DNA of 64,000 nucleotides. It comes from an uncultured bacterium. Lineage in GTDB: Bacteria > Pseudomonadota > Gammaproteobacteria > Burkholderiales > Burkholderiaceae_E. The stretch is from contig CAIVPX010000120.1 of assembly GCA_903907905.1 (NCBI GenBank), positions 1-64,000 of the forward strand. The letters are read 5' to 3'. A program made the position numbers and the translations under genes. The first letter of the stretch is position 1. Each line of letters begins with the position of its first letter. Positions 1 through 64,000 of this stretch are shown piece after piece. The notes under the pieces were generated by a model, which saw nothing but the letters and a program-made list of their open reading frames with translations, did no database searches and had not been told where the DNA came from.

Positions 1-670
1 ATGGCAGCGGCGCCTCATCCTGGCCGGCGTTGACCGGTCGATGGGACCCGAGCAGTTCATTGCCGGCCTGCTGCTCTTCGTCGCGCTTGCAGCAGCTTTG
101 ACACTAGCTGCCTCGCGGTCGCTCTCCCTCAGAAGCTTGGCGCTTGCTGCGGTTGTCGCGCTCTTCGCGTTGTTGGTTGGCCTTGACTGGCTGCGGCGCC
201 GGGCAGTCCTCAGGCGTCTGGCGATACTTCGGCGGCTGCCGTTCTTCATCGACCTGGTCGCGATGTGTGTCGAATCCGGGATGCCGCTGTCCGCAGCCCT
301 GAGCCAGTCCGTTGAAAGATCGCCACCCGGGCCGCTGCGAGACGAGTGCGCCCGAGTGCTTCGGGATGTGAAGGCTGGCCGCTCCCGGGAGGAAGCCTTT
401 CGAGACCTTGCCCGCCGGACCGATTTGCCCGCCGTGACCAACCTGGTCCTCGCCCTGAATGCGGCCCAACGTGACGGCGGGGGCACGCTGCGAGTACTGA
501 AGGCGCAGGCGGAGCAGCAAAGGACCGATCGCTTGCTGCGCGCCGAGCGGCTGGCCATGCAGGCTCCGGTCAAATTGCTCTTTCCGCTGGTGGTCTTCAT
601 CTTTCCAGGAACCTTCGCGGTGCTGCTCTATCCCGTCCTCAGCCGCCTGTTTGCCGAGGCTTCCCGATGA
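1..670 (+). CDS. tadC: TadC-like type II secretion F-domain inner-membrane protein, 5' end cut by the window
   Basis: Inner-membrane platform protein of a Tad (Flp-type) pilus machine. The frame is open from base 2, and the residues before the first internal ATG (base 41), RRLILAGVDRS, resemble the linker that precedes the first membrane helix in TadB/TadC proteins. I therefore read this as a gene starting upstream of the window rather than at 41. Visible parts: two hydrophobic helices, a T2SSF-type helical bundle (motif CVESGMPLSAALSQ) and a C-terminal helix rich in Leu, Val and Phe. The following gene starts inside its stop codon (ATGA overlap at 667), and TPR and TadE-like genes follow, which fits the distal part of a tad operon. 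TadB versus TadC cannot be fully settled; order and length favour TadC. Confidence 0.75.
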   Translation, partial: WQRRLILAGVDRSMGPEQFIAGLLLFVALAAALTLAASRSLSLRSLALAAVVALFALLVGLDWLRRRAVLRRLAILRRLPFFIDLVAMCVESGMPLSAALSQSVERSPPGPLRDECARVLRDVKAGRSREEAFRDLARRTDLPAVTNLVLALNAAQRDGGGTLRVLKAQAEQQRTDRLLRAERLAMQAPVKLLFPLVVFIFPGTFAVLLYPVLSRLFAEASR

Positions 671-1065
671 GCGAATCCGCACACGACGTGTCACTGGCGC
701 TGCGCGTGAAGCCTTGCTTCCGCCTCTGGCAACGGATGCTCGGGCTTCTGGGTCGCCCGTTTCTTGATGCTGACGAGGCGCTTTGGATCTCGCCTTGCTG
801 GTCTGTTCACACCTTCGGCATGCGCTTCGATCTCGATGTCGTATTTATCGATCGTCGCGGAAAGGTTCTTCGGATCGTCCAGGGATTGTCGGCCGGGCGG
901 TTTGCCGCCTGCTCGGGCGCTTCGTCGGTCATCGAAATGAGTGCTGGCGCGGCTGGCCGGCAGGGTATCGTCCAGGGGGATTTGCTGAAGATGGCTGTCG
1001 ATCCCGCCGGCGAGACCGTCGAGATTTTCTTGAGGAAACCGCCATGGCTGCACTCAGACGATTGA
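667..1065 (+). CDS. DUF192 family protein
   Basis: Small protein of 132 residues of the DUF192 (COG1430) family, whose molecular function is not established. The family core is visible as WQRMLGLLGRPFL near the N-terminus, then ALWISPCWSVHTFGMRFDLD and VFIDRRGKVLRIV. Start codon ATG at 667 overlaps the stop of the tadC-like gene by four bases, so the two are probably translationally coupled, and its own 3' end overlaps the next gene by about 20 bases. No signal peptide is evident, unlike many exported DUF192 proteins. Its place inside a tad operon suggests co-expression with the pilus genes, but no role is known. Confidence 0.8.
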   Translation: MSESAHDVSLALRVKPCFRLWQRMLGLLGRPFLDADEALWISPCWSVHTFGMRFDLDVVFIDRRGKVLRIVQGLSAGRFAACSGASSVIEMSAGAAGRQGIVQGDLLKMAVDPAGETVEIFLRKPPWLHSDD

Positions 1066-2156
1066 ATGCCGCGTCAACTGTCACGTTAACCCCGGCGACG
1101 CGGGTCAGCGCTTGTCTGTCCAGCCTTCGAACCCTCTGGCTTTGCTGGGTGGGTCTGTCGGCGTCGGCCTGCAGCGTGCTCGACCCAACGGGGGAGTGGC
1201 GCGGAAAACCCGTCGCGGCGGCGTCCGTCTCTGGGCTAGCGCAGGCGCCGACCGTACCAGCACCGCCTGCGCCATTGCCTGCGCCGCTGCCGCCTCCACC
1301 GTCCGCGCCAGCATCCGCGGCACCATCGCAGGCGCTGGCCGCCATGCGGCCGCCCGGCCCGGTTCCCGACGGTTCCAGTCCGGCGGGCGGTCTGGTGGCA
1401 CTGGATGAGCGTGCCGTGTCGGCCTTGTTCGATTTGGCCGAACGTGCGTATCGGTCCGGTTCGAGCGAGACAGCGTCACGATTGTTCGAGCAACTCTCGC
1501 GCCTGCGCCCCGGGCGCGCGTCGGTCTGGCTTCGGATCGGCAACCTTAGCCACCGCGAGCGTGACTTCGATGCAGCGGCGCGCGCCTATCGCCGGGCGGC
1601 TGATCTCGCTGGCGGGCGGGGTGAAGGCGAGGCCGACATCCGATCGAAGGCCCTGGCAAACCTGGCGATCGTGGCGGTTGAGCGGGCCCGATTGGCGCTC
1701 GACGATTGGCAGGGGCAAGGGGCCCCCACTGCGGCATCGGCCTACACGGATCAGGTCGAGGCGGCACTTGAATCGATCGTCCGAGGCGTATCGGCGTCTC
1801 CGGGTCGTCCTGTTCCGGACCGTACGTCCTTCATTGCGTCGAGCAGTTCGTCATCCACTGCTTCAGCGGATGCGGCATTCAATGCGGCCGCCGGTGCCCC
1901 AACCGATAGGCCTTCGGGGTCGCCCGGATTGCAAGCCTCCGCAGACGGGCGCGCGAGCTCGCCACTCAGGCTCGACCCATCTCGCGCATGGGGAGTCGAG
2001 GCGACCCGGGCATCGGAGGGCGCCCGCGTCGATTCCGCGACCGGCGCGTCGTATGGTCAAACCGAGGTGTCATCCGGGCCAAGGTCCCTGCCCCTGCCAA
2101 GGCCCGCCGTCGAGATGCAGGGCGGCGTCGAACTGATCAGGGGGCAGCCCCATTGA
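1044..2156 (+). CDS. Putative TPR-repeat lipoprotein of the Tad cluster
   Basis: Protein of about 370 residues. I chose ATG 1044, which gives an N-terminal hydrophobic segment ending in LSASACS, a plausible although imperfect lipobox with Cys43 as the lipidated residue; longer upstream starts lie inside the DUF192 gene. After it comes a Pro/Ala-rich linker, then a TPR-like helical region around residues 120-215 with pairs such as AERAYRSGSSETASRLFEQL and WLRIGNLSHRERDFDAAARA. The C-terminal third is low-complexity Ser/Ala/Pro-rich sequence. TPR lipoproteins of TadD type assist secretin and pilus assembly, so a periplasmic assembly role is a reasonable inference. It ends with an ATGA overlap to the TadE-like gene. 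Confidence 0.65.
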   Translation: MAALRRLNAASTVTLTPATRVSACLSSLRTLWLCWVGLSASACSVLDPTGEWRGKPVAAASVSGLAQAPTVPAPPAPLPAPLPPPPSAPASAAPSQALAAMRPPGPVPDGSSPAGGLVALDERAVSALFDLAERAYRSGSSETASRLFEQLSRLRPGRASVWLRIGNLSHRERDFDAAARAYRRAADLAGGRGEGEADIRSKALANLAIVAVERARLALDDWQGQGAPTAASAYTDQVEAALESIVRGVSASPGRPVPDRTSFIASSSSSSTASADAAFNAAAGAPTDRPSGSPGLQASADGRASSPLRLDPSRAWGVEATRASEGARVDSATGASYGQTEVSSGPRSLPLPRPAVEMQGGVELIRGQPH

Positions 2157-3310
2157 TGAGCATGTGCCGCCGAGACGGGCAATGCCATGGCAGGGTGTCC
2201 CGGTCCGCCTGCAAGGGGGCGGGTGCCGTCGAATTTTTGCTGGCAGTGCCGCTGGTGCTGCTGCTGGGGCTGGGCGTGTGGCAGTGGGCGCTGGTGCTGC
2301 ATGCCAGGCAGATCATCGAGTTCGCCGCCTCGGAGGCGGTCCGTGCCGGCAGCCTCGTGCATGCGACCGAGCCCTCGATCGACGGCGGGCTTGCACTGGG
2401 CCTGTCGTCATTCTGGGGTGACCTCAGCCCCGATGAAGCGCGCGACCGACTGATGCGCGCCTCGTTGACTCGTCTGGCTGCGGCAACTCGGTCGGGCTGG
2501 CTCGAATGGCGACAGTTGTCGCCAACTCACGAAAGTTTCGCGGACTGGGGAGAGTCGGTGTCCACTGCGCTGGCCGAGGGCCAAGGCCCGGCGGTCCTCG
2601 AAATTCCCACCGACAACACCGCCTGGCGGGCGCGCAACAGTCTGCCTGCCAGTGGTCGCGGCGGCGACCGATCCGGCGAAACGGTGGGGGCTGCCTCGGG
2701 GCAGACGCTCCTCGACGCCAGCATCCTTCGCATCGAACTGACGCTTGGCGTGCCGCTCCATGTGCCGTTGGCGGGCCGATTCATTGCATGGGTGGCCCAG
2801 CAACGCCTCGGTTGCCCGACGGTGGCGGCATTGCGCGCAGGCGCGCTAAACATTGGGGCGGGCGATTCCGCCCCCGGTCTTGCTGGTTTCGAGGGCCGTC
2901 TGTCGGTGCTGGGGGCGGGCAGTCGAGAGACAGAGGGCGCGCCTGCGCAAGCGGCACCAAGCTGCAGTTTTTTCGAGGGACCGGATCATGCGGGCCGAGT
3001 GCTGCCGCGATTGCCGGTACGCGTCGTGGCTCAGGCTCGCATGCAATCCGGGGCACGAGTCTCGGCCAGAACGCCCCATCGTAGCCAAGCTGTCCCCGCC
3101 CGCGTCGAAAGCTCAAGCGCGTCATTGGCAGGCCCCATGACGCCGCCGCTGTTTGGCGGCGCTGACTCGGCGCGCGAAGCAGGGCCAAGCGGTGCGATCG
3201 ACACTCCTCTGGCAGATTCAGACCCAACGACAAGAGCGGACGGGTTTCTATCGATCGGGGGCGAACGTGTCATCTGGGCGCCTGGCGCTTGTACGATGCC
3301 GCCCTCCTGA
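2156..3310 (+). CDS. TadE-like pseudopilin with long C-terminal extension
   Basis: About 384 residues. ATG 2156 overlaps the upstream stop; a second ATG six bases later is also possible. Residues 21-48 carry the TadE/TadF signature: GAGAVEFLLAVPL with Glu26 at the start of a single membrane helix, followed by the amphipathic segment HARQIIEFAASEAVRAG. TadE-type proteins are prepilin-like minor components of Flp pili, processed by the prepilin peptidase and exposed to the periplasm. Family members are usually 150-200 residues; here the extra 180 or so residues are Gly/Ala/Ser/Arg-rich with no domain I recognise. It is the last gene of the Tad block and converges on mtfA seven bases downstream. 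Confidence 0.65.
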   Translation: MSMCRRDGQCHGRVSRSACKGAGAVEFLLAVPLVLLLGLGVWQWALVLHARQIIEFAASEAVRAGSLVHATEPSIDGGLALGLSSFWGDLSPDEARDRLMRASLTRLAAATRSGWLEWRQLSPTHESFADWGESVSTALAEGQGPAVLEIPTDNTAWRARNSLPASGRGGDRSGETVGAASGQTLLDASILRIELTLGVPLHVPLAGRFIAWVAQQRLGCPTVAALRAGALNIGAGDSAPGLAGFEGRLSVLGAGSRETEGAPAQAAPSCSFFEGPDHAGRVLPRLPVRVVAQARMQSGARVSARTPHRSQAVPARVESSSASLAGPMTPPLFGGADSAREAGPSGAIDTPLADSDPTTRADGFLSIGGERVIWAPGACTMPPS

Positions 3311-3317
3311 TCGGCGC

Positions 3318-4202
3318 TCAGCGAGGCACGCGCGGTACGGCAAGGGCCGAGCGGTCCTGATCGCCGGCCCGACGGTAGCCAAAGTAGTCACTGAAAACTC
3401 TGGCCAGATCTGGAAAGGTCTGGCTGATGGCGCCGGGGAGGGTGAAAAACGCCTCGGCGCTGACGGCAAAGAACTCAGCCTCATCTGTCGCTGCGTAGGC
3501 GTCCAAGGGAAGTCTGGCGTAGTAGGGGTCGGCTGCCTCGGACTCGGGATCCACATCTGGCGGAATCTCTGCTTCGACGGCCTCCAGCATCAGACAGAAC
3601 TGGTCGTAGGCCGCGTGCAGCGCAGTTTGCCAGAGCGCCCGTTTCGACATCGGCATAGGGGGTACACCGTCGGCCAACCCGTCGAGCATATCGAGCTTGT
3701 GCACGAACTCGTGGATCACCACGCTCAATCCGGGAGCGCCCATGGCAGGGTCGGCATCGGGCCAGGCCAGCACCACCGGCCCGCCCTGCATCGCTTCGCC
3801 CGATAACGCCTCGACCGACTCGTGAACGATCCCGGCCTCGTCGATCTGGGTTCTCGGGGTGAGGAAACGATCCGGGTAGACGATGATCTCCACGAAGTCA
3901 TCGTAGGCGTTCAGGCCGATTGCCAGAACGGGCAGACAGGCCTGCAAGGCGATCGAAGCTTTGACCCGGTCGGTCACGGCGAAGCCCTGGGCACCGCTGA
4001 AGGATTTCCGTCGGACGAAGTCTTCTGCCAGGTGGATCAGACGCTCAAGTGTCTGGCCGTCCAGCTCTTCCAGGAAGGGCATCTGCGCGAGGCATGACTC
4101 CCAGGTGCTCCGGTCGACCGGTGGGGCATGCGCGTTGCGCCTGAAGAGTTTTGAGAGCATGAGTTCACTGAGGCCGGGAAAGGGGCGCTGCACGATAGCC
4201 AA
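3318..4202 (-). CDS. mtfA: MtfA-family zinc peptidase (Mlc titration factor A)
   Basis: 294 residues. MtfA (DUF980/M90) is a cytosolic zinc aminopeptidase known in enterobacteria to bind the glucose repressor Mlc. The zinc-binding motif HEFVHKLD is at residues 164-171 and the downstream acidic motif DEAEFFAVSAEAFF at 240-253, both typical of the family. Length is near the usual 265. Transcribed opposite to the Tad genes, and divergent from relA across a 205-base gap. Whether an Mlc/PTS glucose system exists in this organism cannot be told here, so the peptidase activity is safer than the Mlc role. Confidence 0.88.
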   Translation of the reverse strand: MAIVQRPFPGLSELMLSKLFRRNAHAPPVDRSTWESCLAQMPFLEELDGQTLERLIHLAEDFVRRKSFSGAQGFAVTDRVKASIALQACLPVLAIGLNAYDDFVEIIVYPDRFLTPRTQIDEAGIVHESVEALSGEAMQGGPVVLAWPDADPAMGAPGLSVVIHEFVHKLDMLDGLADGVPPMPMSKRALWQTALHAAYDQFCLMLEAVEAEIPPDVDPESEAADPYYARLPLDAYAATDEAEFFAVSAEAFFTLPGAISQTFPDLARVFSDYFGYRRAGDQDRSALAVPRVPR

Positions 4203-4258
4203 ACGCGGGCTGCAAACCGAGGCTCAGCCGCGAGCTGTGATTGTAAGCGGCGCGGTGT

Positions 4259-4276
4259 ATCACGCGGCGGCGTGAT
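4259..4276. repeat. Perfect inverted repeat between mtfA and relA
   Basis: ATCACGC, four bases (GGCG), then GCGTGAT. It sits in the shared upstream region of the divergent genes mtfA and relA, 57 bases upstream of mtfA and about 130 bases upstream of relA. It could be a protein-binding site or an RNA hairpin; it has no U-run, so it is not an intrinsic terminator. Confidence 0.45.
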
Positions 4277-4407
4277 GTGCGGGCGCCGCTCGGCGCATTC
4301 GCATCAAGGGGTTGCAGTGGCATGATTGAACCCCCGACCCATCTGCCGGCAAAGTGTCCGCGCCAGCCCCCTGATGCCGCGCGAGTGCGTTTCGATTGAT
4401 CGAGTGA

Positions 4408-6708
4408 ATGATCGTGCAAGAGATTCCACCGAATTCGATGTTTGCCGCCGCGCCACTTGATTCGGCGCCGACCCTGCCCGCGAGTTCGAACGAGTTGCCT
4501 GTGGTGGTGCCCGCGCTTGCCCATGAGGAGACCGCCGCTTACGACGCGCCTCACGCGAGTCTGCTCGGCCGCGCCCAGGCGCTCGCCCGGGCGATGCTCG
4601 GGGACAGACGATCTGCCTATGGCGCCTCCTTGCTGGAGCAGGCTCAGGGGTGCGCAGCGATCTTGCAGGACCTCGGCGTGGATGAAACTGCCCAGGCTGC
4701 GGCCTACCTGGTGGAGCCCGCCGAACTTTGGCCGGTGAGCCAGATCGCGCGCGATTTTGACCCCGTCCTTGCGCATCTGGTTGAGCGCATGCGTCAGATC
4801 ATCCGGTTGGGCGCCGCAGGCGGGCTGGTGGCCAGGGCGGGGGACCAGACGGAGATGCTGCGCAGGATGTTGCTGGCGATGGCCGACGACATCCGCGTGG
4901 TGCTCCTGACGCTTGCTGCCCGCCTGCAAACGCTCAGGTACTGTGCGCAGACCCGCCAGAGCCCGCCTGAAGCGATCAGCCGGGAGACCATGGCCGTGCT
5001 GGCGCCCTTGGCGAATCGACTAGGGCTGTGGCAGATCAAGTGGGAACTGGAGGATCTCGCGTTCCGCTTCCTGGAACCCGAGGCCTATCGATTGCTTGCG
5101 GGTCAACTCGAAGAGCGGCGTGCGGAGCGGGAGGCGTTTGTGGCTGCGGCGGTCGAGCGTCTGCAGGCCGCACTGAGGCAGTCAGGGATCGACGCCAGCG
5201 TGAGCGGCCGGCCCAAGCACCTCTACAGCATCCATGTGAAGATGCAGGCCAAGCGTCGCGGGCTCGAGGGCATCCAGGACTTGCGTGGATTGCGGGTGAT
5301 CGTGTCGACCGTGGCACAGTGCTACGCGGCGCTTGATTGGGTGCACAGGCTGTGGCCGGCCATGGCCTCGGAGTATGACGACTACATTGCCCGGCCCAAA
5401 CCGAACGGCTATCGCTCGCTGCACACCGTGGTGGTGGCTTCGGACGGCTTGCCGCTCGAGGTTCAGATCCGCACGCAGGACATGCATCAATTCGCCGAGT
5501 ACGGGGTGGCCTCGCACTGGCGCTACAAGGAAAAATCGCAGGCGGGGGGCGGCCGCGGCGGGTCGTCGGTGGATCTCACGATTGCCTGGGTTCGGCAGTT
5601 ATTGGCCTGGCAGCGAGAGGTGGGGCAGGCACTTGGAAGCGGCGATGCCGCTCAGACCAGCGCGGCGTCACATATTTACGCGCTGACGCCGCAGGCCCGG
5701 GTGATCGAATTGCCCGCAGGGTCGACGGCAATCGATTTTGCCTATCACGTTCATTCCGGCTTGGGGCATCGCTGCCGAGGTGCCCGAGTGGACGGGCAAC
5801 TGGTTCCGCTCAACCGCCCGCTGCAAACCGGTCAGACCGTGGAGATCGTGGCAGCCAAGGAGGGAGCCGCCGAGGGGCCATCGCGCGACTGGCTCAATCC
5901 GGCGCTGGGGTATGTCGCGAGTCCGCGCGCCCGAACCAAGGTTCGGCAGTGGTTCAATGCGCTCGAGATGGCAAGGGATGCGGCGCTTGGGCGCGAGCGC
6001 ATCGAGCGGGTCTTGCAGCGAGAGGGCAGAACCTCACTGGCCTTCGATGAACTCGCCAGACGCCTGGGGCAGAGCGATGTGGCGGCGATGTTCGTCTCGG
6101 TCGCCCGAGAGGAGATCGGGCCGAGGCAGATCGAGGAGGCCGCACGCGGTGTCGAGCCGCCCGCGCCGGTCTCCGGGGGGGGCGCAATCGAGCCAGTCCC
6201 CGCCCAGCGTCGCAGGCACGATGGAGGCAGGGGGCCCCAGGGCGGGGGCGTTCTGGTGGTGGGCATCGACTCCCTGATGAACCAGCTGGCGAAGTGCTGC
6301 CGGCCAGTCCCGCCGGACGCTGTGGCGGGCTTCGTCACCCGGGGGCGAGGCGTATCGGTGCACCGTCAGAGCTGCCCGACCTTTGCGAGGCTGAGCCGGG
6401 ATGCCCCCGAGCGCGTGATCGAAACAGCCTGGGATCCGGCGGCTTTTTCGGCGGGCGCTGAGGCCGGGCGGCGCTTTCCGGTCGAACTCGAGCTGCGCGC
6501 CCAGGACCGGCAGGGGTTGCTACGCGATGTGTCCGATGTCTTCGCACGCGACCGGATCAATGTGATTGCGGTCAATACTCAGAGCCGTCAGCAGCAGGCC
6601 TTGATGCGCTTCACGGTCGAGGTGACCGATGCCGCGCAGGTCTCCCGAACGCTGGCAGCCCTGCGTCTGGTGTCAGGCGTTCACGAGGTGCAGCGCAAAC
6701 AGGCCTGA
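4408..6708 (+). CDS. relA: (p)ppGpp synthetase RelA (monofunctional)
   Basis: 766 residues. Makes (p)ppGpp from ATP and GTP/GDP on ribosomes stalled with uncharged tRNA (stringent response). Domain order: degenerate HD hydrolase region (about 45-200), synthetase domain (about 260-400), TGS (about 430-490), zinc-finger/helical region (CCRPVP near 630) and C-terminal ACT domain. The HD motif is lost: AAAYLVEP stands where the second enzyme in this window has ALLHDVIEDT. The synthetase carries EYDD at 322-325, the EXDD signature of monofunctional RelA. ATG 4408 lacks a strong ribosome site; ATG 4438 is an alternative that would not touch any domain. Confidence 0.95.
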   Translation: MIVQEIPPNSMFAAAPLDSAPTLPASSNELPVVVPALAHEETAAYDAPHASLLGRAQALARAMLGDRRSAYGASLLEQAQGCAAILQDLGVDETAQAAAYLVEPAELWPVSQIARDFDPVLAHLVERMRQIIRLGAAGGLVARAGDQTEMLRRMLLAMADDIRVVLLTLAARLQTLRYCAQTRQSPPEAISRETMAVLAPLANRLGLWQIKWELEDLAFRFLEPEAYRLLAGQLEERRAEREAFVAAAVERLQAALRQSGIDASVSGRPKHLYSIHVKMQAKRRGLEGIQDLRGLRVIVSTVAQCYAALDWVHRLWPAMASEYDDYIARPKPNGYRSLHTVVVASDGLPLEVQIRTQDMHQFAEYGVASHWRYKEKSQAGGGRGGSSVDLTIAWVRQLLAWQREVGQALGSGDAAQTSAASHIYALTPQARVIELPAGSTAIDFAYHVHSGLGHRCRGARVDGQLVPLNRPLQTGQTVEIVAAKEGAAEGPSRDWLNPALGYVASPRARTKVRQWFNALEMARDAALGRERIERVLQREGRTSLAFDELARRLGQSDVAAMFVSVAREEIGPRQIEEAARGVEPPAPVSGGGAIEPVPAQRRRHDGGRGPQGGGVLVVGIDSLMNQLAKCCRPVPPDAVAGFVTRGRGVSVHRQSCPTFARLSRDAPERVIETAWDPAAFSAGAEAGRRFPVELELRAQDRQGLLRDVSDVFARDRINVIAVNTQSRQQQALMRFTVEVTDAAQVSRTLAALRLVSGVHEVQRKQA

Positions 6709-6790
6709 GCCCGGGCGTGTGCGTGTAAGCGCCGCGCGATCGTTCGAACCTGGCCCTGGGGCATTCGCAAAACCACGAGCCTGGGTGGTT

Positions 6791-7378
6791 TCAGGGCTGC
6801 GGCTTGCGGGCGCTCTTGGGGCGAAATGCCTTGCACACCGCGTCGTGGGTGTCGATCCAGGGTGCGCCGATGAGATCCAGGCAATAGGGTACGGCGGCGA
6901 AGATGCCATGTACGGTCTGTCTGCCGTCGTCGGCCTTGAGGCCTTCGAGCGTCTCCCGGATGGACTTGGGCTGACCCGGGAGGTTGATGATGAGCGACTG
7001 GCCACGAATGACCGCGACTTGCCGGGACAAGATTGCGGTGGGGACGAAATTGAGGCTGATCTGTCGCATCTGTTCGCCAAAGCCCGGCATTTCGCGGTCG
7101 GCGACGGCCAGCGTGGCCTCGGGTGTGACATCTCGTATCGCCGGCCCGGTGCCGCCCGTCGTGAGGATCAGGCTGCAGTGCTCGCGGTCGGTGAGCTCGA
7201 CCAGGGTCTGTTCGATGACGGGCCGCTCATCGGGAATCAGCCGCACCACTGCTTCCCAGGGACTGGCCAGCGCCTGATCGAGCCACTCTCGAAGCGACGG
7301 GACGCCCTGGTCCTGATAGACGCCGCTGGAGGCGCGGTCGCTGATTGAAACGAGTCCGATACGGATGGAGGGGCTCAT
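6791..7378 (-). CDS. mogA: Molybdopterin adenylyltransferase MogA
   Basis: 195 residues from ATG 7378. MogA-type enzymes adenylate molybdopterin before molybdate insertion. The MoCF fold is visible: IGLVSISDRASSGVYQDQG at the N-terminus and the nucleotide/MPT-binding motif LILTTGGTGPAIRDVTPEAT in the middle, then LIINLPGQPKSI. Size matches E. coli MogA (195). Its start overlaps the stop of the darP gene (ATGA, 7375-7378), so the two are probably co-transcribed and coupled. It gives the cell part of the molybdenum-cofactor route needed by the molybdenum hydroxylase encoded at 36514-40214. Confidence 0.92.
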   Translation of the reverse strand: MSPSIRIGLVSISDRASSGVYQDQGVPSLREWLDQALASPWEAVVRLIPDERPVIEQTLVELTDREHCSLILTTGGTGPAIRDVTPEATLAVADREMPGFGEQMRQISLNFVPTAILSRQVAVIRGQSLIINLPGQPKSIRETLEGLKADDGRQTVHGIFAAVPYCLDLIGAPWIDTHDAVCKAFRPKSARKPQP

Positions 7379-7929
7379 CGAGGGGCGTGCTCCTGCGAAT
7401 GCAGCGCAGCTTCTTGGGTTCGTGCGCTCAGGGTGTCCCGGATCAGGCGAAACAGGTCGCGGTAGTAGCGCCCGCGTACGCCGGAGGAGAGCTCGGCGCG
7501 CGCGGCGGCCAGCAACCGGGCGACCGCGTCCCGGGTGTCGGGGTGGACGGCCAGCCACTGTTCCAGCCCCTCGGGCGCTTCGATCAGGCGCTCGCGCCAG
7601 CGCTCGGTGGCGTGCATGACCGCTGTGTCGACGCGGTGCTGCTGATGCTCGGCTTCCATGGCCTGACGGATCGCGCCCGCGTCGATGTCGCGCATCAGCT
7701 TGCCGATGTACTGAACCTGGCGGCGGCGGCCTTCGTGCGCCGTGATCGTTCGTGCCAGACGCACCGCGTCAATGAGCCGCTCATTGAGCGGCAGCAGCAC
7801 GAGGCGCTCGTCGGACAGTTCGATGAGATCGGCCCCGAGACGCTGCAAGGCGTGGCTGTCCCGTTTGAGCTGGGACTTGCTGGGCGGTGCCGGTTCGGGG
7901 TTGGTGGTGGCTGGAGTTCTGCGGCGCAT
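7375..7929 (-). CDS. darP: Ribosome-associated protein DarP/YjgA (DUF615)
   Basis: 184 residues, the normal size of the YjgA/DUF615 family. The E. coli protein binds late 50S assembly intermediates and helps large-subunit maturation. Family features seen: PPSKSQLKRDSHALQRLG near the N-terminus, LPLNERLIDAV, RRRQVQYIGKLMRD, and the C-terminal RGRYYRDLFRLIRD. It is the first gene of a two-gene unit with mogA and is divergent from pmbA, the same arrangement known for yjgA and pmbA/tldE in many beta- and gammaproteobacteria. Confidence 0.92.
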   Translation of the reverse strand: MRRRTPATTNPEPAPPSKSQLKRDSHALQRLGADLIELSDERLVLLPLNERLIDAVRLARTITAHEGRRRQVQYIGKLMRDIDAGAIRQAMEAEHQQHRVDTAVMHATERWRERLIEAPEGLEQWLAVHPDTRDAVARLLAAARAELSSGVRGRYYRDLFRLIRDTLSARTQEAALHSQEHAPR

Positions 7930-7941
7930 GACTTGAGGCGG

Positions 7942-7978
7942 GGAATGCGTCAGGCATTCCGGTGGCTATTGCTATGAT
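7942..7978 (+). promoter_or_regulatory. Probable pmbA promoter with inverted repeat
   Basis: TGCTATGAT at 7970-7978 fits an extended -10 element (TGn plus TATGAT) 26 bases upstream of the pmbA ATG. The expected -35 region overlaps a perfect inverted repeat, GGAATGC-GTCAG-GCATTCC (7942-7960). The arrangement suggests an operator or DNA-bend site serving the divergent darP/pmbA genes. Prediction from sequence only. Confidence 0.45.
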
Positions 7979-8003
7979 ACCTGCTGACTCAAGAGGGCTC
8001 ACG

Positions 8004-9344
8004 ATGTTCGACTATGACCAGGCGCGATTGCGCGAGATTGCCGAGACGATGCTCAAGCGGGCGCGACACATCGGGGCTAGCGACGCGGCGGTGGACGTCT
8101 CCGAGAACAGCGGCTTCTCCGTCAATGTGCGGCGAGGTCGCATCGAGACCATTGAGCAGCACCGTGACAAGGGAATCGGTGTGACGGTGTTCGTGGGCAA
8201 GCGTCGCGGGCATGCGAACTCGTCCGATTTTTCCATCCGGTCGCTCGAGGAAACCGTGGATGCGGCCTACCAGATCGCGCGATTCACCGCCGAAGACGAC
8301 TGCGCAGGCCTGCCCGACGCCGACACCATCGCTCGCCATCCGCCCGAACTCGATTTGTTCCACCCTTGGAAGCTGTCGGTCGATCAGGCCGTAGCCCTGG
8401 CGCAGACGGCAGAGGCGGCAGCCTTTCAGACCAGTCCGCTGATCCGCAACTCCGAAGGTGCCTCGGTGTCGGTGGGCCACGGGCAGTTTCTGTCGGCCAA
8501 TACGCTGGGGTTTGTGGGCGGCTATCCCTACAGCCGGCACTCGATCGCCTGTGCGCCGATCGCGCGCAAGGGGCGGCAGATGCAGCGCGATGACTGGTAT
8601 AGCTCGCACTGCGATCCGCGCCGACTGGCTGCGGCCGCGCCGCTGGGTCGCTACGCCGCCGAGCGTTCGCTGGCGAGGCTGGGCGCCAAACGCTTGTCTA
8701 CACGCAAGGTGCCGGTGCTGTTCGAAGCGCCGCTCGCCTGTGGCCTGCTGGGACATTTCGTGCAGGCGGCCAGCGGCGGGGCGCTCTATCGCAAATCGAG
8801 TTTTCTGGTCGATGCGCTGGGCCAACAGATCTTTCCCGAGCATCTGGACATCATTGAGGACCCGCATCAGCGCGCCGAACCTGGCAGTTCGCCCTTCGAC
8901 AGCGAGGGCTGTGCCACGCATCGGCGAGCGGTGGTCGAGGCCGGCACGCTCAAGGGCTACTTTCTGTCGACGTATTCGGCGCGAAAGCTCGGCATGAAGA
9001 CCACGGGCAATGCTGGGGGCTCGCACAACCTGAGAATGCAGAGCCGGCTCAGCGCGCGAAACGACCGCCTGCCAGCCATGCTTCGAAAGTTGGGGACGGG
9101 GCTCTTTGTCACCGAGCTGATGGGGCAGGGCGTGAACTATGTCACCGGCGACTATTCCCGTGGGGCCAGTGGCTACTGGGTGGAGGGCGGCCGCATCCAG
9201 TATCCGGTCGAAGAGATCACCATCGCGGGTAATTTGCGCGACATGTTCCGCGCAATTGTCGCGGTAGGGACTGATGAACTCACCCGTGGCACCAAGCGCT
9301 CCGGTTCAGTCCTGATCGAATCGATGTCGGTTGCGGGTACCTGA
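8004..9344 (+). CDS. pmbA: Metalloprotease PmbA/TldE
   Basis: 446 residues. TldE/PmbA pairs with TldD to form a protease that matures microcin B17 and degrades CcdA in E. coli; TldE is the non-metal subunit. Diagnostic stretches: FVGKRRGHANSSDFS, ITNTEG-type RNSEGASVSVGHG, SYSARKLGMKTTGNAGGSHN and the C-terminal FVTELMGQGVNYVTGDYSRG followed by YPVEEITIAGNLRDM. I chose ATG 8004, preceded by AAGAGGG, because an upstream in-frame ATG (7962) lies ahead of the predicted -10 element. No tldD is in the window. Confidence 0.95.
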   Translation: MFDYDQARLREIAETMLKRARHIGASDAAVDVSENSGFSVNVRRGRIETIEQHRDKGIGVTVFVGKRRGHANSSDFSIRSLEETVDAAYQIARFTAEDDCAGLPDADTIARHPPELDLFHPWKLSVDQAVALAQTAEAAAFQTSPLIRNSEGASVSVGHGQFLSANTLGFVGGYPYSRHSIACAPIARKGRQMQRDDWYSSHCDPRRLAAAAPLGRYAAERSLARLGAKRLSTRKVPVLFEAPLACGLLGHFVQAASGGALYRKSSFLVDALGQQIFPEHLDIIEDPHQRAEPGSSPFDSEGCATHRRAVVEAGTLKGYFLSTYSARKLGMKTTGNAGGSHNLRMQSRLSARNDRLPAMLRKLGTGLFVTELMGQGVNYVTGDYSRGASGYWVEGGRIQYPVEEITIAGNLRDMFRAIVAVGTDELTRGTKRSGSVLIESMSVAGT

Positions 9345-9398
9345 GCGATTAGCCCAGGCTGCCTTGGTGATTGCACCGGCTCAGTTCGAGGGGCGCCC

Positions 9399-9953
9399 AT
9401 GAGCAAGGCCTTCGTTCGCGACGATGGCGATGGCGAGGGCGATGAACTCGACGCGCCGCAAGCTGAGCCGATACCAGCGGGTGCTCGCAACTACATCACA
9501 CCCGCCGGTCATCAGCGGCTGAGGCAAGAACTCCTCTCGCTGCTCGATGTCGAACGTCCGGACGTGGTGAGAATTGTGTCCTGGGCGGCCTCCAACGGCG
9601 ATCGCTCCGAGAATGGTGATTACATCTACGGCAAGCGGCGGCTGCGTGAAATCGACCGGCGGATCCGCTTTCTGACCAAGCGCCTCGAATTGGCCGAAGT
9701 GGTCGATCCGGCGCTCAGGCGTGGCACGACGCAGGCGTTTTTCGGGGCGACGGTGCGCTTCATGCGCAATGGCGAGACCGAGGAGTCGGTGACCATTGTC
9801 GGCGTGGACGAGGTCGACCCGGCTGCGCGCCGCGTCAGTTGGGTGTCGCCCGTCGGTCGGGCCCTGCTCAAGGCGAATGAGGGTGACTTGGTGGCGTTGC
9901 GCCTGCCCGAGGGGGTTGACGAGCTCGAGGTACTTGAAGTGCGCTACGAGTGA
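9399..9953 (+). CDS. greB: Transcript cleavage factor GreB
   Basis: 184 residues. Gre factors rescue backtracked RNA polymerase by stimulating cleavage of the nascent RNA 3' end. The N-terminal coiled coil is clear, with the acidic tip in NGDRSENGDYIYGKRRLREI and the second helix RRIRFLTKRLELAEVV; the C-terminal FKBP-like domain contains VGVDEVDPAARRVSWVSPVG and ALLKANEGDLVALRLPEG. YIYGKRRLREID is the GreB form rather than GreA. A charged N-terminal extension of about 25 residues precedes the YITPAGHQRL motif. It converges on rsh, with only 21 bases between the stops. Confidence 0.95.
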   Translation: MSKAFVRDDGDGEGDELDAPQAEPIPAGARNYITPAGHQRLRQELLSLLDVERPDVVRIVSWAASNGDRSENGDYIYGKRRLREIDRRIRFLTKRLELAEVVDPALRRGTTQAFFGATVRFMRNGETEESVTIVGVDEVDPAARRVSWVSPVGRALLKANEGDLVALRLPEGVDELEVLEVRYE

Positions 9954-9974
9954 GCGCCGCACGTGCGCGACGGG

Positions 9975-12206
9975 TCAGGATTGCCGGCTGATGCGTGACA
10001 CCTCGGGCAGACGGCGCAGGTTGCGCAGCACCCGTGCGAGATGAGTCCGGTCTCGCACCATCAGCATGAATCGCAGGTTGGCGAGCTTGGACGCATGCTC
10101 CTCGTCCATGGATACATGGGCGATGTTGGAGTCGCTGGCGGCGATTTCGGCGGCCACCTTGCCCAGCACGCCCCGATCATTACGAACCGAAAGCTCGATC
10201 TCGGTGCGGAAGGCGCCGCTCACTTCCTCAGCCCAGTCGACCTCGACCCAGCGTTCGGCGTCCCGGTCTCTTTGCCGGACGGCGACCGAGCAGTCGGCCC
10301 GATGCAGCGCGAGGCCGTGACCACCGCGCAGGTGCCCGACGAGCAGGTCGCCCGGTAGCGGATGGCAGCACGAGGAATAGGTGACCGCGCTGCCCTCATT
10401 GCCCTGGATCAGCATGGGTGCAGGCCGGGGCAGGATGATGGCCGCAGCGCTGGAAGAAAACTGCAGTGCAATCGTGCGGGCCACCACGGGGGCGAGGCGC
10501 TTGCCCAGCCCGATCTCGGCGTGCAACTCGTCGATGCTGCGCGCGCCCAGGTCGCGCACGCAGCGCTCGATCATGGGCGCCTGAAGGGTTTCGACCGGAA
10601 TGCGTAGTGCGCTCAGCGCCTGATCGAGCAGGCGTTTGCCAAGATCGATCGACTCACGGTAGTTGAGGGTCTTGAGGCTGTGCCGGATGCCGGCCCGCGC
10701 CTTGCCCGTTCGGACGAAGCTCAGCCAATTGGGGTCGGGGCGCGACTGCGCATCGGTGAGTACTTCGACGACGTCGCCGTTGACCAGTTCGGTACGAAGC
10801 GACACAACCTCTTCATTCACTCGCCCACCGACCGCCTGATCGCCGATGTCGGTATGGATGGAGTAGGCGTAATCGAGCACGGTGGCGCCGCGCGGCATGG
10901 CGCGGATTTCGCCGCGCGGCGTGAAGACGTACACGGCATCGGGAAACAGGTCGACCTTGACGTGCTCGATGAATTCGAGCGAGTCGCCCGTCTGGCTCTG
11001 AATGTCGAGCAGGGACTGCAACCACTGATGGGTGCGGGTGTGCAACTCGTTGAAGCTGACGTGGTGGGCCTTGTAGAGCCAGTGCGCGGCCACGCCCGAC
11101 TGCGCAACGCGTTGCATTTCTCGGGTGCGGATCTGGAACTCAACCGGCGTGCCGAAGGGCCCGGCCAGCGTGGTGTGCAGCGACTGATAGCCGTTGATCT
11201 TGGGGATGGCGATGTAGTCCTTGAAACGCCCCGGCACCGGCTTGAAGGTGGTGTGAAGCGCGCCCAGTGCCAGATAGCACTGGGGAACCGTATCAACCAC
11301 GACGCGCATGCCATAGATGTCGAGCACCTGGGCAAAGGAGAGGTGCTTTTCGCGCATCTTGGCGTGGATGGCGTAGAGCGACTTCTCACGGCCTTCGACC
11401 AGCGCGTTGGTGACGCCCGCTTCCGGCAAGGCCTTGTTGACGGCGTCGAAAATTCGCTTCAGCACCTCGCGCCGATTGCCTCGTGCCGCCTGCACGGCCT
11501 TTTGCAGGGTGCGAAAGCGCATCGGGTGAAGGTATTGAAAGGCGAGGTCCTGCAGGTTGCGGTAGAGCGCGTTGAGTCCGAGCCGGTGTGCGATGGGTGC
11601 GTAGATGTCGAGTGTTTCGCGTGCGATTCGCTTCTGCCTGCTGGCGGGGAGCGAACCCAGCGTCTGCATGTTGTGAAAGCGGTCGGCGAGCTTGATCAGG
11701 ATGACCCGGACGTCGCGCGCCATCGCGAGCAGCATCTTGCGAAAACTCTCGGCCTGCTGGTGCTCCTTGGAGGCGAACTCGACTCGGTCGAGCTTGGAGA
11801 CGCCATCGACGATTTCAGCCACGGCGTAGCCAAAGCGTTCGGCAAGAATTTGCTTGGCAATGGTGGTGTCTTCGATGACATCGTGCAGCAGCGCTGCCAT
11901 GAGGGAATCGGCATCGAGACGCCAGCCTGCGAGAATTTCGGCGACGGCGATGGGATGCGAGATATAGGGCTCGCCGCTGGAGCGGAACTGGCCCAGGTGC
12001 GCCTCGTCGCTGAAGCGGTAGGCTTCGCGGACGCGCCGAAGTTCGTCCTCGGAAAGATATTCGGCAGCCCTTCGGGTGAGCGCCGCCAGCGAGACAACGC
12101 TGCGCTCATCCGGGGCATTGACGAAGCCATCGCCGGCGCGGGACGCGGCGCCGCTGCCCGCCCGGGTCTGAGAGTCCTTGCGCAGCGCGGCGGCGACGGG
12201 CGTCAC
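9975..12206 (-). CDS. spoT: Bifunctional (p)ppGpp synthetase/hydrolase Rsh (SpoT)
   Basis: About 743 residues from GTG 12206, chosen because longer frames would run into rpoZ; no in-frame ATG lies between rpoZ and the HD domain. Hydrolyses and makes (p)ppGpp. The HD domain is intact: His84 in YISHPIAVAEIL and ALLHDVIEDT with His108-Asp109. The synthetase carries RFKD at 327-330, the RXKD signature of bifunctional enzymes, followed by YIAIPKINGYQSLHTTL. TGS (AMPRGATVLDYAYSIHTDIG), helical/zinc region (CCHPLPGD) and ACT domain follow. It is last in the yicC-gmk-rpoZ-rsh block, an order conserved in many proteobacteria. Confidence 0.94.
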   Translation of the reverse strand: MTPVAAALRKDSQTRAGSGAASRAGDGFVNAPDERSVVSLAALTRRAAEYLSEDELRRVREAYRFSDEAHLGQFRSSGEPYISHPIAVAEILAGWRLDADSLMAALLHDVIEDTTIAKQILAERFGYAVAEIVDGVSKLDRVEFASKEHQQAESFRKMLLAMARDVRVILIKLADRFHNMQTLGSLPASRQKRIARETLDIYAPIAHRLGLNALYRNLQDLAFQYLHPMRFRTLQKAVQAARGNRREVLKRIFDAVNKALPEAGVTNALVEGREKSLYAIHAKMREKHLSFAQVLDIYGMRVVVDTVPQCYLALGALHTTFKPVPGRFKDYIAIPKINGYQSLHTTLAGPFGTPVEFQIRTREMQRVAQSGVAAHWLYKAHHVSFNELHTRTHQWLQSLLDIQSQTGDSLEFIEHVKVDLFPDAVYVFTPRGEIRAMPRGATVLDYAYSIHTDIGDQAVGGRVNEEVVSLRTELVNGDVVEVLTDAQSRPDPNWLSFVRTGKARAGIRHSLKTLNYRESIDLGKRLLDQALSALRIPVETLQAPMIERCVRDLGARSIDELHAEIGLGKRLAPVVARTIALQFSSSAAAIILPRPAPMLIQGNEGSAVTYSSCCHPLPGDLLVGHLRGGHGLALHRADCSVAVRQRDRDAERWVEVDWAEEVSGAFRTEIELSVRNDRGVLGKVAAEIAASDSNIAHVSMDEEHASKLANLRFMLMVRDRTHLARVLRNLRRLPEVSRISRQS

Positions 12207-12267
12207 GATGGGGGGCTTGCTCGCGTTCAGCCTGCCGCGGGTGGGGCCGAGGTCGGTCAGACTGCCC

Positions 12268-12471
12268 TCAGGTTGGCACCCGGCGGAGCATCTCGATGCC
12301 GACCTTGCCTGCGGCGATTTCGCGCAGCGCGGTGACCGTCGGTTTGTCGCGCGACTCGAGCTTGGGCGCATGACCCTGGGCCAGCATGCGGGCGCGGTAG
12401 GTGGCGGCGAGTGTGAGTTCGAAGCGGTTGGGGATCTGTTTCAGGCAATCTTCAACGGTGATTCGAGCCAT
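12268..12471 (-). CDS. rpoZ: RNA polymerase omega subunit
   Basis: 67 residues. Omega helps fold and assemble the beta' subunit and forms part of the ppGpp site 1 on RNA polymerase. The N-terminus [19 protein letters not shown] and the middle RARMLAQG are the family hallmarks, followed by [14 protein letters not shown]. It lies between gmk and rsh, all on the minus strand, with 48 and 61 base gaps, consistent with one operon that ties a ppGpp-binding subunit to a ppGpp enzyme. The protein is slightly shorter than the E. coli subunit (91). Confidence 0.95.
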
Positions 12472-12519
12472 GGAATGGGTCCGCCGGATGAGGTTGAATC
12501 GCTGATGGCTTGCGCTGAC

Positions 12520-13152
12520 CTACGAGTGGATGCCCAGTGCCGCGAACACCGCCGGGTGCCTGGCCTGCTGTTTGGGCAGACGCAACCGGGCGGCGCGAAC
12601 CACATGCCCGAGCTGCTCGAGTGCGATCGCAAAGTCTTGATTGATAATAACATATTCGAAGCGGTGGGCCTGTGCCAGCTCGGCTCGTGCCGCCGCAATC
12701 CTGCGCTCGATCACCGTCTGTGAATCTTGAGCGCGACCCTGCAAGCGCCGGCGCAGTTCGTCGATGGACGGGGGCGCGATGAAGACGCCCACGGCGTCCG
12801 GGAACAGGTGCCTGACCTGAGTCGCACCCTGCCAGTCGATCTCCAGGATGATGTCCTCGCCCGCCGCCATTTGTGCATCGATCCAGGCGCGCGAGGTGCC
12901 GTACAGGTTGCCATGAACCTCGGCCCACTCGAGGAATTCGCCCGCGCCCTGTCGCCGCTCAAAGTCGGTGCGGTCGACGAAGTGGTAGTCGACCCCATCG
13001 AATTCACCGGGGCGGGGCTGCCGCGTGGTGAAAGACACTGACAGGCGAACCCCCTGCTCGCGCTCGAGCAGGGCCCGCACCAGCGAGGTCTTGCCTGCCC
13101 CGGATGGGGCGACGATGACAAACAGGCTACCGGGGTTATCGACGGGTTTCAT
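12520..13152 (-). CDS. gmk: Guanylate kinase
   Basis: 210 residues. Phosphorylates GMP to GDP with ATP. The P-loop APSGAGKTS is at residues 15-23; the GMP-binding region has SVSFTTRQPRPGE and GVDYHFVD; further typical elements are GNLYGTSRAWID and ILEIDWQGATQVR. Its ATG overlaps the yicC stop (13149-13152), indicating coupled translation within the yicC-gmk-rpoZ-rsh operon. Confidence 0.96.
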   Translation of the reverse strand: MKPVDNPGSLFVIVAPSGAGKTSLVRALLEREQGVRLSVSFTTRQPRPGEFDGVDYHFVDRTDFERRQGAGEFLEWAEVHGNLYGTSRAWIDAQMAAGEDIILEIDWQGATQVRHLFPDAVGVFIAPPSIDELRRRLQGRAQDSQTVIERRIAAARAELAQAHRFEYVIINQDFAIALEQLGHVVRAARLRLPKQQARHPAVFAALGIHS

Positions 13153-14024
13153 TCGAGGTTCTGAACCTGCTCGCGAATCTGCTCGATCAGCAGCTTCAGT
13201 TCGACCGCTGCGCGGCCGACTTCAGCGAGCGCCGCCTTCGATCCCAGCGTGTTGGCCTCGCGGTTGAGTTCCTGCATCAGGAAATCCAGACGCTTGCCCA
13301 GGGGCCCGGGCCCGGCGCAGGCCTGCCGGAGTTCACTCAGGTGGGTGAGCAGTCGATCCAGTTCCTCGACGACGTCTGCGCGCATGCCGTAGAGGGCCAC
13401 CTCCTGGCGGACGCGGGCCAGCGTTTCCTCCTGGGGGATCGAGGCGCCCAGGCCACTGACCGCCGTCTGCAGGCGCTCGATCAGCCGCCTTTCATGCGAT
13501 GCCAGCAGCTCCGGGCCGCGCTGGCGGACCTGCACGACGATGGCCTCGATCGCCCGTGCGCGCTCGAGGATGAGTTCGACCAACCTGGCGCCCTCGCGCT
13601 CGCGGTGCGCGAGGAAGGCTGTCAGGGCCTCCCGCCCGGCCTCGATGGCCAGCGGCGTGAGGGTGGCGCCGACGTCGGCCTCGCCGAGGACCCCGGGCCA
13701 GCGCAGCACCTCGCTCACGGTGGGCGCGCTGGCATCGGGGATTCGAGATCGCACCTGGTCACTGAGCAACACCAGTCGGGCGAGCGCCATGTCATTGATC
13801 GGGGTCTCCTCGCTGCGCGCACCGTGGCTTCGCCAGGCGATACGGCACTCGAGCTTGCCGCGCATGACGCTGGCTGCGATCAATTCGCGCAGGGGCCATT
13901 CGGCCGCCCGCAGCTCATCGGGAAGTCGAAAAGTCAGATCGAGAAACCGGGCGTTGACGCTGCGGATTTCAACGCTCACCTGACCGACGGATGCGTCGCG
14001 CGTGGCCACAGCGAAGCCGGTCAT
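13149..14024 (-). CDS. yicC: YicC family endoribonuclease
   Basis: 291 residues from ATG 14024, giving the canonical N-terminus MTGFAVATRDASVGQVSVEI. YicC proteins have been reported as endoribonucleases; older annotation calls them stress-induced proteins. Family marks: EIRSVNARFLDLTFRLPDEL near the N-terminus and the C-terminal DUF1732 part with LDFLMQELNREANTLGSKA. The longer frame upstream lacks conservation and would overlap the divergent rph region. First gene of the minus-strand block with gmk. Confidence 0.92.
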   Translation of the reverse strand: MTGFAVATRDASVGQVSVEIRSVNARFLDLTFRLPDELRAAEWPLRELIAASVMRGKLECRIAWRSHGARSEETPINDMALARLVLLSDQVRSRIPDASAPTVSEVLRWPGVLGEADVGATLTPLAIEAGREALTAFLAHREREGARLVELILERARAIEAIVVQVRQRGPELLASHERRLIERLQTAVSGLGASIPQEETLARVRQEVALYGMRADVVEELDRLLTHLSELRQACAGPGPLGKRLDFLMQELNREANTLGSKAALAEVGRAAVELKLLIEQIREQVQNLE

Positions 14025-14159
14025 GCTCTGGATGCGACGCGATTCAGCGGGTTTCGTGCTCAAGGGCGGCGACCGTTCTGATAACCTCGGAAGGATCGGT
14101 ATTGTAAGTAAAACCATCCTTGCCCGTCGGCGTGCCGATTGCGGCAAGCGGAGAATGGC

Positions 14160-14903
14160 ATGTCAGGCAGATCTGGAGGCAGGGCGGAGTCGGCCCTGCG
14201 TGAGGTGCGTATCGTCCGGGGATTCACCCGCCACGCCGAAGGCTCGGTGCTCATCGAATGCGGCGATACGCGGGTGCTCTGCACCGCCAGCATCGAGGAG
14301 CGGGTGCCGGGTTTTCTCAAGGGCGCCGGCCAGGGCTGGGTCACGGCCGAATACGGCATGCTGCCGCGGTCCACGCACACCCGCAGCGACCGCGAGGCGG
14401 CGCGCGGCAAGCAGAGCGGGCGCACGCAGGAAATCCAGCGACTCATCGGCCGCAGCCTGCGCTCGGTGTTTGATCTGCAGTTGCTGGGCGAACGCACCAT
14501 CACGCTCGACTGTGACGTGCTGCAGGCCGATGGCGGCACGCGCTGCGCTTCCATCACGGGCGCTTTGGTTGCTGCCTGCGACGCCGTGGGCGCGCTGATG
14601 CGCTCGGGGGCGATCAGTGCGTCGCCGCTTCGGGACCTGGTCGCGGCCGTGTCGGTCGGCGTGGTGCAGGGCCGACCGGTGCTCGATCTCGACTATGCCG
14701 AGGACTCGGGGTGCGATACCGACCTCAATGTGGTCAAGACGGGGCAGGGCGGCTTTGTCGAGGTGCAGGGAACCGCCGAGGGGGCACCGTTCTCCCGGGG
14801 CGAACTGGACGCCCTGTTGGCACTGGCCGAGCAGGGTATCGCGCGGCTGATTGCGCTCCAGCGGCAGGCGCTGGGCGCGGACCACCCGGGGCTGCCGCGC
14901 TGA
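14160..14903 (+). CDS. rph: Ribonuclease PH
   Basis: 247 residues from ATG 14160, supported by GGAG at 14150-14153 (6-base spacing); a TTG at 14139 is in frame but weaker. RNase PH is a phosphorolytic 3'-5' exonuclease trimming tRNA 3' ends. Family motifs: [15 protein letters not shown]-type N-terminus, [47 protein letters not shown] and the C-terminal [17 protein letters not shown]. The stop overlaps the rdgB start (TGATG), so both are likely co-translated. Divergent from yicC. Confidence 0.96.
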
Positions 14904-15514
14904 TGTCACCGCTGCGGCTGGTTCTGGCCTCGGGCAACGCCGGAAAGCTCAGGGAGTTCGACGCCTTGCTGCGTCCGCTGGGCTTCGAGGTCGTGCCGCA
15001 GAAGGCCCTTGGCGTGGACGATACCGAGGAGCCGCATTGCACCTTCGTTGAAAACGCCCTGGCCAAGGCCCGGCATGCCAGTGCCGTCACGGGGCTGCCT
15101 GCGCTGGCCGACGATTCGGGCATTTGCGTGGCCGCCCTGGGGGGCCGTCCGGGGGTGCTGTCGGCGCGCTTTGCTGCGGCCGCGGACGGCTCGCGTTCGG
15201 ATGAGGCCAATAACGTCCGCCTGGTGAGCGAGTTGCGGGGACAGCGCGATCGTCGGGCCCAGTATGTTTGCGTGCTGGCCCTGACGCGATCGGCCGAGGA
15301 CCCGATGCCCTTGATCGCCGAGGCGAGCTGGCATGGCGAGGTGATCGATGCACCGAGGGGCAGCGGGGGCTTCGGCTACGACCCCTACTTCTGGCTCCCG
15401 GATCTGGGGTGCACCGCTGCCGAACTCGATGCGGACCGCAAGAACCAGCTCAGCCATCGGGGCAAGGCCTTGCGGGCGCTGGTGGATCGTCTGCGCGGCG
15501 AGCGGCTGGTCTGA
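14903..15514 (+). CDS. rdgB: dITP/XTP pyrophosphatase (RdgB/HAM1)
   Basis: 203 residues starting in the rph stop (ATG 14903). Cleans the nucleotide pool of non-canonical purine triphosphates. The family signature begins LVLASGNAGKLREFDALL; catalytic/metal regions are TFVENALAKARHAS and LPALADDSGICVAALGG, and the substrate pocket RGSGGFGYDPYFWLPD and KNQLSHRGKALRAL. Downstream, hemW follows after 47 bases, the order rph-rdgB-hemW being common in proteobacteria. Confidence 0.96.
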   Translation: MSPLRLVLASGNAGKLREFDALLRPLGFEVVPQKALGVDDTEEPHCTFVENALAKARHASAVTGLPALADDSGICVAALGGRPGVLSARFAAAADGSRSDEANNVRLVSELRGQRDRRAQYVCVLALTRSAEDPMPLIAEASWHGEVIDAPRGSGGFGYDPYFWLPDLGCTAAELDADRKNQLSHRGKALRALVDRLRGERLV

Positions 15515-15561
15515 GGCCATGAGCATGGGCGGGTCGGCATCGGGTTGTCGGGGCACTTAGG

Positions 15562-16821
15562 GTGCAGACGATTCCGCTCGGTCTGCCCAGACGGCGTGGC
15601 GACGAAGTCGGCGTGAGTGCGCCGCCCCCGCTCGCGCTGTATGTTCACCTGCCCTGGTGCCTGCGCAAGTGCCCGTACTGCGATTTCAACTCGCATGAGT
15701 GGGGCGGGGGCGCAGCGCCCCCCGAGGACGACTATCTGGCCGCCTTGCAGGCCGATCTCGAATGGTCGCTGCCCCTCATCTGGGGGCGCTCGGTGCAGAC
15801 GATATTTATCGGCGGCGGGACACCGAGCCTGTTTTCGGCCGGGGCGATCGAGCGCTTGCTCACCATGATCCGTACCCGGATCCGGCTGGCGCCCGACGCC
15901 GAGATCACCCTGGAGGCCAACCCCGGCACCTTCGAGGTCGAGCGGTTTCGCGGTTTTGCTGCGGCCGGGGTGACACGACTGTCGATCGGGGCCCAGAGCT
16001 TTTCCGATGCGGCCCTGGTGGCGATCGGCCGGGTGCATAGCGCCCAGCAGGCCCGCGCGGCGCTGGACCTGGCGGCCCGGGCCTTCGGCACCTTCAATGT
16101 CGACCTGATGTACGCCTTGCCAGGCCAGACGCTCGCGGCGCTTCGCGATGACCTGCGCATCCTGACCGAGGCGGGTGTGCCGCACTGGTCCTGCTATCAG
16201 CTGACGCTCGAACCGGGCACGGCGTTCGCCAAGCGCCCGCCCGTTTTGCCTGACGAGGACCTCGCCGCCGACATGCAGGCGATGATCGAAGCGCACAGCG
16301 CCACTGCCGGCTTGCAGCAGTATGAGGTCTCGGCCTACGCGCGGCCGGGACAGCGTTGCCGCCACAATCTCAACTACTGGCAGTTCGGCGACTATCTGGG
16401 GATTGGTGCCGGGGCTCACGGCAAGCTTTCTTTCTCGGGGCGCATCGTCCGGCAGTCGCGCCTGCGAAACCCCAAGCGCTACATGGAGGCCCTGCTGGAT
16501 CCCGCGCATGCGGCGGCGGCGCATATCGCGGGGGAGGAGCCCTCGCGCCAGGCCTTGCAGGCGGTGCCCTGGGTCGAGCACTGCCACAGCGTTCCGGCCG
16601 CTGACCTGCCCTTCGAATTCATGCTCAACGCCCTGCGCCTGGCAGACGGGGTGCCAGCCAGCCTGTTCGAGGAACGCTGCGGTCTGCCTTTGGCCGCACT
16701 CTCGGGCCGCCTCGCGAGGGCGCTGGCCCGGGGCCTGCTCGACCCCGACCCGGGCCGGATTCAGGCGAGTCCGCTCGGGCGGCGATTTCTGAACGACCTG
16801 CAGGAAATATTCCTGGCGTGA
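15562..16821 (+). CDS. hemW: Radical SAM heme chaperone HemW
   Basis: 419 residues from GTG 15562. HemW-type proteins resemble coproporphyrinogen oxidase HemN but act in heme trafficking. The radical SAM cluster motif is CLRKCPYC with Cys32, Cys36 and Cys39, after YVHLPW. Other landmarks: TIFIGGGTPSLFS, ITLEANPGTFE, RLSIGAQSFSD, VDLMYALPGQT and the C-terminal HemN-like winged domain (LPFEFMLNALRLADGV). Third gene of rph-rdgB-hemW; a nitrogen-regulated promoter region begins just after its stop. Confidence 0.93.
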   Translation: MQTIPLGLPRRRGDEVGVSAPPPLALYVHLPWCLRKCPYCDFNSHEWGGGAAPPEDDYLAALQADLEWSLPLIWGRSVQTIFIGGGTPSLFSAGAIERLLTMIRTRIRLAPDAEITLEANPGTFEVERFRGFAAAGVTRLSIGAQSFSDAALVAIGRVHSAQQARAALDLAARAFGTFNVDLMYALPGQTLAALRDDLRILTEAGVPHWSCYQLTLEPGTAFAKRPPVLPDEDLAADMQAMIEAHSATAGLQQYEVSAYARPGQRCRHNLNYWQFGDYLGIGAGAHGKLSFSGRIVRQSRLRNPKRYMEALLDPAHAAAAHIAGEEPSRQALQAVPWVEHCHSVPAADLPFEFMLNALRLADGVPASLFEERCGLPLAALSGRLARALARGLLDPDPGRIQASPLGRRFLNDLQEIFLA

Positions 16822-16842
16822 GCCAGGGCTGAGCCGAGGAGC

Positions 16843-16857
16843 GCACCGAACGGGTGC
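16843..16857 (+). promoter_or_regulatory. NtrC (NRI) enhancer site upstream of glnA
   Basis: GCACC-GAACG-GGTGC is a perfect dyad matching the GCACC-N5-GGTGC form of NtrC sites. It lies 126 bases upstream of the sigma-54 -24 element, a normal enhancer distance. A second dyad, GGCGCAC-N9-GTGCGCC, starting near 16896, may be a weaker half-spaced site. The ntrC gene itself is two genes downstream. Confidence 0.7.
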
Positions 16858-16983
16858 GTTTTCGTGCACAATATCGAGGCGTCTGCAACGTCAGGCGCAC
16901 CGAATTGGCGTGCGCCAGGTGGCCTCGATGGTGCGCCTGCTGGCGCGTGGCCCGCAGTCGAGCCACTGACGCAGGAATGCCAG

Positions 16984-16999
16984 TGGCACGAAATCTGCT
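16984..16999 (+). promoter_or_regulatory. Sigma-54 promoter of glnA
   Basis: TGGCACG-AAAT-CTGCT matches the sigma-54 consensus TGGCACG-N4-TTGCW with one mismatch; the GG and GC dinucleotides have the required spacing. It stands 86 bases before the glnA start. Together with the NtrC dyad it argues for nitrogen-limitation control of glnA-ntrB-ntrC. Confidence 0.75.
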
Positions 17000-17084
17000 A
17001 AAACCCGTCCATCAAGTTTCTTGCTCGGATCCCATTTGGGATCGGGCACGTGTTTCCCCAACCTGCAGACAGGAGCAATCGAGC

Positions 17085-18497
17085 ATGGCATCGGCCCAAG
17101 ACGTGATGAAGATGATCGCGGACAACGAAGTGAAATTCGTTGACTTCCGTTTTACCGATACCCGCGGCAAGGAGCAGCACGTATCGGTGCCGAAGTCGGC
17201 CTTCGACCTGGACAAGTTCACGTCGGGCCATGCCTTCGACGGTTCATCGATCGCCGGCTGGAAAGGTATCGAGGCCTCCGACATGCTGCTCATGCCGGAT
17301 CCCGCCACGGCGCAGATGGACCCCTTCCGCGAGGAGCCCACGCTGATTCTGTCGTGTGATGTGGTCGAGCCCTCGGATGGCAAGGGCTACTCGCGTGATC
17401 CCCGGTCGATCGCCAAGCGCGCCGAGGCCTACCTCAAGGCCTCCGGCCTGGGTGACACCGCGTTCTTCGGTCCGGAGCCCGAGTTCTTCATTTTTGATTC
17501 GGTCACCTGGAACGTGGACATGTCGGGCTGCTTCGTGAAGGTCAATTCCGAAGAAGCCTCGTGGTCAACGGGCAAAGAATTCGAGGGCGGCAATCTGGCG
17601 CATCGCCCCGCGGTCAAGGGCGGTTACTTCCCGGTGCCGCCGGTTGATTCCTTCCAGGACATGCGCTCGGAAATGTGCCTGATCCTTGAGCAGATGGGCG
17701 TTCCCGTCGAGGTTCATCACCACGAGGTGGCCGGTGCGGGGCAGTGCGAGATCGGTACCAAGTTCTCCACGCTCGTTCAGCGCGCCGACTGGATTCAGAT
17801 TCTCAAGTACGTCGTCACCAATGTAGCCCACAGCTACGGCAAGACCGCTACCTTCATGCCCAAGCCCATCGTGGGCGACAACGGTTCGGGCATGCACGTT
17901 CACCAGTCGGTCTGGAAGGACGGCGTCAACCTGTTCGCTGGCGACAAGTACGCGGGGCTGTCCGACTTTGCGCTCTACTACATCGGCGGCATCATCAAGC
18001 ACGCCCGCGCGCTCAACGCCATCACGAACCCTGGTACCAACTCGTACAAGCGTCTGGTGCCCGGCTTCGAGGCGCCGGTCAAACTGGCGTATTCGGCGCG
18101 TAATCGTTCGGCCTCGATCCGCATTCCCTACGTGGCCAACCCCAAGGGCCGTCGTATCGAGGTGCGTTTCCCGGACCCTACGGCGAATCCCTACTTCGCG
18201 TTCTCGGCCATGTTGATGGCCGGACTCGATGGCGTGCAGAACAAGATCCATCCGGGCGATGCCGCCGACAAGAACCTGTACGACCTGCCGCCCGAAGAGG
18301 ATGCAAAGATTCCGACCGTTTGCTCGTCGCTGGATCAGGCGCTTGAGTATCTGGATCAGGACCGCGAGTTCCTCACCCGTGGTGGTGTCTTCACCAATGA
18401 CATGCTCGATGCCTACATTGCGCTGAAGATGGAAGAAGTCACGCGCTTCAGGATGACCACGCACCCGGTCGAGTACGACATGTACTACTCGCTGTAA
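17085..18497 (+). CDS. glnA: Glutamine synthetase type I
   Basis: 470 residues, the usual size of GSI. Condenses glutamate and ammonia with ATP. ATG 17085 has AGGAG at 17071-17075. Landmarks: [15 protein letters not shown] and [14 protein letters not shown] (N-terminal beta-grasp), [12 protein letters not shown] and [17 protein letters not shown] (metal and substrate), [19 protein letters not shown] (ATP), [18 protein letters not shown], and [10 protein letters not shown], which contains the adenylylation tyrosine. The sigma-54/NtrC elements upstream and ntrBC downstream indicate transcriptional control by nitrogen status, as well as adenylylation by GlnE (not in the window). Confidence 0.97.
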
Positions 18498-18559
18498 TCG
18501 ATACCGGGTCGTCCGATGCGCTGCCGCTCGAGGGCGCATCGGATCGGCGGGCACGATCA

Positions 18560-18588
18560 CGGGGCGGGCGACCGCCCCGTTTTATTTT
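18560..18588 (+). terminator. Intrinsic terminator after glnA
   Basis: Eight-base perfect stem CGGGGCGG / CCGCCCCG with a GCGA tetraloop, followed by TTTTATTTT. It would separate high-level glnA mRNA from ntrBC, giving lower expression of the regulators by read-through. Confidence 0.8.
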
Positions 18589-18645
18589 GGGTGATCGACG
18601 CAAGACGCCATGCATTGGGTTGGCGCGTCAGGCAGGAGTCCAATC

Positions 18646-19719
18646 ATGACCATCTCCGCAGCGATTGACTCCTCGCCTGTCGCGCCGGGGTTGCGTGGGC
18701 TCGATCTGCTGGCCACTGCGGTGGTGGTGGTGGACCGGCGGGGTCATGTGCTGGTCCTCAATCCGGCGGCGGAACTGCTGTTTGAAGTATCGAGTCGCCG
18801 CACCGTTGGGCTTGCGTTTTCGCGTTTGTTCAGCAACGGCCATCTGATCGAGTCCCTGCTCGAGGAAGCGCTCGCGCACGCATTCGAGCAGAAACGAACC
18901 GATCTGGTGCTCGAGCGCCCTGGGCGGGACCCCCTGCCCGTGTGGACGTCGGCGACGGTGATCGACCCGCAGATTGGCGCGCTGGTGTTCGAGTTCCGCG
19001 AGCAAGATAAGCGCTGGCGCGTTGACCGCGAGGAGCGCCTGATCGATTCGGCGCAGGCCAACCGGGAACTGGTACGAAATCTGGCCCATGAGATCAAGAA
19101 TCCTCTGGGTGGCATCCGTGGCGCGGCGCAGTTGTTGCAGTCGGAGCTCGACTCGGCAGACCTGCGCGAGTACACGGAAGTCATCATCAAGGAGGCGGAT
19201 CGCCTGCAGGACCTGGTGGATCGGCTTCTCGCGCCTCACCGCAAGGCACGCGTACTTGCCGAGGTGGACATTCACGAAGTCTGCGAGCGTGTGCGCTCGC
19301 TGGTCAGCGCCGAGTATCCGAAAGACCTGCACATCCGCCGCGATTACGACATCAGCATCCCACCCTTGACCGGTGACAAGGAGCAACTCATCCAGGTGTT
19401 GCTCAATCTCGTGCGCAATGCCGCGCAGGCCATGCATGGCCGCGGACGGATCGAATTGCGCACGCGGGTCGCGCGTCAGATCACCATCGTGAAGCAACGT
19501 TGGCGGCTGGCACTGGAATTGCATGTGATTGATAACGGCCCAGGAATTCCGGAGGAGATTCGAGATCGAATCTTTTTTCCGCTGATCTCGGGTCGTGATG
19601 GGGGAACGGGTTTGGGTTTGACGCTTGCGCAGACCTTCGTGCAGCAGCACGGGGGCCTGATTGAATGCGAGAGTCGTCCCGGCCGGACCGATTTCAGAAT
19701 CGTGTTGCCTTTGAGATGA
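18646..19719 (+). CDS. glnL: Nitrogen regulation sensor kinase NtrB (NRII)
   Basis: 357 residues from ATG 18646 (AGGAG at 18634-18638). Soluble histidine kinase/phosphatase that controls NtrC under direction of PII. PAS domain at about 15-120 (LLATAVVVVDRRGHVLVLNP), H-box RNLAHEIKNPLGGIRGAAQ with His148, N-box LLNLVRNAAQAM, G1 HVIDNGPGIPEEI and G2 GGTGLGLTLAQTFVQQHGG. No membrane segments, as expected for NtrB. Sits between glnA and ntrC, 12 bases ahead of the latter. Confidence 0.95.
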   Translation: MTISAAIDSSPVAPGLRGLDLLATAVVVVDRRGHVLVLNPAAELLFEVSSRRTVGLAFSRLFSNGHLIESLLEEALAHAFEQKRTDLVLERPGRDPLPVWTSATVIDPQIGALVFEFREQDKRWRVDREERLIDSAQANRELVRNLAHEIKNPLGGIRGAAQLLQSELDSADLREYTEVIIKEADRLQDLVDRLLAPHRKARVLAEVDIHEVCERVRSLVSAEYPKDLHIRRDYDISIPPLTGDKEQLIQVLLNLVRNAAQAMHGRGRIELRTRVARQITIVKQRWRLALELHVIDNGPGIPEEIRDRIFFPLISGRDGGTGLGLTLAQTFVQQHGGLIECESRPGRTDFRIVLPLR

Positions 19720-19730
19720 GCCGTTGACAA

Positions 19731-21362
19731 ATGAATGCTGTCTGGGTTGTTGACGACGATCAGTCGATCAGGTGGGTGCTCGAGAAAGCGCTTGGCCGCG
19801 AGGGGTTTGATGTGCGGGCGTTTTCGTCGGCGCGCGAGTGCATGCGTGCACTCGATGCCGATGAACCCGCAGTGCTTGTCTCGGATATTCGCATGCCGGG
19901 CGAGTCGGGAATCGAACTGCTGCAGGCGGTGAAGTCGGGCCACCCCGATATGCCGGTCATCATCATGACCGCCTTCTCCGATTTGGAGAGTGCCGTGTCG
20001 GCCTTCCAGGGCGGAGCATTCGAATATCTGCCCAAGCCTTTTGATCTGCCCAAGGCAGTCGAACTGATTCGTCGCGCAGTCCAGGAGACTCACCGTGATC
20101 AGGGGTCTGGCGAGGCAGTTGAACCAGGGGTGGATATCCTCGGGCAGGCTCCGGCCATGCAGGAGGTCTTTCGCGCCATCGGACGCTTGTCCCAATCCAA
20201 CGTCACCGTGCTCATTACCGGCGAGTCCGGAACTGGCAAGGAACTGGTCGCACGAGCGCTGCACCGTCACAGCCCGCGCGCCGACAGAGTCTTCGTCGCG
20301 CTCAATACCGCTGCGATTCCGCGGGACCTGCTCGAGTCGGAGCTCTTTGGCCACGAGCGCGGTGCATTCACCGGTGCGCAACAGATGCGCCGGGGTCGCT
20401 TCGAGCAGGCTGAAGGCGGTACCCTGTTTCTCGATGAAATTGGCGATATGCCGGCCGAGCTTCAAACCCGCTTGCTGCGGGTGTTGTCCGACGGTCATTT
20501 CTACCGCGTGGGCGGGCACCAGCCGATGAAGGCGAATGTTCGCGTGATTGCCGCCACCCACCAGAACCTCGAGGAAAGGGTTCGGCAGGGCTTGTTCCGC
20601 GAAGACCTGTTTCATCGTCTCAACGTCATTCGCCTCAGGCTGCCGGCCTTGCGTGAACGCTCTGAGGACATTTCGCTGCTGGTACGGCATTTCCTTGCGC
20701 AGAGTGCGCGTGAACTCGGCGGCGAGCCCAAGCGTGCCAGCGATGAGGCGATGCGGGTCATGTCTGCGTTCGCGTGGCCGGGCAACGTTCGGCAGTTGGA
20801 AAATGTCTGCCGCTGGCTCACCGTGATGTCGCCTGCGCAGGTCATCGATGTGAAGGATCTGCCGCCCGAGGTCAGAGAGCCTCCTGCGCAGGGCCTGCTC
20901 TCGGCGGAGTCGCTGACCGTTGATTCCTCCGGATCGCCTTTGGCGCGCGCGAGCGATACTGGAGAGCTCACGCCCTCCCACGGCGAAGTGTTTGGGTTTA
21001 CTTTGCCGCAAGCGTCTCACGGTGCTGCCCCCGCGCCCCGCGTGGGCGGCGCCGCCGGGGATGCCTTAGTCCTGAACTCGCCTGCACCTCCCATCGAGCC
21101 CGCGGTGTCGCTCTGGCTGCAGCAACTCGAGCGCGAAGTGTCGTCCCGGCTGTTGGCGCAGTCACCCGAGCAAAGGCTCAACGGGCAGAGCGAACTCATG
21201 GATGCGCTCGCGCGCGAATTCGAGGGGACGATCATTCGTACGGCTTTGCGCCATACCCGCGGTCGGCGGATCGATGCGGCCCTGCGTCTGGGGATCGGGC
21301 GCAACACCATTACCCGAAAAATCCAAGAACTCCGTCTCGAAGACGACCCCGAACTGGGTTGA
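19731..21362 (+). CDS. glnG: Nitrogen regulation response regulator NtrC (NRI)
   Basis: 543 residues, longer than E. coli NtrC (469). Receiver domain 1-120 with Asp52 as phosphoacceptor; AAA+ sigma-54 activator domain about 135-375 with Walker A GESGTGKE (164-171), the sigma-54 contact loop GAFTGA (211-216), Walker [13 protein letters not shown] and arginine-finger region [15 protein letters not shown]; Fis-type HTH at the C-terminus ([20 protein letters not shown]). About 100 residues of Ala/Pro/Ser-rich linker separate AAA+ and HTH, which accounts for the extra length. It would act at the dyad found upstream of glnA. Confidence 0.96.
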
Positions 21363-21388
21363 TCCGGGCATACCGCCTCGGGACGCGC

Positions 21389-22186
21389 CTATACCCCTTC
21401 GATACGGATGTCTGCCACGACCGGCGCGTGGTCAGAGGGTTGCTGCAGCTTGCGGGGTTCGCGGTCGATCCGGCAAACCGACACGCGAGAAGCAATGGAG
21501 CGGTCCACCAGAATATGGTCGATTCGCAGTCCCGCGTTGCGCCGAAAGCCGAGTTGCCGATAGTCCCACCAGCTGAACGTACGCTCGGCCTGGTCGAAGA
21601 GGCGGAAGGCGTCGACCAAGCCGAGTTCGACGAGTTGTCGAAACCGTTCGCGCTCGGGCTCGGAGCAGAGCACTTGGCCTTCCCAGGCGAGCGGGTCGTG
21701 AACATCGCGGCTCTCGGGGGCGATGTTGAAGTCGCCCAGCAGCAGCAAGGGGCGATGAGGCGAAGCGGCAAGGGTCTGCGACGATAGCCACGCGATCAAT
21801 GCGTCGATCCAGCGCAGCTTGTAGGCGTATTTGTCGCTGCCCACGGCCTGACCATTCGGAAAATAGGCACAGACGATGCGTAGCCCCGCCAGCTCGGCGC
21901 TGATCAGCCGACGCTGTTCATCTGGAAACAGCGGGTTGCCCATGACGACATCCGTCGCGGCGCCCACCGTCTCGCGTCGACTGAGAATGGCCACACCGTT
22001 GTAGGTGGGCTGCCCGGAGAAGACCGACTCGTAGCCCGCCTCGGCCAGTTCGGTCACCGGAAACTTGGGGTCGACCAGCTTGGTTTCCTGCAGGCACAGC
22101 ACGTCGACCGGGTTGGCTCGGAGCCAGTCCAGCACTTGGGGCAGGCGAACCTTCAGCGAATTGACATTCCAGGTGGCGATCTGCAT
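21389..22186 (-). CDS. xthA: Exodeoxyribonuclease III (AP endonuclease)
   Basis: 265 residues. Base-excision repair enzyme with 3'-5' exonuclease and AP endonuclease activity. EEP fold motifs: MQIATWNVNSLKVRLPQVLD with metal-site Asn7, VLCLQETKL with the metal-site Glu, LLLGDFNIAPESRDVHDP, FSWWDYRQLGFRRNAGLRID, and the catalytic SDHAPVVADI near the end. Converges on ntrC and lies 20 bases after the prlC start region on the same strand, so it may share its transcript. Confidence 0.95.
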   Translation of the reverse strand: MQIATWNVNSLKVRLPQVLDWLRANPVDVLCLQETKLVDPKFPVTELAEAGYESVFSGQPTYNGVAILSRRETVGAATDVVMGNPLFPDEQRRLISAELAGLRIVCAYFPNGQAVGSDKYAYKLRWIDALIAWLSSQTLAASPHRPLLLLGDFNIAPESRDVHDPLAWEGQVLCSEPERERFRQLVELGLVDAFRLFDQAERTFSWWDYRQLGFRRNAGLRIDHILVDRSIASRVSVCRIDREPRKLQQPSDHAPVVADIRIEGV

Positions 22187-22206
22187 GGGACTTGCCTTGC
22201 GCGGGT

Positions 22207-24276
22207 TCAGGCCTCGACCATGCCGCTGTGACGCAGCAGCGCATCAGGCTCGGGCGCACGGCCGCGAAAGGCCTTGAAGGAGTCGATGGCGGGACGGCTA
22301 CCGCCGACGGAGAGGATTTCATCGAGAAAGCGTTGGCCGGTCTGCTGCAGGGCCAATCGGTCGGTGGCGACTTCTTCGAACGCGGCGTAGCAGTCGGCCG
22401 AGAGTACTTCAGCCCACTTATAGCTGTAGTAACCGGCCGCGTAGCCGCCCGCGAAAATGTGTGAGAAGCTGTTCTGGAAGCGGTTGAAATCTGGGGGGAT
22501 CAGCACCGACACCTCCCGTCTGACCTCATCAAGCAGCGTTTGTACGTCGGGCACCTGGCCGTCGGCGGCTGCATGAGCATGAACTCGCATGTCGAACAGG
22601 GCAAATTCGACCTGTCGCAGGGTCTGCATGCCGGCCTGAAAATTTCGGGCAGCCAGCATGCGGTCGAAAAGTTCGCGCGGCAGGAGCTCGCCCGTGTCGA
22701 CGTGAGCGCTCATGCCCTGAACCACTTCCCACTCCCAGCAGAAGTTTTCCATGAACTGGCTGGGAAGTTCGACCGCGTCCCACTCGACGCCATTGATGCC
22801 GGAAACGCCGAGGTCGTCTATCCGGGTGAGCAGATGATGCAGGCCGTGACCGAACTCGTGAAACAGGGTGATGACGTCATCGTGAGTGAGCAGTGCCGGG
22901 CGCTCGCCCACGGGAGGCTGGAAATTGCAGTTGAGATAGGCCACCGGCGTCTGGATGCGCTCTTGCCGGCGCTTGCGCCCGCGGGCATCGTCCATCCAGG
23001 CGCCGCCCCGTTTGGTGGTTCGCGCACAAAGGTCGACGTAGAACTGCCCGAGCAGTTCACCAGCCCGTTCGATGCGAAAAAAGCGCACATCGGGGTGCCA
23101 GGTTTGCACGGCCTCCTCGGTGATGCTCACGTTGAACAGTCGTTCGACCAGACTGAACATGCCCGCCATGACGCGGGGCGCCTGGAAGTACTGCTTGACC
23201 TGCTGCTCCGAGAACGCATATCGGTCCTCCTTGAGCAGTTCGCTGGCATAGCCCACGTCCCAGGCCTGGAGCGATTCCAGGCCGAGTTCGGCACGGGCGT
23301 AATCGCGCAATTGCTGCAGATCGCGTTCAGCAAACGGACGTGCCCGGCTGGCGAGGTCTCTCAGAAAATGGATCACCGCTCCAGGCGATTCGGCCATTTT
23401 CGGTTCGAGCGAAACCTGTGCGAAATCGGAAAAACCCAGCAAATGGGCCTCTTCGGCACGCAGGGCCAAGGTCTCAGCAATCAGCGGTGAGTTGTCGAGT
23501 TCGGGCTGCCCGAATACGGAAGCGCGGGTGACATAGGCACGGTACATCGCCTCGCGCAGGGCTCGATCCTGCGCGTATTGCATGACCGGCAGATAGGAGG
23601 GCATGCGCAACGTGAACTTCCATCCGCTGAGTCCGTCAGCAGCGGCCTCTTCGCGAGCGGCCTGGCGGACGTCCTCGGGCAGCCCATCCAGCCGGGCCTC
23701 CTCATCGATGAGCAGAGAAAACGCATTGGTGGCATCGAGTACGTTTTCCGAGAACTTTTGCGAGAGGGCGGCCTGCCGCTCCTGAATGAACGCGAACCGC
23801 TCGCGCTCGGGCGAGACCAGTTCGGCGCCCCCGAGGCGAAAGTCACGCAAGGCGTTGTCGATGATGCGGCGTCGGGCTATCGAGAGTGTCGCGTAGGCTG
23901 TGGCGTGTTGCAGGGCCTGGTACTTGGCGTAAAGACGCGGGTCTTGGCCCAGTTCGGTCCAGAACTGGGTCACCTTGGGCAGTTGCGCGTTGTAGGCTTC
24001 ACGTAACTCGCTCGAGTCGGCGACGGCATTCAGGTGACCCACCATGCCCCAGGCCCGGCCAAGTTGCTCGGTAGCCGTCTCGAGCGGTTCGACAAAGGTC
24101 TCCCAGGTGAGCCGCGTCTCGGGCAGGCACACCTGCTCGAGCGCTTCGCGAGCCTGGCGCAGCAGCGTATCGATGGCGGGCTCGATCAGCGCGGGTTCGA
24201 AGTCAGCAAAGCGGGGAAGCCCGGAGAAATCGAGCAGGGCGTTCTGGCTTAAAGGGTCCATCATGCGTGCATCCAT
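22207..24276 (-). CDS. prlC: Oligopeptidase A (M3 metallopeptidase)
   Basis: 689 residues, close to E. coli PrlC (680). Cytosolic zinc peptidase that degrades signal peptides and oligopeptides. Zinc motif FHEFGHGLHHLLT with HExxH, followed by the third-ligand helix GVEWDAVELPSQFMENF. N-terminus DPLSQNALLDFSGLPRFADF and the C-terminal SFSHIFAGGYAAGYYSYKWAEVL are typical of M3A. Upstream folD lies 31 bases away on the same strand, suggesting a folD-prlC-xthA unit. Confidence 0.95.
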   Translation of the reverse strand: MDARMMDPLSQNALLDFSGLPRFADFEPALIEPAIDTLLRQAREALEQVCLPETRLTWETFVEPLETATEQLGRAWGMVGHLNAVADSSELREAYNAQLPKVTQFWTELGQDPRLYAKYQALQHATAYATLSIARRRIIDNALRDFRLGGAELVSPERERFAFIQERQAALSQKFSENVLDATNAFSLLIDEEARLDGLPEDVRQAAREEAAADGLSGWKFTLRMPSYLPVMQYAQDRALREAMYRAYVTRASVFGQPELDNSPLIAETLALRAEEAHLLGFSDFAQVSLEPKMAESPGAVIHFLRDLASRARPFAERDLQQLRDYARAELGLESLQAWDVGYASELLKEDRYAFSEQQVKQYFQAPRVMAGMFSLVERLFNVSITEEAVQTWHPDVRFFRIERAGELLGQFYVDLCARTTKRGGAWMDDARGRKRRQERIQTPVAYLNCNFQPPVGERPALLTHDDVITLFHEFGHGLHHLLTRIDDLGVSGINGVEWDAVELPSQFMENFCWEWEVVQGMSAHVDTGELLPRELFDRMLAARNFQAGMQTLRQVEFALFDMRVHAHAAADGQVPDVQTLLDEVRREVSVLIPPDFNRFQNSFSHIFAGGYAAGYYSYKWAEVLSADCYAAFEEVATDRLALQQTGQRFLDEILSVGGSRPAIDSFKAFRGRAPEPDALLRHSGMVEA

Positions 24277-24307
24277 GGAGCGTCAGGCGAATGTGAGTTC
24301 GAAAAAA

Positions 24308-25153
24308 TCAAGCGCGTTCGGCGGCTTCGATGGTGTTGACGAGCAGCATGGCGCGCGTCATGGGGCCTACCCCGCCCGGGACCGGGGTGATCCAGCCGGC
24401 CACCTTGGCTGCGCTGTCGAAATCGACATCACCGCAGAGCTTGCCCTGCGCGTCGCGGTTCATGCCGACATCGATGACGACCGCGCCCGGTTTGAGCATG
24501 TCGCCGGTGAGCATCCGGGCGCGTCCCACAGCGGCCACCACAATGTCGGCACGCCGGGTGTGCTCGGCCAGGTTGCGGGTTCGGCTGTGGCAGATGGTGA
24601 CCGTGGCATCAGCCTGCAAGAGCAGAAGCGCCTGAGGCTTGCCGACGATATTGCTGCGCCCGATGACGACAGCCTCGGCGCCGGCCAGCGGGGTGCCTGC
24701 GAACTCGAGCATCTTCATCACGCCATAGGGGGTGCAAGGCAGAAAACCACGCTGACCGGTCATCAGTGCACCGGCGCTCGCCACATGAAAGCCGTCGACG
24801 TCCTTGTCGGGCGCGATGGTTTCAATCACCTTGCGTGCGTCGATCTGGGCGGGAAGCGGCAACTGGACCAGAATGCCGTGAATCGCGGGGTCGGCATTGA
24901 GTGCCCGGATGCGCGACAGCAACGCGGACTCGGTCGTGCTCGCGGGCATGCGTTCGAGGAGCGATCGGATGCCGGACTCTTCGCAGTCCTTGACCTTGTT
25001 GCGCACGTAGACGGTCGATGCCGGGTCGTCGCCCACGAGCAGCACAGCGAGGCCCGGTTGCCTGCCGTGTGCAGAGAGTTCGGCGGCGCGCCGGCCCACC
25101 TCGGCGCGGATCGAGCGGGCAAGGCTTGCGCCGTCCAGGATGTGTGCAGTCAT
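24308..25153 (-). CDS. folD: Methylenetetrahydrofolate dehydrogenase/cyclohydrolase FolD
   Basis: 281 residues, the normal length. Converts 5,10-methylene-THF to 10-formyl-THF using NADP. Motifs: [22 protein letters not shown] with the catalytic Tyr/Lys pair, [22 protein letters not shown], and the Rossmann segment [19 protein letters not shown], ending [18 protein letters not shown]. First gene of the minus-strand folD-prlC-xthA group and divergent from the tRNA pair. Confidence 0.96.
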
Positions 25154-25300
25154 GGTTCAGGGTAGAGGTGTTCGAAGAGGGCGTACTAGAAAAGACCCGG
25201 GATGGCGCGCGCGCGGCGCGGGCGGCTCATGCCATCGATAGCGTGCGCGGTAACATCCGCACCACCAGCGCGATGAGTCTAGCACGCGGGCTTATCCGAC

Positions 25301-25329
25301 TTGCGTACCGTCAACGGCTCAGATAGAAT
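25301..25329 (+). promoter_or_regulatory. Sigma-70 promoter of the tRNA pair
   Basis: TTGCGT (25301-25306), 17-base spacer, TAGAAT (25324-25329). The -10 ends 13 bases before the first base of tRNA-Ala. One strong promoter in front of two tandem tRNAs followed by a terminator suggests a two-tRNA transcript. Confidence 0.7.
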
Positions 25330-25342
25330 CGAGGGCTTCGTT

Positions 25343-25418
<76 letters not shown>

Positions 25419-25430
25419 CGAACAAGACGA

Positions 25431-25506
25431 GTCCCGTTCGTCTAGAGGCCTAGGACACGACCCTTTCACGGTTGTAACAGGGGTTCGAATCCCCTACGGG
25501 ACGCCA
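25431..25506 (+). tRNA. tRNA-Glu (anticodon TTC)
   Basis: 76 nt cloverleaf with encoded CCA, 12 bases after tRNA-Ala. Acceptor GTCCCGT pairs with ACGGGAC, the anticodon loop contains CTTTCAC with anticodon TTC, and the T arm is AGGGG-TTCGAAT-CCCCT. The Ala(GGC)-Glu(TTC) pair is a common arrangement in betaproteobacteria. Confidence 0.96.
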
Positions 25507-25510
25507 GTTT

Positions 25511-25547
25511 CCAAAACGCCTTGGGGGAGCACACCCGGCGTTTTTGG
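25511..25547 (+). terminator. Terminator after tRNA-Glu
   Basis: Inverted repeat AAAACGCC (25513-25520) and GGCGTTTT (25537-25544) with an inner GGG/CCC pair, followed by one more T. Placed 6 bases after the tRNA-Glu CCA, it would end the tRNA transcript. Confidence 0.65.
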
Positions 25548-25688
25548 ACCGCGGCAGCGGTTAGAGCGCAATCGCAGCGCGAAGCTTTTCGCTTGCCGCA
25601 GACCAGCTTGGGTCCCGGCCGTGGGTCGCGTCGAGCGCCACACTCTCCCCCTATGTTCAGCACAGGGCGCCTGCCCCCCCTGCAGCTG

Positions 25689-26567
25689 CTAGCGACGTCG
25701 AACTCGCGTAGCCGAGTAAATGCCCGATGCCACGATGACCGCCATGCCGGCCATCGACCACGCATCCGGGAATTCACCGAACACCAGGTAGGCCACCAGA
25801 GCGGTCCAGATGATCTGCGTGTAGCTGAAGGGCGCCAGCCGCGACGCGGGGGCGTACTCAAAGGCTTTGATCAGAATGAGGTGGCTCGATGCGCCGACCA
25901 CGCCCGTGACGGTCATCAGCGCAAAGTGCCACCACGCAATCGGCGTCACCCAGTTGTCCGGAAGTGTCAGGGTGAACATCAGCACACCGATCAGGCCCGG
26001 ATAGAAAATCGAGGTGTAGACGCTCTCCAGCCCCGCGATACGCCGGGTGAGCACCTGGTAGATCGCCATGGCCAGCGCCGTGACCAGAGGCAGTAGCGCC
26101 GCCCAGTTGAACAGCGCCCCGCCGGGCCGCAGAATCAGCATCACCCCAGCGAAACTGCAGGCGATCGCAATCCACTGCCCGCGGTCCACCCGTTCCTTGA
26201 GCATCACGACCGCCAGCAGGGTCACGATCAACGGTGCCACAAAGGTGATGGCGGCCGTTTCGGCAAGCGGCACGCTGCGAATCGCTGTCACGAAGCAGAT
26301 GGCCGCGCCGGGGAGAAGAAAGCCCCTGAGCAACTGAATCGCCGGGTACCGGGTTCGCACGAAACCGAAGCCGCTGCGCGCACCGACCACGGTCACGATG
26401 AGCAGGGTATGAAACAGGAAGCGGATCCAGAGAATGAAACCGACCGGGTAGTACCGGGTCATGTACTTCGAAATTGCGTCGGTGAGTGCGAACAGAAACA
26501 CCGCGATCGCCACCAGCGCAATGCCCCGAAAGGTGCGCGAGGCGTCCTCGCGCGGGATGGGATTCAC
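25689..26567 (-). CDS. EamA/DMT-family transporter
   Basis: 292 residues from a GTG codon. Ten hydrophobic helices arranged as two EamA repeats of five, beginning FRGIALVAIAVFLFALTDAI and repeating near NWAALLPLVTALAMAIYQVL. Drug/metabolite transporters of this type usually export amino acids or small metabolites; the substrate cannot be read from the sequence. The C-terminus ends in Arg-rich cytoplasmic sequence. It is the first gene past the tRNA pair, on the minus strand, 83 bases downstream of the aldolase-like gene, and may be part of the catabolic transcript unit. Confidence 0.85.
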   Translation of the reverse strand: MNPIPREDASRTFRGIALVAIAVFLFALTDAISKYMTRYYPVGFILWIRFLFHTLLIVTVVGARSGFGFVRTRYPAIQLLRGFLLPGAAICFVTAIRSVPLAETAAITFVAPLIVTLLAVVMLKERVDRGQWIAIACSFAGVMLILRPGGALFNWAALLPLVTALAMAIYQVLTRRIAGLESVYTSIFYPGLIGVLMFTLTLPDNWVTPIAWWHFALMTVTGVVGASSHLILIKAFEYAPASRLAPFSYTQIIWTALVAYLVFGEFPDAWSMAGMAVIVASGIYSATRVRRR

Positions 26568-26650
26568 GATGGGCAGCAGTTCATTGGTGGGGCGGTCGGT
26601 GAGGGGCGGCCGCGGATCCGAATGCCCCCGGGGCGACCGCCCGAGCGCAC

Positions 26651-27331
26651 TCAGACAGACTGCTGCGGCGAGAGTTTGGCCAGTACCAGCTTGCTTGCGC
26701 CACTGATGTCGCCGAGCTTTTCACCTTGTCGAAGGCGACGGTGCAAATCGGGCTCGACGGCCATTTTGCCAAGCGCCCAGTCGGCGGTGGCCTCGATGAC
26801 ATCGGCGGGCAGGAACAGCACGCCGCTTTCATCGGCCAGCACGGCATCGCCGGGGTTGACGCTGACGCCTCCGCAGTTGATGGGCGTATTGAAGGCGCCG
26901 CCGATGTTGTAGAGGCGCGTGGTGATCGGCGACAGACCCCGGCACCAGACTGGGAAGTCTTCGCCGCGGATCTCGGAAAAGTCGGTACACGGGCCGTCGA
27001 CGATCGCGCCCACCGCGCCCGAGGCCTTGGTGGCCACCGCCACGCCGCCGCCCATGCAGGCGTGTTTGTTGTCGCCCATGCGGTCGACCACCAGCACGTC
27101 GCCAGGCCGCAGCAGACCGAGCACATGGTGCAGCAAGGTCGAGTCCTGGCCCGGCAGCGCCACGGTGACCGCTGTGCCGGCGATGCGCTTGCCGGGGAGC
27201 AGGCTCTGGATGCCCCGGTCGGCAAAGCCCTGTTGGCGCAGGTGGCCAATGGTGGCGGTTTCGCAGCGACCGAGTTTTTCGATCAGCCTGGCATCGATCT
27301 GTTTGGGCAGGTCTCTGAGAACGAAGGACAT
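26651..27331 (-). CDS. RraA-like / HMG-aldolase-family protein
   Basis: 226 residues from ATG 27331 (AGGAG eight bases upstream). The family includes RNase E inhibitor RraA and 4-hydroxy-4-methyl-2-oxoglutarate/oxaloacetate aldolases. The fold is clear from GKRIAGTAVTV, LRPGDVLVVDRMGDNKHACM and GAVGAIVDGPCTDFSEI. In active aldolases the last motif reads DG-x-x-R-D, where Arg binds pyruvate and Asp helps place the metal; here Thr116 replaces the Arg while Asp117 is kept. So the assignment to the superfamily is firm but aldolase activity is not. Downstream of the dehydrogenase gene on the same strand, it probably belongs to the same catabolic unit. Confidence 0.75.
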   Translation of the reverse strand: MSFVLRDLPKQIDARLIEKLGRCETATIGHLRQQGFADRGIQSLLPGKRIAGTAVTVALPGQDSTLLHHVLGLLRPGDVLVVDRMGDNKHACMGGGVAVATKASGAVGAIVDGPCTDFSEIRGEDFPVWCRGLSPITTRLYNIGGAFNTPINCGGVSVNPGDAVLADESGVLFLPADVIEATADWALGKMAVEPDLHRRLRQGEKLGDISGASKLVLAKLSPQQSV

Positions 27332-27427
27332 CAGGGGCTCTCCTGGTTGGGCCCGCTCAGTGTCGGCGGGCGTTGGAAGTCGGCAGACTCTAAGCGCTTG
27401 ACCGGCGCCCGACAAGCCGGCGGAGGA

Positions 27428-28408
27428 TCAGCGCAGGACAATCTCAAAGTCGGGGATGGGTTCGCCCTGACGCACCCGTTCGATGTTGGCGATCATGCGC
27501 GTGACACACGGGGCGAAGTTGTCGGCGGCAAGCGCGGCCAGGTGCGGCGACACCACGATATTGTCGAGCGTGAGCAGGGGCGAGGTCGGCGGCAGGGGCT
27601 CGATCTCATACACGTCGGTGGCGGCCGCGTGGATGACCCGGTTCTTGAGCGCCCAATAGAGGTCGTCCTCGACAACGATCCCGCCCCGCGCCACATTGAC
27701 CAGCACCGCGCTGGGCTTCATCTTCTCGAAGGCCGCGCGATTGATAAGACCTGCGGTCTGCGCGTTGAGCGGGCAGTTGACGCTGATGATGTCGGCCTCG
27801 ACAAAAATCTGATCAGGCGTGGCGAATTGCGCGCCCAGGGACGCTTCGGTCTGGGCGTCGAGCGGTGTGCGCTTCGAATACATGATGCGGCAGCCGAACC
27901 CCGAGAGCAGCCGGGCCAGTCTCTGGCCGATGGCGCCAAAGCCAATGATGCCGACGGTCTTGCCGGAAATCATGAAACTGTCCTGGGGCAACGGAAAACC
28001 GCGCCACTGGCCCTTCATGAGTTCGGCATGGCCATAGGCAAGGTTGCGGATGGCGGCGATCATCAGGCCCAGGGTGTATTCGGCCACCGGAATCGAATTG
28101 CCGCCTGTGATCCGGGCCACCTGAATGCCGAGTGCGCGAGCCGCCTCGAGATCGAAGTTGTCGACGCCGACGCCCCATTTGTGCAGCAGCTTGAGTCGTT
28201 TCGCCGCCTGCAGCACCGGTGCCGTGACCGGCACCTGACCGGAAATCGCGTACTGCGCGTCCGCGATCATTTCCTTTTGGTGGGATTCGTCGCGACTGCT
28301 GGCACAGACCAGGTCGTATCCAGGGGGCAGCAGGGCGCCAAAGCGCGTCAGGCTGACCGGGTTCAAGGGGTCGAGGATGAGAATTTTCTGGGGGGCGTTC
28401 GAGTTCAT
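27428..28408 (-). CDS. D-isomer-specific 2-hydroxyacid dehydrogenase
   Basis: 326 residues from ATG 28408. NAD(P)-dependent oxidation/reduction of D-2-hydroxyacids and 2-oxoacids. Rossmann motif GIIGFGAIG at about 153-161; catalytic Arg241 (VNVARGG), Glu268 (DVYEIEP) and His289 (SPHLAAL) are all present. After the second strand the sequence is MYSKR rather than an Asp, hinting at NADP preference (inference). It is probably a glyoxylate/hydroxypyruvate-type or phosphoglycerate-like dehydrogenase; the substrate is unknown. Neighbours: RraA-like gene 96 bases downstream and the gamma-glutamyltransferase-like gene 34 bases upstream, same strand. Confidence 0.88.
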   Translation of the reverse strand: MNSNAPQKILILDPLNPVSLTRFGALLPPGYDLVCASSRDESHQKEMIADAQYAISGQVPVTAPVLQAAKRLKLLHKWGVGVDNFDLEAARALGIQVARITGGNSIPVAEYTLGLMIAAIRNLAYGHAELMKGQWRGFPLPQDSFMISGKTVGIIGFGAIGQRLARLLSGFGCRIMYSKRTPLDAQTEASLGAQFATPDQIFVEADIISVNCPLNAQTAGLINRAAFEKMKPSAVLVNVARGGIVVEDDLYWALKNRVIHAAATDVYEIEPLPPTSPLLTLDNIVVSPHLAALAADNFAPCVTRMIANIERVRQGEPIPDFEIVLR

Positions 28409-28442
28409 TGGAGGATTCAGCCTTTGAGTGCGTGAGCGGGGT

Positions 28443-30134
28443 TCAGGCGATCGAGAAGCCGATCCCGGCCTGAGCGAGGCCGCCCGCGATGGCGACAGGG
28501 GTGCCATCGGCGCGCCAGCATGCCGCGCCGGTCATCATGCCCTCGGCATCGATGGACACCGCATTCATGCCGCCGGCAATTCGCGGCACTTTTTGCACTG
28601 AATGGCCGCGCTTTGTCAGGCCGAGGGCGACGTCGTCGGCGAGGGTGTCCTCGAGTTCGAGCGTGCCGCCTTCGGTCCAGACACGCGGCGCTTCGACGGC
28701 CTGCTGCAGGCTCATGCCGTGGTCAACGAGGTTGATGATGGCCTGCAGCGCCGAGGGAAAGATGCGCAGGCCTCCGGGCAGACCGAGCGCCACCCAGGGG
28801 GCGCCGTCCTTGAGCAGCATCATCGGTGACATGGAGGTAAAGACCCGTTTGCCGGGCGCGATCGAGAGAGCGTGACCGGGGTGGGGGTCGAAGTTGTACA
28901 TGTAGTTGTTGGCGATCATGCCGGTGCCGGGAATTCGCACGCAGGCGCCGAACAGCCCGTTGATGGTCTGCGTGGTGGCGACCACATTGCCAGCGGCATC
29001 GGCTACCGTGACATGGGTGGTATCGGCCGATTCGTGCCTTGGCAGGCCAGGCTGCCAGGTTTGCGCCCGATGCGGATTGATCTGCGCGCGGCGTTCGGCG
29101 GCGTAGGCATCGGAGATCAGATCGTCAATGGGAACGTCGACGAAGTCGGGATCGGCGGTGGCAAGCGATCGGTCCGCGAAGGCGATGCCCAGGACTTCGG
29201 CCAGCAGGTGGATGCTGGCGGTCGAACCGAAGCCCAGGCCGCGAAGATCGAAGCCTTCGAGGATTTTGAGCATTTGCACGATGTGTACCCCCGACGAGGC
29301 GGGGGGCGGAGGGCCGAGCACCTCGACGCCACGGTAGTGGCCGCGAATCGGTGCGCGCTGTCGGGTGCGGTAAGCGGCGAGATCGCCCGGCGTGAGGACG
29401 CCGCCTCGGCGCGAAAGTTCGTCGATCAGGGCGAGGCCAAGCGGGCCCTCATACAGGGCGCTCGGACCGCTGCGCGCGATCTCGCGCAGGGAGGCGCCGT
29501 AGTCGGCCTGAACGAGCCGGGTGCCGGCCAGGATCGGTCGGCCCTGCGGCAGAAACAGTTCGGCCAAGCCAGGGTCTTGCGACAGCACCCGCGCATGGTT
29601 GGCGGCATTGGTGGCGAGGTAGGGCGTGACCGTGAAACCTCGCTCGGCAAGCCGGATCGCAGGCTCGAGCACATCGGCCAGCGGCAGGCTGCCTCGGGTT
29701 CGCAGCAGTTCGCACCAGCCGGCGAGGGCCCCAGGCACCGCCACGGCCAGGGCGCCATACTCATTGGCCTGATTTCGGGTGAGCCGGTAGCTCGCCAACT
29801 CGGTGGACAAGGGCTCGAACATGTCCGCGCGCGCCGCCAGTGGGGCGGTGCTCAATCCGTCGATGATGCTGTGTTCGCCCGATGCGCTTCGCACGTGCGC
29901 CATGCCGCCGCCAAGAACGCCGACCATCATCGGCTCGACGACGGTCAGCGCAAACAGCGCCGCCACTGCGGCATCGATTGCATTGCCGCCCTCGAGCAAG
30001 ATCTGCGTGGCGGCACCCGACGCGAGCGGATGGTTGGTGACCACCATGCCACGCGAGCCTCGCGCGGGATGCTTGCGGCAGACGAAGGGTGCATCGAAAG
30101 CGCCAGCGACCTGCTGGGCCGCACCGGTACTCAT
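28443..30134 (-). CDS. Gamma-glutamyltransferase family protein
   Basis: 563 residues from ATG 30134, overlapping the stop of the acyl-CoA synthetase gene. N-terminal nucleophile hydrolase made as a proenzyme that cuts itself before a Thr. The cleavage/nucleophile site is visible as DTTHVTVAD with Thr373, then NGLFGACVRIPGTGMIANN and the oxyanion PGG in LGLPGGLRIFPSALQ. No signal peptide is seen, so it is probably cytoplasmic, unlike periplasmic E. coli GGT. Many such proteins in catabolic clusters act on amides other than glutathione (cephalosporin-acylase-like), so a general acylase/amidohydrolase is equally possible. Confidence 0.82.
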   Translation of the reverse strand: MSTGAAQQVAGAFDAPFVCRKHPARGSRGMVVTNHPLASGAATQILLEGGNAIDAAVAALFALTVVEPMMVGVLGGGMAHVRSASGEHSIIDGLSTAPLAARADMFEPLSTELASYRLTRNQANEYGALAVAVPGALAGWCELLRTRGSLPLADVLEPAIRLAERGFTVTPYLATNAANHARVLSQDPGLAELFLPQGRPILAGTRLVQADYGASLREIARSGPSALYEGPLGLALIDELSRRGGVLTPGDLAAYRTRQRAPIRGHYRGVEVLGPPPPASSGVHIVQMLKILEGFDLRGLGFGSTASIHLLAEVLGIAFADRSLATADPDFVDVPIDDLISDAYAAERRAQINPHRAQTWQPGLPRHESADTTHVTVADAAGNVVATTQTINGLFGACVRIPGTGMIANNYMYNFDPHPGHALSIAPGKRVFTSMSPMMLLKDGAPWVALGLPGGLRIFPSALQAIINLVDHGMSLQQAVEAPRVWTEGGTLELEDTLADDVALGLTKRGHSVQKVPRIAGGMNAVSIDAEGMMTGAACWRADGTPVAIAGGLAQAGIGFSIA

Positions 30135-31672
30135 CGCGCGCCGTCCCCGGCGCTGTCCTGGCTCAGCTGCTGACGCAGGGCCGTTTTGAGCACCTTGCCA
30201 TAATTGTTTTTGGGCAGGGCCTCGATGAAGCGGTAGCGCTTCGGGCGCTTGAAGCGCGCAATGTGCTCGAGACACAGGCTGTCGAGGGACTGCTCGCTGA
30301 GTTCGGCACCCGGCCGGCGAACGACGAAGGCCACGACCTCCTCACCCCACTCGGGGTGACTTGCGCCGACCACCGAGCACTCGAGCACCGCAGGGTGCTT
30401 GAGCAGAACCTCTTCGATCTCGCGGGGATAGATGTTGCTGCCCCCGCTGATGATCAGATCCTTGGAGCGGTCACGCAGCGTCAGGTAACCCCGCTCGTCC
30501 ATCATGCCGACATCACCGGTCCAGAGCCATCCCTCGCGCAGGGCGCTGCGGGTGGCCGGCTCGTTGTTCCAGTAGCCGGCCATGACACAGTCGCTGCGGG
30601 TGACCACCTCGCCGACTTCGCCGACCGGGAGTTCGAGCCCATCTTCGCTGAACACCCGGATTTCGATGCCGGTGCGTGCGGTGCCGGCCGAGCCGAGCCG
30701 GGCAAGATGCGCAGCATCGCCGCTGCCGAGGTGATCCTGCTTGGACAGCCCGGTCAGCGTCATGGGGCTTTCGCCCTGGCCGTAGAGCTGAAAGAGGCGG
30801 GGGCCCAGCACGTCGAGCGCCCGCTGCAGGTCGCTGACATACATGGGCGCGCCACCGTAGTAGAGGGTTCGCAGGCCGGGGTGGGGCGCACTTGCGCCGC
30901 CCGACTGCAGCAGGCGGATCACCATCGTGGGGGCAGCGAAGAAGGTGATGTTGCGATGGCGCTCGAAGCGCTCGAAGATCAGGTCGGGTTCGAAGCCGGA
31001 CAGGATGATCTGGTGGCCGCCAGCGAACAGGTGGGGCAGGGCATAGAGGCCCGAGGCATGCGAGAGCGGCGCGGCATGGACCTTGGTGTCACCCGGGCTC
31101 ACGTGTTCGATATCGGCAAAATAGGCCCAGGACATCACCATCAGGTTGCGGTGCGAGAGCATCGCGCCTTTGGGCTTTCCGGTGGTGCCACTGGTGTAGA
31201 ACAACCAGGCGATGTCGGTCGCGGGCACGTCGATGCAGGCGAGCGGCGTCGCACTGAGCAGCGCCGCGTAGGCCTGGCTCTGCACGACACAGACAAAGGG
31301 CGGCACGTCGAGTTGGCCCAGCACCGGCGCAAGATCGTCGATCAGGGCTTCGCTGGTGAACACCGCCCGTGCAGCGCTGTCGGTGACGATGTGGCTGACT
31401 TCGCGCGGGTGCAGCTTTGAGTTGACAGGCACCACGCACAGACCCGCAGCCCAGCAGGCGAACACCAGTTCAAAAAACTCCGGGCGATTCTCCATGCAGA
31501 GGACCACCCGGTCGCCGGTATTCAAGCCCGGTTGAGCCCGCAGCGCACCCGCCAGCCTTTGTGTGCGCTCGCCCAGTTCGGCAAAGCTGATCGATTGCGT
31601 GCCGTAGGAGACGGCGCTCAGGTGCGGGTGGCTGCGAATGCGATTGAACAGAACCTGGGCGATGTTGGGCAT
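30131..31672 (-). CDS. AMP-dependent acyl-CoA synthetase (first of two)
   Basis: 513 residues from ATG 31672; a longer start would overlap the upstream gene. Forms acyl-AMP then acyl-CoA from a carboxylic acid. P-loop FYTSGTTGKPKGAMLSH, A5-type motif FQLYGQGESP, adenylate motif GWLWTGDVGMMDERGYL, hinge DRSKDLIISGGSNIYPREIE, and the C-terminal lysine in PKNNYGKVLKTAL. The substrate-pocket residues do not let me name the acid. Between the GrdB-like gene and the GGT-like gene, with an ATGA overlap to the latter, so it is part of a coupled operon. Confidence 0.88.
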   Translation of the reverse strand: MPNIAQVLFNRIRSHPHLSAVSYGTQSISFAELGERTQRLAGALRAQPGLNTGDRVVLCMENRPEFFELVFACWAAGLCVVPVNSKLHPREVSHIVTDSAARAVFTSEALIDDLAPVLGQLDVPPFVCVVQSQAYAALLSATPLACIDVPATDIAWLFYTSGTTGKPKGAMLSHRNLMVMSWAYFADIEHVSPGDTKVHAAPLSHASGLYALPHLFAGGHQIILSGFEPDLIFERFERHRNITFFAAPTMVIRLLQSGGASAPHPGLRTLYYGGAPMYVSDLQRALDVLGPRLFQLYGQGESPMTLTGLSKQDHLGSGDAAHLARLGSAGTARTGIEIRVFSEDGLELPVGEVGEVVTRSDCVMAGYWNNEPATRSALREGWLWTGDVGMMDERGYLTLRDRSKDLIISGGSNIYPREIEEVLLKHPAVLECSVVGASHPEWGEEVVAFVVRRPGAELSEQSLDSLCLEHIARFKRPKRYRFIEALPKNNYGKVLKTALRQQLSQDSAGDGAR

Positions 31673-31679
31673 GGGGCGC

Positions 31680-32642
31680 TCATCCGCGATAGGTGGAGGG
31701 TTGGGGGGCGGTGAGGGTGGCATCGCGTACGCCCTGAGCGACTGACTTGACCTGGTCGTTGGCGCGCCGACGCTCGGCGATGTCCTCGGGGCTCAGCCTC
31801 GCCGGATTCATGAACCCCAGCCGCCACTGCGCGGGCCCGCTCCAGCGAAGCGGGTTCTGCACGGTGGTGCGTGCCGCAGGCGCCGACTCGAGGACGCGCA
31901 GCGCGAGGTCAAGCGTGGCGTCCTGCGAGGTCGTATCGAAGGGGCGACCGGCCGCAGCCCCGAGCGGGAAATCGCTGAACAGAAATCTTGGCACCCCGAC
32001 GTATTCGACGATGTCGCGCGCGCACCCCATGATCACCGTCGGGATGCCGTGAGCTTCCAGGTGGCGTGCGGCGAGCGACAGGGTCTGGTGGCACACCGGG
32101 CAGTTGGCGACCAGAATGGCCGCTTGCGCCTCGTCGGACCGGCAGCGCGCGAGCATCTCGGGCAGATCGACCTCGAGCGTATGTCGCTGGCTCCGGTTGG
32201 TGGGGATGCCGTGAAATCTCGGGCTGAGGCTGCCGATCCGGCCGCGAGCAAGCGCGCGCCTGAGCGCGGGCAGCGGGAACCAGATGTTGGGGTCGTCCTC
32301 AAGGTTGTCGCGGTCGACGCCCACGTGCGAAATCCGCAGATCGTGGTCGGTCTCGACCGAGCCCGAATACACCTCGTAAAACTTGGCCGCCGCGTTGTAG
32401 GGCGCGCGAACGCTCTGGTCGCCCTTGTCGGCCTGAAACGGGGCCGCCGTGGTGAGCAGCACGACCCGGGTGTTCGCCAGCGGCCGGGTCAGCGGCGAGA
32501 AGGGAACCTCAAGGTAGTGAGCGTATCGGTAAGGGTTGCCGTAACCGAGCGCGTCATACCATTGATGCGTTCGGTCGATGTAGCGAGTCGGCTGATCCCA
32601 GTCGGGGGCGAAGCCAAGGGCATCGTGATCGAGGGCGCTCAT
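31680..32642 (-). CDS. GrdB/PrdB-like reductase-family protein, cysteine form
   Basis: 320 residues. Resembles the selenoprotein B subunit of the glycine/sarcosine/betaine/D-proline reductases of Stickland-fermenting anaerobes. Similar landmarks: RYIDRTHQWYDALGYGNPYR, SPLTRPLANTRVVLLTTAAP, the paired GIPTVIMGCARDIVEY, and VPRFLFSDFPLG. The active-site motif is NCPVCHQT with Cys181 and Cys184; in the anaerobic enzymes the first position is often selenocysteine, and no in-frame TGA is needed here. No partner subunits GrdA, GrdC or GrdD are nearby. It is probably an oxygen-tolerant relative with unknown substrate. Divergent from the second acyl-CoA synthetase and heading a minus-strand unit. Confidence 0.7.
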   Translation of the reverse strand: MSALDHDALGFAPDWDQPTRYIDRTHQWYDALGYGNPYRYAHYLEVPFSPLTRPLANTRVVLLTTAAPFQADKGDQSVRAPYNAAAKFYEVYSGSVETDHDLRISHVGVDRDNLEDDPNIWFPLPALRRALARGRIGSLSPRFHGIPTNRSQRHTLEVDLPEMLARCRSDEAQAAILVANCPVCHQTLSLAARHLEAHGIPTVIMGCARDIVEYVGVPRFLFSDFPLGAAAGRPFDTTSQDATLDLALRVLESAPAARTTVQNPLRWSGPAQWRLGFMNPARLSPEDIAERRRANDQVKSVAQGVRDATLTAPQPSTYRG

Positions 32643-32802
32643 CGCGGGCTGTCTCTGGGGTTACGTGGCCGGGAGCATGATCTTCGCACGCTCGAGCGAC
32701 GTCTGCAGCGTGCGGTTCGCGCCGTCGGACCCGGCACCCTGTCCAGCGTTCTCGCGATGGCACAATCGCTCCCTCGAGCCCGGAGCTTTCTGGAGCCCAC
32801 CG

Positions 32803-34524
32803 ATGAATCCGTCCTTGACGGCAAACGGCCTGCATGCGGGGGTCTGGCCCGCCCACGTTCCCCGGCGATTGCCGCGCCATGAAGCAACCCTCTGGCACAA
32901 CCTCGAGACCAGTGCCCTGCGTGATCCCGACAAGGACGCGCTGATATTCTTTGGCCGGCGCTTTTCCTTTGGCGACATACTTCAGCAGGCCGAGCGAATT
33001 GCGGGCTGGCTGCAGACAACAGCGGGTGTTAAGCCAGGTGACCGGGTGCTGCTCTCCATGCAGAACTCGCCCCAGTTCATCATCGCCTTCATGGCCGTGC
33101 TGCGCGCCGGGGCGGTGGTGGTCCCGGCCAACCCCATGAGCCGAGCCGCCGAGTTCGCCTACACCCTCGCGGACCCGCAGGCGCGTGTCGCCATCTGCTC
33201 ATCCGATCTCGTGGGCGAGATGGTGGCGGCGCAGGCGCTTGTCGAACCCGATCAAACCCTGCGGCACCTTCTCGTGGCGCGCTACACCGACTGCATGCCC
33301 GATCCCTGCGAGGCGGCCGAGAGCCCCCCCGATGCCTGGTGGGACTGGCTCGCTGCCGAGCCTGCCTTGCCGGAATGGGCGACACGCTGGACCGAGGCGC
33401 TCGGGGCGGATCGGGTGCCTCGCGCCTACGAGGGTCGGGCCGACGAGCTTGCGGCCATCTGCTATACCTCGGGAACCACCGGCAAACCCAAGGGCTGCAT
33501 GCATACGCACCGCAGCCTGGGGCACAACGTCCGGGCGAGCCCGCTCTGGACCGGGGGCAGCGCCTCGGACGTGGCGCTCGGCGTGGTGCCCGTGTTTCAC
33601 ATCACCGGCATGCAGTACTGCATGAACATCCCGCTCTATCTGGGATCGACCGTGGTGCTGATGCCCAGGTGGGATCGGGAACTGGCCGGGCGGTTGATCT
33701 CGCGGTATGGGGTCACGACCTGGACCAATATCCCGACCATGGTGATCGACCTGCTCGGCAGCCCCCATTTCGGGCGCTTCGATCTGTCGAGCCTGCGCTA
33801 CATTGGCGGGGGCGGTGCCGCCATGCCCGAGGCGGTGGCCTTGCGTCTGTTCGACTCGTACGGGCTGCGCTACATCGAGGGCTACGGCCTGACCGAAACC
33901 GCCGCACCGTCCCACAGCAATCCGCCGGATGCGCCCAAACGCCAGTGCCTCGGTATTCCCCATATCGGGGTCGATGCACGCATCATCGATCCCGAGACGC
34001 TGCGCGAACTGCCGCAGGGCGAAACCGGCGAAATCGTCATCGACGGCCCGCAGCTTTTCGTGGGCTACTGGCAGCGTCCGCAGGACAGCGCGCAGGCGTT
34101 CATCGAGATCGGGGGGCGACGCTTTTTTCGAACGGGTGACCTGGGCTGGATCGATGAGTCGGGCTACTTCTTTATTGCCGACCGTCTCAAGCGGATGATC
34201 AACGCCAGCGGGTTCAAGGTATGGCCGGCCGAGGTGGAGAATCTGCTGTTTTCGCACCCGGCGGTGCAGGAGGCCTGCGTGATCGCGTCGACCGACGATT
34301 ATCGGGGCGAAACCGTCAAGGCAGTGATCGTGCTGCGCCCCGAGTGGCGCGGTCGCGTGAGCGCAAGCGACATCGAAGCCTGGTCGCGCGAGCGCATGGC
34401 CGCCTTCAAGGTGCCGCGACGTGTCGCCTTTGTGGACGCCCTGCCCAAGTCGGGATCGGGCAAGGTGATGTGGCGATTGCTGCAGGAGCAGGAAGCGGCG
34501 GGCCCTAGGCAAACGAAACGCTGA
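32803..34524 (+). CDS. AMP-dependent acyl-CoA synthetase (second)
   Basis: 573 residues from ATG 32803 (GGAG at 32792-32795); the frame extends further upstream without conservation. Same reaction class as the first synthetase. Motifs: CYTSGTTGKPKGCMHTHRS, YIEGYGLTETAAPSHSNPP, FFRTGDLGWIDESGYFFI, DRLKRMINASGFKVWPAEVE, and PKSGSGKVMWRLL with the C-terminal lysine. It looks like the medium/long-chain or aromatic acid class. It is the only plus-strand gene in this part of the cluster, divergent from the GrdB-like gene, and its last 20 bases overlap the end of the convergent hydratase gene. Confidence 0.88.
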   Translation: MNPSLTANGLHAGVWPAHVPRRLPRHEATLWHNLETSALRDPDKDALIFFGRRFSFGDILQQAERIAGWLQTTAGVKPGDRVLLSMQNSPQFIIAFMAVLRAGAVVVPANPMSRAAEFAYTLADPQARVAICSSDLVGEMVAAQALVEPDQTLRHLLVARYTDCMPDPCEAAESPPDAWWDWLAAEPALPEWATRWTEALGADRVPRAYEGRADELAAICYTSGTTGKPKGCMHTHRSLGHNVRASPLWTGGSASDVALGVVPVFHITGMQYCMNIPLYLGSTVVLMPRWDRELAGRLISRYGVTTWTNIPTMVIDLLGSPHFGRFDLSSLRYIGGGGAAMPEAVALRLFDSYGLRYIEGYGLTETAAPSHSNPPDAPKRQCLGIPHIGVDARIIDPETLRELPQGETGEIVIDGPQLFVGYWQRPQDSAQAFIEIGGRRFFRTGDLGWIDESGYFFIADRLKRMINASGFKVWPAEVENLLFSHPAVQEACVIASTDDYRGETVKAVIVLRPEWRGRVSASDIEAWSRERMAAFKVPRRVAFVDALPKSGSGKVMWRLLQEQEAAGPRQTKR

Positions 34525-35311
34525 CCTGCCCCAGCACCCCGAAGTCGCCTGTGACATGGGTTGTCGGGGCGATCGGAATCGGCGTCACGCAGGTGCCGGT
34601 GGTGACCACCTCGCCTGCGGTGAGCGTCATGCCCTGACTGGACAGCTCATTGACGAGCCAGCACAGTGCGAGTCGGGGATCGCCGAGCACGTTGCGCCCA
34701 ATGCCGTCGATGCGGCCCAGACCGCTGACCTCACCTGCCACACGGTGGGCCGAGAGATCGATCTTGCGCCAGTCGGCCGGGGCGGCTGGCCCTAGCACGA
34801 AGCGGTCGGCGCAGGCATTGTCGGCGATGAGCTGCGCGGCGCCGGCGCTGACGAACTGCCGGAATCGCGAATCGGGAATTTCGATCGCCGGATGCAGGGT
34901 ACCCACGGCGGCCATCACCTCGTCGAGCCCATAGCCAAAATCCCGCGGCGCCAGTGATCGGGCCATGACGAATGCAAACTCGAGCTCGCCTACGCGCATC
35001 AGGTTGTTGCCCAGGGCCACGGTGCTGCCATCGGCGTGTACCTGGCTGTCGTGCAGTCGACCCGCCAGCGGACCATCGACGCCGATATGCGACTGCCCCG
35101 CTGCGCTGGTGGCGGCGATTTTCCAACCGTACGCGCCTCGCCCGGACAGGCTCAGCATGGCCTGCTGGATCCGATAGCCCTGGGTTCGCGACACGGGTCG
35201 GCAGGAAGGGGGCAGGGCGTCGACCGTGGTTTGCGTTTGCCAGCGGTCGAGCAGAATGGCGGCGGCCTCCTGAGCGTTTTGGAGGGTCTCGAGGGTGGGT
35301 TGATCAGGCAT
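34505..35311 (-). CDS. 2-keto-4-pentenoate hydratase (MhpD-like)
   Basis: 268 residues from ATG 35311. Hydratase/decarboxylase of the fumarylacetoacetate-hydrolase superfamily, acting on 2-hydroxypentadienoate-type products of aromatic meta-cleavage. Landmarks: YGWKIAATSAAGQSHIGVDG, LMRVGELEFAFVMARSL with the metal-binding Glu residues, and LHPAIEIPDSRF, followed by ADNACADRFVLG. It overlaps the MFS gene upstream by eight bases and the convergent synthetase gene downstream by 20 bases, implying tight packing. Its exact substrate is unknown. Confidence 0.85.
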   Translation of the reverse strand: MPDQPTLETLQNAQEAAAILLDRWQTQTTVDALPPSCRPVSRTQGYRIQQAMLSLSGRGAYGWKIAATSAAGQSHIGVDGPLAGRLHDSQVHADGSTVALGNNLMRVGELEFAFVMARSLAPRDFGYGLDEVMAAVGTLHPAIEIPDSRFRQFVSAGAAQLIADNACADRFVLGPAAPADWRKIDLSAHRVAGEVSGLGRIDGIGRNVLGDPRLALCWLVNELSSQGMTLTAGEVVTTGTCVTPIPIAPTTHVTGDFGVLGQVSVSFA

Positions 35312-36509
35312 GGTTGCGATCCTTATCGTGGGCAAGTTGCTCGGGCTGACGCAGTGCGAGCGCCGCGCCCCCGAGCAGCAGAAGCGCCGAGACGGCCAGT
35401 CCGGGCCGAAGCGACCCCATGAGGTCAGCCAGCCAGCCCGCAGCGAGGGGCCCCGCCACCTGGCCTGCAGCGAAGACGATGGTGAAGCCCGCCATGGCAC
35501 TGCCCCAGGCGGGCATCGGGATGCCCTTCTTGACCAGGCTCTGGATGGCCGAGGGAATGGAAAACATGGCCAGACCGAACAAGGCCGCCGAGAGCATCAG
35601 CGAGACGTTTGACGCGTCGAGCAGCGGGAGTGCGGCGCCTAGCGCCAAGACTGCCATGGCAGCGGCCAGCGGTCGCCCCCCCGGCCAGTTTTCGACGGGC
35701 TTGCGCCAGACGGCGGGCGCGATCAGGGTGGTGAGGCCCAGCAGGGTCCAGGCGCTCATCACTGTCGCGGTCGACGCGCCGTTCTCGCGCATCCAGGCGA
35801 TCACGAAGGTCATGTAGCCGATGTAGCCCAGGCCGAAGCACAGGTAGGTCATCAGCGCCCGATAAAGGGGCGCAATCGACGCCCGGCTTCGCGCGGCGCT
35901 CGATCCGGGCTCCTGAATGCGCCGGGCAGCCCAGATCGAGACCGTCGTCATGCCGATGGCCAGCACGCCCATGGTCTGCCAGGCCAGGGGCCAGGCCGAG
36001 TGTCCGCGCAGATCGAGCAAGAGCGGGATGGCGATGCCGCACAGCATCAGGCCGATGCCGCCGCCGGCGAAGTAGACGGCGATGGTCGTTGAGGCCATTG
36101 AGGGCCGCGAGGGCAGGATGTTGGCGGACAGCGCTCCCCCGCAGATGAACACCGCCGCGCCGCCCAAGCCCCCCAGGGCGCGCATGAGACTTAGCAGGTC
36201 GGGGTGGCGACTCAGCCCGGTCGCCAGGATAGCGAGCGAGGTGAGGGCCATACCGGCGCCGAACAGGAAGCGGTTGCCTAGGCGGTCGACCCAGAGGCGC
36301 GTCAGGACGGCGCCCGCCAGATAGCCCAGCGCATTGGCGGTGTTGAGCCAGCCCGCCTGCGAGTAGCTGAGCAGGAGGTCGTCGCGCATGGCCGGCAGCA
36401 CCAGCGCATAGGCAAACCGCGCAAACGAGTTGGAGACCGCAGGCCCGAACGAGAGCAGGAAAGCCAGCAGCAGCCCGGACAGGCGCGGGTCGGGGCTGCG
36501 CAGCGTCAC
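35304..36509 (-). CDS. YbfB/YjiJ-type MFS transporter
   Basis: About 401 residues from GTG 36509, four bases after the CoxM stop; longer frames would overlap that gene. Twelve hydrophobic helices; first is LSGLLLAFLLSFGPAVSNSFARFAYALVLP, and the MFS loop motif between helices 2 and 3 appears in modified form (RLWVDRLGNRFLF). Resembles the YbfB/YjiJ group with unknown substrate. Within the molybdenum hydroxylase operon, so it may import the pathway substrate. Confidence 0.8.
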   Translation of the reverse strand: MTLRSPDPRLSGLLLAFLLSFGPAVSNSFARFAYALVLPAMRDDLLLSYSQAGWLNTANALGYLAGAVLTRLWVDRLGNRFLFGAGMALTSLAILATGLSRHPDLLSLMRALGGLGGAAVFICGGALSANILPSRPSMASTTIAVYFAGGGIGLMLCGIAIPLLLDLRGHSAWPLAWQTMGVLAIGMTTVSIWAARRIQEPGSSAARSRASIAPLYRALMTYLCFGLGYIGYMTFVIAWMRENGASTATVMSAWTLLGLTTLIAPAVWRKPVENWPGGRPLAAAMAVLALGAALPLLDASNVSLMLSAALFGLAMFSIPSAIQSLVKKGIPMPAWGSAMAGFTIVFAAGQVAGPLAAGWLADLMGSLRPGLAVSALLLLGGAALALRQPEQLAHDKDRNHA

Positions 36510-36513
36510 CGTC

Positions 36514-37308
36514 TCATCGCGCCTGCATGACGGCCCGCGCCGCCAGCACCGGGATGAGGTGGGCCCGGTACTGAGCGGAGGCATGCAGGTCGCTGTTCAG
36601 GGCACCCGCGTCGACCTTGACCGCGCGGGCGGCTTCGGGGGCCCAGTGAGCGGAAAGTGCCTGCTCGAGCGCGCTCACGCGAAAGGCGCAGGCCGACGCA
36701 CCGGTGACCGCGACTCGCACACCGCTGTCAAAGCGGGCAACGAAGACTCCGACCAGCGCGTAGTGCGAGGCGGGCTGGCGGAACTTGATGTAGGCCGCCT
36801 GGCGTGGCTGCGGAAACTGGACGCTCTGGATGATTTCGTCGGCCTCCAGTGCGGTCTGGTAGATGCCGAGAAAGAAGTCGTCTGCGGCGATGCTTCGCCG
36901 CTGGGTGTGAATCGTCGCGCCCAGACCCAGCACAGCGGCGGGGTAGCAGGCGGCGGGGTCGTTGTTGGCAAGGCTGCCGCCCAGGGTTCCGCGCGCACGC
37001 ACCTGCTGATCGCCGATGCCGTCGGCCAGCGCGGCCAGCGAGGGCAGGTGTTGCATGACCAGTTCGGCGCGCGCGATCTCTGCGTGGGTGGTGGTGGCGC
37101 CGATGCGCAGGCCCTCGGGGCTCACGGAGATGCCGCGCAACTCGGCAATATCGGCGAGGTCGATCAGGTCGGAGGGCGCTGACAGCCCGAGCTTCATCGC
37201 GGGCAGCAGCGATTGCCCCCCGGCGATCAGGCGGGCGTCAGCGGAGCCAGCGATCAGCGACTGGGCGTCGGACATCGAGGCGGGTCGGTGATAGTCGAAA
37301 GGAGTCAT
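36514..37308 (-). CDS. Molybdenum hydroxylase FAD subunit (CoxM-like)
   Basis: 264 residues. Medium subunit of a xanthine-oxidase-family enzyme; binds FAD and passes electrons from the Fe-S subunit to an acceptor. FAD motifs: LIAGGQSLLPAMKLGL at about 27-42 and GTLGGSLANNDPAACYPAAV at about 107-126; N-terminus MTPFDYHRPASMSDAQSLI is typical. No accessory Fe-S motif. Middle of the operon CoxS-CoxL-CoxM-MFS-hydratase (transcribed right to left), 25 bases after the CoxL stop. Confidence 0.92.
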   Translation of the reverse strand: MTPFDYHRPASMSDAQSLIAGSADARLIAGGQSLLPAMKLGLSAPSDLIDLADIAELRGISVSPEGLRIGATTTHAEIARAELVMQHLPSLAALADGIGDQQVRARGTLGGSLANNDPAACYPAAVLGLGATIHTQRRSIAADDFFLGIYQTALEADEIIQSVQFPQPRQAAYIKFRQPASHYALVGVFVARFDSGVRVAVTGASACAFRVSALEQALSAHWAPEAARAVKVDAGALNSDLHASAQYRAHLIPVLAARAVMQAR

Positions 37309-37333
37309 GATGGGTCAGCCTTGTGCGGAGGGC

Positions 37334-39664
37334 TCAGATGAGCTCGCCCTGGAGGGCGCGCCAGACGCGTTCAGAGGTGAAGGGCATCTGCAGGGCGCAG
37401 GCCCGCTCGCCCAGTCCGGCCCGGGCGAGCGCGTCGACGACCGCATTGGCCACGGCGGGCGTAGCGCCGATGGTGCCGAGTTCGCCAACGCCCTTGACGC
37501 CCAGCGGGTTGGTGCGGCAAGGCGTCTGCTGGTCCAGCCGGGTGTCGAAGCGACGGACAACTCCCGCACGGGGCATGGCGTAGTCGAGGAAACTCGCGGT
37601 CAGCAACTGGCCCGACGTGTCATACACGATCTGCTCGCACAAGGCCTGGCCGATGCCTTGTACCGCGCCGCCGTCGACCTGCCCCAGGACGATCATGGGG
37701 TTGACGACCCGGCCCACATCGTTGACCGAGGCATAGCGATCGATGCTGACTTCGCCGGTGTCGGGGTCGACTTCAATTTCGCAGATGTGGCAACCGTTGG
37801 GCCAGCTCGGTCCATCCACCTTGGTGACCGACTCGAGAAAGATGCAGCCGCCTTCCTGTCGGGCGGCCACCTCGAAGAGGCTGAGCTCGATATCGGTGCC
37901 AGCCACCCGGAAATGCCCCTGCTCGTATTCGATGTCGTCCACCGCGGCTTCGAGCGAGTCGGCGGCGTGCTGGCGGGCGATGTCGATGACCTTGGTTGCG
38001 GCCTCTTTCAGCGCCGACCCCGCGGTGAAAAGCGAGCGCGAGCCGCCGCTGCCGAATCCCTCGCCGCGATCGGTATCACCCTGAATGATGCGAACCTGCT
38101 CGATGGGCACGCCAAAGGCGTCGACCGCCAGCTGTGCATAGGTGGTGGCAATGCCCTGGCCCATGGCCTGAGTGGCGGTGAAGATCTCGATGAAGCCGTC
38201 TGACGTGATGTTGACGGTGACGCGTTCATCGAGCACGTTGCCACCGGTCCACTCCAGAAAAGTGGCGATGCCGCGACCCCTCAGCAGCCCGCGCTCGCGG
38301 CTTTGCCGCGCGCGTGCCTCAAAGCCCTGCCAGTCGGCCAGTTCGAGCCCCTGGTCGAGCACCGAGGGGAAATTGCCCGAGTCGTAGGTTTGGGCCATGA
38401 CATTGCGATAGGGCATCTGCTCCGGACGAATCATGTTGCGACGACGCAGTTCGGCGCCATCGATGCCGGTCTTGTGCGCGGCCGCATCCATCAGACGCTC
38501 GATGATGTAGATGGACTCGGGCCGGCCCGCGCCCCGGTAGGCGCCCAGCGGTGTGGTGTTGGACAGCACTGCCCGGATCTTGAGGTCAAGGGTCTGGATG
38601 TCGTAGATGCTGGTGGTGATCCAGGGACCGATGAGCAGGGGAATGGCGCAACCCGATGGGGTGGCGTGGCCACCGATGTCGGCGGTGGTGCTGACGCGCA
38701 TGGCGAGCACCCGGCCGTTCGCGTCGAGGGCCAGTTCGGCCACGCTGCGCAGACCGCGGCCGTGCACTGCGGTGAGGAACTCTTCGCTGCGCTCGGCCAC
38801 CCACTTCACGGTGCACTTGAGATGACGGGCGACGAAGGCCAGGACCAGGTCTTCGGGGTAGGCACCGGTCTTCATGCCGAAGCCGCCACCCACGTCGCCG
38901 ACGACCACGCGCAGGGATTCTTTCGGCGTGCCCAGCAGGCCGGCAATGGTATTGCGCGCGCCGGAGGGCATCTGGGTACTCATGCGCAGCGTGGTGCGAG
39001 CGTCGGACGCGTCGTAGCTCGCGAGCACGGTGCGGGGCTCCATGGGCGAGGGGGCGAGTCGCTGATTGTCGAGTTCGAGGCAGACGGTGTGGGCGGCCTG
39101 GGCGAACGCGCTCGCGGTGGCCTCGGCATTGCCATAGCTGACTTGCGCCACGATGTTGCCCGGCGCACCCTCCCAGATCTGGTGGGCGCCGGGTTGGAGT
39201 GCGGCCTGAGCACTGCTCAAGGCGGGCAGTTCTTCGTAGTCGACCATCACGGCATCGCGGGCGGCGCGTGCGGCGTCGGGGGTGCGCGCCACGACCGCAG
39301 CCACCGCCTCGCCGACAAAGCGCACCACCTCGGGTGCCAGCGCGTGGCGGGGCGGCGGCGGCACCGGTTGGCCGTCCGGTCGTTTGAAGTTCCCGGGCGG
39401 TCCGGCGAAGGTCTTCACGCCTGCCGCAATGAGATCCTTGGCGGTGAAGACGGCGATGACGTCGGGCAGGGCGAGCGCGGCGCTGCTATCGATGCCGAGG
39501 ATGCGGGCGTGGGCCATCGGCGTGCGCACGAACATCAGGTGCAGGCTGCCGGGCGGGGAAAAGTCATCGACGAAACGACCCTGGCCGGTGACCAGGGTGG
39601 GGTCTTCGATCCGGCGAACGGAGTGGCCACTGCCAAAGCGGCCGTAGTTCGAATCGGCTGTCAC
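37334..39664 (-). CDS. Molybdenum hydroxylase large subunit (CoxL-like, non-CO)
   Basis: 776 residues. Carries the molybdopterin cytosine dinucleotide site that hydroxylates the substrate with water oxygen. Pterin-binding GGGFGMK at 259-265; active-site loop AYRGAGR at 375-381; the catalytic Glu lies in GVKGVGELGTIGATPAVANAV near the C-terminus. In true CO dehydrogenase the loop is AYxCSFR, so this enzyme is a type II relative acting on aldehydes or N-heterocycles. It lies 76 bases after coxS. MCD maturation genes such as coxD or mocA are not visible in the window. Confidence 0.92.
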   Translation of the reverse strand: MTADSNYGRFGSGHSVRRIEDPTLVTGQGRFVDDFSPPGSLHLMFVRTPMAHARILGIDSSAALALPDVIAVFTAKDLIAAGVKTFAGPPGNFKRPDGQPVPPPPRHALAPEVVRFVGEAVAAVVARTPDAARAARDAVMVDYEELPALSSAQAALQPGAHQIWEGAPGNIVAQVSYGNAEATASAFAQAAHTVCLELDNQRLAPSPMEPRTVLASYDASDARTTLRMSTQMPSGARNTIAGLLGTPKESLRVVVGDVGGGFGMKTGAYPEDLVLAFVARHLKCTVKWVAERSEEFLTAVHGRGLRSVAELALDANGRVLAMRVSTTADIGGHATPSGCAIPLLIGPWITTSIYDIQTLDLKIRAVLSNTTPLGAYRGAGRPESIYIIERLMDAAAHKTGIDGAELRRRNMIRPEQMPYRNVMAQTYDSGNFPSVLDQGLELADWQGFEARARQSRERGLLRGRGIATFLEWTGGNVLDERVTVNITSDGFIEIFTATQAMGQGIATTYAQLAVDAFGVPIEQVRIIQGDTDRGEGFGSGGSRSLFTAGSALKEAATKVIDIARQHAADSLEAAVDDIEYEQGHFRVAGTDIELSLFEVAARQEGGCIFLESVTKVDGPSWPNGCHICEIEVDPDTGEVSIDRYASVNDVGRVVNPMIVLGQVDGGAVQGIGQALCEQIVYDTSGQLLTASFLDYAMPRAGVVRRFDTRLDQQTPCRTNPLGVKGVGELGTIGATPAVANAVVDALARAGLGERACALQMPFTSERVWRALQGELI

Positions 39665-39740
39665 GGTGTTGTCCTCATGCCTGTTTGTCGGGCGGTGTGC
39701 GGGGGGCGCCAGCCCTTGGGGCTGACCGATTGCCGGGGGG

Positions 39741-40214
39741 TCAGGATTTCGCCAGTTCGCTTGCAGCCTGCCGCACCGCCTCGACGATATTCACGTAGCC
39801 GGTGCAGCGGCACAGGTTGCCTTCGAGCGCATGTTCGATGGCGGCTTCGTCGGGGTTGGCGTTACGGCTTAGCAGGCTGGCACTGGCCATCACCATGCCC
39901 GGCGTGCAGAAGCCGCATTGCAGGCCATGGCAGTCGACGAAGGCTTTTTGGATCGGGTGCAGGCTGCCATCGGGCGCCGCCAACCCTTCGATCGTAGTCA
40001 CGCTGCGGCCGGCTGCTTGCAGCGCCAGTGTCGTGCAGGCCTTGATGGCATCGCCATCAAGCAGCACCGTGCAGGCGCCACACTGGCTGGTGTCACAACC
40101 GACGTGGGTGCCGGTCAGGCCGAGGTCGACACGAAGGAACTCGATCAGCAGTCGGCGCGCTTCGACCTCGCGCTCGACCTGCCGGCCATTGACGGTGAGT
40201 CGCAGTGTGGGCAT
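39741..40214 (-). CDS. Molybdenum hydroxylase 2Fe-2S subunit (CoxS-like)
   Basis: 157 residues from ATG 40214 (GGAG nine bases upstream); ATG 40220 and 40280 are alternatives. N-terminal plant-type ferredoxin domain with Cys40, Cys45, Cys48 and Cys60 ([14 protein letters not shown]) and C-terminal helical domain with Cys100, Cys103, Cys135 and Cys137 ([17 protein letters not shown]). Size and both clusters match CoxS/XdhC-type small subunits. First gene of the hydroxylase operon; divergent from the thioesterase. Confidence 0.93.
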
Positions 40215-40314
40215 GGGCATGGGCTCCGGAAATTCAGCCTGAGATGGTAACGCGGAACGGTCTTGGGGATCATCTGGCATGATCCGCCGCCTCGACGTTT
40301 TCGGGAGGGGTCTT

Positions 40315-40767
40315 TTGAAGCACGTGTTGAAACTGGCCGTTGAATTCGGCGATTGCGATCCGAGCGGCATCGTCTTTCATCCCAACTTCTTCCGGTGGTT
40401 TGACGCCGCGTCCCTGCACTTCTTTCGCGACAGTGGAGTACCGCCCTGGCGTGAGACTGAGCACACCCACGGCGTCATCGGCACGCCCATTGTGGCCACC
40501 CGCTGCGATTTTCGCGCGCCGGCGCGCTATGGTGACCTGATTGAGGTGCATACCTGCATGTCGGCGTGGGGTGAACGCAAGTTCACGCAGCATCATCAGA
40601 TCGTGAAGGGGGATCAGTTGCTGGTCGAGGCCTTCCACGTTCGGGTGTTCGCGGCGCGTCACCCGGAGGATCCCGCGCGGATCCGGGCCGTTGCTGTACC
40701 GGCCGATTTCCGCGATCTGTGTGACCGGGCCTTCCCGCCGCAGTCGGGCCAGCCCGGCGCAGCGTGA
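40315..40767 (+). CDS. Hotdog acyl-CoA thioesterase (YbgC/4HBT-like)
   Basis: About 150 residues. Hydrolyses an acyl- or aroyl-CoA. The 4HBT active-site block [20 protein letters not shown] is near the N-terminus, containing the catalytic Asp of the Azotobacter/Pseudomonas 4-hydroxybenzoyl-CoA thioesterase type. I favour TTG 40315, which has GGGAGGGG (40303-40310) just upstream and gives the usual N-terminus [15 protein letters not shown] 40279 is also in frame but has a weaker ribosome site and overlaps the alternate CoxS start. Its product role could be releasing CoA from intermediates of the two CoA ligases. Confidence 0.8.
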
Positions 40768-40816
40768 CAGCGCCCGAGCCCGCTGCAATCGGTTGGGGTC
40801 ACAGAGCAGCCGAGCG

Positions 40817-42307
40817 TCAGGGCATCGGATCGAGCGGATAAATGGGTCGGCGCAAGCGCTCGAATCGCAGCGTCGAATAATCGGAGGTGCAGACGCCTTC
40901 CCCGGCGCATTCCACCACGGCGCGGGCGACCTGCTTGAGGCCGGCGCGCCAGTGGATGCGGCTTTTCAGCATGAGAAAGGCTTTCTCCGAGGGATCGATG
41001 CCCAGCGTGCGCAGGCAGGCGATGTCGTGCGGCTCCACATGTCGAGAAATCACGGCAATCTCGACCCGACCGGTATCAAAGACCACTGAGTGGCCCATAT
41101 CGGTTCGCTCGCCCCGAGCCATCGGTCCGCGGTTGAGATAGACGCCTTCGCTCACCAGCTTGACCCGGCCGGTCAGCGTGAGGGGGCGCCCGGAGCGGCC
41201 GATGGCGGGCATGTCGAGCTTGCCGCCGAGCGGCAGGGTCAGGCTTGCACCGATGCCCGCTGCGATCATCTGCTGGACCGCCCAAGGGTCGCAGATGGCA
41301 AAGGCAGCCACGTTGTCGAGTTCGGCTTCGATGATGCGTTCGAGCACGGTCATGGTGTCCATGGTGCCGCCCGATGCGCAGTTGTCGTAGTGGTCGAGCA
41401 GCACGATGGGACCCGAGCCGGGTGCCGAGATGCTGAGTTGGCGGGCGCGTACCAGGGAGTCCTCGAGCGGCTCGAGCCGGTAGATGAAATCGCTCCGGGC
41501 GGCCCATGCGGCGTCGAGCAGTTCGTCGCACAGCCGCCGCGCCAGAGCAGGGTCGCCGTCAGTGACCACCACCGCCGAGAGCCCTGCCTGCATGATGTCC
41601 GCGTGCGGAAACCCGACAAATAGCGAGGCGGCGAGTGCGCCTTCCCGCTCCATCGCCTGAGCCCTTGATTGCAAGACGCGGTTGGGCAGGTCGTCGCTGG
41701 CCTGGCGCATGACGTGGGGGATCATGGGGCGCTGTCCCCAGGCGATGACAGGATTTGACTTGCCCGCCAGCATGGCGAGGATGGGCTGCGCTGCCCGCAT
41801 GCCCGTCTGGTACATGTCGACATGAGGGTAGGTCTGATAGCCCGCGACCACGCTGGCGTATTCGGCCATGGCGGGATAGAGGTTGGTGTGCATGTCCAGC
41901 GCAAGGCCGATTGGTACTTGCGGCGCGATTTTTCGCAGTCGACGAAGCAGCTCGCCCTCGCCGTCCTCCAGGCTCTCGGTGACCATGGCGCCGTGCAGGT
42001 CGAGCAGCACGGCATCGCAGCCGGCAGCCACCGCGTCGCAGATTCGCGAGGCGATGTACTCGTAGGTGGCATCCGAGCAGGGCGCACTTGGAGCGGCATT
42101 GGCCGCGATGGGCAGCACGATCTCTGCGCCCGCTGCGCTGGCCGCGTCGATCATGGCCCCGATGCCGGTCCCTGTTCCGCGGAAGGCCTTCAGTGCCGCG
42201 TCGCCTTCCAGCGGGCCGAGCCCGCCTCGACCGAACCGCGTAAGCGGCGTGGGCACTGGCGAAAAGGTATTCGTCTCATGCTTCATCTGGGCGATGACGA
42301 TCTTCAT
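40817..42307 (-). CDS. M81 family metallopeptidase (MlrC-like)
   Basis: 496 residues. M81 (formerly DUF1485) includes MlrC, the last enzyme of microcystin breakdown, but most members in Burkholderiales catabolic clusters act on unknown amides. Features: MKIVIAQMKHETNTFSP at the N-terminus (His, Glu), VLLDLHGAMVTES and LALDMHTNLYPAMAEYAS with metal-type histidines, AGYQTYPHVDMYQTG, and LLDHYDNCASGGTMDTM. Fifteen bases after the end-of-gene boundary lies the UraD-AllC gene upstream on the same strand, so the two are likely co-transcribed and the peptidase may act on ureido compounds or simply be linked. Confidence 0.82.
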   Translation of the reverse strand: MKIVIAQMKHETNTFSPVPTPLTRFGRGGLGPLEGDAALKAFRGTGTGIGAMIDAASAAGAEIVLPIAANAAPSAPCSDATYEYIASRICDAVAAGCDAVLLDLHGAMVTESLEDGEGELLRRLRKIAPQVPIGLALDMHTNLYPAMAEYASVVAGYQTYPHVDMYQTGMRAAQPILAMLAGKSNPVIAWGQRPMIPHVMRQASDDLPNRVLQSRAQAMEREGALAASLFVGFPHADIMQAGLSAVVVTDGDPALARRLCDELLDAAWAARSDFIYRLEPLEDSLVRARQLSISAPGSGPIVLLDHYDNCASGGTMDTMTVLERIIEAELDNVAAFAICDPWAVQQMIAAGIGASLTLPLGGKLDMPAIGRSGRPLTLTGRVKLVSEGVYLNRGPMARGERTDMGHSVVFDTGRVEIAVISRHVEPHDIACLRTLGIDPSEKAFLMLKSRIHWRAGLKQVARAVVECAGEGVCTSDYSTLRFERLRRPIYPLDPMP

Positions 42308-42322
42308 GCAAGGGCCTCGTGC

Positions 42323-44128
42323 TCAGTGTGGGCCGATCTCGGCGGCCAGGTGGTCGATGAGTGCCTGAAAAGCCTGGCAGACCAGGTCGGCGTCATGATT
42401 GGTGATGGACTCGAGCGGGTTGTGGCTGATACCGCCGTTGAGGCCACGAACGAACAACATGGCCTGCGGCATGATTTCGTGCAGCTTCATCGCATCGTGA
42501 CCGGCGCCGCTGGGCATCCTGAACACTGGCAACCCCAGCGCTGCCACGGCCTGCTCCCAGCGGGTCTGCCATCGAGCGTCACTGGGTGCTGCCTTGACCC
42601 GCAACGATTCTTCCAGCGACACCGATACGCCCCGGCGGACGCTGATCCGCTCGAGTTCGGCAAGCACGTCGGCGACACAGGCATCGCGGACCGCGTCGGT
42701 GGTGGCCCGGATGTCCAGACTGAATACGCAGCGCCCCGGCACCACGTTGATCGAGCCCGCGGGTACCTCGCACTGGCCGATGGTGGCGACGACATCGGGC
42801 ACCGAGGCCGCCCGACGCTCGGCAAACAGGGCCAGTTCAGCCAGTGCGCACAGGGCGTCGCGTCGCTGGTGCATGGGGGTCGTGCCGGCATGGCTGGCGG
42901 TACCGGCGATGTCGCCCAGCATTCGAACGCTGCCGTTGATGGAGGTGACGACGCCCAGTGGCAGGTCAAGTTCGTTGAGCACGGGCCCCTGTTCGATGTG
43001 AACCTCGACAAAGCCCAGGTAGCGCGATGGGTCGCGGCGCAGCGCGCGGATGCTGTCCAGATCGCCGGGCAGGCCGGCGTGGCGCATGGCCGCTCGCATG
43101 CTGATGCCCTCGGCGTCGACCTGATCGAGCCAGGCCGGATCAAACTGCCCGACGAGCGCGCCCGAGCCGAGGAAGGTTGCCTTGTAGCGCTGACCTTCCT
43201 CTTCGGCGAAGGCCACCAGTTCGATGCCGAAGGGCGGACGGCGGCCTGCGCGCTTGAGCTGGCTGACGCAGGCGATCGGCACCAGAATGCCGAGGCGGCC
43301 GTCGTAGCGGCCACCGTTTCGCACGGTGTCGAAGTGGCTGCCGGTCATGAGCCACGGGGCGGCCGGGTTGCTGCCCTCGTACCGTCCCACCACATTGCCG
43401 ACGGCGTCGGTGTGCACCGTGTCAAACCCGGCGTCGAGCATCCATTGTGCGAGCGCCCGGCTGCAGGCCTGATGAGCCGCTGTCAGGTAAGTGACGGTCA
43501 ACTCGCCGCGCTCGGCAAAGCCCGGATCGCTGGATTGGGCCAGGTCTTGCGCCATGTCCCAGACCTGGTTGCCCAACTCGGGTTCGATGTTGAACCGCTC
43601 CGCCAGGCGAATTTCTGCAATCCGATGGATGTTGCGAAGCGCTTCGGCTCGCTCGTCACTGACCGGGTTGCGAAGCCGTCGCGCAAAGGTGTCGATGATC
43701 GCCTGCCGGCTCAGACCCGAGCCCCGCGGGCCCTTGACGGCGAGAATGAAGGGGAAGCCAAAGGTCGCGTTGTAGCGGGCGTTGAGGTCCTGCAGGCGGG
43801 CGAACTCCTCGGGTGTGCAGAAGGCCAGCCCGGCGCTGCGCTGCTCGCTGGTCGATTCGGCGGTGAGGGTGCCGGCGACCATGGCTTTACCTGCCAGTTC
43901 GGGGTGGGCACGAATGAGGCCCAGTTGCTCGGCTTCGGAAGCCTCCCGAACCACTTCGACCAGTGCGCGTCGCAGGGCCGCAAGGCTGCCCAGTGGCCGG
44001 GCGTCGGCAGCCCGCCGGGCGATCCAGGCAGAGTGTTCATAGATACCGGCGAGCAAGCCTTCGAATTCGTCGGGCGAGGCGGCGTTGAGCGCATCGAGCG
44101 TGAGTGGGCGAGAGGTCGGGGCGGTCAC
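42323..44128 (-). CDS. Fused OHCU decarboxylase / allantoate amidohydrolase
   Basis: 601 residues from GTG 44128 (AGGAG seven bases upstream). Domain 1 (about 9-170) is UraD: AHPELAGKAMVAG with catalytic His75, then NATFGFPFILAVKG and LRNIHRIAEIRLAER. Domain 2 (about 180-601) is an M20-family AllC: GSHFDTVRNGGRYDGRLG, AFAEEEGQRY, GFVEVHIEQGPVL and HNPLESITNHD carry the metal and substrate residues. UraD turns OHCU into S-allantoin, AllC removes ammonia from allantoate, so the fusion joins non-adjacent steps. Such fusions are known in some proteobacteria. Divergent from puuD, which starts the same pathway. Confidence 0.9.
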   Translation of the reverse strand: MTAPTSRPLTLDALNAASPDEFEGLLAGIYEHSAWIARRAADARPLGSLAALRRALVEVVREASEAEQLGLIRAHPELAGKAMVAGTLTAESTSEQRSAGLAFCTPEEFARLQDLNARYNATFGFPFILAVKGPRGSGLSRQAIIDTFARRLRNPVSDERAEALRNIHRIAEIRLAERFNIEPELGNQVWDMAQDLAQSSDPGFAERGELTVTYLTAAHQACSRALAQWMLDAGFDTVHTDAVGNVVGRYEGSNPAAPWLMTGSHFDTVRNGGRYDGRLGILVPIACVSQLKRAGRRPPFGIELVAFAEEEGQRYKATFLGSGALVGQFDPAWLDQVDAEGISMRAAMRHAGLPGDLDSIRALRRDPSRYLGFVEVHIEQGPVLNELDLPLGVVTSINGSVRMLGDIAGTASHAGTTPMHQRRDALCALAELALFAERRAASVPDVVATIGQCEVPAGSINVVPGRCVFSLDIRATTDAVRDACVADVLAELERISVRRGVSVSLEESLRVKAAPSDARWQTRWEQAVAALGLPVFRMPSGAGHDAMKLHEIMPQAMLFVRGLNGGISHNPLESITNHDADLVCQAFQALIDHLAAEIGPH

Positions 44129-44212
44129 GGCGGTCTCCTGTGGCTGGCCGCAGTGTATCGAAGCCACCGGGGAATCGGCATGGGCGGTCGGTCGGGCCGG
44201 TATCATGGCAGG

Positions 44213-45427
44213 ATGGATGCCTATCTATTCGACTGGTTCAATCTGCTGCTGCGCTGGGCGCACGTCATCGTGTCGATCGCCTGGATCGGCTCGTCCTTCT
44301 ACTTTGTCTTTCTCGACAACAGCCTCACCCGCCCGACCGATCCCGCCCTCAAGGACAAGGGCGTCGATGGCGAACTCTGGGCGGTGCATGGCGGCGGTTT
44401 TTACAACCCGCAAAAGTACATGGTCGCCCCGCGCTCGCTACCCGAGCGCTTGCACTGGTTCTTCTGGGAGAGCTATTCCACCTGGCTGACGGGGTTTGCG
44501 CTGTTCACGGTGCTGTACCTGTTCAACGCCGAGACCTTTCTCATTGATCGACGGGTGTTTGACTGGTCGGCGCCGGCGGCGATCGGTGCTGCGCTTGGGT
44601 TTCTGGTGGTCTTCTGGTTTGTATATGACCTCATCTGCCGAGCCCTGGGCCCGCGCCCGCGGGGGGAAACCCTGGTGGGACTCGCTGTGTGCACGGTCGT
44701 GGTTCTCGCCGCCTGGCTCGCCTCCCAGTTGTTTGCCGGGCGGGCCGCCTTCCTGCTGATCGGCGCGATGATGGCCACGGCAATGAGCGCCAACGTGCTG
44801 GTCTGGATCATCCCCGGCCAGCGCACGGTGATCGCGCAGATGCGTGCCGGCTTGCCGGTCGATCCCATCCACGGCCAGCGCGGCAAGCAGCGCAGCGTCC
44901 ACAACACCTACTTCACCCTGCCTGTCCTGATTGCCATGCTGTCCAATCACTATGGCTGGTTGTATCAGTCGCGTCTCAACTGGCTTGTTCTGGTGGTGCT
45001 GATGCTTGCGGGGGCCCTCATTCGGCACAGTTTCGTCGCCCGGCATCGCCTTCATACCCAGGGGCGCCCGGCCAACTGGTGGCCTGCCGTCGCGGGCGTC
45101 GCGCTTATCGTGGGGCTCATGGTGGCGCTTGCGCCGTCGCGGACGCGTGCACCATCGGCCGCTGTGGCGCAGATGTCCGCCGAGCAATTGCGCGAGGCGG
45201 TGCGCGGCGTGGTCGAGCAGCGCTGCCTGATCTGCCATCAGGAAGGTAACGCGCAAAAAGGCGTGATGCTCCACTCCCCCGACAAACTCCAGATGCACGC
45301 ACAGGCCATCTACCAGCAGGTGGTGGTCAGCCGCTTGATGCCGCAGAACAATGCCACGCAAATCAGCGAAGACGAGCGCGCGCTGATTCGCCGCTGGTAC
45401 GAGTCGGGGGCCGGGCAAAAGCCGTAA
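44213..45427 (+). CDS. puuD: Membrane-bound urate hydroxylase PuuD with cytochrome c domain
   Basis: 404 residues from ATG 44213; the open frame reaches far upstream but overlaps the UraD-AllC gene in antisense. PuuD oxidises urate to 5-hydroxyisourate, passing electrons through a C-terminal cytochrome c to the respiratory chain and making no peroxide. N-terminal DUF989 membrane part has about eight helices (first LFDWFNLLLRWAHVIVSIAW, with WIGSSFYFVFLDNSL). The heme-binding CLICH is at 338-342 and the likely axial Met is Met376 (SRLMPQNN). Both parts are intact. Confidence 0.93.
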   Translation: MDAYLFDWFNLLLRWAHVIVSIAWIGSSFYFVFLDNSLTRPTDPALKDKGVDGELWAVHGGGFYNPQKYMVAPRSLPERLHWFFWESYSTWLTGFALFTVLYLFNAETFLIDRRVFDWSAPAAIGAALGFLVVFWFVYDLICRALGPRPRGETLVGLAVCTVVVLAAWLASQLFAGRAAFLLIGAMMATAMSANVLVWIIPGQRTVIAQMRAGLPVDPIHGQRGKQRSVHNTYFTLPVLIAMLSNHYGWLYQSRLNWLVLVVLMLAGALIRHSFVARHRLHTQGRPANWWPAVAGVALIVGLMVALAPSRTRAPSAAVAQMSAEQLREAVRGVVEQRCLICHQEGNAQKGVMLHSPDKLQMHAQAIYQQVVVSRLMPQNNATQISEDERALIRRWYESGAGQKP

Positions 45428-45476
45428 GCGGGATCGCGTGCCCCCATGCGGTGACAAGCCCCGAGGCCGTCGGCGC

Positions 45477-46412
45477 TCAGGCGTTGTACATGATCCGACC
45501 GCTGTCCCCCAGGTCATAGCCTTCCAGTCGGCGGGCGTGGGCTGCAAAACGTCGGCTGCGGGCACACTGGAGCAGCGCTTGAAGCGGGGGCTCGAATACA
45601 CTTCGCCGCCATGCCACCAACTCAACGGTTTCCCAGGTGATCGGCAGAAAATCAAGTCCGTGGCGCTTGGCGACCGCCCTTACCGCGAGGCCCGCGTCGG
45701 CGAAACCGTCAAGCACCGACTCGGCCACCTCGGTTTCGCTTTGGGCCGGTTGGTCGAGAAGGCGCAGGCGATCAAACGACAGCCCCCCCTGCCGCATGAG
45801 CTTCGCAAAGAGCTGATTGCTACCCGCACCCGTTTGGCGGCGGATGACCCGCCTGCGTCCGCGCACCAGATCGTGAAGGGATCGAATCTTCAAGGGGTTG
45901 CCGCGCGCAAGCACCAGCCCCTGCTCGCGCCGCGCCCACAGCATTGACACGACGGGAAGGCCGGCCAGGCGTTCGATAATGGCCTCGCGGTTGAAGCCCT
46001 CGCCCTGTGCGTCGGGCAGGTGAATCAGCGCAGCGCAAGCTCTGCGCGTCGCGAGCCGCTCGAGACCGTCGCTGCTGCCGTTACAGGCCAGCGCCAGGCC
46101 GCAGGCGCTCGATCGAACCGCCCATTCGAGCAGCGGGTCGTGCGAGCCCGCCAGCGTTGCCTCGGCGCTGCCACCGTCGTCAGGCGCGTCGCCGACGGAG
46201 CCCTGCCTGACCCATGCCTCGATGCGCGGACGATCGAAAAGCAGCTTCCCCCCTGCTCGGACAAAGGGGATCTCGCCCCGGTTGACCCGATGGTAGACGG
46301 TTCGGGGGCTGATTCTCAGCCAGGCCGCCAGTTCCTTCGTTGTGAGCAATTCATCCGCCTGAAGCGGCGGGTGGAGCCGATGGTGAACCGAACTGATCGC
46401 TGTGGTGGTCAT
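45477..46412 (-). CDS. HTH regulator with periplasmic-binding-like domain (tungstate/molybdate-type)
   Basis: 311 residues. N-terminal MerR/excisionase-type helix-turn-helix around 21-75 (LLTTKELAAWLRISPRTVYH, then RGEIPFVRAGGKLLF); C-terminal PBP-like domain (PF12727 type) about 90-295. The same HTH plus PBP design is used by repressors that sense molybdate or tungstate. Transcribed divergently from a tup-type ABC operon across 93 bases, so regulation of that operon is the best inference. It converges on puuD. Confidence 0.8.
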   Translation of the reverse strand: MTTTAISSVHHRLHPPLQADELLTTKELAAWLRISPRTVYHRVNRGEIPFVRAGGKLLFDRPRIEAWVRQGSVGDAPDDGGSAEATLAGSHDPLLEWAVRSSACGLALACNGSSDGLERLATRRACAALIHLPDAQGEGFNREAIIERLAGLPVVSMLWARREQGLVLARGNPLKIRSLHDLVRGRRRVIRRQTGAGSNQLFAKLMRQGGLSFDRLRLLDQPAQSETEVAESVLDGFADAGLAVRAVAKRHGLDFLPITWETVELVAWRRSVFEPPLQALLQCARSRRFAAHARRLEGYDLGDSGRIMYNA

Positions 46413-46505
46413 CCGTCACGCCTTTTTTGACTATGCAAAATTTACGCGGTTGATGAATTTTTACACAAAACTGCTAAGTTTCGCCGGACACATCATGCCT
46501 GTTTC
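46413..46505. promoter_or_regulatory. Divergent control region of the regulator and tupBCA
   Basis: Markedly AT-rich for this window. Holds two related blocks, AAAATTTAC (46437-46445) and AATTTTTAC (46457-46465), about 20 bases apart, which could be half-sites for the divergent HTH regulator. A weak minus-strand promoter (TTGTGT, 18-base spacer, TAAATT) and a TTGATG-like plus-strand -35 are visible. Not a match to the classic ModE palindrome. Confidence 0.35.
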
Positions 46506-47210
46506 ATGAACGATCTGCTGACTGGTTTTTTACTTGTAGGCGAGCTCCTGTCCGGTGATCGCCCGGGGCTTTGGCCCGTCGTGTCCTTGAGCCTGCAGGT
46601 CAGCGCCGCGGCCACCCTCCTGGCTGCGATCCTTGCCTTTCCCCTGGCCGCGCTGATCGCGCTGGGGCGCTTTCGCGGCCGAGGCGCACTTATTGCGGTG
46701 CTCAATGCGCTCATGGGCCTGCCCTCGGTGGTGGTGGGCTTGCTCGTCTACCTGCTCCTTTCCAGGGCGGGCCCATTCGGGCAGTGGGGCATCCTGTTCA
46801 CCCCGCAGGCGATGGTGCTGGCCCAGACCATTCTGGTGCTCCCGCTCATGACGGCGCTGGCACGACAGACGCTGGAAGATGCGCTGGATTTGCTCGGCCC
46901 CTACCTGCACTCACTGCATGCCGACCGCGTCACCCTGATGCAGACGCTGCTCGCCGAAAGCCGCCTGTCCCTGATGACCGCGCTCCTGGCGGGCTTCGGT
47001 CGCGCCGCAGCCGAAGTGGGCGCGGTGATGGTGGTGGGCGGAAACATCGATGGTGTGACCCGCACCATGACCACCGCGATCGCGCTGGAGACCAGCAAGG
47101 GCGACCTGCCGATGGCGCTCGCGCTGGGCCTGGTGCTGCTGGCTGTCATCCTCGCAATCAATCTTGCGGCCCAGTGGCTGCGGGCCCGTGCGGCGGTCGT
47201 CCATGGATGA
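46506..47210 (+). CDS. tupB: Tungstate-type ABC transporter permease
   Basis: 234 residues, about six membrane helices. Permease of an oxyanion importer of the TupB type; the ATPase-contact loop with EAA-like motif reads GFGRAAAEVGAVMVVGGNID. First helices are in the DRPGLWPVVSLSLQVSAAAT region. It starts the tupB-tupC-tupA operon; the stop overlaps tupC by eight bases. Molybdate cannot be excluded from this protein alone; the binding protein decides. Confidence 0.85.
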   Translation: MNDLLTGFLLVGELLSGDRPGLWPVVSLSLQVSAAATLLAAILAFPLAALIALGRFRGRGALIAVLNALMGLPSVVVGLLVYLLLSRAGPFGQWGILFTPQAMVLAQTILVLPLMTALARQTLEDALDLLGPYLHSLHADRVTLMQTLLAESRLSLMTALLAGFGRAAAEVGAVMVVGGNIDGVTRTMTTAIALETSKGDLPMALALGLVLLAVILAINLAAQWLRARAAVVHG

Positions 47211-47958
47211 CACGCAAGGCAGGGTCGTGGCGTCCGATGCCGGTGCGGCGGTATCGCTGCGGGCGGTGAGTGTGGGCGAGGGCTCTGGCGCCAGGCTGAG
47301 CGCGGTCAGTCTGGATATGCCGCTTGGTGCCCGGACGGTTGTGATCGGTCCCAACGGGTCGGGCAAGACCTCGCTGCTCCATGTCATGCACGGCCTGTTG
47401 TTGCCCGATCGGGGGGAGGTCTGTCTTTGCGAAGCAAGCGGACCCTCGCAGAGCCTTCGGCCCGGCAGCTTTGGCTTTGTCCTGCAGAAACCGGTCATGC
47501 TGGCGCGCACTGCGCAGGGCAACGTCGAACACGCGCTGGCGGTGGTCGGTGTGCCGAGGCATCGCCGCGCCGCCCTCGCCAGAGGCGCCCTTGAGCGTGT
47601 GGGTCTGTTGCATCGGGCAGACCATCCGGCGCGGCTGCTGTCAGGCGGCGAGCAGCAACGGGTGTCGATCGCCCGCGCCTGCGCGATTCAGCCGAGGGCG
47701 CTACTGCTGGATGAGCCGACGGCGCATCTCGATCCCGGCGCGGTCGCCTCGATCGAGCGCCACTTGCTGTCGCTGTCTGCGGCGGGGCTTGGTCTGGTCA
47801 TCAGCACGCATGACCTGGGGCAGGCGCGCCGGCTCGGCCAGTTCATGGTGCTCTTGCACCGCGGTCGGGTCGAGGAGGCCGGGCCGGCAGATCGTTTTTT
47901 TGCGGCGCCGGCATCCGAGGCCGGGCGTCGGTTTCTTGCCGGGCAGTGGCTCGAATGA
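47203..47958 (+). CDS. tupC: Tungstate-type ABC transporter ATPase
   Basis: 251 residues from ATG 47203. Powers the importer. Walker A IGPNGSGKTSL, Q-loop FVLQKPVML, ABC signature LLSGGEQQRVSIARAC, Walker B ALLLDEPTAHLDP and switch STHDLGQARRL are all intact. No C-terminal TOBE/MOP regulatory domain, which molybdate ModC has, supporting a Tup-type system. Twenty-two bases before tupA. Confidence 0.88.
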   Translation: MDDTQGRVVASDAGAAVSLRAVSVGEGSGARLSAVSLDMPLGARTVVIGPNGSGKTSLLHVMHGLLLPDRGEVCLCEASGPSQSLRPGSFGFVLQKPVMLARTAQGNVEHALAVVGVPRHRRAALARGALERVGLLHRADHPARLLSGGEQQRVSIARACAIQPRALLLDEPTAHLDPGAVASIERHLLSLSAAGLGLVISTHDLGQARRLGQFMVLLHRGRVEEAGPADRFFAAPASEAGRRFLAGQWLE

Positions 47959-47980
47959 TCACGAAGGAAAGGGAATTGAC

Positions 47981-48817
47981 ATGAGCACTCGTTACCGACT
48001 CAGGACGCTTGCGTCGATCGCCATGGGACTGGCGCTCCTTGCCTCACCGAGTGTTCACGCGCAGTCGTCGCCCTTTATCGTGATGGCCTCCACGACTTCG
48101 ACTGAGCAGTCGGGGCTGTTTGGGCACTTGTTGCCCGCATTCACCCAGCGCACCGGGATCGCGGTGCGAGTGGTGGCGCTCGGAACTGGCCAGGCGCTTG
48201 CGGTTGCCGCGCGTGGCGACGCCGACCTGCTGTTTGTGCACGATCGGCCGGCAGAGGAAAGCTTCGTCGCCGAGGGGCTGGGCTTGTCGCGCCGGGATGT
48301 GATGTACAACGATTTCGTCATCGTTGGCCCGATAGCCGATCCCGCTGCGGTCTCGGGTTTGCGCGATGTTGCGCGGGCGCTGCACAAGATCGCCGAGTCC
48401 CGCCAGCCCTTCCTGTCGCGGGGCGACAAGAGTGGCACGCATGCGGCCGAGCTGCGCTACTGGCGCGACGCCGGCATCGACGCCCGGAGCGGGCAGGGCG
48501 GTTGGTACAAGGAGGTGGGCTCGGGAATGGGCCCAACCCTCAATATCGCTGCTTCATTGAATGGCTACGCGCTGACCGACCGTGCAACCTGGCTGAATTT
48601 TCGCAATCGCGGAGCGCTCGGGGTTCTGGTGGAGGGGGATCCCAGGCTGTTCAACCAGTATGGGGTGATCGTGGTCAATCCCGCCCGGCATCCGCACGTC
48701 AAGGCGAGCCTGGCACAAACCTTCGCCGATTGGGTATTGTCGCGGGAGGGGCAGGGCGTTATCGCTGCGTATAAGATCGGGGGCGAGCAGTTGTTCTTTC
48801 CGAACGCCCGGCCCTGA
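47981..48817 (+). CDS. tupA: Tungstate-binding periplasmic protein (TupA-like)
   Basis: 278 residues from ATG 47981. Signal peptide of about 28 residues ending SPSVHAQ. The mature protein begins with ASTTSTEQSGLFGHLLPAF, close to the TTTS..SG oxyanion-binding loop of TupA; then ALGTGQALAVAARGDADLLFVHD, RGDKSGTHAAELRYW and WYKEVGSGMGPTLNIAAS match the family. Captures tungstate (possibly molybdate) for the TupBC importer. Last gene of the operon, with the ABC subunit order BCA. Confidence 0.85.
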   Translation: MSTRYRLRTLASIAMGLALLASPSVHAQSSPFIVMASTTSTEQSGLFGHLLPAFTQRTGIAVRVVALGTGQALAVAARGDADLLFVHDRPAEESFVAEGLGLSRRDVMYNDFVIVGPIADPAAVSGLRDVARALHKIAESRQPFLSRGDKSGTHAAELRYWRDAGIDARSGQGGWYKEVGSGMGPTLNIAASLNGYALTDRATWLNFRNRGALGVLVEGDPRLFNQYGVIVVNPARHPHVKASLAQTFADWVLSREGQGVIAAYKIGGEQLFFPNARP

Positions 48818-48894
48818 GGTGTCGCGCCGGCCGCTCATTTCCGTCGCACGCCACGCCAACCCGCTGCCCTGCAGCATTCGAAAGCATCCGCCTC

Positions 48895-49668
48895 ATGGAA
48901 CTCCTGGCCAGCCCCGAAGCCTGGATCGCCTTCGCCACCTTGACCGTGCTCGAGTTGGTGTTGGGCATCGACAACATCATCTTCATCGCCATTCTGGCCG
49001 ACAAACTGCCCCGGGAGCAGCGGGAAATGGCGCGGCGCGTGGGCCTGTTTCTGGCAATGTTCATGCGCCTGGGCCTGCTGCTGGTACTCGCTTGGATCGT
49101 GGGCCTGGTGGCGCCGCTCTTCACGGTCCTGGGTCAGGACATCTCGGGGCGTGATCTCATCCTCATCGGGGGCGGCTTGTTTCTCGTCTGGAAGAGCACC
49201 AGCGAGATTCACGGCAGCCTCGAAGGCGAAGCCGGCCATACCGCGGCATCCATCAAGGCCACCTTCGCGGCGGTCATCCTTCAGATCATGGTCATCGACC
49301 TGGTGTTCTCGCTGGATTCCATCATCACTGCGGTCGGCATGGTCGACGATCTGCGGGTGATGATGGCCGCGGTCATCGTGTCGGTGGCCCTCATGACGCT
49401 GTTCGCCGGTCCGGTCGGGCGTTTCGTCTCCGACCATCCGAGCATCAAGATGCTGGCGCTCGCCTTTCTGGTGCTCGTGGGGGTGGTGTTGATCGCCGAG
49501 GGCCTGGACCACCATGTGCCCAAGGGCTACATCTACTTCGCCATGGCGTTTTCGCTCGGGGTGGAACTGCTCAACATCCGCTTGCGCAGACGCGCCCGGC
49601 AACCGATGAAGTTGCACAACCCGTACGAGCCCACGTCTGACCAGCCACCGGACAGCGGGCGCTCTTGA
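48895..49668 (+). CDS. TerC-family integral membrane protein
   Basis: 257 residues with about seven membrane helices. Belongs to the TerC/YgdQ/YoaE group implicated in manganese export or metal homeostasis during membrane protein folding. Conserved membrane acidic motifs are visible: VLELVLGIDNIIFIAIL in helix 1-2 and VIDLVFSLDSIITAVGM in the middle. C-terminal 25 residues are polar. Immediately followed by 16-bp tandem repeats. The specific metal is not determinable. Confidence 0.88.
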   Translation: MELLASPEAWIAFATLTVLELVLGIDNIIFIAILADKLPREQREMARRVGLFLAMFMRLGLLLVLAWIVGLVAPLFTVLGQDISGRDLILIGGGLFLVWKSTSEIHGSLEGEAGHTAASIKATFAAVILQIMVIDLVFSLDSIITAVGMVDDLRVMMAAVIVSVALMTLFAGPVGRFVSDHPSIKMLALAFLVLVGVVLIAEGLDHHVPKGYIYFAMAFSLGVELLNIRLRRRARQPMKLHNPYEPTSDQPPDSGRS

Positions 49669-49747
49669 CCCCTTCGGTGGTTAAACCCTTCGGCGATTAA
49701 ACCCTTCGGCGATTAAACTCGGCGGTGATTAAACCCTTCGTCGGTTA
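49669..49747. repeat. Tandem repeats of 16 bp after the TerC gene
   Basis: Four consecutive 16-base units plus a partial first copy directly after the stop codon. Units at 49681 and 49697 are identical (TTAAACCCTTCGGCGA); those at 49713 (TTAAACTCGGCGGTGA) and 49729 (TTAAACCCTTCGTCGG) diverge. Each contains TAA, in a region of low GC compared with neighbours. No hairpin-forming symmetry is evident. Confidence 0.8.
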
Positions 49748-49837
49748 GCGTGATCGGCTAAGCTTCCCGCGGGCCCTCGAGGGCCGCAATGTTTCGGCGG
49801 GGTTCATCTGCGGCGGGCTGCGCCCGGGCAGGTTCCA

Positions 49838-49870
49838 CAAAAAAGGGCGGCCACCCGAAAGTGACCGCCC
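49838..49870 (-). terminator. Intrinsic terminator of the response-regulator gene
   Basis: On the minus strand GGGCGGTCAC, six-base loop, GTGGCCGCCC, then six Ts. The stem has one mismatch. It lies 20 bases after the regulator stop and, because of the T-run on that strand, terminates transcription from the right. Confidence 0.75.
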
Positions 49871-49890
49871 CCGTAGCGCAGGGCTAGACC

Positions 49891-50592
49891 TCAGTCACTG
49901 GCGAGTCGCAGTCCTAGTTGGCTGGCAGCAATGACCGCCTGCGTGCGGTTTCGGGCGCCCAGCGCTCGCAGCACCGCGCTGACGTGAATCTTGACCGTGC
50001 CCTCGGCAAGTTTCAGTTCCCGGCAGATCAGCTTGTTGGGCAGCCCGCGCAAAATCAGCTTGAGAACATCGCACTGGCGGCCGGTGAGCCCGAGGCTGCG
50101 CGGGTCCCGCGTACTGGTTCGCGGTTGCAGGCGGATGGCCCCGCCGTTCGGGTTGAGCCCGGTACTGATGACTTCCTTGGGCACATACATATGCCCGGCG
50201 GCGACCATGTGCAGGGCGTGCCGCATGACGTCATGGTGGACGGTCTTGGGGATGAATCCCTGCGCGCCGAGGTTGAGGCAACGCATGATGGTTTCGCGCT
50301 CGTTGTCGGCCGAGAGCACGACCACGGCCGTGTCGGGCCGCAGCAGCCGCAGGCCCTGCAGGGCATCGTAGCCATCGCTGTCGGGCAGCCCCAGGTCGAG
50401 CAGGATGCAGTCGTAGCGCGTGGGCTCGGCCAGCAGCCTGCGTGCCTCGGCGTAATTGGCGGCAAAATTGACGCTGGCGCCCGGAGCGACCGATTCGAGC
50501 GTGTAGCGCAAGGCGTCGCACATGATCGGATGGTCATCGACCAACAGAAAACGCTTGACGGGACGATTGAGACTTTCGATTGCATGGACCAT
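49891..50592 (-). CDS. NarL/LuxR-family response regulator
   Basis: 233 residues. Two-component response regulator: receiver domain about 14-130 with Asp19/Asp20, phosphoacceptor Asp66 (LLDLGLPDSDGYDA) and Lys in GFIPKT; LuxR-type HTH at 165-228 (LTGRQCDVLKLILRG, then NKLICRELKLAEGTVKIHVS). No histidine kinase gene lies next to it, so it is an orphan and the signal is unknown. Divergent from dusA. Confidence 0.9.
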   Translation of the reverse strand: MVHAIESLNRPVKRFLLVDDHPIMCDALRYTLESVAPGASVNFAANYAEARRLLAEPTRYDCILLDLGLPDSDGYDALQGLRLLRPDTAVVVLSADNERETIMRCLNLGAQGFIPKTVHHDVMRHALHMVAAGHMYVPKEVISTGLNPNGGAIRLQPRTSTRDPRSLGLTGRQCDVLKLILRGLPNKLICRELKLAEGTVKIHVSAVLRALGARNRTQAVIAASQLGLRLASD

Positions 50593-50620
50593 GTTGTTCT
50601 CCGTTATGAGGGTTTATGCC

Positions 50621-50643
50621 GTCGTACCCAAGTAAAGTACGAC
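50621..50643. repeat. Inverted repeat just before dusA
   Basis: GTCGTAC, nine bases, GTACGAC, ending two bases before the ATG chosen for dusA and lying between the divergent dusA and response-regulator genes. May be an operator or an mRNA hairpin covering the dusA ribosome-binding region. Confidence 0.5.
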
Positions 50644-50645
50644 CG

Positions 50646-51638
50646 ATGAATGATGACTGGCGTTTTTGCGTAGCACCTATGATGGATTTCACGGATCGGT
50701 TCTGTCGGTTCTTTCACCGCAGGCTGAGCCGCCGTGCTCGCCTCTATACCGAGATGGTCACGACAGGCGCCCTGATTCACGGCCCGCGGGGGCGTCTGCT
50801 GGCTTTCGATCCGGCCGAGCACCCGGTCGCCCTGCAATTGGGCGGCAGCGAACCCGCCGATCTGGCGCGTTGTGCGCGCATGGGCGAGCAGGCAGGCTAT
50901 GACGAGATCAACCTCAATTGCGGCTGCCCCAGCGAGCGGGTTCAGCGCGGCGCTTTCGGGGCCTGTCTGATGGCCGAGCCCGATCTGGTGGCCGACTGCG
51001 TTCGCGCGATGCGCGATGCGGTCTCCATCGAGGTGACCGTCAAGCATCGCATCGGTCTCGACCGGGTCGAGTCCTATGACTTTCTGGCTGAGTTCGTCGG
51101 CCGTGTGGCTGCGGCCGGATGTTCGGTGTTCATCGTTCATGCGCGCAATGCCTGGCTGAAGGGCCTCAGCCCTAAGGAGAACCGGGAGATTCCGCCCTTA
51201 CGCTACGAGGTGGTCCATCGGCTCAAGCGCGACTTCCCCGACCTGGTGATTGTTCTCAACGGGGGGCTGCGGTCGCATGAGTCGGCGCTCGAGCAGCTTC
51301 AGCATGTCGATGGGGTGATGCTTGGGCGAGAGCCCTGCGATTCGCCCTGGATGCTGTCCGAGGTCGATCCGCGCTTTTTTGGCGAGCTTGCGCCGGTCTC
51401 AAGCCGCTTTGATGCGGTGGATGGTATGCGCGACTATTTGCTGCGCGAGACGGCTGGCGGCGTGCCGCCCCGCGCGGTGTTGCGCCACATGCTCGGTCTT
51501 TTCAACGGGTTACCGGGCGCGCGCCGCTGGCGACGTAGCCTCAGCGATGCGGCCTTGCTTGCTGAGGTGGGGGCGAGTGCGCTCGATCTGGCCCTGGAAC
51601 AGATTCAGGGGCAACACGCTAACCTGCTTCCCTCCTGA
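50646..51638 (+). CDS. dusA: tRNA-dihydrouridine synthase DusA
   Basis: 330 residues from ATG 50646; ATG 50616 is in frame but would run through the inverted repeat. FMN enzyme that reduces uridines 20/20a in tRNA. Landmarks: RFCVAPMMDFTDRFCRFF, LYTEMVTTGALI, EINLNCGCPSERV with the catalytic Cys, VTVKHRIGLD and HARNAWLKGLSPKENREIPP, the last specific to DusA rather than DusB or DusC. Confidence 0.92.
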   Translation: MNDDWRFCVAPMMDFTDRFCRFFHRRLSRRARLYTEMVTTGALIHGPRGRLLAFDPAEHPVALQLGGSEPADLARCARMGEQAGYDEINLNCGCPSERVQRGAFGACLMAEPDLVADCVRAMRDAVSIEVTVKHRIGLDRVESYDFLAEFVGRVAAAGCSVFIVHARNAWLKGLSPKENREIPPLRYEVVHRLKRDFPDLVIVLNGGLRSHESALEQLQHVDGVMLGREPCDSPWMLSEVDPRFFGELAPVSSRFDAVDGMRDYLLRETAGGVPPRAVLRHMLGLFNGLPGARRWRRSLSDAALLAEVGASALDLALEQIQGQHANLLPS

Positions 51639-51648
51639 ACGGCTGCGG

Positions 51649-52020
51649 TCAGCTGAGGGTTTGTGCAGATCGGTCCTGCACCAGACGACGCTCGTTCCTG
51701 ACGAACGCCAGAATGGCCAGAAACGCTGTGGCGGCAAGCGCGGTCTCGATCCAGGCGAGTGGTACGCTCGGACCAGTGTCACTCACGCCCCGGACCAATC
51801 CCTCCGTCAGGTAGATCATGACAATCATTGACCACCACTGGAAGGTTTTGACCCGGCCCGCGTGCAGGCCGGGTAACGCCAGAACGAGGGGAAGTACCTT
51901 GAGCGACAACAGCCAGGCGCCCGGCCTCAGCGGCGCGAGCCATAGCTCCCAGGCGAGTCCAACGACGGCGAGAAGTGCGAAGCAGGCAACGACCAGCTTG
52001 CGGAGCGAGTCTTGTGTCAT
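51649..52020 (-). CDS. DUF2069 membrane protein
   Basis: 123 residues from ATG 52020; the frame continues upstream into the yihY 5' end without conservation. Four hydrophobic helices, starting LVVACFALLAVVGLAWELWL; motifs LSLKVLPLVLALPGLHAG and WWSMIVMIYLTEGLVRG match DUF2069, a small inner-membrane family of unknown function. Divergent from yihY. Confidence 0.85.
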   Translation of the reverse strand: MTQDSLRKLVVACFALLAVVGLAWELWLAPLRPGAWLLSLKVLPLVLALPGLHAGRVKTFQWWSMIVMIYLTEGLVRGVSDTGPSVPLAWIETALAATAFLAILAFVRNERRLVQDRSAQTLS

Positions 52021-52053
52021 GGTCAGGCCGATTATAGGCGGGCGTTGACGGTC

Positions 52054-53337
52054 ATGCAGAACCTGTCCTTTTCCGGACGGCTGAGGCGACTCGCGCATGA
52101 CATGCGCCGGCAGGGGCGTCGTCTGCGCCTTCAGCAGACCGCGGCCAGCCTTGCCTTCCTGTCGCTGTTTGCCGCGGTGCCAATGTTCTCCATCGTGTTC
52201 TCGGTGCTGACTGCGCTACCGGTGTTCGGGCGCCTGCGCGACGACTTGCAGCGATTTCTTTCTGGCAATCTGTTTCCTGAGGCCTTCAGTGAGACGGTGA
52301 TCGACTACCTGAACCTCTTCGCCAACCGCGCGAGCGGTCTGTCGCTGGCGGGAGCCTGCGTGTTCTTTCTCACGGCCTTTGCAGCCCTGAGGGTGATCGA
52401 ACGCACCATGAACGACATTTGGGCGACCTCGCGCAGGCGGTCGATCTGGCGGCGATTGGCGCTCTACTGGATGCTGCTTACCTTCGGGCCTCTGGCGCTG
52501 GGGGCGGGCCTGGCGCTCAACGGACTGGTGATGTCCGACCTGCTGTATGCGCCCGAGTTGGGCTGGCTGAGAAGCCTCTGGTTTCTCGCGCTGCCCTGGC
52601 TGTTATCGGTCTTTGGTCTGCAATTGCTCTTTCAGTTGCTCCCCGGGGTCCGTGTGCGTTTCAGCCATGCATTGATGGGCGCGCTGGTGTCAGCGAGCCT
52701 CTTGGCGCTGCTGCAGCGAGGCCTCGGATGGTACGTCCGTCAGTTGCCCACCTATGAGGTGGTGTATGGCGCCTTTGCGGCGCTGCCGCTTCTGCTCATC
52801 TGGCTCTTCTTTGGCTGGTCGGCGGTGCTGTCTGGCGCGCTGCTGGCGTCCAACCTACGTCGCTGGGAGGCCCCCGCAGAAGAGGGGGCCTTCGATGAGA
52901 TGCCGGGCCAGCGCTTCAGCGATGCGTGGCTCGCCATGCGGGCGATGGGTGGCACGTCAGCCGAATTTTCGCTCACCGCCATGCCTGTCGGGCAATTGCG
53001 AACGGTCTTCGAGGCCGACACGCAGCGGGCCGAGCAGACGGCCGAGCTCCTCGACCAACTTGGCTACATCATCCGGTACGTCAATTTATCGGAAGTGCTG
53101 TTTGCTCAGCGGGCGGGCTCAACGGGCCGGATTGAGGGCGTCCCTGGCCAAGGCGCCGGTGCGCGCCGACTCAGTGGCGAGGTGTGGGCCGAACGGTGGG
53201 TGTGGGCCCGAGCACCCGGCGATATGAGCCTGCGAACCCTGTTTGACGCGCTCTGGTGGGGGCGGCCTGCCGACTCGGCCTTGCGCTTTCCGGCAGACTG
53301 GCTCGACCTGCCGCTCGATCGGTCGCTTCGGGGCTGA
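52054..53337 (+). CDS. YihY/BrkB family membrane protein
   Basis: 427 residues from ATG 52054. Inner-membrane family (formerly called RNase BN in error) with about six helices; features LQQTAASLAFLSLFAAVPMF, FANRASGLSLAGACVFFLTA, RVIERTMNDIWATS and YEVVYGAFAALPLLLIWLFF. The C-terminal 150 residues form a soluble region of MarR-like character. Function unsettled. Its 3' end converges within five bases on the hydrolase gene. Confidence 0.87.
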   Translation: MQNLSFSGRLRRLAHDMRRQGRRLRLQQTAASLAFLSLFAAVPMFSIVFSVLTALPVFGRLRDDLQRFLSGNLFPEAFSETVIDYLNLFANRASGLSLAGACVFFLTAFAALRVIERTMNDIWATSRRRSIWRRLALYWMLLTFGPLALGAGLALNGLVMSDLLYAPELGWLRSLWFLALPWLLSVFGLQLLFQLLPGVRVRFSHALMGALVSASLLALLQRGLGWYVRQLPTYEVVYGAFAALPLLLIWLFFGWSAVLSGALLASNLRRWEAPAEEGAFDEMPGQRFSDAWLAMRAMGGTSAEFSLTAMPVGQLRTVFEADTQRAEQTAELLDQLGYIIRYVNLSEVLFAQRAGSTGRIEGVPGQGAGARRLSGEVWAERWVWARAPGDMSLRTLFDALWWGRPADSALRFPADWLDLPLDRSLRG

Positions 53338-53342
53338 GCGCC

Positions 53343-54188
53343 TCAGGCAGATGCCAGGGCGAAATTCAGGCGCGCGCTGAAGCTTCGGAGCGCTCCGAGC
53401 ACGGCGTCAGGCTGCTCGCTCATCAGCGCATGGCCGCAGGCAGTCACATCAACCACCTCCGGTGCGGCTAAACCCAATACGCTGGCCGACTGTCGGACGC
53501 GATCGATCAGCGCCCGCGCGGCTTTTGGCGGTGTCATGAGGTCTTGGGCGCCGAGTATGAAGAGCGATGGACAGGCGAGCGTGTCGGCACATTCAAAGGC
53601 CTGCTCATAGGCGTTGCAGGCGAGAAAGTCGCTGAGCAGTACGCCGGGCGTTTGTCGCTCCATGAGCCTTCGGTTCTGCACAAACACCGAAAAGCCGGGG
53701 CCCGGGCAGCCGGGGCGCGCCGACAACGAGGCGTGCGACCAGAAGTTGATCATGTCGAATGCGCGCGCCTCGTCGTCTCGCGCCGCTTTGAGCAGCGCCT
53801 CGGAAACTTTCATTGGGGCGGCGGTGCCGATCAGCGCGATTCCAGCAACCCGCTCGGGGGCGAGCGTTGCGCAGTGCAGTGCCACGAGCGAACCCATGCT
53901 GTGCCCGACCAGCATGACCCGCTTGAGGCCGGCCGTGCGAATGACCTCGGCGACCCAATCGGCCATGGCGGGTACCGACGTGAGGGGTGCGCCCGCACTG
54001 CGGCCGTGGCCGGGCAAGTCGAGCGCGAGCACCGAGTGGCCATGGTGCGCCAGGTAGCGAGACTGCAGGATCCAGACGCTGTGGTCATGCTGCGCGCCGT
54101 GAATGAAAACCACCGAGGGCTGCTCGCCCACGCAGGGTTTGCCGCCGGTGTAGGCGTAGGCGTCACGACCTTGAACCTGCCAGCGCAT
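53343..54188 (-). CDS. Alpha/beta hydrolase
   Basis: 281 residues. Fold signatures: VVFIHGAQHDHSVW (oxyanion), nucleophile elbow GHSMGS with Ser97, acid near GAQDLMTPPKAA and His in CGHALMSEQ close to the end. Resembles esterase/lyase-type hydrolases; the substrate is not deducible. Sits 15 bases after the metY start region on the same strand, so the two may form an operon. Confidence 0.85.
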   Translation of the reverse strand: MRWQVQGRDAYAYTGGKPCVGEQPSVVFIHGAQHDHSVWILQSRYLAHHGHSVLALDLPGHGRSAGAPLTSVPAMADWVAEVIRTAGLKRVMLVGHSMGSLVALHCATLAPERVAGIALIGTAAPMKVSEALLKAARDDEARAFDMINFWSHASLSARPGCPGPGFSVFVQNRRLMERQTPGVLLSDFLACNAYEQAFECADTLACPSLFILGAQDLMTPPKAARALIDRVRQSASVLGLAAPEVVDVTACGHALMSEQPDAVLGALRSFSARLNFALASA

Positions 54189-54203
54189 GGTGGTGATACC
54201 CCT

Positions 54204-55499
54204 TCAGCCCTTTTCGGCCGCGCGAAATGCGGCCTTGAGATCGGCGATCAGATCGTCGGCATCTTCGAGGCCGATGGACAGCCGAAGCGTGCCCTCACCG
54301 ATTCCCGAGGCCGCCAGCGCCTGCGCGTCCATTCGAAAATGAGTGGTCGAGGCCGGGTGGATGACGAGCGACTTGGCATCGCCCACGTTGGCCAGATGGG
54401 AAAATATTCGCAAGGCCTCGACGAAGCGTCGACCCGCCGCACGATCACCCTTGAGGTTGAAGCTGAACACCGCGCCACAGCCCCGCGGCATCAGGCGGGC
54501 CGCCAGGGCGTGATCGCGGTGTTGTGGCAAACCAGGGTAGCCGACGGAACTGACCATCGGGTGTTCGACCAGGAACTGTGCAATGCGCTCGGCGTTGGCG
54601 ACGTGACGCTGCATGCGAAGTGACAAGGTTTCGATGCCTTGCAGAATCTGAAAGGCATTCATGGGGCTGAGGCAGGCACCGAAGTCGCGCAGGCCCTCGC
54701 GTCGGGCACGCAGCAGGAAGGGCGCGACGGTGGATTCTTCAGAGAACACCATGCCGTGGAAACCTTCGTAGGGCTGCGTCAGTTCGGGAAAGCGACCCGA
54801 GGCTTCCCAATCGAATCGCCCTGAGTCGACGAGCAGGCCGCCGATGACCGTGCCGTGTCCGCACAGAAACTTGGTGGCCGAGTGAAAGAGCAGGTCGGCG
54901 CCATGCTCGAAGGGGCGCAGCAGCCACGGGGTAGTAAAGGTGCTGTCGACCAGCAGCGGCAGGTCGCTTGCGTGCGCGATGTCTGCGACCGCGGGGATGT
55001 CGAGGACGTCGAGCCCGGGGTTGCCGAGCGTTTCGGCAAACAGCAGACGCGTGTTGGGCCGGATTGCCGCGCGCCAGGCGTCGTGATCTCTGGGATCGAC
55101 GAAGCTGGTCTCGATGCCGAAGCGCGACAGCGTGTAGTGCAGCAGGTTGTGTGATCCGCCATACAGCGCGCGTGAGGCAACGATGTGGGCGCCGGCGCCT
55201 GCAACGGTACAGACGGCGAGGTGCAACGCTGCCTGGCCGCTGGCGGTGGCGATGGCGCCCACCCCGGACTCGAGCGCTGCGATGCGCTCTTCGAGGACCG
55301 ATACGGTCGGGTTGCTGAGGCGCGAATAGACGTGGCCGGCCTGCTCCATGTTGAAGAGGGCCGCAGCATGGTCGGCATCGCGAAACGCAAAGGACGCAGA
55401 CAGGTAGATGGGGGTGGCGCGTGCGCCCGTCTCTTGGTCCGGGGCACTTCCCGCGTGCAGCGAGCGGGTGTCGAAGCCGTAATAGTCACGCTGGGTCAT
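54204..55499 (-). CDS. metY: O-acetylhomoserine sulfhydrylase-type PLP enzyme
   Basis: 431 residues. Makes homocysteine (or methionine precursor) from an O-acylhomoserine and sulfide. Cys/Met-metabolism PLP fold: N-terminus DTRSLHAGSAPDQETGARAT, YSRLSNPTVSVLEERIAALE, SGQAALHLAV, LLVDSTFTTPWLLRP, and PLP lysine in HSATKFLCGHGTVIGG (Lys210). The length and the DTRSLHAG start fit MetY (O-acetyl) rather than MetB. O-succinyl specificity cannot be excluded. Divergent from surE. Confidence 0.9.
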   Translation of the reverse strand: MTQRDYYGFDTRSLHAGSAPDQETGARATPIYLSASFAFRDADHAAALFNMEQAGHVYSRLSNPTVSVLEERIAALESGVGAIATASGQAALHLAVCTVAGAGAHIVASRALYGGSHNLLHYTLSRFGIETSFVDPRDHDAWRAAIRPNTRLLFAETLGNPGLDVLDIPAVADIAHASDLPLLVDSTFTTPWLLRPFEHGADLLFHSATKFLCGHGTVIGGLLVDSGRFDWEASGRFPELTQPYEGFHGMVFSEESTVAPFLLRARREGLRDFGACLSPMNAFQILQGIETLSLRMQRHVANAERIAQFLVEHPMVSSVGYPGLPQHRDHALAARLMPRGCGAVFSFNLKGDRAAGRRFVEALRIFSHLANVGDAKSLVIHPASTTHFRMDAQALAASGIGEGTLRLSIGLEDADDLIADLKAAFRAAEKG

Positions 55500-55560
55500 G
55501 GCATTGATGCTAGCACGGGGTCAATCGGGACCGGCCGCGGCGATTCGATAGAATGGGCCG

Positions 55561-56307
55561 ATGAAAATTCTCATTAGTAATGACGACGGTTATCTCTCCC
55601 CCGGCATCGCGGCCTTGGCACGCGTAGCGGCCGAATTCGGCGAGGTCGTCGTGGTCGCACCGGATCGCGACCGCAGCGGCGCCTCCAATTCGTTGACGCT
55701 CGATCGCCCTCTGACCGTTCGAACGGCGCCGGGCGGGTTTCGATACGTCAACGGCACGCCGACCGATTGCGTACATTTGGCCATCACGGGGCTGCTAGGC
55801 TTTCGCCCCGACCTGGTCCTGTCGGGCATCAATGACGGGGCCAACATGGGGGACGACACCATTTACTCGGGTACGGTTGCCGCAGCGATGGAGGGCTACC
55901 AGCTTGGCGTTCCGGCGATTGCCTTCTCGCTCGCGCGCCGCGGCTTCGAGCAGCTCGAGTTGGCGGCGGGCGTCGCCCGGCGGGTCGTTCAGGCGTTTGT
56001 GGCGCAGCCGTTTCCCGAACCCGTGCTCCTCAATGTGAACATCCCGGGCCGGCCTGCGGCCGAGGGCCCGGTGCTCCAGCTCACCCGCCTGGGCAAACGC
56101 CACTTTGCCGAGCCGATCATTCGCGCGACCAACCCGCGCGACGAGCCCATCTGGTGGATCGGGCCGGCTGGGGCCGCCAAGGATGCCGGCCCGGGCACCG
56201 ATTTTCATGCCGTCGATACCGGGCACGTCTCCATCACCCCGCTCAACATCGACCTCACGGGCTATCGCCAAATGGATCGTGTCGGCGCCTGGCTGGCGCA
56301 GGCCTGA
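55561..56307 (+). CDS. surE: 5'/3'-nucleotidase SurE
   Basis: 248 residues. Metal-dependent phosphatase acting on nucleoside monophosphates and polyphosphate; stationary-phase survival factor. Metal site: [14 protein letters not shown] with Asn7, Asp8, Asp9; [17 protein letters not shown] with the conserved Ser; [28 protein letters not shown]. Begins the surE-pcm-nlpD gene set, plus strand. Confidence 0.96.
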
Positions 56308-56347
56308 CGCCACGGCCGCGGTCTGCTTCCGAGCCCGGACGACTGCC

Positions 56348-57160
56348 ATGCCCAAAATGCCGCGCTGGATGGACGAAGCGGTCATCGCCCGGGATCAATC
56401 GGCGGCCCCCAGACCAGCAAAGGTTTCGCAACCAGGGTCCGGGGCGAGGGCAGCCCGCGTCGGACGCCCCAGCGGCGCAGGTGCCGATGCCGTGCGGTCA
56501 GGGCCTGGCCTGGTGTCGGATGCTGCTCGTGGCGCCATGGTCGAGGGTTTGAGACGGACCGGGATTGCCGATCCGCAGGTCCTCCAGGCCGTGCTGGCCG
56601 TGCCGCGGCATGCCTTTGTCGAGCAGGCGCTGTCAAGCCGTGCCTACGAGGACGTCGCGCTCCCGATCGGTCATGCGCAGACCATCTCGCGCCCGTTCAC
56701 CGTGGCTCGCATGATCGAGATCGCGGCCGCACGGCTCGAACCAGGGGTGAGATCCCAGGCCAACGTGCTGGAAATTGGTACCGGGTGCGGGTATCAGGCT
56801 GCGGTGCTCGCCCAATTGTTCGGGCAGGTCGTGTCCATCGAGCGAATTCGTGGCCTGCATGAGCGGGCCCGCGCCAACCTGCGCGTGTTCCGGTTGGCGA
56901 ACCTGCGCCTCGTGTTCGGCGATGGGGTGGATGGCGTGCCGCAGGCTGCGCCCTACGACATCATTCTGGCCGCTGCGGCCGGCGAGCGCATACCCGATTC
57001 CTGGCTCGAGCAGATGAAGGTGGGAGGGCGACTGGTCGCGCCGGTCTCCGGGCCTAAAGGTCAAGCCCTGCACCTGGTCGAACGGACTGGCTCCGAGCAC
57101 TGGCAACTGACCGTGCTTGATGCGGTACGATTCGTTCCTCTTCGCGGCGGCACCGCCTGA
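56348..57160 (+). CDS. pcm: Protein-L-isoaspartate O-methyltransferase
   Basis: 270 residues from ATG 56348; nested ATGs 56357 and 56369 also possible. Methylates isoaspartyl residues for protein repair. Catalytic domain from about residue 60: AVLAVPRHAFVEQALSSRAY, IGHAQTISRPFTVARM, SAM site NVLEIGTGCGYQAAVLAQL. An N-terminal extension of about 60 Ala/Gly/Arg-rich residues is not present in the E. coli protein (208). Follows surE by 40 bases. Confidence 0.93.
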   Translation: MPKMPRWMDEAVIARDQSAAPRPAKVSQPGSGARAARVGRPSGAGADAVRSGPGLVSDAARGAMVEGLRRTGIADPQVLQAVLAVPRHAFVEQALSSRAYEDVALPIGHAQTISRPFTVARMIEIAAARLEPGVRSQANVLEIGTGCGYQAAVLAQLFGQVVSIERIRGLHERARANLRVFRLANLRLVFGDGVDGVPQAAPYDIILAAAAGERIPDSWLEQMKVGGRLVAPVSGPKGQALHLVERTGSEHWQLTVLDAVRFVPLRGGTA

Positions 57161-57222
57161 GGCAAGGGGCCTGGCAAGTGATCCGCCTCGACGCCTCGCC
57201 GCGATGTCCAGGGATCAGTTCG

Positions 57223-58266
57223 ATGAACGCACATACGCTTTGCATGACTGCCGCTCCAGGCCGCTCCCTCAGGGCGCTCGCGTCCCTCGGTGCGAGCTTC
57301 GTGTTGGCTGCATGGCTTCTTTCCGGGTGTACCTCCCGGCCGCCTGCGCCGGTTGAAAATCGGTCGACGGTCAGTTCGTCAGCCGCCTCCCAGCCCGCGA
57401 CACGGCCTGCGGCCGCTTCCTCGGCCGCTGCGACCACCCCACGGCCGGCCACCGCGCAGACGGCTACGTCCGGCGCGTCAACGGCGTCTCGTCCGTCATC
57501 GGTCGCGCAGGCCCCAGCGCCCGCCCAGCGACCGGCTGCCGTGGTTCAGGCAACGCCCGTGCGCCCGGCTCAGGCCGAAACCCGCCCGCTCAGCCCCGCG
57601 CGACCGGTTGATTCGCCGTCTCAGCCTGCCCCGCAGGGTGCCGATTCGCCGCCCGTTCTGACCCGCTCGGACGCGGGGGGAAGCCCCCCCTCGACGGGGG
57701 GCAGCAGTGCGGCCGCGACGGGGGGCGGTTTGACGTCGTCAAGCATGCCAGGGGCGTCGCAGAGCGCCCCCGCGCCCAGTGCTGCCGGCGCACCGGCCTC
57801 GGCGCCGATCGGCTCGCCCGGACAGGCGGTTGCTGATTCCGGCGGGTCGACGATGCCGCCCCTTGCCTCGGCCCAGCCCGCCGCAGCGGGGCAGTCCGAC
57901 GGCGCGCGCTTTGCCTGGCCGGCGCCGGGCCGAGTCCTGGAGGGGTTCGCCGAGCCGCGCAGCATGGGGATTTCCATTGACGGCAAGCCCGGTGATCCGG
58001 TCGCCGCCGCAGGTGACGGCCGCGTGATCTTCAGCGGCATCGGGCCCCGGGGCTATGGCAACCTGTTGATCGTCAAGCACGAGGGCGAACTGCTCTCGGT
58101 CTACGCCCACAACCGGGCCCTGCTGGTTCGAGAGGGCGATCAGGTGGCGCGTGGCCAGAAAATTGCCGAGATCGGCGACAGCGATGCCGACCGCCCGATG
58201 CTTCGCTTCGAAATTCGCCGAGAGGGTCGGCCTGTCGACCCGTCGCGCTACCTGCCTGCACGCTGA
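57223..58266 (+). CDS. nlpD: NlpD-like LytM lipoprotein (degenerate M23)
   Basis: 347 residues from ATG 57223. Outer-membrane or inner-membrane lipoprotein that activates cell-wall amidases. Signal with lipobox LLSGC (Cys37), then about 190 residues of Ala/Pro/Ser-rich linker (no LysM motif seen) and a C-terminal LytM/M23 domain: GKPGDPVAAAGDGRVIFSG, YGNLLIVKHEGELLSVYAHN, EGDQVARGQKIAEIG and MLRFEIRREGRPVDP. The HxH zinc motif reads LRFEIR instead of LHFEIR, so it should be inactive as a peptidase, as in E. coli NlpD. Normally followed by rpoS; here an exonuclease follows after 5 bases. Confidence 0.87.
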   Translation: MNAHTLCMTAAPGRSLRALASLGASFVLAAWLLSGCTSRPPAPVENRSTVSSSAASQPATRPAAASSAAATTPRPATAQTATSGASTASRPSSVAQAPAPAQRPAAVVQATPVRPAQAETRPLSPARPVDSPSQPAPQGADSPPVLTRSDAGGSPPSTGGSSAAATGGGLTSSSMPGASQSAPAPSAAGAPASAPIGSPGQAVADSGGSTMPPLASAQPAAAGQSDGARFAWPAPGRVLEGFAEPRSMGISIDGKPGDPVAAAGDGRVIFSGIGPRGYGNLLIVKHEGELLSVYAHNRALLVREGDQVARGQKIAEIGDSDADRPMLRFEIRREGRPVDPSRYLPAR

Positions 58267-58271
58267 TCGTC

Positions 58272-59063
58272 ATGACGCCGGTTCTTGTCTTCGACATCGA
58301 GACCATTCCCGATGTGGCGGGTCTTCGCGCGGCCTGGGGACTGGGCGCCGATCAGTCCGACGCGCAGGTGGCCGAGGAGGCGTTTGCCCGTCGCCGCGAG
58401 CGTACAGGCGGAAGCGATTTTCTGCCGCTGCATATGCATCGTGTGGTTGCCGTCGCCTGCCTACTGCGCGACGAGCGTGGGATTCAGGTTCGCTGCCTGG
58501 GTCAAGCCGACGAGCCCGAGGCCAAGATCGTCCAGCAGTTCTACCGGTTGATCGATCGCTTCACGCCCCAGCTCGTGTCCTGGAACGGAGGAGGCTTCGA
58601 TCTCCAGGTGCTGCATTACCGGGGGCTGGTCAACTCGGTGCAGGCCTCACGGTACTGGGATCAGGGCGATGACGATCGCGATTTTCGCTACAACAACTAT
58701 CTCGGTCGCTACCACGCCCGGCATCTCGACCTCATGGACGTGCTGGCCCTCTACAACGGTCGTGCCAATGCACCGCTCGACGAGTTGGCCAAGCTGTGCG
58801 GATTTCCGGGCAAGCTCGGCATGGATGGTTCGCAGGTGTGGCCCGCCTGGCAGCAGGGGCAGATTGAGGATATCCGCGCTTATTGCGAAACCGATGTGGC
58901 CAATACCTGGCTTCTCTACTGCCGCTTCCAGTTGCTGCGTGGGCAGTGGTCGCCCGAGCGCTATCAGGAGGAAGTCGCCATGACGCGCAGCGTGCTGTCC
59001 GATGCGGCGGCGGCGGGGCAGGGCCACTGGCGTGAGTTTGTCGACGCGTGGCCAGCCGCATGA
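58272..59063 (+). CDS. PolB-like 3'-5' exonuclease (PF10108)
   Basis: 263 residues. DEDDy-type exonuclease domain related to DNA polymerase B proofreading. Motifs: [11 protein letters not shown] with Asp8 and Glu10 (Exo I), [14 protein letters not shown] (Exo II) and [13 protein letters not shown] (Exo III). No polymerase domain. Role in DNA metabolism is inferred. Its stop overlaps the rlmD ATG (ATGA, 59060-59063), so the pair is coupled. Confidence 0.87.
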
Positions 59064-60430
59064 GGGGCGATCGCGCCCGCCCGGGGCCCCTGGTCGAGTT
59101 GGACATCGAGTCACTCGATCTTGAGGCGCAGGGCGTGGCCCATCACGAGGGCAAGGTCGTGTTTGTCAGCGGGGCCTTGCCGGGTGAGCGGGTGCGAGCT
59201 GAGATCCGTCGTCGCAAGCCGCGCTTCGACACGGCCGATACGGTCAGCGTCTTGCGCGAGAGCAGCCTCAGGGCCCGGCCCCGCTGCCCGCATTTCGGCG
59301 TATGCGGGGGGTGCTCCATGCAGCACCTTGATGCGGGGGGCCAGTTGGCCGTCAAGCAGCGAGCGCTCGAAGACCAGCTCAGGCACATCGGCAAGGTGCA
59401 ACCCGACACCATTTTGCGTGCGGTGGCGGGGCCGCCCTGGGGCTATCGATATCGGGCCCGCCTGTCGGTGCGTCACGTGGCGAAAAAGGGCGGCGTGCTG
59501 GTCGGCTTTCATGAGCGTGGTTCAAGCTACGTCGCTGACATGCAGCAGTGCCTGGTGCTGCCAGCTGAGGTATCGCAATTGCTGCTTCCCTTGCGGGAGC
59601 TGGTGGCGTCGCTGTCGCTGCGCGATCGCATGCCCCAGATCGAAGTGGCGGTTGGCGATACGGGCAGTGAGGCAGGCTTGTGCATCGCGCTGGTCTTTCG
59701 GGTGCTCCAGACCCCGACCGACGATGACCTGGCGCTGCTGCGATCATTCGCCCGGCAACGTTCGCTTGAAATCTGGTTGCAGCCCAAAGGGCCGGACTCG
59801 ATCGAGCTGCTGTGCGACCGAGAGGGCGACGCGGGCGGCGTGTCGGCGCTGGCCTACCGGCTTGCCGAGTTCGGCATCACGATGCCTTTTCGCCCCACCG
59901 ATTTCACACAGGTCAATCACGCGATCAACGAAGTGCTGGTCAGACGGGCGGTGAGCTTGCTTGATCCACAGCCTTCCGATCGCGTAGCCGATCTTTTCTG
60001 CGGCCTGGGGAATTTCAGCCTGCCGCTGGCGCGTCGCGCCGGCCGGGTGGTCGGGATCGAGGGCAGCCGAGCGCTTGTACAGCGGGCGGCCGACAATGCA
60101 GCGTTCAACGGGCTGGCCGACCGCACCGAATTCGAGACCCGGAATCTCTTCGAGATCGACCCGCAGCGTTGGGCAGCCCTGGGGGGCTTCGATCGGGTGC
60201 TGATCGATCCACCTCGGGAGGGAGCGCTCGAGGTGTGCAAGGCGATCTCGTCGGAGCTCGGGGTGGCCCCGACCCGCATCGTCTACATTTCCTGCAATCC
60301 GGCGACGCTTGCGCGAGACGCCGGTGTGCTGGTGCATGTCGGCGGCTACCGGCTGAGCGCCGCGGCGGCGGTCAACATGTTTCCGCACACCTCGCACGTC
60401 GAGTCCATCGCCGTGTTCGACCGGCCCTGA
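59060..60430 (+). CDS. rlmD: 23S rRNA (uracil-1939) methyltransferase RlmD
   Basis: 456 residues from ATG 59060 overlapping the exonuclease stop; a GTG 12 bases earlier is an alternative. Forms m5U1939 in 23S rRNA. TRAM domain first ([20 protein letters not shown]), then 4Fe-4S site [10 protein letters not shown] with Cys76, Cys82, Cys85 and Cys164, SAM site [16 protein letters not shown], and catalytic Cys in [16 protein letters not shown] plus Fe-S distinguishes it from TrmA. Confidence 0.94.
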
Positions 60431-60457
60431 AATAAAAACAGCCCCGGCTGGGGCTGT
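60431..60457 (-). terminator. Terminator of the BI-1 family gene (minus strand)
   Basis: Eight-base perfect stem ACAGCCCC / GGGGCTGT with a four-base loop; on the minus strand it is followed by TTTTTATT. The same hairpin stands right behind the rlmD stop, so it may also slow plus-strand transcription, but that side has no T-run. Confidence 0.75.
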
Positions 60458-60507
60458 CGGCGGGAGAGCGACCCGACGTGGGCCGGGTCGCCGAAGTGGT
60501 CGGGCCG

Positions 60508-61209
60508 TCAGTCGCGGTCGCCGCCCACGATGCCCAGAATGGCCAGCAGATTGGTGAATACGTTGTAGACGCTGAGGTAAATGCCCAGTGTCGCCGTCAC
60601 GTAGTTGGTCTCGCCGCCGTTGACCACCCGCTGAAGATCCACCAGGATGAACGCCGAGAAGATGAGCACGGCCAGCGCGCTGACAGTGAGCATCAGCGCC
60701 GGCATTTGCAGCCAGATGTTGGCGATGGATGCAACCAGGATCACCAGAAAGCCTACGAAGAGCCACTTACCCAAGCCCGAGAAATCGCGCTTGGACACGG
60801 TTGCGACGGTGGCCATGACGGCGAAGATAGTGGCCGTGCCGCCGAAGGCGGTCATCACCAGATTGGCGCCATTGGACATGCCCAGCACGCTGCCAACCAG
60901 GCGCGAGAGCATCAGCCCCATGAAGAAGGTGAAGCCTAGGAGCAGGGCGACGCCGATGCCGCTGTTTTTGAAGCGCTCGATCGCAAAGAAAAATCCGAAT
61001 GCGATGGCCATGAACACCAGCAGGCCGATGAAAGGGCTGCCCGCGAAGAAACTGAAGCCGCTTCGAATGCCGATCCAGGCGCCGAGCACGGTGGGCACCA
61101 TGGACAGTGCGAGCAGGACGTAGGTGTTGCGCAGCACGCGGTTGCGGGCGGCGAGATCGACGGTCGCATAGGCGCCGTGTCCGAATTGCTGGTCGCTGAA
61201 CTGCATCAT
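60508..61209 (-). CDS. BAX inhibitor-1/YccA family membrane protein
   Basis: 233 residues with seven hydrophobic helices. The BI-1/TMBIM family in E. coli includes YccA, an FtsH modulator, and YbhL. Family marks: N-terminal soluble stretch ending RNRVLRNTYVLLALSMVPTV, central LLLGFTFFMGLMLSRLVG, and C-terminal helix with LSVYNVFTNLLAILGI. Acts in the inner membrane, perhaps in proton/calcium leak or protease control. Divergent from ndk. Confidence 0.9.
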   Translation of the reverse strand: MMQFSDQQFGHGAYATVDLAARNRVLRNTYVLLALSMVPTVLGAWIGIRSGFSFFAGSPFIGLLVFMAIAFGFFFAIERFKNSGIGVALLLGFTFFMGLMLSRLVGSVLGMSNGANLVMTAFGGTATIFAVMATVATVSKRDFSGLGKWLFVGFLVILVASIANIWLQMPALMLTVSALAVLIFSAFILVDLQRVVNGGETNYVTATLGIYLSVYNVFTNLLAILGIVGGDRD

Positions 61210-61393
61210 CTATCCTCCAATTGGGGCTTGCTCAGTGAATGTGAGCGCGAACGCGCAAGTTTTCAAGTGATGCCGTGGCGGCGGCAGGGAAATCCAAGGG
61301 CTGATTGCAACACGGCGCCGGGCCGGTCGACTTGATCCCTGCGCAGAAAATCCCAAAGTCGCGTGGGGTGTCCCGGGCCAGTGGCGAGCGCTG

Positions 61394-61402
61394 TGGTATT
61401 AT
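61394..61402 (+). promoter_or_regulatory. Possible extended -10 promoter of ndk
   Basis: TGGTATTAT fits TGn plus a -10 element (TATTAT). It is about 80 bases before the ndk ATG. No convincing -35 is visible, as is common for extended -10 promoters. Confidence 0.4.
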
Positions 61403-61483
61403 GCGCGCTTTCGCTCGAGGCGTCGAAAAAACTTCGAAAACGTCTCGCAAGTGTTTCATTTATAAAGATTTCCTGGAGTCAAA

Positions 61484-61909
61484 ATGGCGGTTGAGCGCAC
61501 CCTTTCCATCATCAAACCTGATGCTGTGGCGAAGAATGTCATCGGGCAAATCTATGCGCGCTTCGAGGGCGCCGGCCTCAAAGTGATTGCGGCCCGCATG
61601 ACCCGCCTGTCCCGCGAGCAAGCCGAGGCGTTTTACGCCGTTCATCGGGCGCGCCCCTTTTTCAAGGACCTGGTCGACTTCATGGTCTCTGGCCCGGTCA
61701 TGATTCAGGTGCTCGAGGGGGAGGGTGCCATTGCCCGCAACCGCGACCTCATGGGCGCGACCGACCCCAAGAAAGCGGCCCCGGGCACCATTCGGGCCGA
61801 TTTCGCCGACAGCATCGATGCCAATGCGGTTCATGGCTCCGACGGCGAAGAGACCGCGCGCAATGAGGTTGCGCTGTTTTTCCCGGGGCTGGAGGTTTTC
61901 TCCCGCTGA
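61484..61909 (+). CDS. ndk: Nucleoside diphosphate kinase
   Basis: 141 residues. Transfers the gamma phosphate between NTPs and NDPs through a phosphohistidine. N-terminus [18 protein letters not shown], then [36 protein letters not shown], and the catalytic His117 in [16 protein letters not shown] (about 10 bases before ATG) supports the start. Begins the ndk-rlmN-rodZ series. Confidence 0.97.
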
Positions 61910-61990
61910 GCGGACGTGCGGACCGGTTGTGCCCGGGACTCACGTCGCAAGGGCCTGTCGAGCCTGGCCTGAACGAATGGGGTGTCTCTC

Positions 61991-63157
61991 ATGCACCATC
62001 CGGTCGATATCCTCGGACTCGCCCCCGATGAACTGATCGCGGTCTGCGATCAGTGGGGGCAAAAGCCGTTTCGGGCACGCCAGTTGTTGCGCTGGATGCA
62101 CCAGCGTGGCGAAGCCGATTTTTCCCGTATGACCGATCTCGCCAAGGGCTTTCGAGAGCGTCTGAGCGAGCAAGCGCTCGTCAGGGCGCCCGAGGTGCTG
62201 CGTGACCACTGCTCGGCGGACGGCACCCGCAAGTGGCTGCTCGATGTAGGCGCGGGCAACGCGGTCGAGACGGTGTTTATTCCCGAGGTCTCTCGCGGCA
62301 CCCTCTGTGTCTCCACGCAGGCGGGTTGCGCGGTCAACTGCCGGTTCTGCTCCACCGGGCACCAAGGCTTTGCTCGCAATCTCACCGCCCACGAAATCAT
62401 CGGGCAACTCTGGCTCGCTCAACGGGCGATCGAGCGCGATGGGGTTCAGGGCGATGTGCCGACAGACCTGCCGGCTGAGGAGGTCGTCGAGGCGCACGAT
62501 GCCGGACCGAGAGCCCGGGCGATCACCAATGTGGTGTTCATGGGCATGGGCGAACCGCTGCAAAATTACGGCGCGACCTTGTCGGCGTTGCGCCTCATGC
62601 TGGACGATCATGCGTACGGTCTGTCGCGCCGACGCGTCACGGTTTCTACGTCTGGCGTAGTGCCCATGATCGACCGCTTGCGTGAAGACTGCCCGGTGGC
62701 CTTGGCCGTATCGCTGCACGCACCCACTGATGCCCTGCGCGACTCGCTGGTGCCGCTCAACCGGAAGTACCCGCTGGCCGAACTGATGAGTGCCTGTCTT
62801 CGCTACCTCGAGAAGGCGCCGCGCGATTTCATCACCTTCGAATACGTGATGCTCGACGCGATCAACGACTCGCCCGAGCACGCCGAGCAGTTGCTCGCCC
62901 TGACCCGGCGCGTTCCCTGCAAGTTCAACCTCATTCCGTTCAATCCCTTCCCGGCGTCGGGTCTGCACAAATCGCCTGCCGATCGGGTTCGCGCGTTCGC
63001 CCGGCTGTTGTCAGACGGCGGCAAGGTCACCACGGTGAGGCGGACACGGGGCGACGACATCGATGCCGCTTGCGGGCAGCTCGCGGGCGAAGTGCGTGAC
63101 CGGACCCGGGTGGGTGAGCGCATCCAGCGCCGGGTGGTGCATCTTGCGAGGGCATGA
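61991..63157 (+). CDS. rlmN: Dual-specificity RNA methyltransferase RlmN
   Basis: 388 residues from ATG 61991; a GTG nine bases earlier is possible. Radical SAM enzyme making 2-methyladenosine in 23S rRNA A2503 and tRNA A37. Cluster motif CAVNCRFC with Cys113, Cys117 and Cys120; preceding [23 protein letters not shown], and the methyl-carrier Cys in DIDAACGQL near the end. Its stop overlaps the rodZ start (TGATG). Confidence 0.95.
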
Positions 63158-64000
63158 TGTCAAGTGATGAGCCGCAGACCCTGACGCCGGGCGGCTATGT
63201 ACCGGCCTCCAGCTCGCCCCCCGATTCGCCAGCCGGCCTTGTTTCGATCGACGCGCTGGTGAGCCTGCGCGAAACCCGAGGGATTACGGCCAACGAGATT
63301 GCTTCACGGCTGAGATTGGCGCCTCGGCAAATTGCCGCGCTCGAGCGCGGCGAGTGGCGGTCCCTCCCGGGGCCTGCGTTCATTCGGGGGACCTTGCGTG
63401 CTTACGGTCGAGTGCTGCAGGTGGACGTGGGCCCTTTGCTCGACGCCATCGAGCCGCAACTGCCTGGAGCGGCGGCTTTTGGGTCTGGTCAGGATTTGCG
63501 GCAGCCCATGCCGAGGAGTGGGGCGCTTGGGTTCGGTGGCAGCGGCTCGGGCAGCCGCCTCGTCTGGATTTCGCTTGCGGTGCTGGCACTGTTTGCGCTG
63601 GCGTTCTTTTACGGCGGCGGGCCCACCCTGCTCAATCGGGAGCTGCTCAACCCGCCTGCGGGTAGCACGCCCTCCGAGGGGGCAGAGCCATCGGGCAAGG
63701 CTGGGGCGGGCAAGGATTCGCCCGAAGACGCGCTGCCAAAATCGACGCTCGGTGCTTCGTCCACTTCGGGTGCTTCGCCCTCGGCAGCGGCTGTTCTAAC
63801 GCCTGCCGCTACGTCGGGCGCTTGGCCAGGACTGTCGGGCGGGTCGCAGGCCTCTCCGGTGTCGCCGGGCTCGGCCGCTACCGGGCCGCAGGCTGTCGCG
63901 TCGGCCGCCGGCGCGTCAGCGGGCGGCCTCGGGGCCCCGGGCTTGGCGCTTGCGGCGTCTGCGCCAACGCAAGCTCCAGCCGTAGCACCGAGCAGGCCGG
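63157..64000 (+). CDS. rodZ: RodZ-like cytoskeletal helix-turn-helix membrane protein (3' end beyond window)
   Basis: At least 281 residues; the frame stays open to the last base, so the gene is cut. ATG 63157 overlaps the rlmN stop. RodZ links MreB to the wall-synthesis complex. N-terminal Xre-type HTH about 30-95 (LRETRGITANEIASRLRLAP, then FIRGTLRAYGRVL), a basic linker, one membrane helix about 135-152 (LVWISLAVLALFALAFFY), then a long Ser/Ala/Pro/Gly-rich periplasmic linker; the expected C-terminal RodZ domain would be to the right. Following ndk and rlmN as in many betaproteobacteria (ispG would be expected next). Confidence 0.85.
   Translation, partial: MSSDEPQTLTPGGYVPASSSPPDSPAGLVSIDALVSLRETRGITANEIASRLRLAPRQIAALERGEWRSLPGPAFIRGTLRAYGRVLQVDVGPLLDAIEPQLPGAAAFGSGQDLRQPMPRSGALGFGGSGSGSRLVWISLAVLALFALAFFYGGGPTLLNRELLNPPAGSTPSEGAEPSGKAGAGKDSPEDALPKSTLGASSTSGASPSAAAVLTPAATSGAWPGLSGGSQASPVSPGSAATGPQAVASAAGASAGGLGAPGLALAASAPTQAPAVAPSRP

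Follow-up and report, generated by a model that had tools for sequence, protein, structure and literature searches.

The window analysed here is a 64,000-nucleotide stretch of a contig from an uncultured member of the Burkholderiales. It carries a minus-strand gene for a PrdB/GrdB-like protein, set among genes for CoA ligases, transporters, a molybdenum hydroxylase and purine catabolism:

25689..26567, minus strand: EamA (DMT) transporter
26651..27415, minus strand: RraA-like aldolase family (Pfam)
27428..28507, minus strand: D-2-hydroxyacid dehydrogenase family (Pfam)
28443..30275, minus strand: gamma-glutamyltransferase (GGT)-family protein (TIGR00066, 454.8 bits, above cut-off)
30131..31723, minus strand: acyl-CoA ligase, ANL family (Pfam AMP-binding, 7.9e-77)
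31680..32642, minus strand: PrdB/GrdB-like protein, 320 aa (Pfam and NCBIfam matches)
32091..32102, minus strand: codons of Cys181-Pro-Val-Cys184, the UxxC/CxxC centre, followed by His185 (sequence, alignment, model)
32665..34524, plus strand: long-chain acyl-CoA ligase, divergent from the PrdB-like gene (NF006181, 837.9 bits, above cut-off)
34505..35500, minus strand: 2-oxopent-4-enoate hydratase-like protein (TIGR03220, 1.5e-30, below cut-off)
35304..36584, minus strand: MFS transporter, YbfB type (Pfam)
36514..37308, minus strand: molybdenum hydroxylase FAD subunit (Pfam, NCBIfam)
37334..39664, minus strand: molybdenum hydroxylase large subunit (Pfam, NCBIfam)
39741..40370, minus strand: molybdenum hydroxylase 2Fe-2S subunit
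40817-42307, minus strand: M81/MlrC-type metallopeptidase homologue
42323-44206, minus strand: OHCU decarboxylase fused to an allantoate amidohydrolase-type hydrolase
44312-45427, plus strand: membrane urate oxidase (Urate_ox_N)

The likelier start of the adjoining ANL-family ligase is the ATG at 31672, 7 nt past the stop of the PrdB-like gene. The block running in the order molybdenum hydroxylase, MFS transporter, hydratase, PrdB-like gene, ligase, GGT-family gene, D-2-hydroxyacid dehydrogenase and EamA transporter recurs at locus L030, and at L027 as far as the L027 contig reaches; the RraA-like gene is confined to the window and is missing from the L030 block. Because L030 keeps the molybdenum hydroxylase-to-EamA block with other genes upstream, the purine-catabolism genes (urate oxidase, allantoate; 40.8-45.4 kb) were set aside as a separate neighbour. 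Within 45477-47958 lies an HTH and PBP-like regulator and, beside it, what appears by eye to be a tungstate/molybdate-type pair of ABC transporter genes (46506-47210 and 47164-47958), about 6 kb away from the genes for the molybdenum hydroxylase; 46506-47210 gave no Pfam match.

The first-pass annotation had proposed kinship with GrdB and PrdB, and profile searches bear this out. The best NCBIfam match of the 320-residue protein is TIGR04483, PrdB (E 1.1e-21, 77.3 bits), with further matches to GrdH (3.9e-10), GrdF (3.9e-9) and TIGR01918 (4.4e-6); these are all PrdB/GrdB families, and no membership of an unrelated family emerged. The TIGR04483 score lies far under the curated cut-off of this equivalog (300 bits), so that membership by score is not reached; four relatives score 83.3-92.1 bits. 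Pfam GRDB (PF07355) matches at E 4.5e-4 and 20.1 bits, under its gathering score of 22 bits, and the superfamily relation is therefore carried by the NCBIfam matches. Since every curated cut-off is missed, the window protein is, by profile score, a remote homologue within the PrdB/GrdB superfamily and outside the PrdB equivalog family.

Comparison with the characterized reductases sharpens this placement. PrdB, the 26-kDa subunit of D-proline reductase, has the same domain, and its UxxC(H) centre occupies the corresponding alignment columns; the window protein, however, has Cys rather than selenocysteine (Sec), scores 77 against 300 bits, adjoins a CoA ligase and has no PrdA-type partner that could be found. 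It also exceeds the TIGR04483 profile by about 30 N-terminal and about 50 C-terminal residues. The match to the profiles for GrdB, GrdF and GrdH (protein B of the glycine, sarcosine and betaine reductases) covers residues 44-228 and falls in their C-terminal half, which holds the Sec site; the N-terminal half of these profiles is unmatched, and genes of the GrdE type (PF09338) and GrdA were not found here. RefSeq gives two plasmid homologues the name "glycine/sarcosine/betaine reductase selenoprotein B family protein"; the phrase "selenoprotein B family protein" was found in no open-licence PMC paper.

In the AlphaFold model, which is confident (mean pLDDT 92.1, pTM 0.90), Cys181 follows strand 174-178 and stands just before helix 182-197; the gap between the end of a strand and the start of a helix is a usual place for a reactive cysteine. 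A PDB sequence search with the protein returned nothing significant, and fold searches of the model yielded no specific relative (Foldseek, best E 0.025; VIA-align, best Z 8.7, to LacI-type cores). A function read from the LacI-type matches was dropped, as such an alpha/beta arrangement is common.

The motif itself reads Cys181-Pro-Val-Cys184-His-Gln. Cys181 falls in the selenocysteine column of PrdB and Cys184 in that of its resolving cysteine, so that the active-site pattern of PrdB, Sec or Cys with a second Cys three residues on, is present; in Peptoclostridium acidaminophilum PrdB the corresponding residues are UGTCHR. In an alignment of 24 loci, the Cys181 column is UGA in 16 relatives. 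UGA aligns with Cys181 in relatives 45-48% identical to the window protein (UPVCHQT) and also in an aerobic PrdB type that is more distant and reads mostly UPNCTC. Eight relatives with the HQ motif (L008, L019, L020, L025, L085, L093, L139 and L140; 34-63% identical to the window protein) carry an in-frame UGA exactly at Cys181. The initial claim that CPVC replaces the redox centre thus stands as far as the cysteine goes, but no foreign centre has been put in its place: it is the same UxxC, with Sec changed to Cys.

Conservation of the site was followed in two sets searched without peptide patterns, an order-level set (200 genomes of the order, 18 with homologues) and a phylum-level set (398 genomes, 16 with homologues at E 1e-30 or better), which overlap in the window gene and the gene of G076. 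Cys or Sec at position 181 is kept in 24/24 order-level loci spanning the site (the partial match L024 left out) and in 18/18 phylum-level loci, in keeping with the expectation that Cys181 would be conserved among homologues; Cys184 is kept in 23/24 (Asp in L009) and 18/18, respectively. A separate scan of named genomes, in which the peptide patterns used (CPxCH included) favour the motif, confirmed at least 555 relatives. Among the best 80 of these, which were kept, 78 have Cys and two have UGA at position 181 (L085, 62% identical; L093, 63%), and 77 are titled as Pseudomonadota groups. The gene is therefore not the isolated oddity that it had seemed from the window.

Read as letters, CPVCH is also a CxxCH motif, which could denote a haem c or metal site in an electron-transfer or metal protein. 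This reading is scarcely credible, given that the first cysteine is Sec in eight relatives, that clostridial PrdB has UxxCH, and that no N-terminal export signal is visible by eye; assignment to the c-type cytochromes (CxxCH with two cysteines, plus export) was rejected on the first and last of these counts.

The eight HQ-type Sec forms share a SECIS-like hairpin at nucleotides 14-32 counted from the UGA. Seven of seven pairs form in six of them and 6/7 in the other two, with compensatory changes from C-G to U-A (L139) and from G-C to A-U (L140). Among 91 Cys forms, five pairs are commonest (40 forms), six occur in 19 and seven in one (L058); their median of 5/7 is owed to the coding sequence. 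The codon for Ser189 lies inside the stem and is AGT in 6/6 Sec forms with Ser, as against 5/70 of the Ser-bearing Cys forms (Fisher p 2e-6, with no correction for relatedness), while the other two Sec forms have Cys (TGT) at position 189. When the 61-nt region was folded on its own, three Sec forms had z-scores between -0.55 and -0.86 and the window one of -0.05, values that lend no support; support for the hairpin thus comes from the comparison between sequences and not from single-sequence folding. The Cys form able to make all seven pairs, L058, possibly represents a recent Sec-to-Cys change or a relict.

Genes for Sec decoding accompany most of these forms. SelB above its cut-off together with a tRNA-Sec of at least 69.7 bits was found in four of the six Sec-form host genomes (G137, G175, G334 and G577), and these four carry six of the eight forms. 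The fragmented G578 (host of L093) has a partial SelB match under the cut-off, and its highest tRNA-Sec score (48.7) is on a par with genomes lacking SelB; a search of G052 (host of L020, 84% complete) found neither. Cross-matching is widespread in both searches: SelB also matches in 14 control genomes (two over the cut-off) and tRNA-Sec in 14 (five over). Judged by these comparisons, the UGA relatives look like real selenoproteins; the aligned UGA, SECIS and machinery by which a Sec/Cys pair is recognized were found for relatives and not for the window gene. The window's own genome nonetheless encodes SelB (457.9 bits) and tRNA-Sec (82.7 bits) side by side on contig C14, so the cysteine of the window gene is not there for want of Sec decoding. 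Two paralogues of the clade can occur in one genome, both Sec forms in the single-contig G334 (L139 and L140) and both Cys forms in G407 (L143 and L141).

The pyruvoyl partner of the classical reductases (PrdA/GrdE, PF09338) was found neither in the window's own genome nor in any of the 20 genomes searched, own included, whereas the two clostridial plasmid records used as controls (W01 and W02) both match. GrdA (PF04723) was likewise found in 0/7 genomes, including the window's own, and matches in control record W02. The earlier statement that the other reductase subunits are absent holds for these two families, which were the ones sought; the respiratory host that it had assumed is borne out by three COX1-family matches in the same genome, two of them partial. 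An amine or proline reductase of the genuine Stickland type, its carbonyl partner coming from an unrelated gene, would agree with TIGR04483 as the best NCBIfam match and with His185, present in clostridial PrdB as well (UGTCHR), but the PF09338 and GrdA results and the score far under the PrdB cut-off make such an enzyme distinctly improbable.

A different association emerges from the gene neighbourhoods, compared across 103 loci (the best 80 of at least 555 relatives in named genomes, 20 regions, two plasmids and the window; duplicates kept and contig ends included). In 29/103 loci, 18 of which are outside those assigned to Bradyrhizobium, the gene is followed co-directionally within 300 nt by a CaiB family III CoA-transferase. 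CaiB matches number 34 within 2 kb of the gene (0.0885/kb) and four farther out (0.0032/kb). An acyl-CoA ligase is adjacent or fused in 6/103 loci, with a density of 0.0234/kb near the gene versus 0.0064/kb beyond; three of these six links represent one syntenic block (window, L027 and L030). Neither enzyme occurs within 300 nt co-directionally in 68/103 loci, some of which are on contigs that end there and six of which belong to the remote aerobic PrdB type. Three transferases tested match Pfam CoA_transf_3, and their best NCBIfam matches, all below cut-off, are succinate-glutarate, formyl-CoA, oxalate and mesaconate CoA-transferases. Sec forms take part in this linkage: CaiB is within 300 nt downstream in 3/7 clade Sec-form loci (L085, 3 nt; L093, 100 nt; L139, 158 nt) and 1,027 nt away in L025, while neither CaiB nor a ligase was found within 6 kb of L008, L019 or L140.

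In L040, the ligase and the PrdB-like domain share a single ORF of 824 aa (Pfam, NCBIfam). Its sister L042 shows the same junction over 578 aa, the ligase part being incomplete near the contig start (reading, tblastn); as sisters in the tree, the two fusions are perhaps one event. This quick tree, with 35 open forks, served only for the window/L027/L030 and L040/L042 groupings and for minimum change counts, which over 96/106 rows are five for Sec/Cys and 13 for CaiB adjacency.

The CoA link is uneven among the sets fetched without peptide patterns, and is weak in the order-level sample. At phylum level, CaiB lies within 315 nt downstream in 10/18 loci (nine in one genus and one in G334) and a ligase within 105 nt in 2/18, one being the window. 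Among the 13 order-level loci of the HQ type (L001-L009, L019, L020, the partial L024 and L025), examined with 1.5 kb flanks only, a ligase is present in one, the window, and CaiB within 335 nt in two (one of them the partial match) and at 1,027 nt in one. The UPNCTC-like order-level loci were kept apart as a separate aerobic PrdB type: these remote Burkholderiales Sec proteins (L010-type) have a C-terminal extension, and where they mostly read UPNCTC the window clade has [C/U]P[VI]CHQ. In the six L010-type regions fetched, CaiB was not seen within 6 kb, nor was a ligase adjacent to the gene. A small AhpD/CMD-like gene was seen by eye close to three loci of this remote type (L127, L133 and L146).

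Other partners recur as well. Bug-type receptors are about twice as dense near the gene as far away among the 103 loci, and a lyase with a class I fumarase set is found in L044, L047-L049, L058 and L059. In L062 (9956-11926), the PrdB-like domain has a C-terminal APH/MTR-kinase-like fusion by profile, with an enolase paralogue following next; L069 (9887-11968) has the same PrdB-like/APH/MTR-kinase-like fusion by reading.

The linkage to CoA enzymes, together with the ligase fusion, would also accord with a non-redox Cys181 that receives an acyl group from CoA in an acyl-carrier or transacylase step. This is quite unlikely: Cys184 is conserved (23/24 and 18/18 loci), and Cys and Sec are interchanged between proteins about 60% identical, both of which speak for redox or nucleophilic reductive chemistry. 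Alternatively, the protein might be a thiol-disulfide or thioether reductase for free metabolites or for glutathione or cysteine conjugates, with the CoA enzymes acting later on its product. Such an activity would suit the UxxC/CxxC motif, the GGT-family genes of the window block and of L057 (124 nt downstream), and the glutathione S-transferase (GST) gene 128 nt upstream of the Sec form L008. Within 6 kb, however, GGT and GST genes occur at 4/103 and 3/103 loci, respectively, as compared with 35 for CaiB, and the ligase fusion favours a shared intermediate; we regard this alternative as credible but doubtful.

The linkage instead suggests that a thioester supplies the activation for attack by Cys181 or Sec, and it shifts attention, as regards the substrate, from the N- or S-substituted acids first put forward towards CoA-activated acids. 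Our preferred reading, to which we give a probability of roughly 0.4, is that the window protein may be a stand-alone dithiol (selenol/thiol) reductase of the PrdB/GrdB superfamily, with no pyruvoyl partner, acting on a CoA-activated carboxylic acid. Behind it stand the homology, the equivalence of Cys and Sec with the SECIS-like element, the failure to find PF09338 and GrdA, and operon and fusion links to CoA-activating enzymes in about a third of loci; we infer that an acyl-CoA is acted on directly and cleaved reductively, as well as the leaving group and the electron donor. The CoA ligase (the adjacent gene in the window) or a CaiB-type CoA-transferase would make the acyl-CoA, and Cys181, as the thiolate (in Sec relatives, the selenolate), would attack the electrophilic position beside the thioester carbonyl, displacing the alpha substituent. 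Cys184 would then resolve the adduct, giving a reduced acyl-CoA and a Cys181-Cys184 disulfide that a cellular thiol system could re-reduce.

We put forward more tentatively the possibility that an aerobic, widespread, pyruvoyl-free branch of the Stickland reductases exists, in which the CoA thioester would replace activation by a partner subunit and Cys or Sec would reductively strip the alpha substituent from an acyl-CoA. To our knowledge, such reductive stripping is not known for CoA metabolism.

Parts of this scheme have counterparts in the family. A review describes a carbon-selenium adduct of the Sec nucleophile as the presumed intermediate, cleaved in turn by a thiol, and treats the activation of the carboxylate and alpha-carbon in glycine and proline reductases as unsettled (PMC10298544). 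The fluoroacetate operon may serve as a precedent for C-X cleavage of the GrdB type: excerpts from one study implicate GrdB/GrdE homologues in fluoroacetate C-F cleavage by genomics and transcription (PMC10838667). For these farB/farE fluoroacetate reductase candidates of Cloacibacillus, a GrdB-type nucleophile is likewise proposed for alpha C-X cleavage, but they differ in their anaerobe host, Sec and GrdE-type partner, as far as the same excerpts describe them (PMC10838667).

Sec and Cys forms of PrdB homologues in the ocean are already known. As given in the portions of the two reports available, such homologues, Cys forms included, have been in print from surface-ocean metagenomes since 2005 (PMC1088965, PMC2398784); PrdB ranks among the commonest surface-ocean selenoproteins, with 42/310 genes (PMC1088965), and 235 surface-ocean sequences were reported (PMC2398784). 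These selenoproteins (Sargasso Sea, GOS) likewise include Sec and Cys UxxC forms outside the classical Stickland anaerobes, a likeness drawn by description only. Among open-licence PMC papers, none was found on a CoA-enzyme linkage of PrdB-like proteins.

D-proline fermentation would be unexpected in the surface ocean, where PrdB homologues abound. A clade in which Sec and Cys are interchangeable, and which is often linked in operons to CoA-activating enzymes and in one case fused to them, supplies named genes through which the role of such proteins in air could be traced. If the CoA reading is true, it would also bear upon the means of carboxylate activation in the classical reductases.
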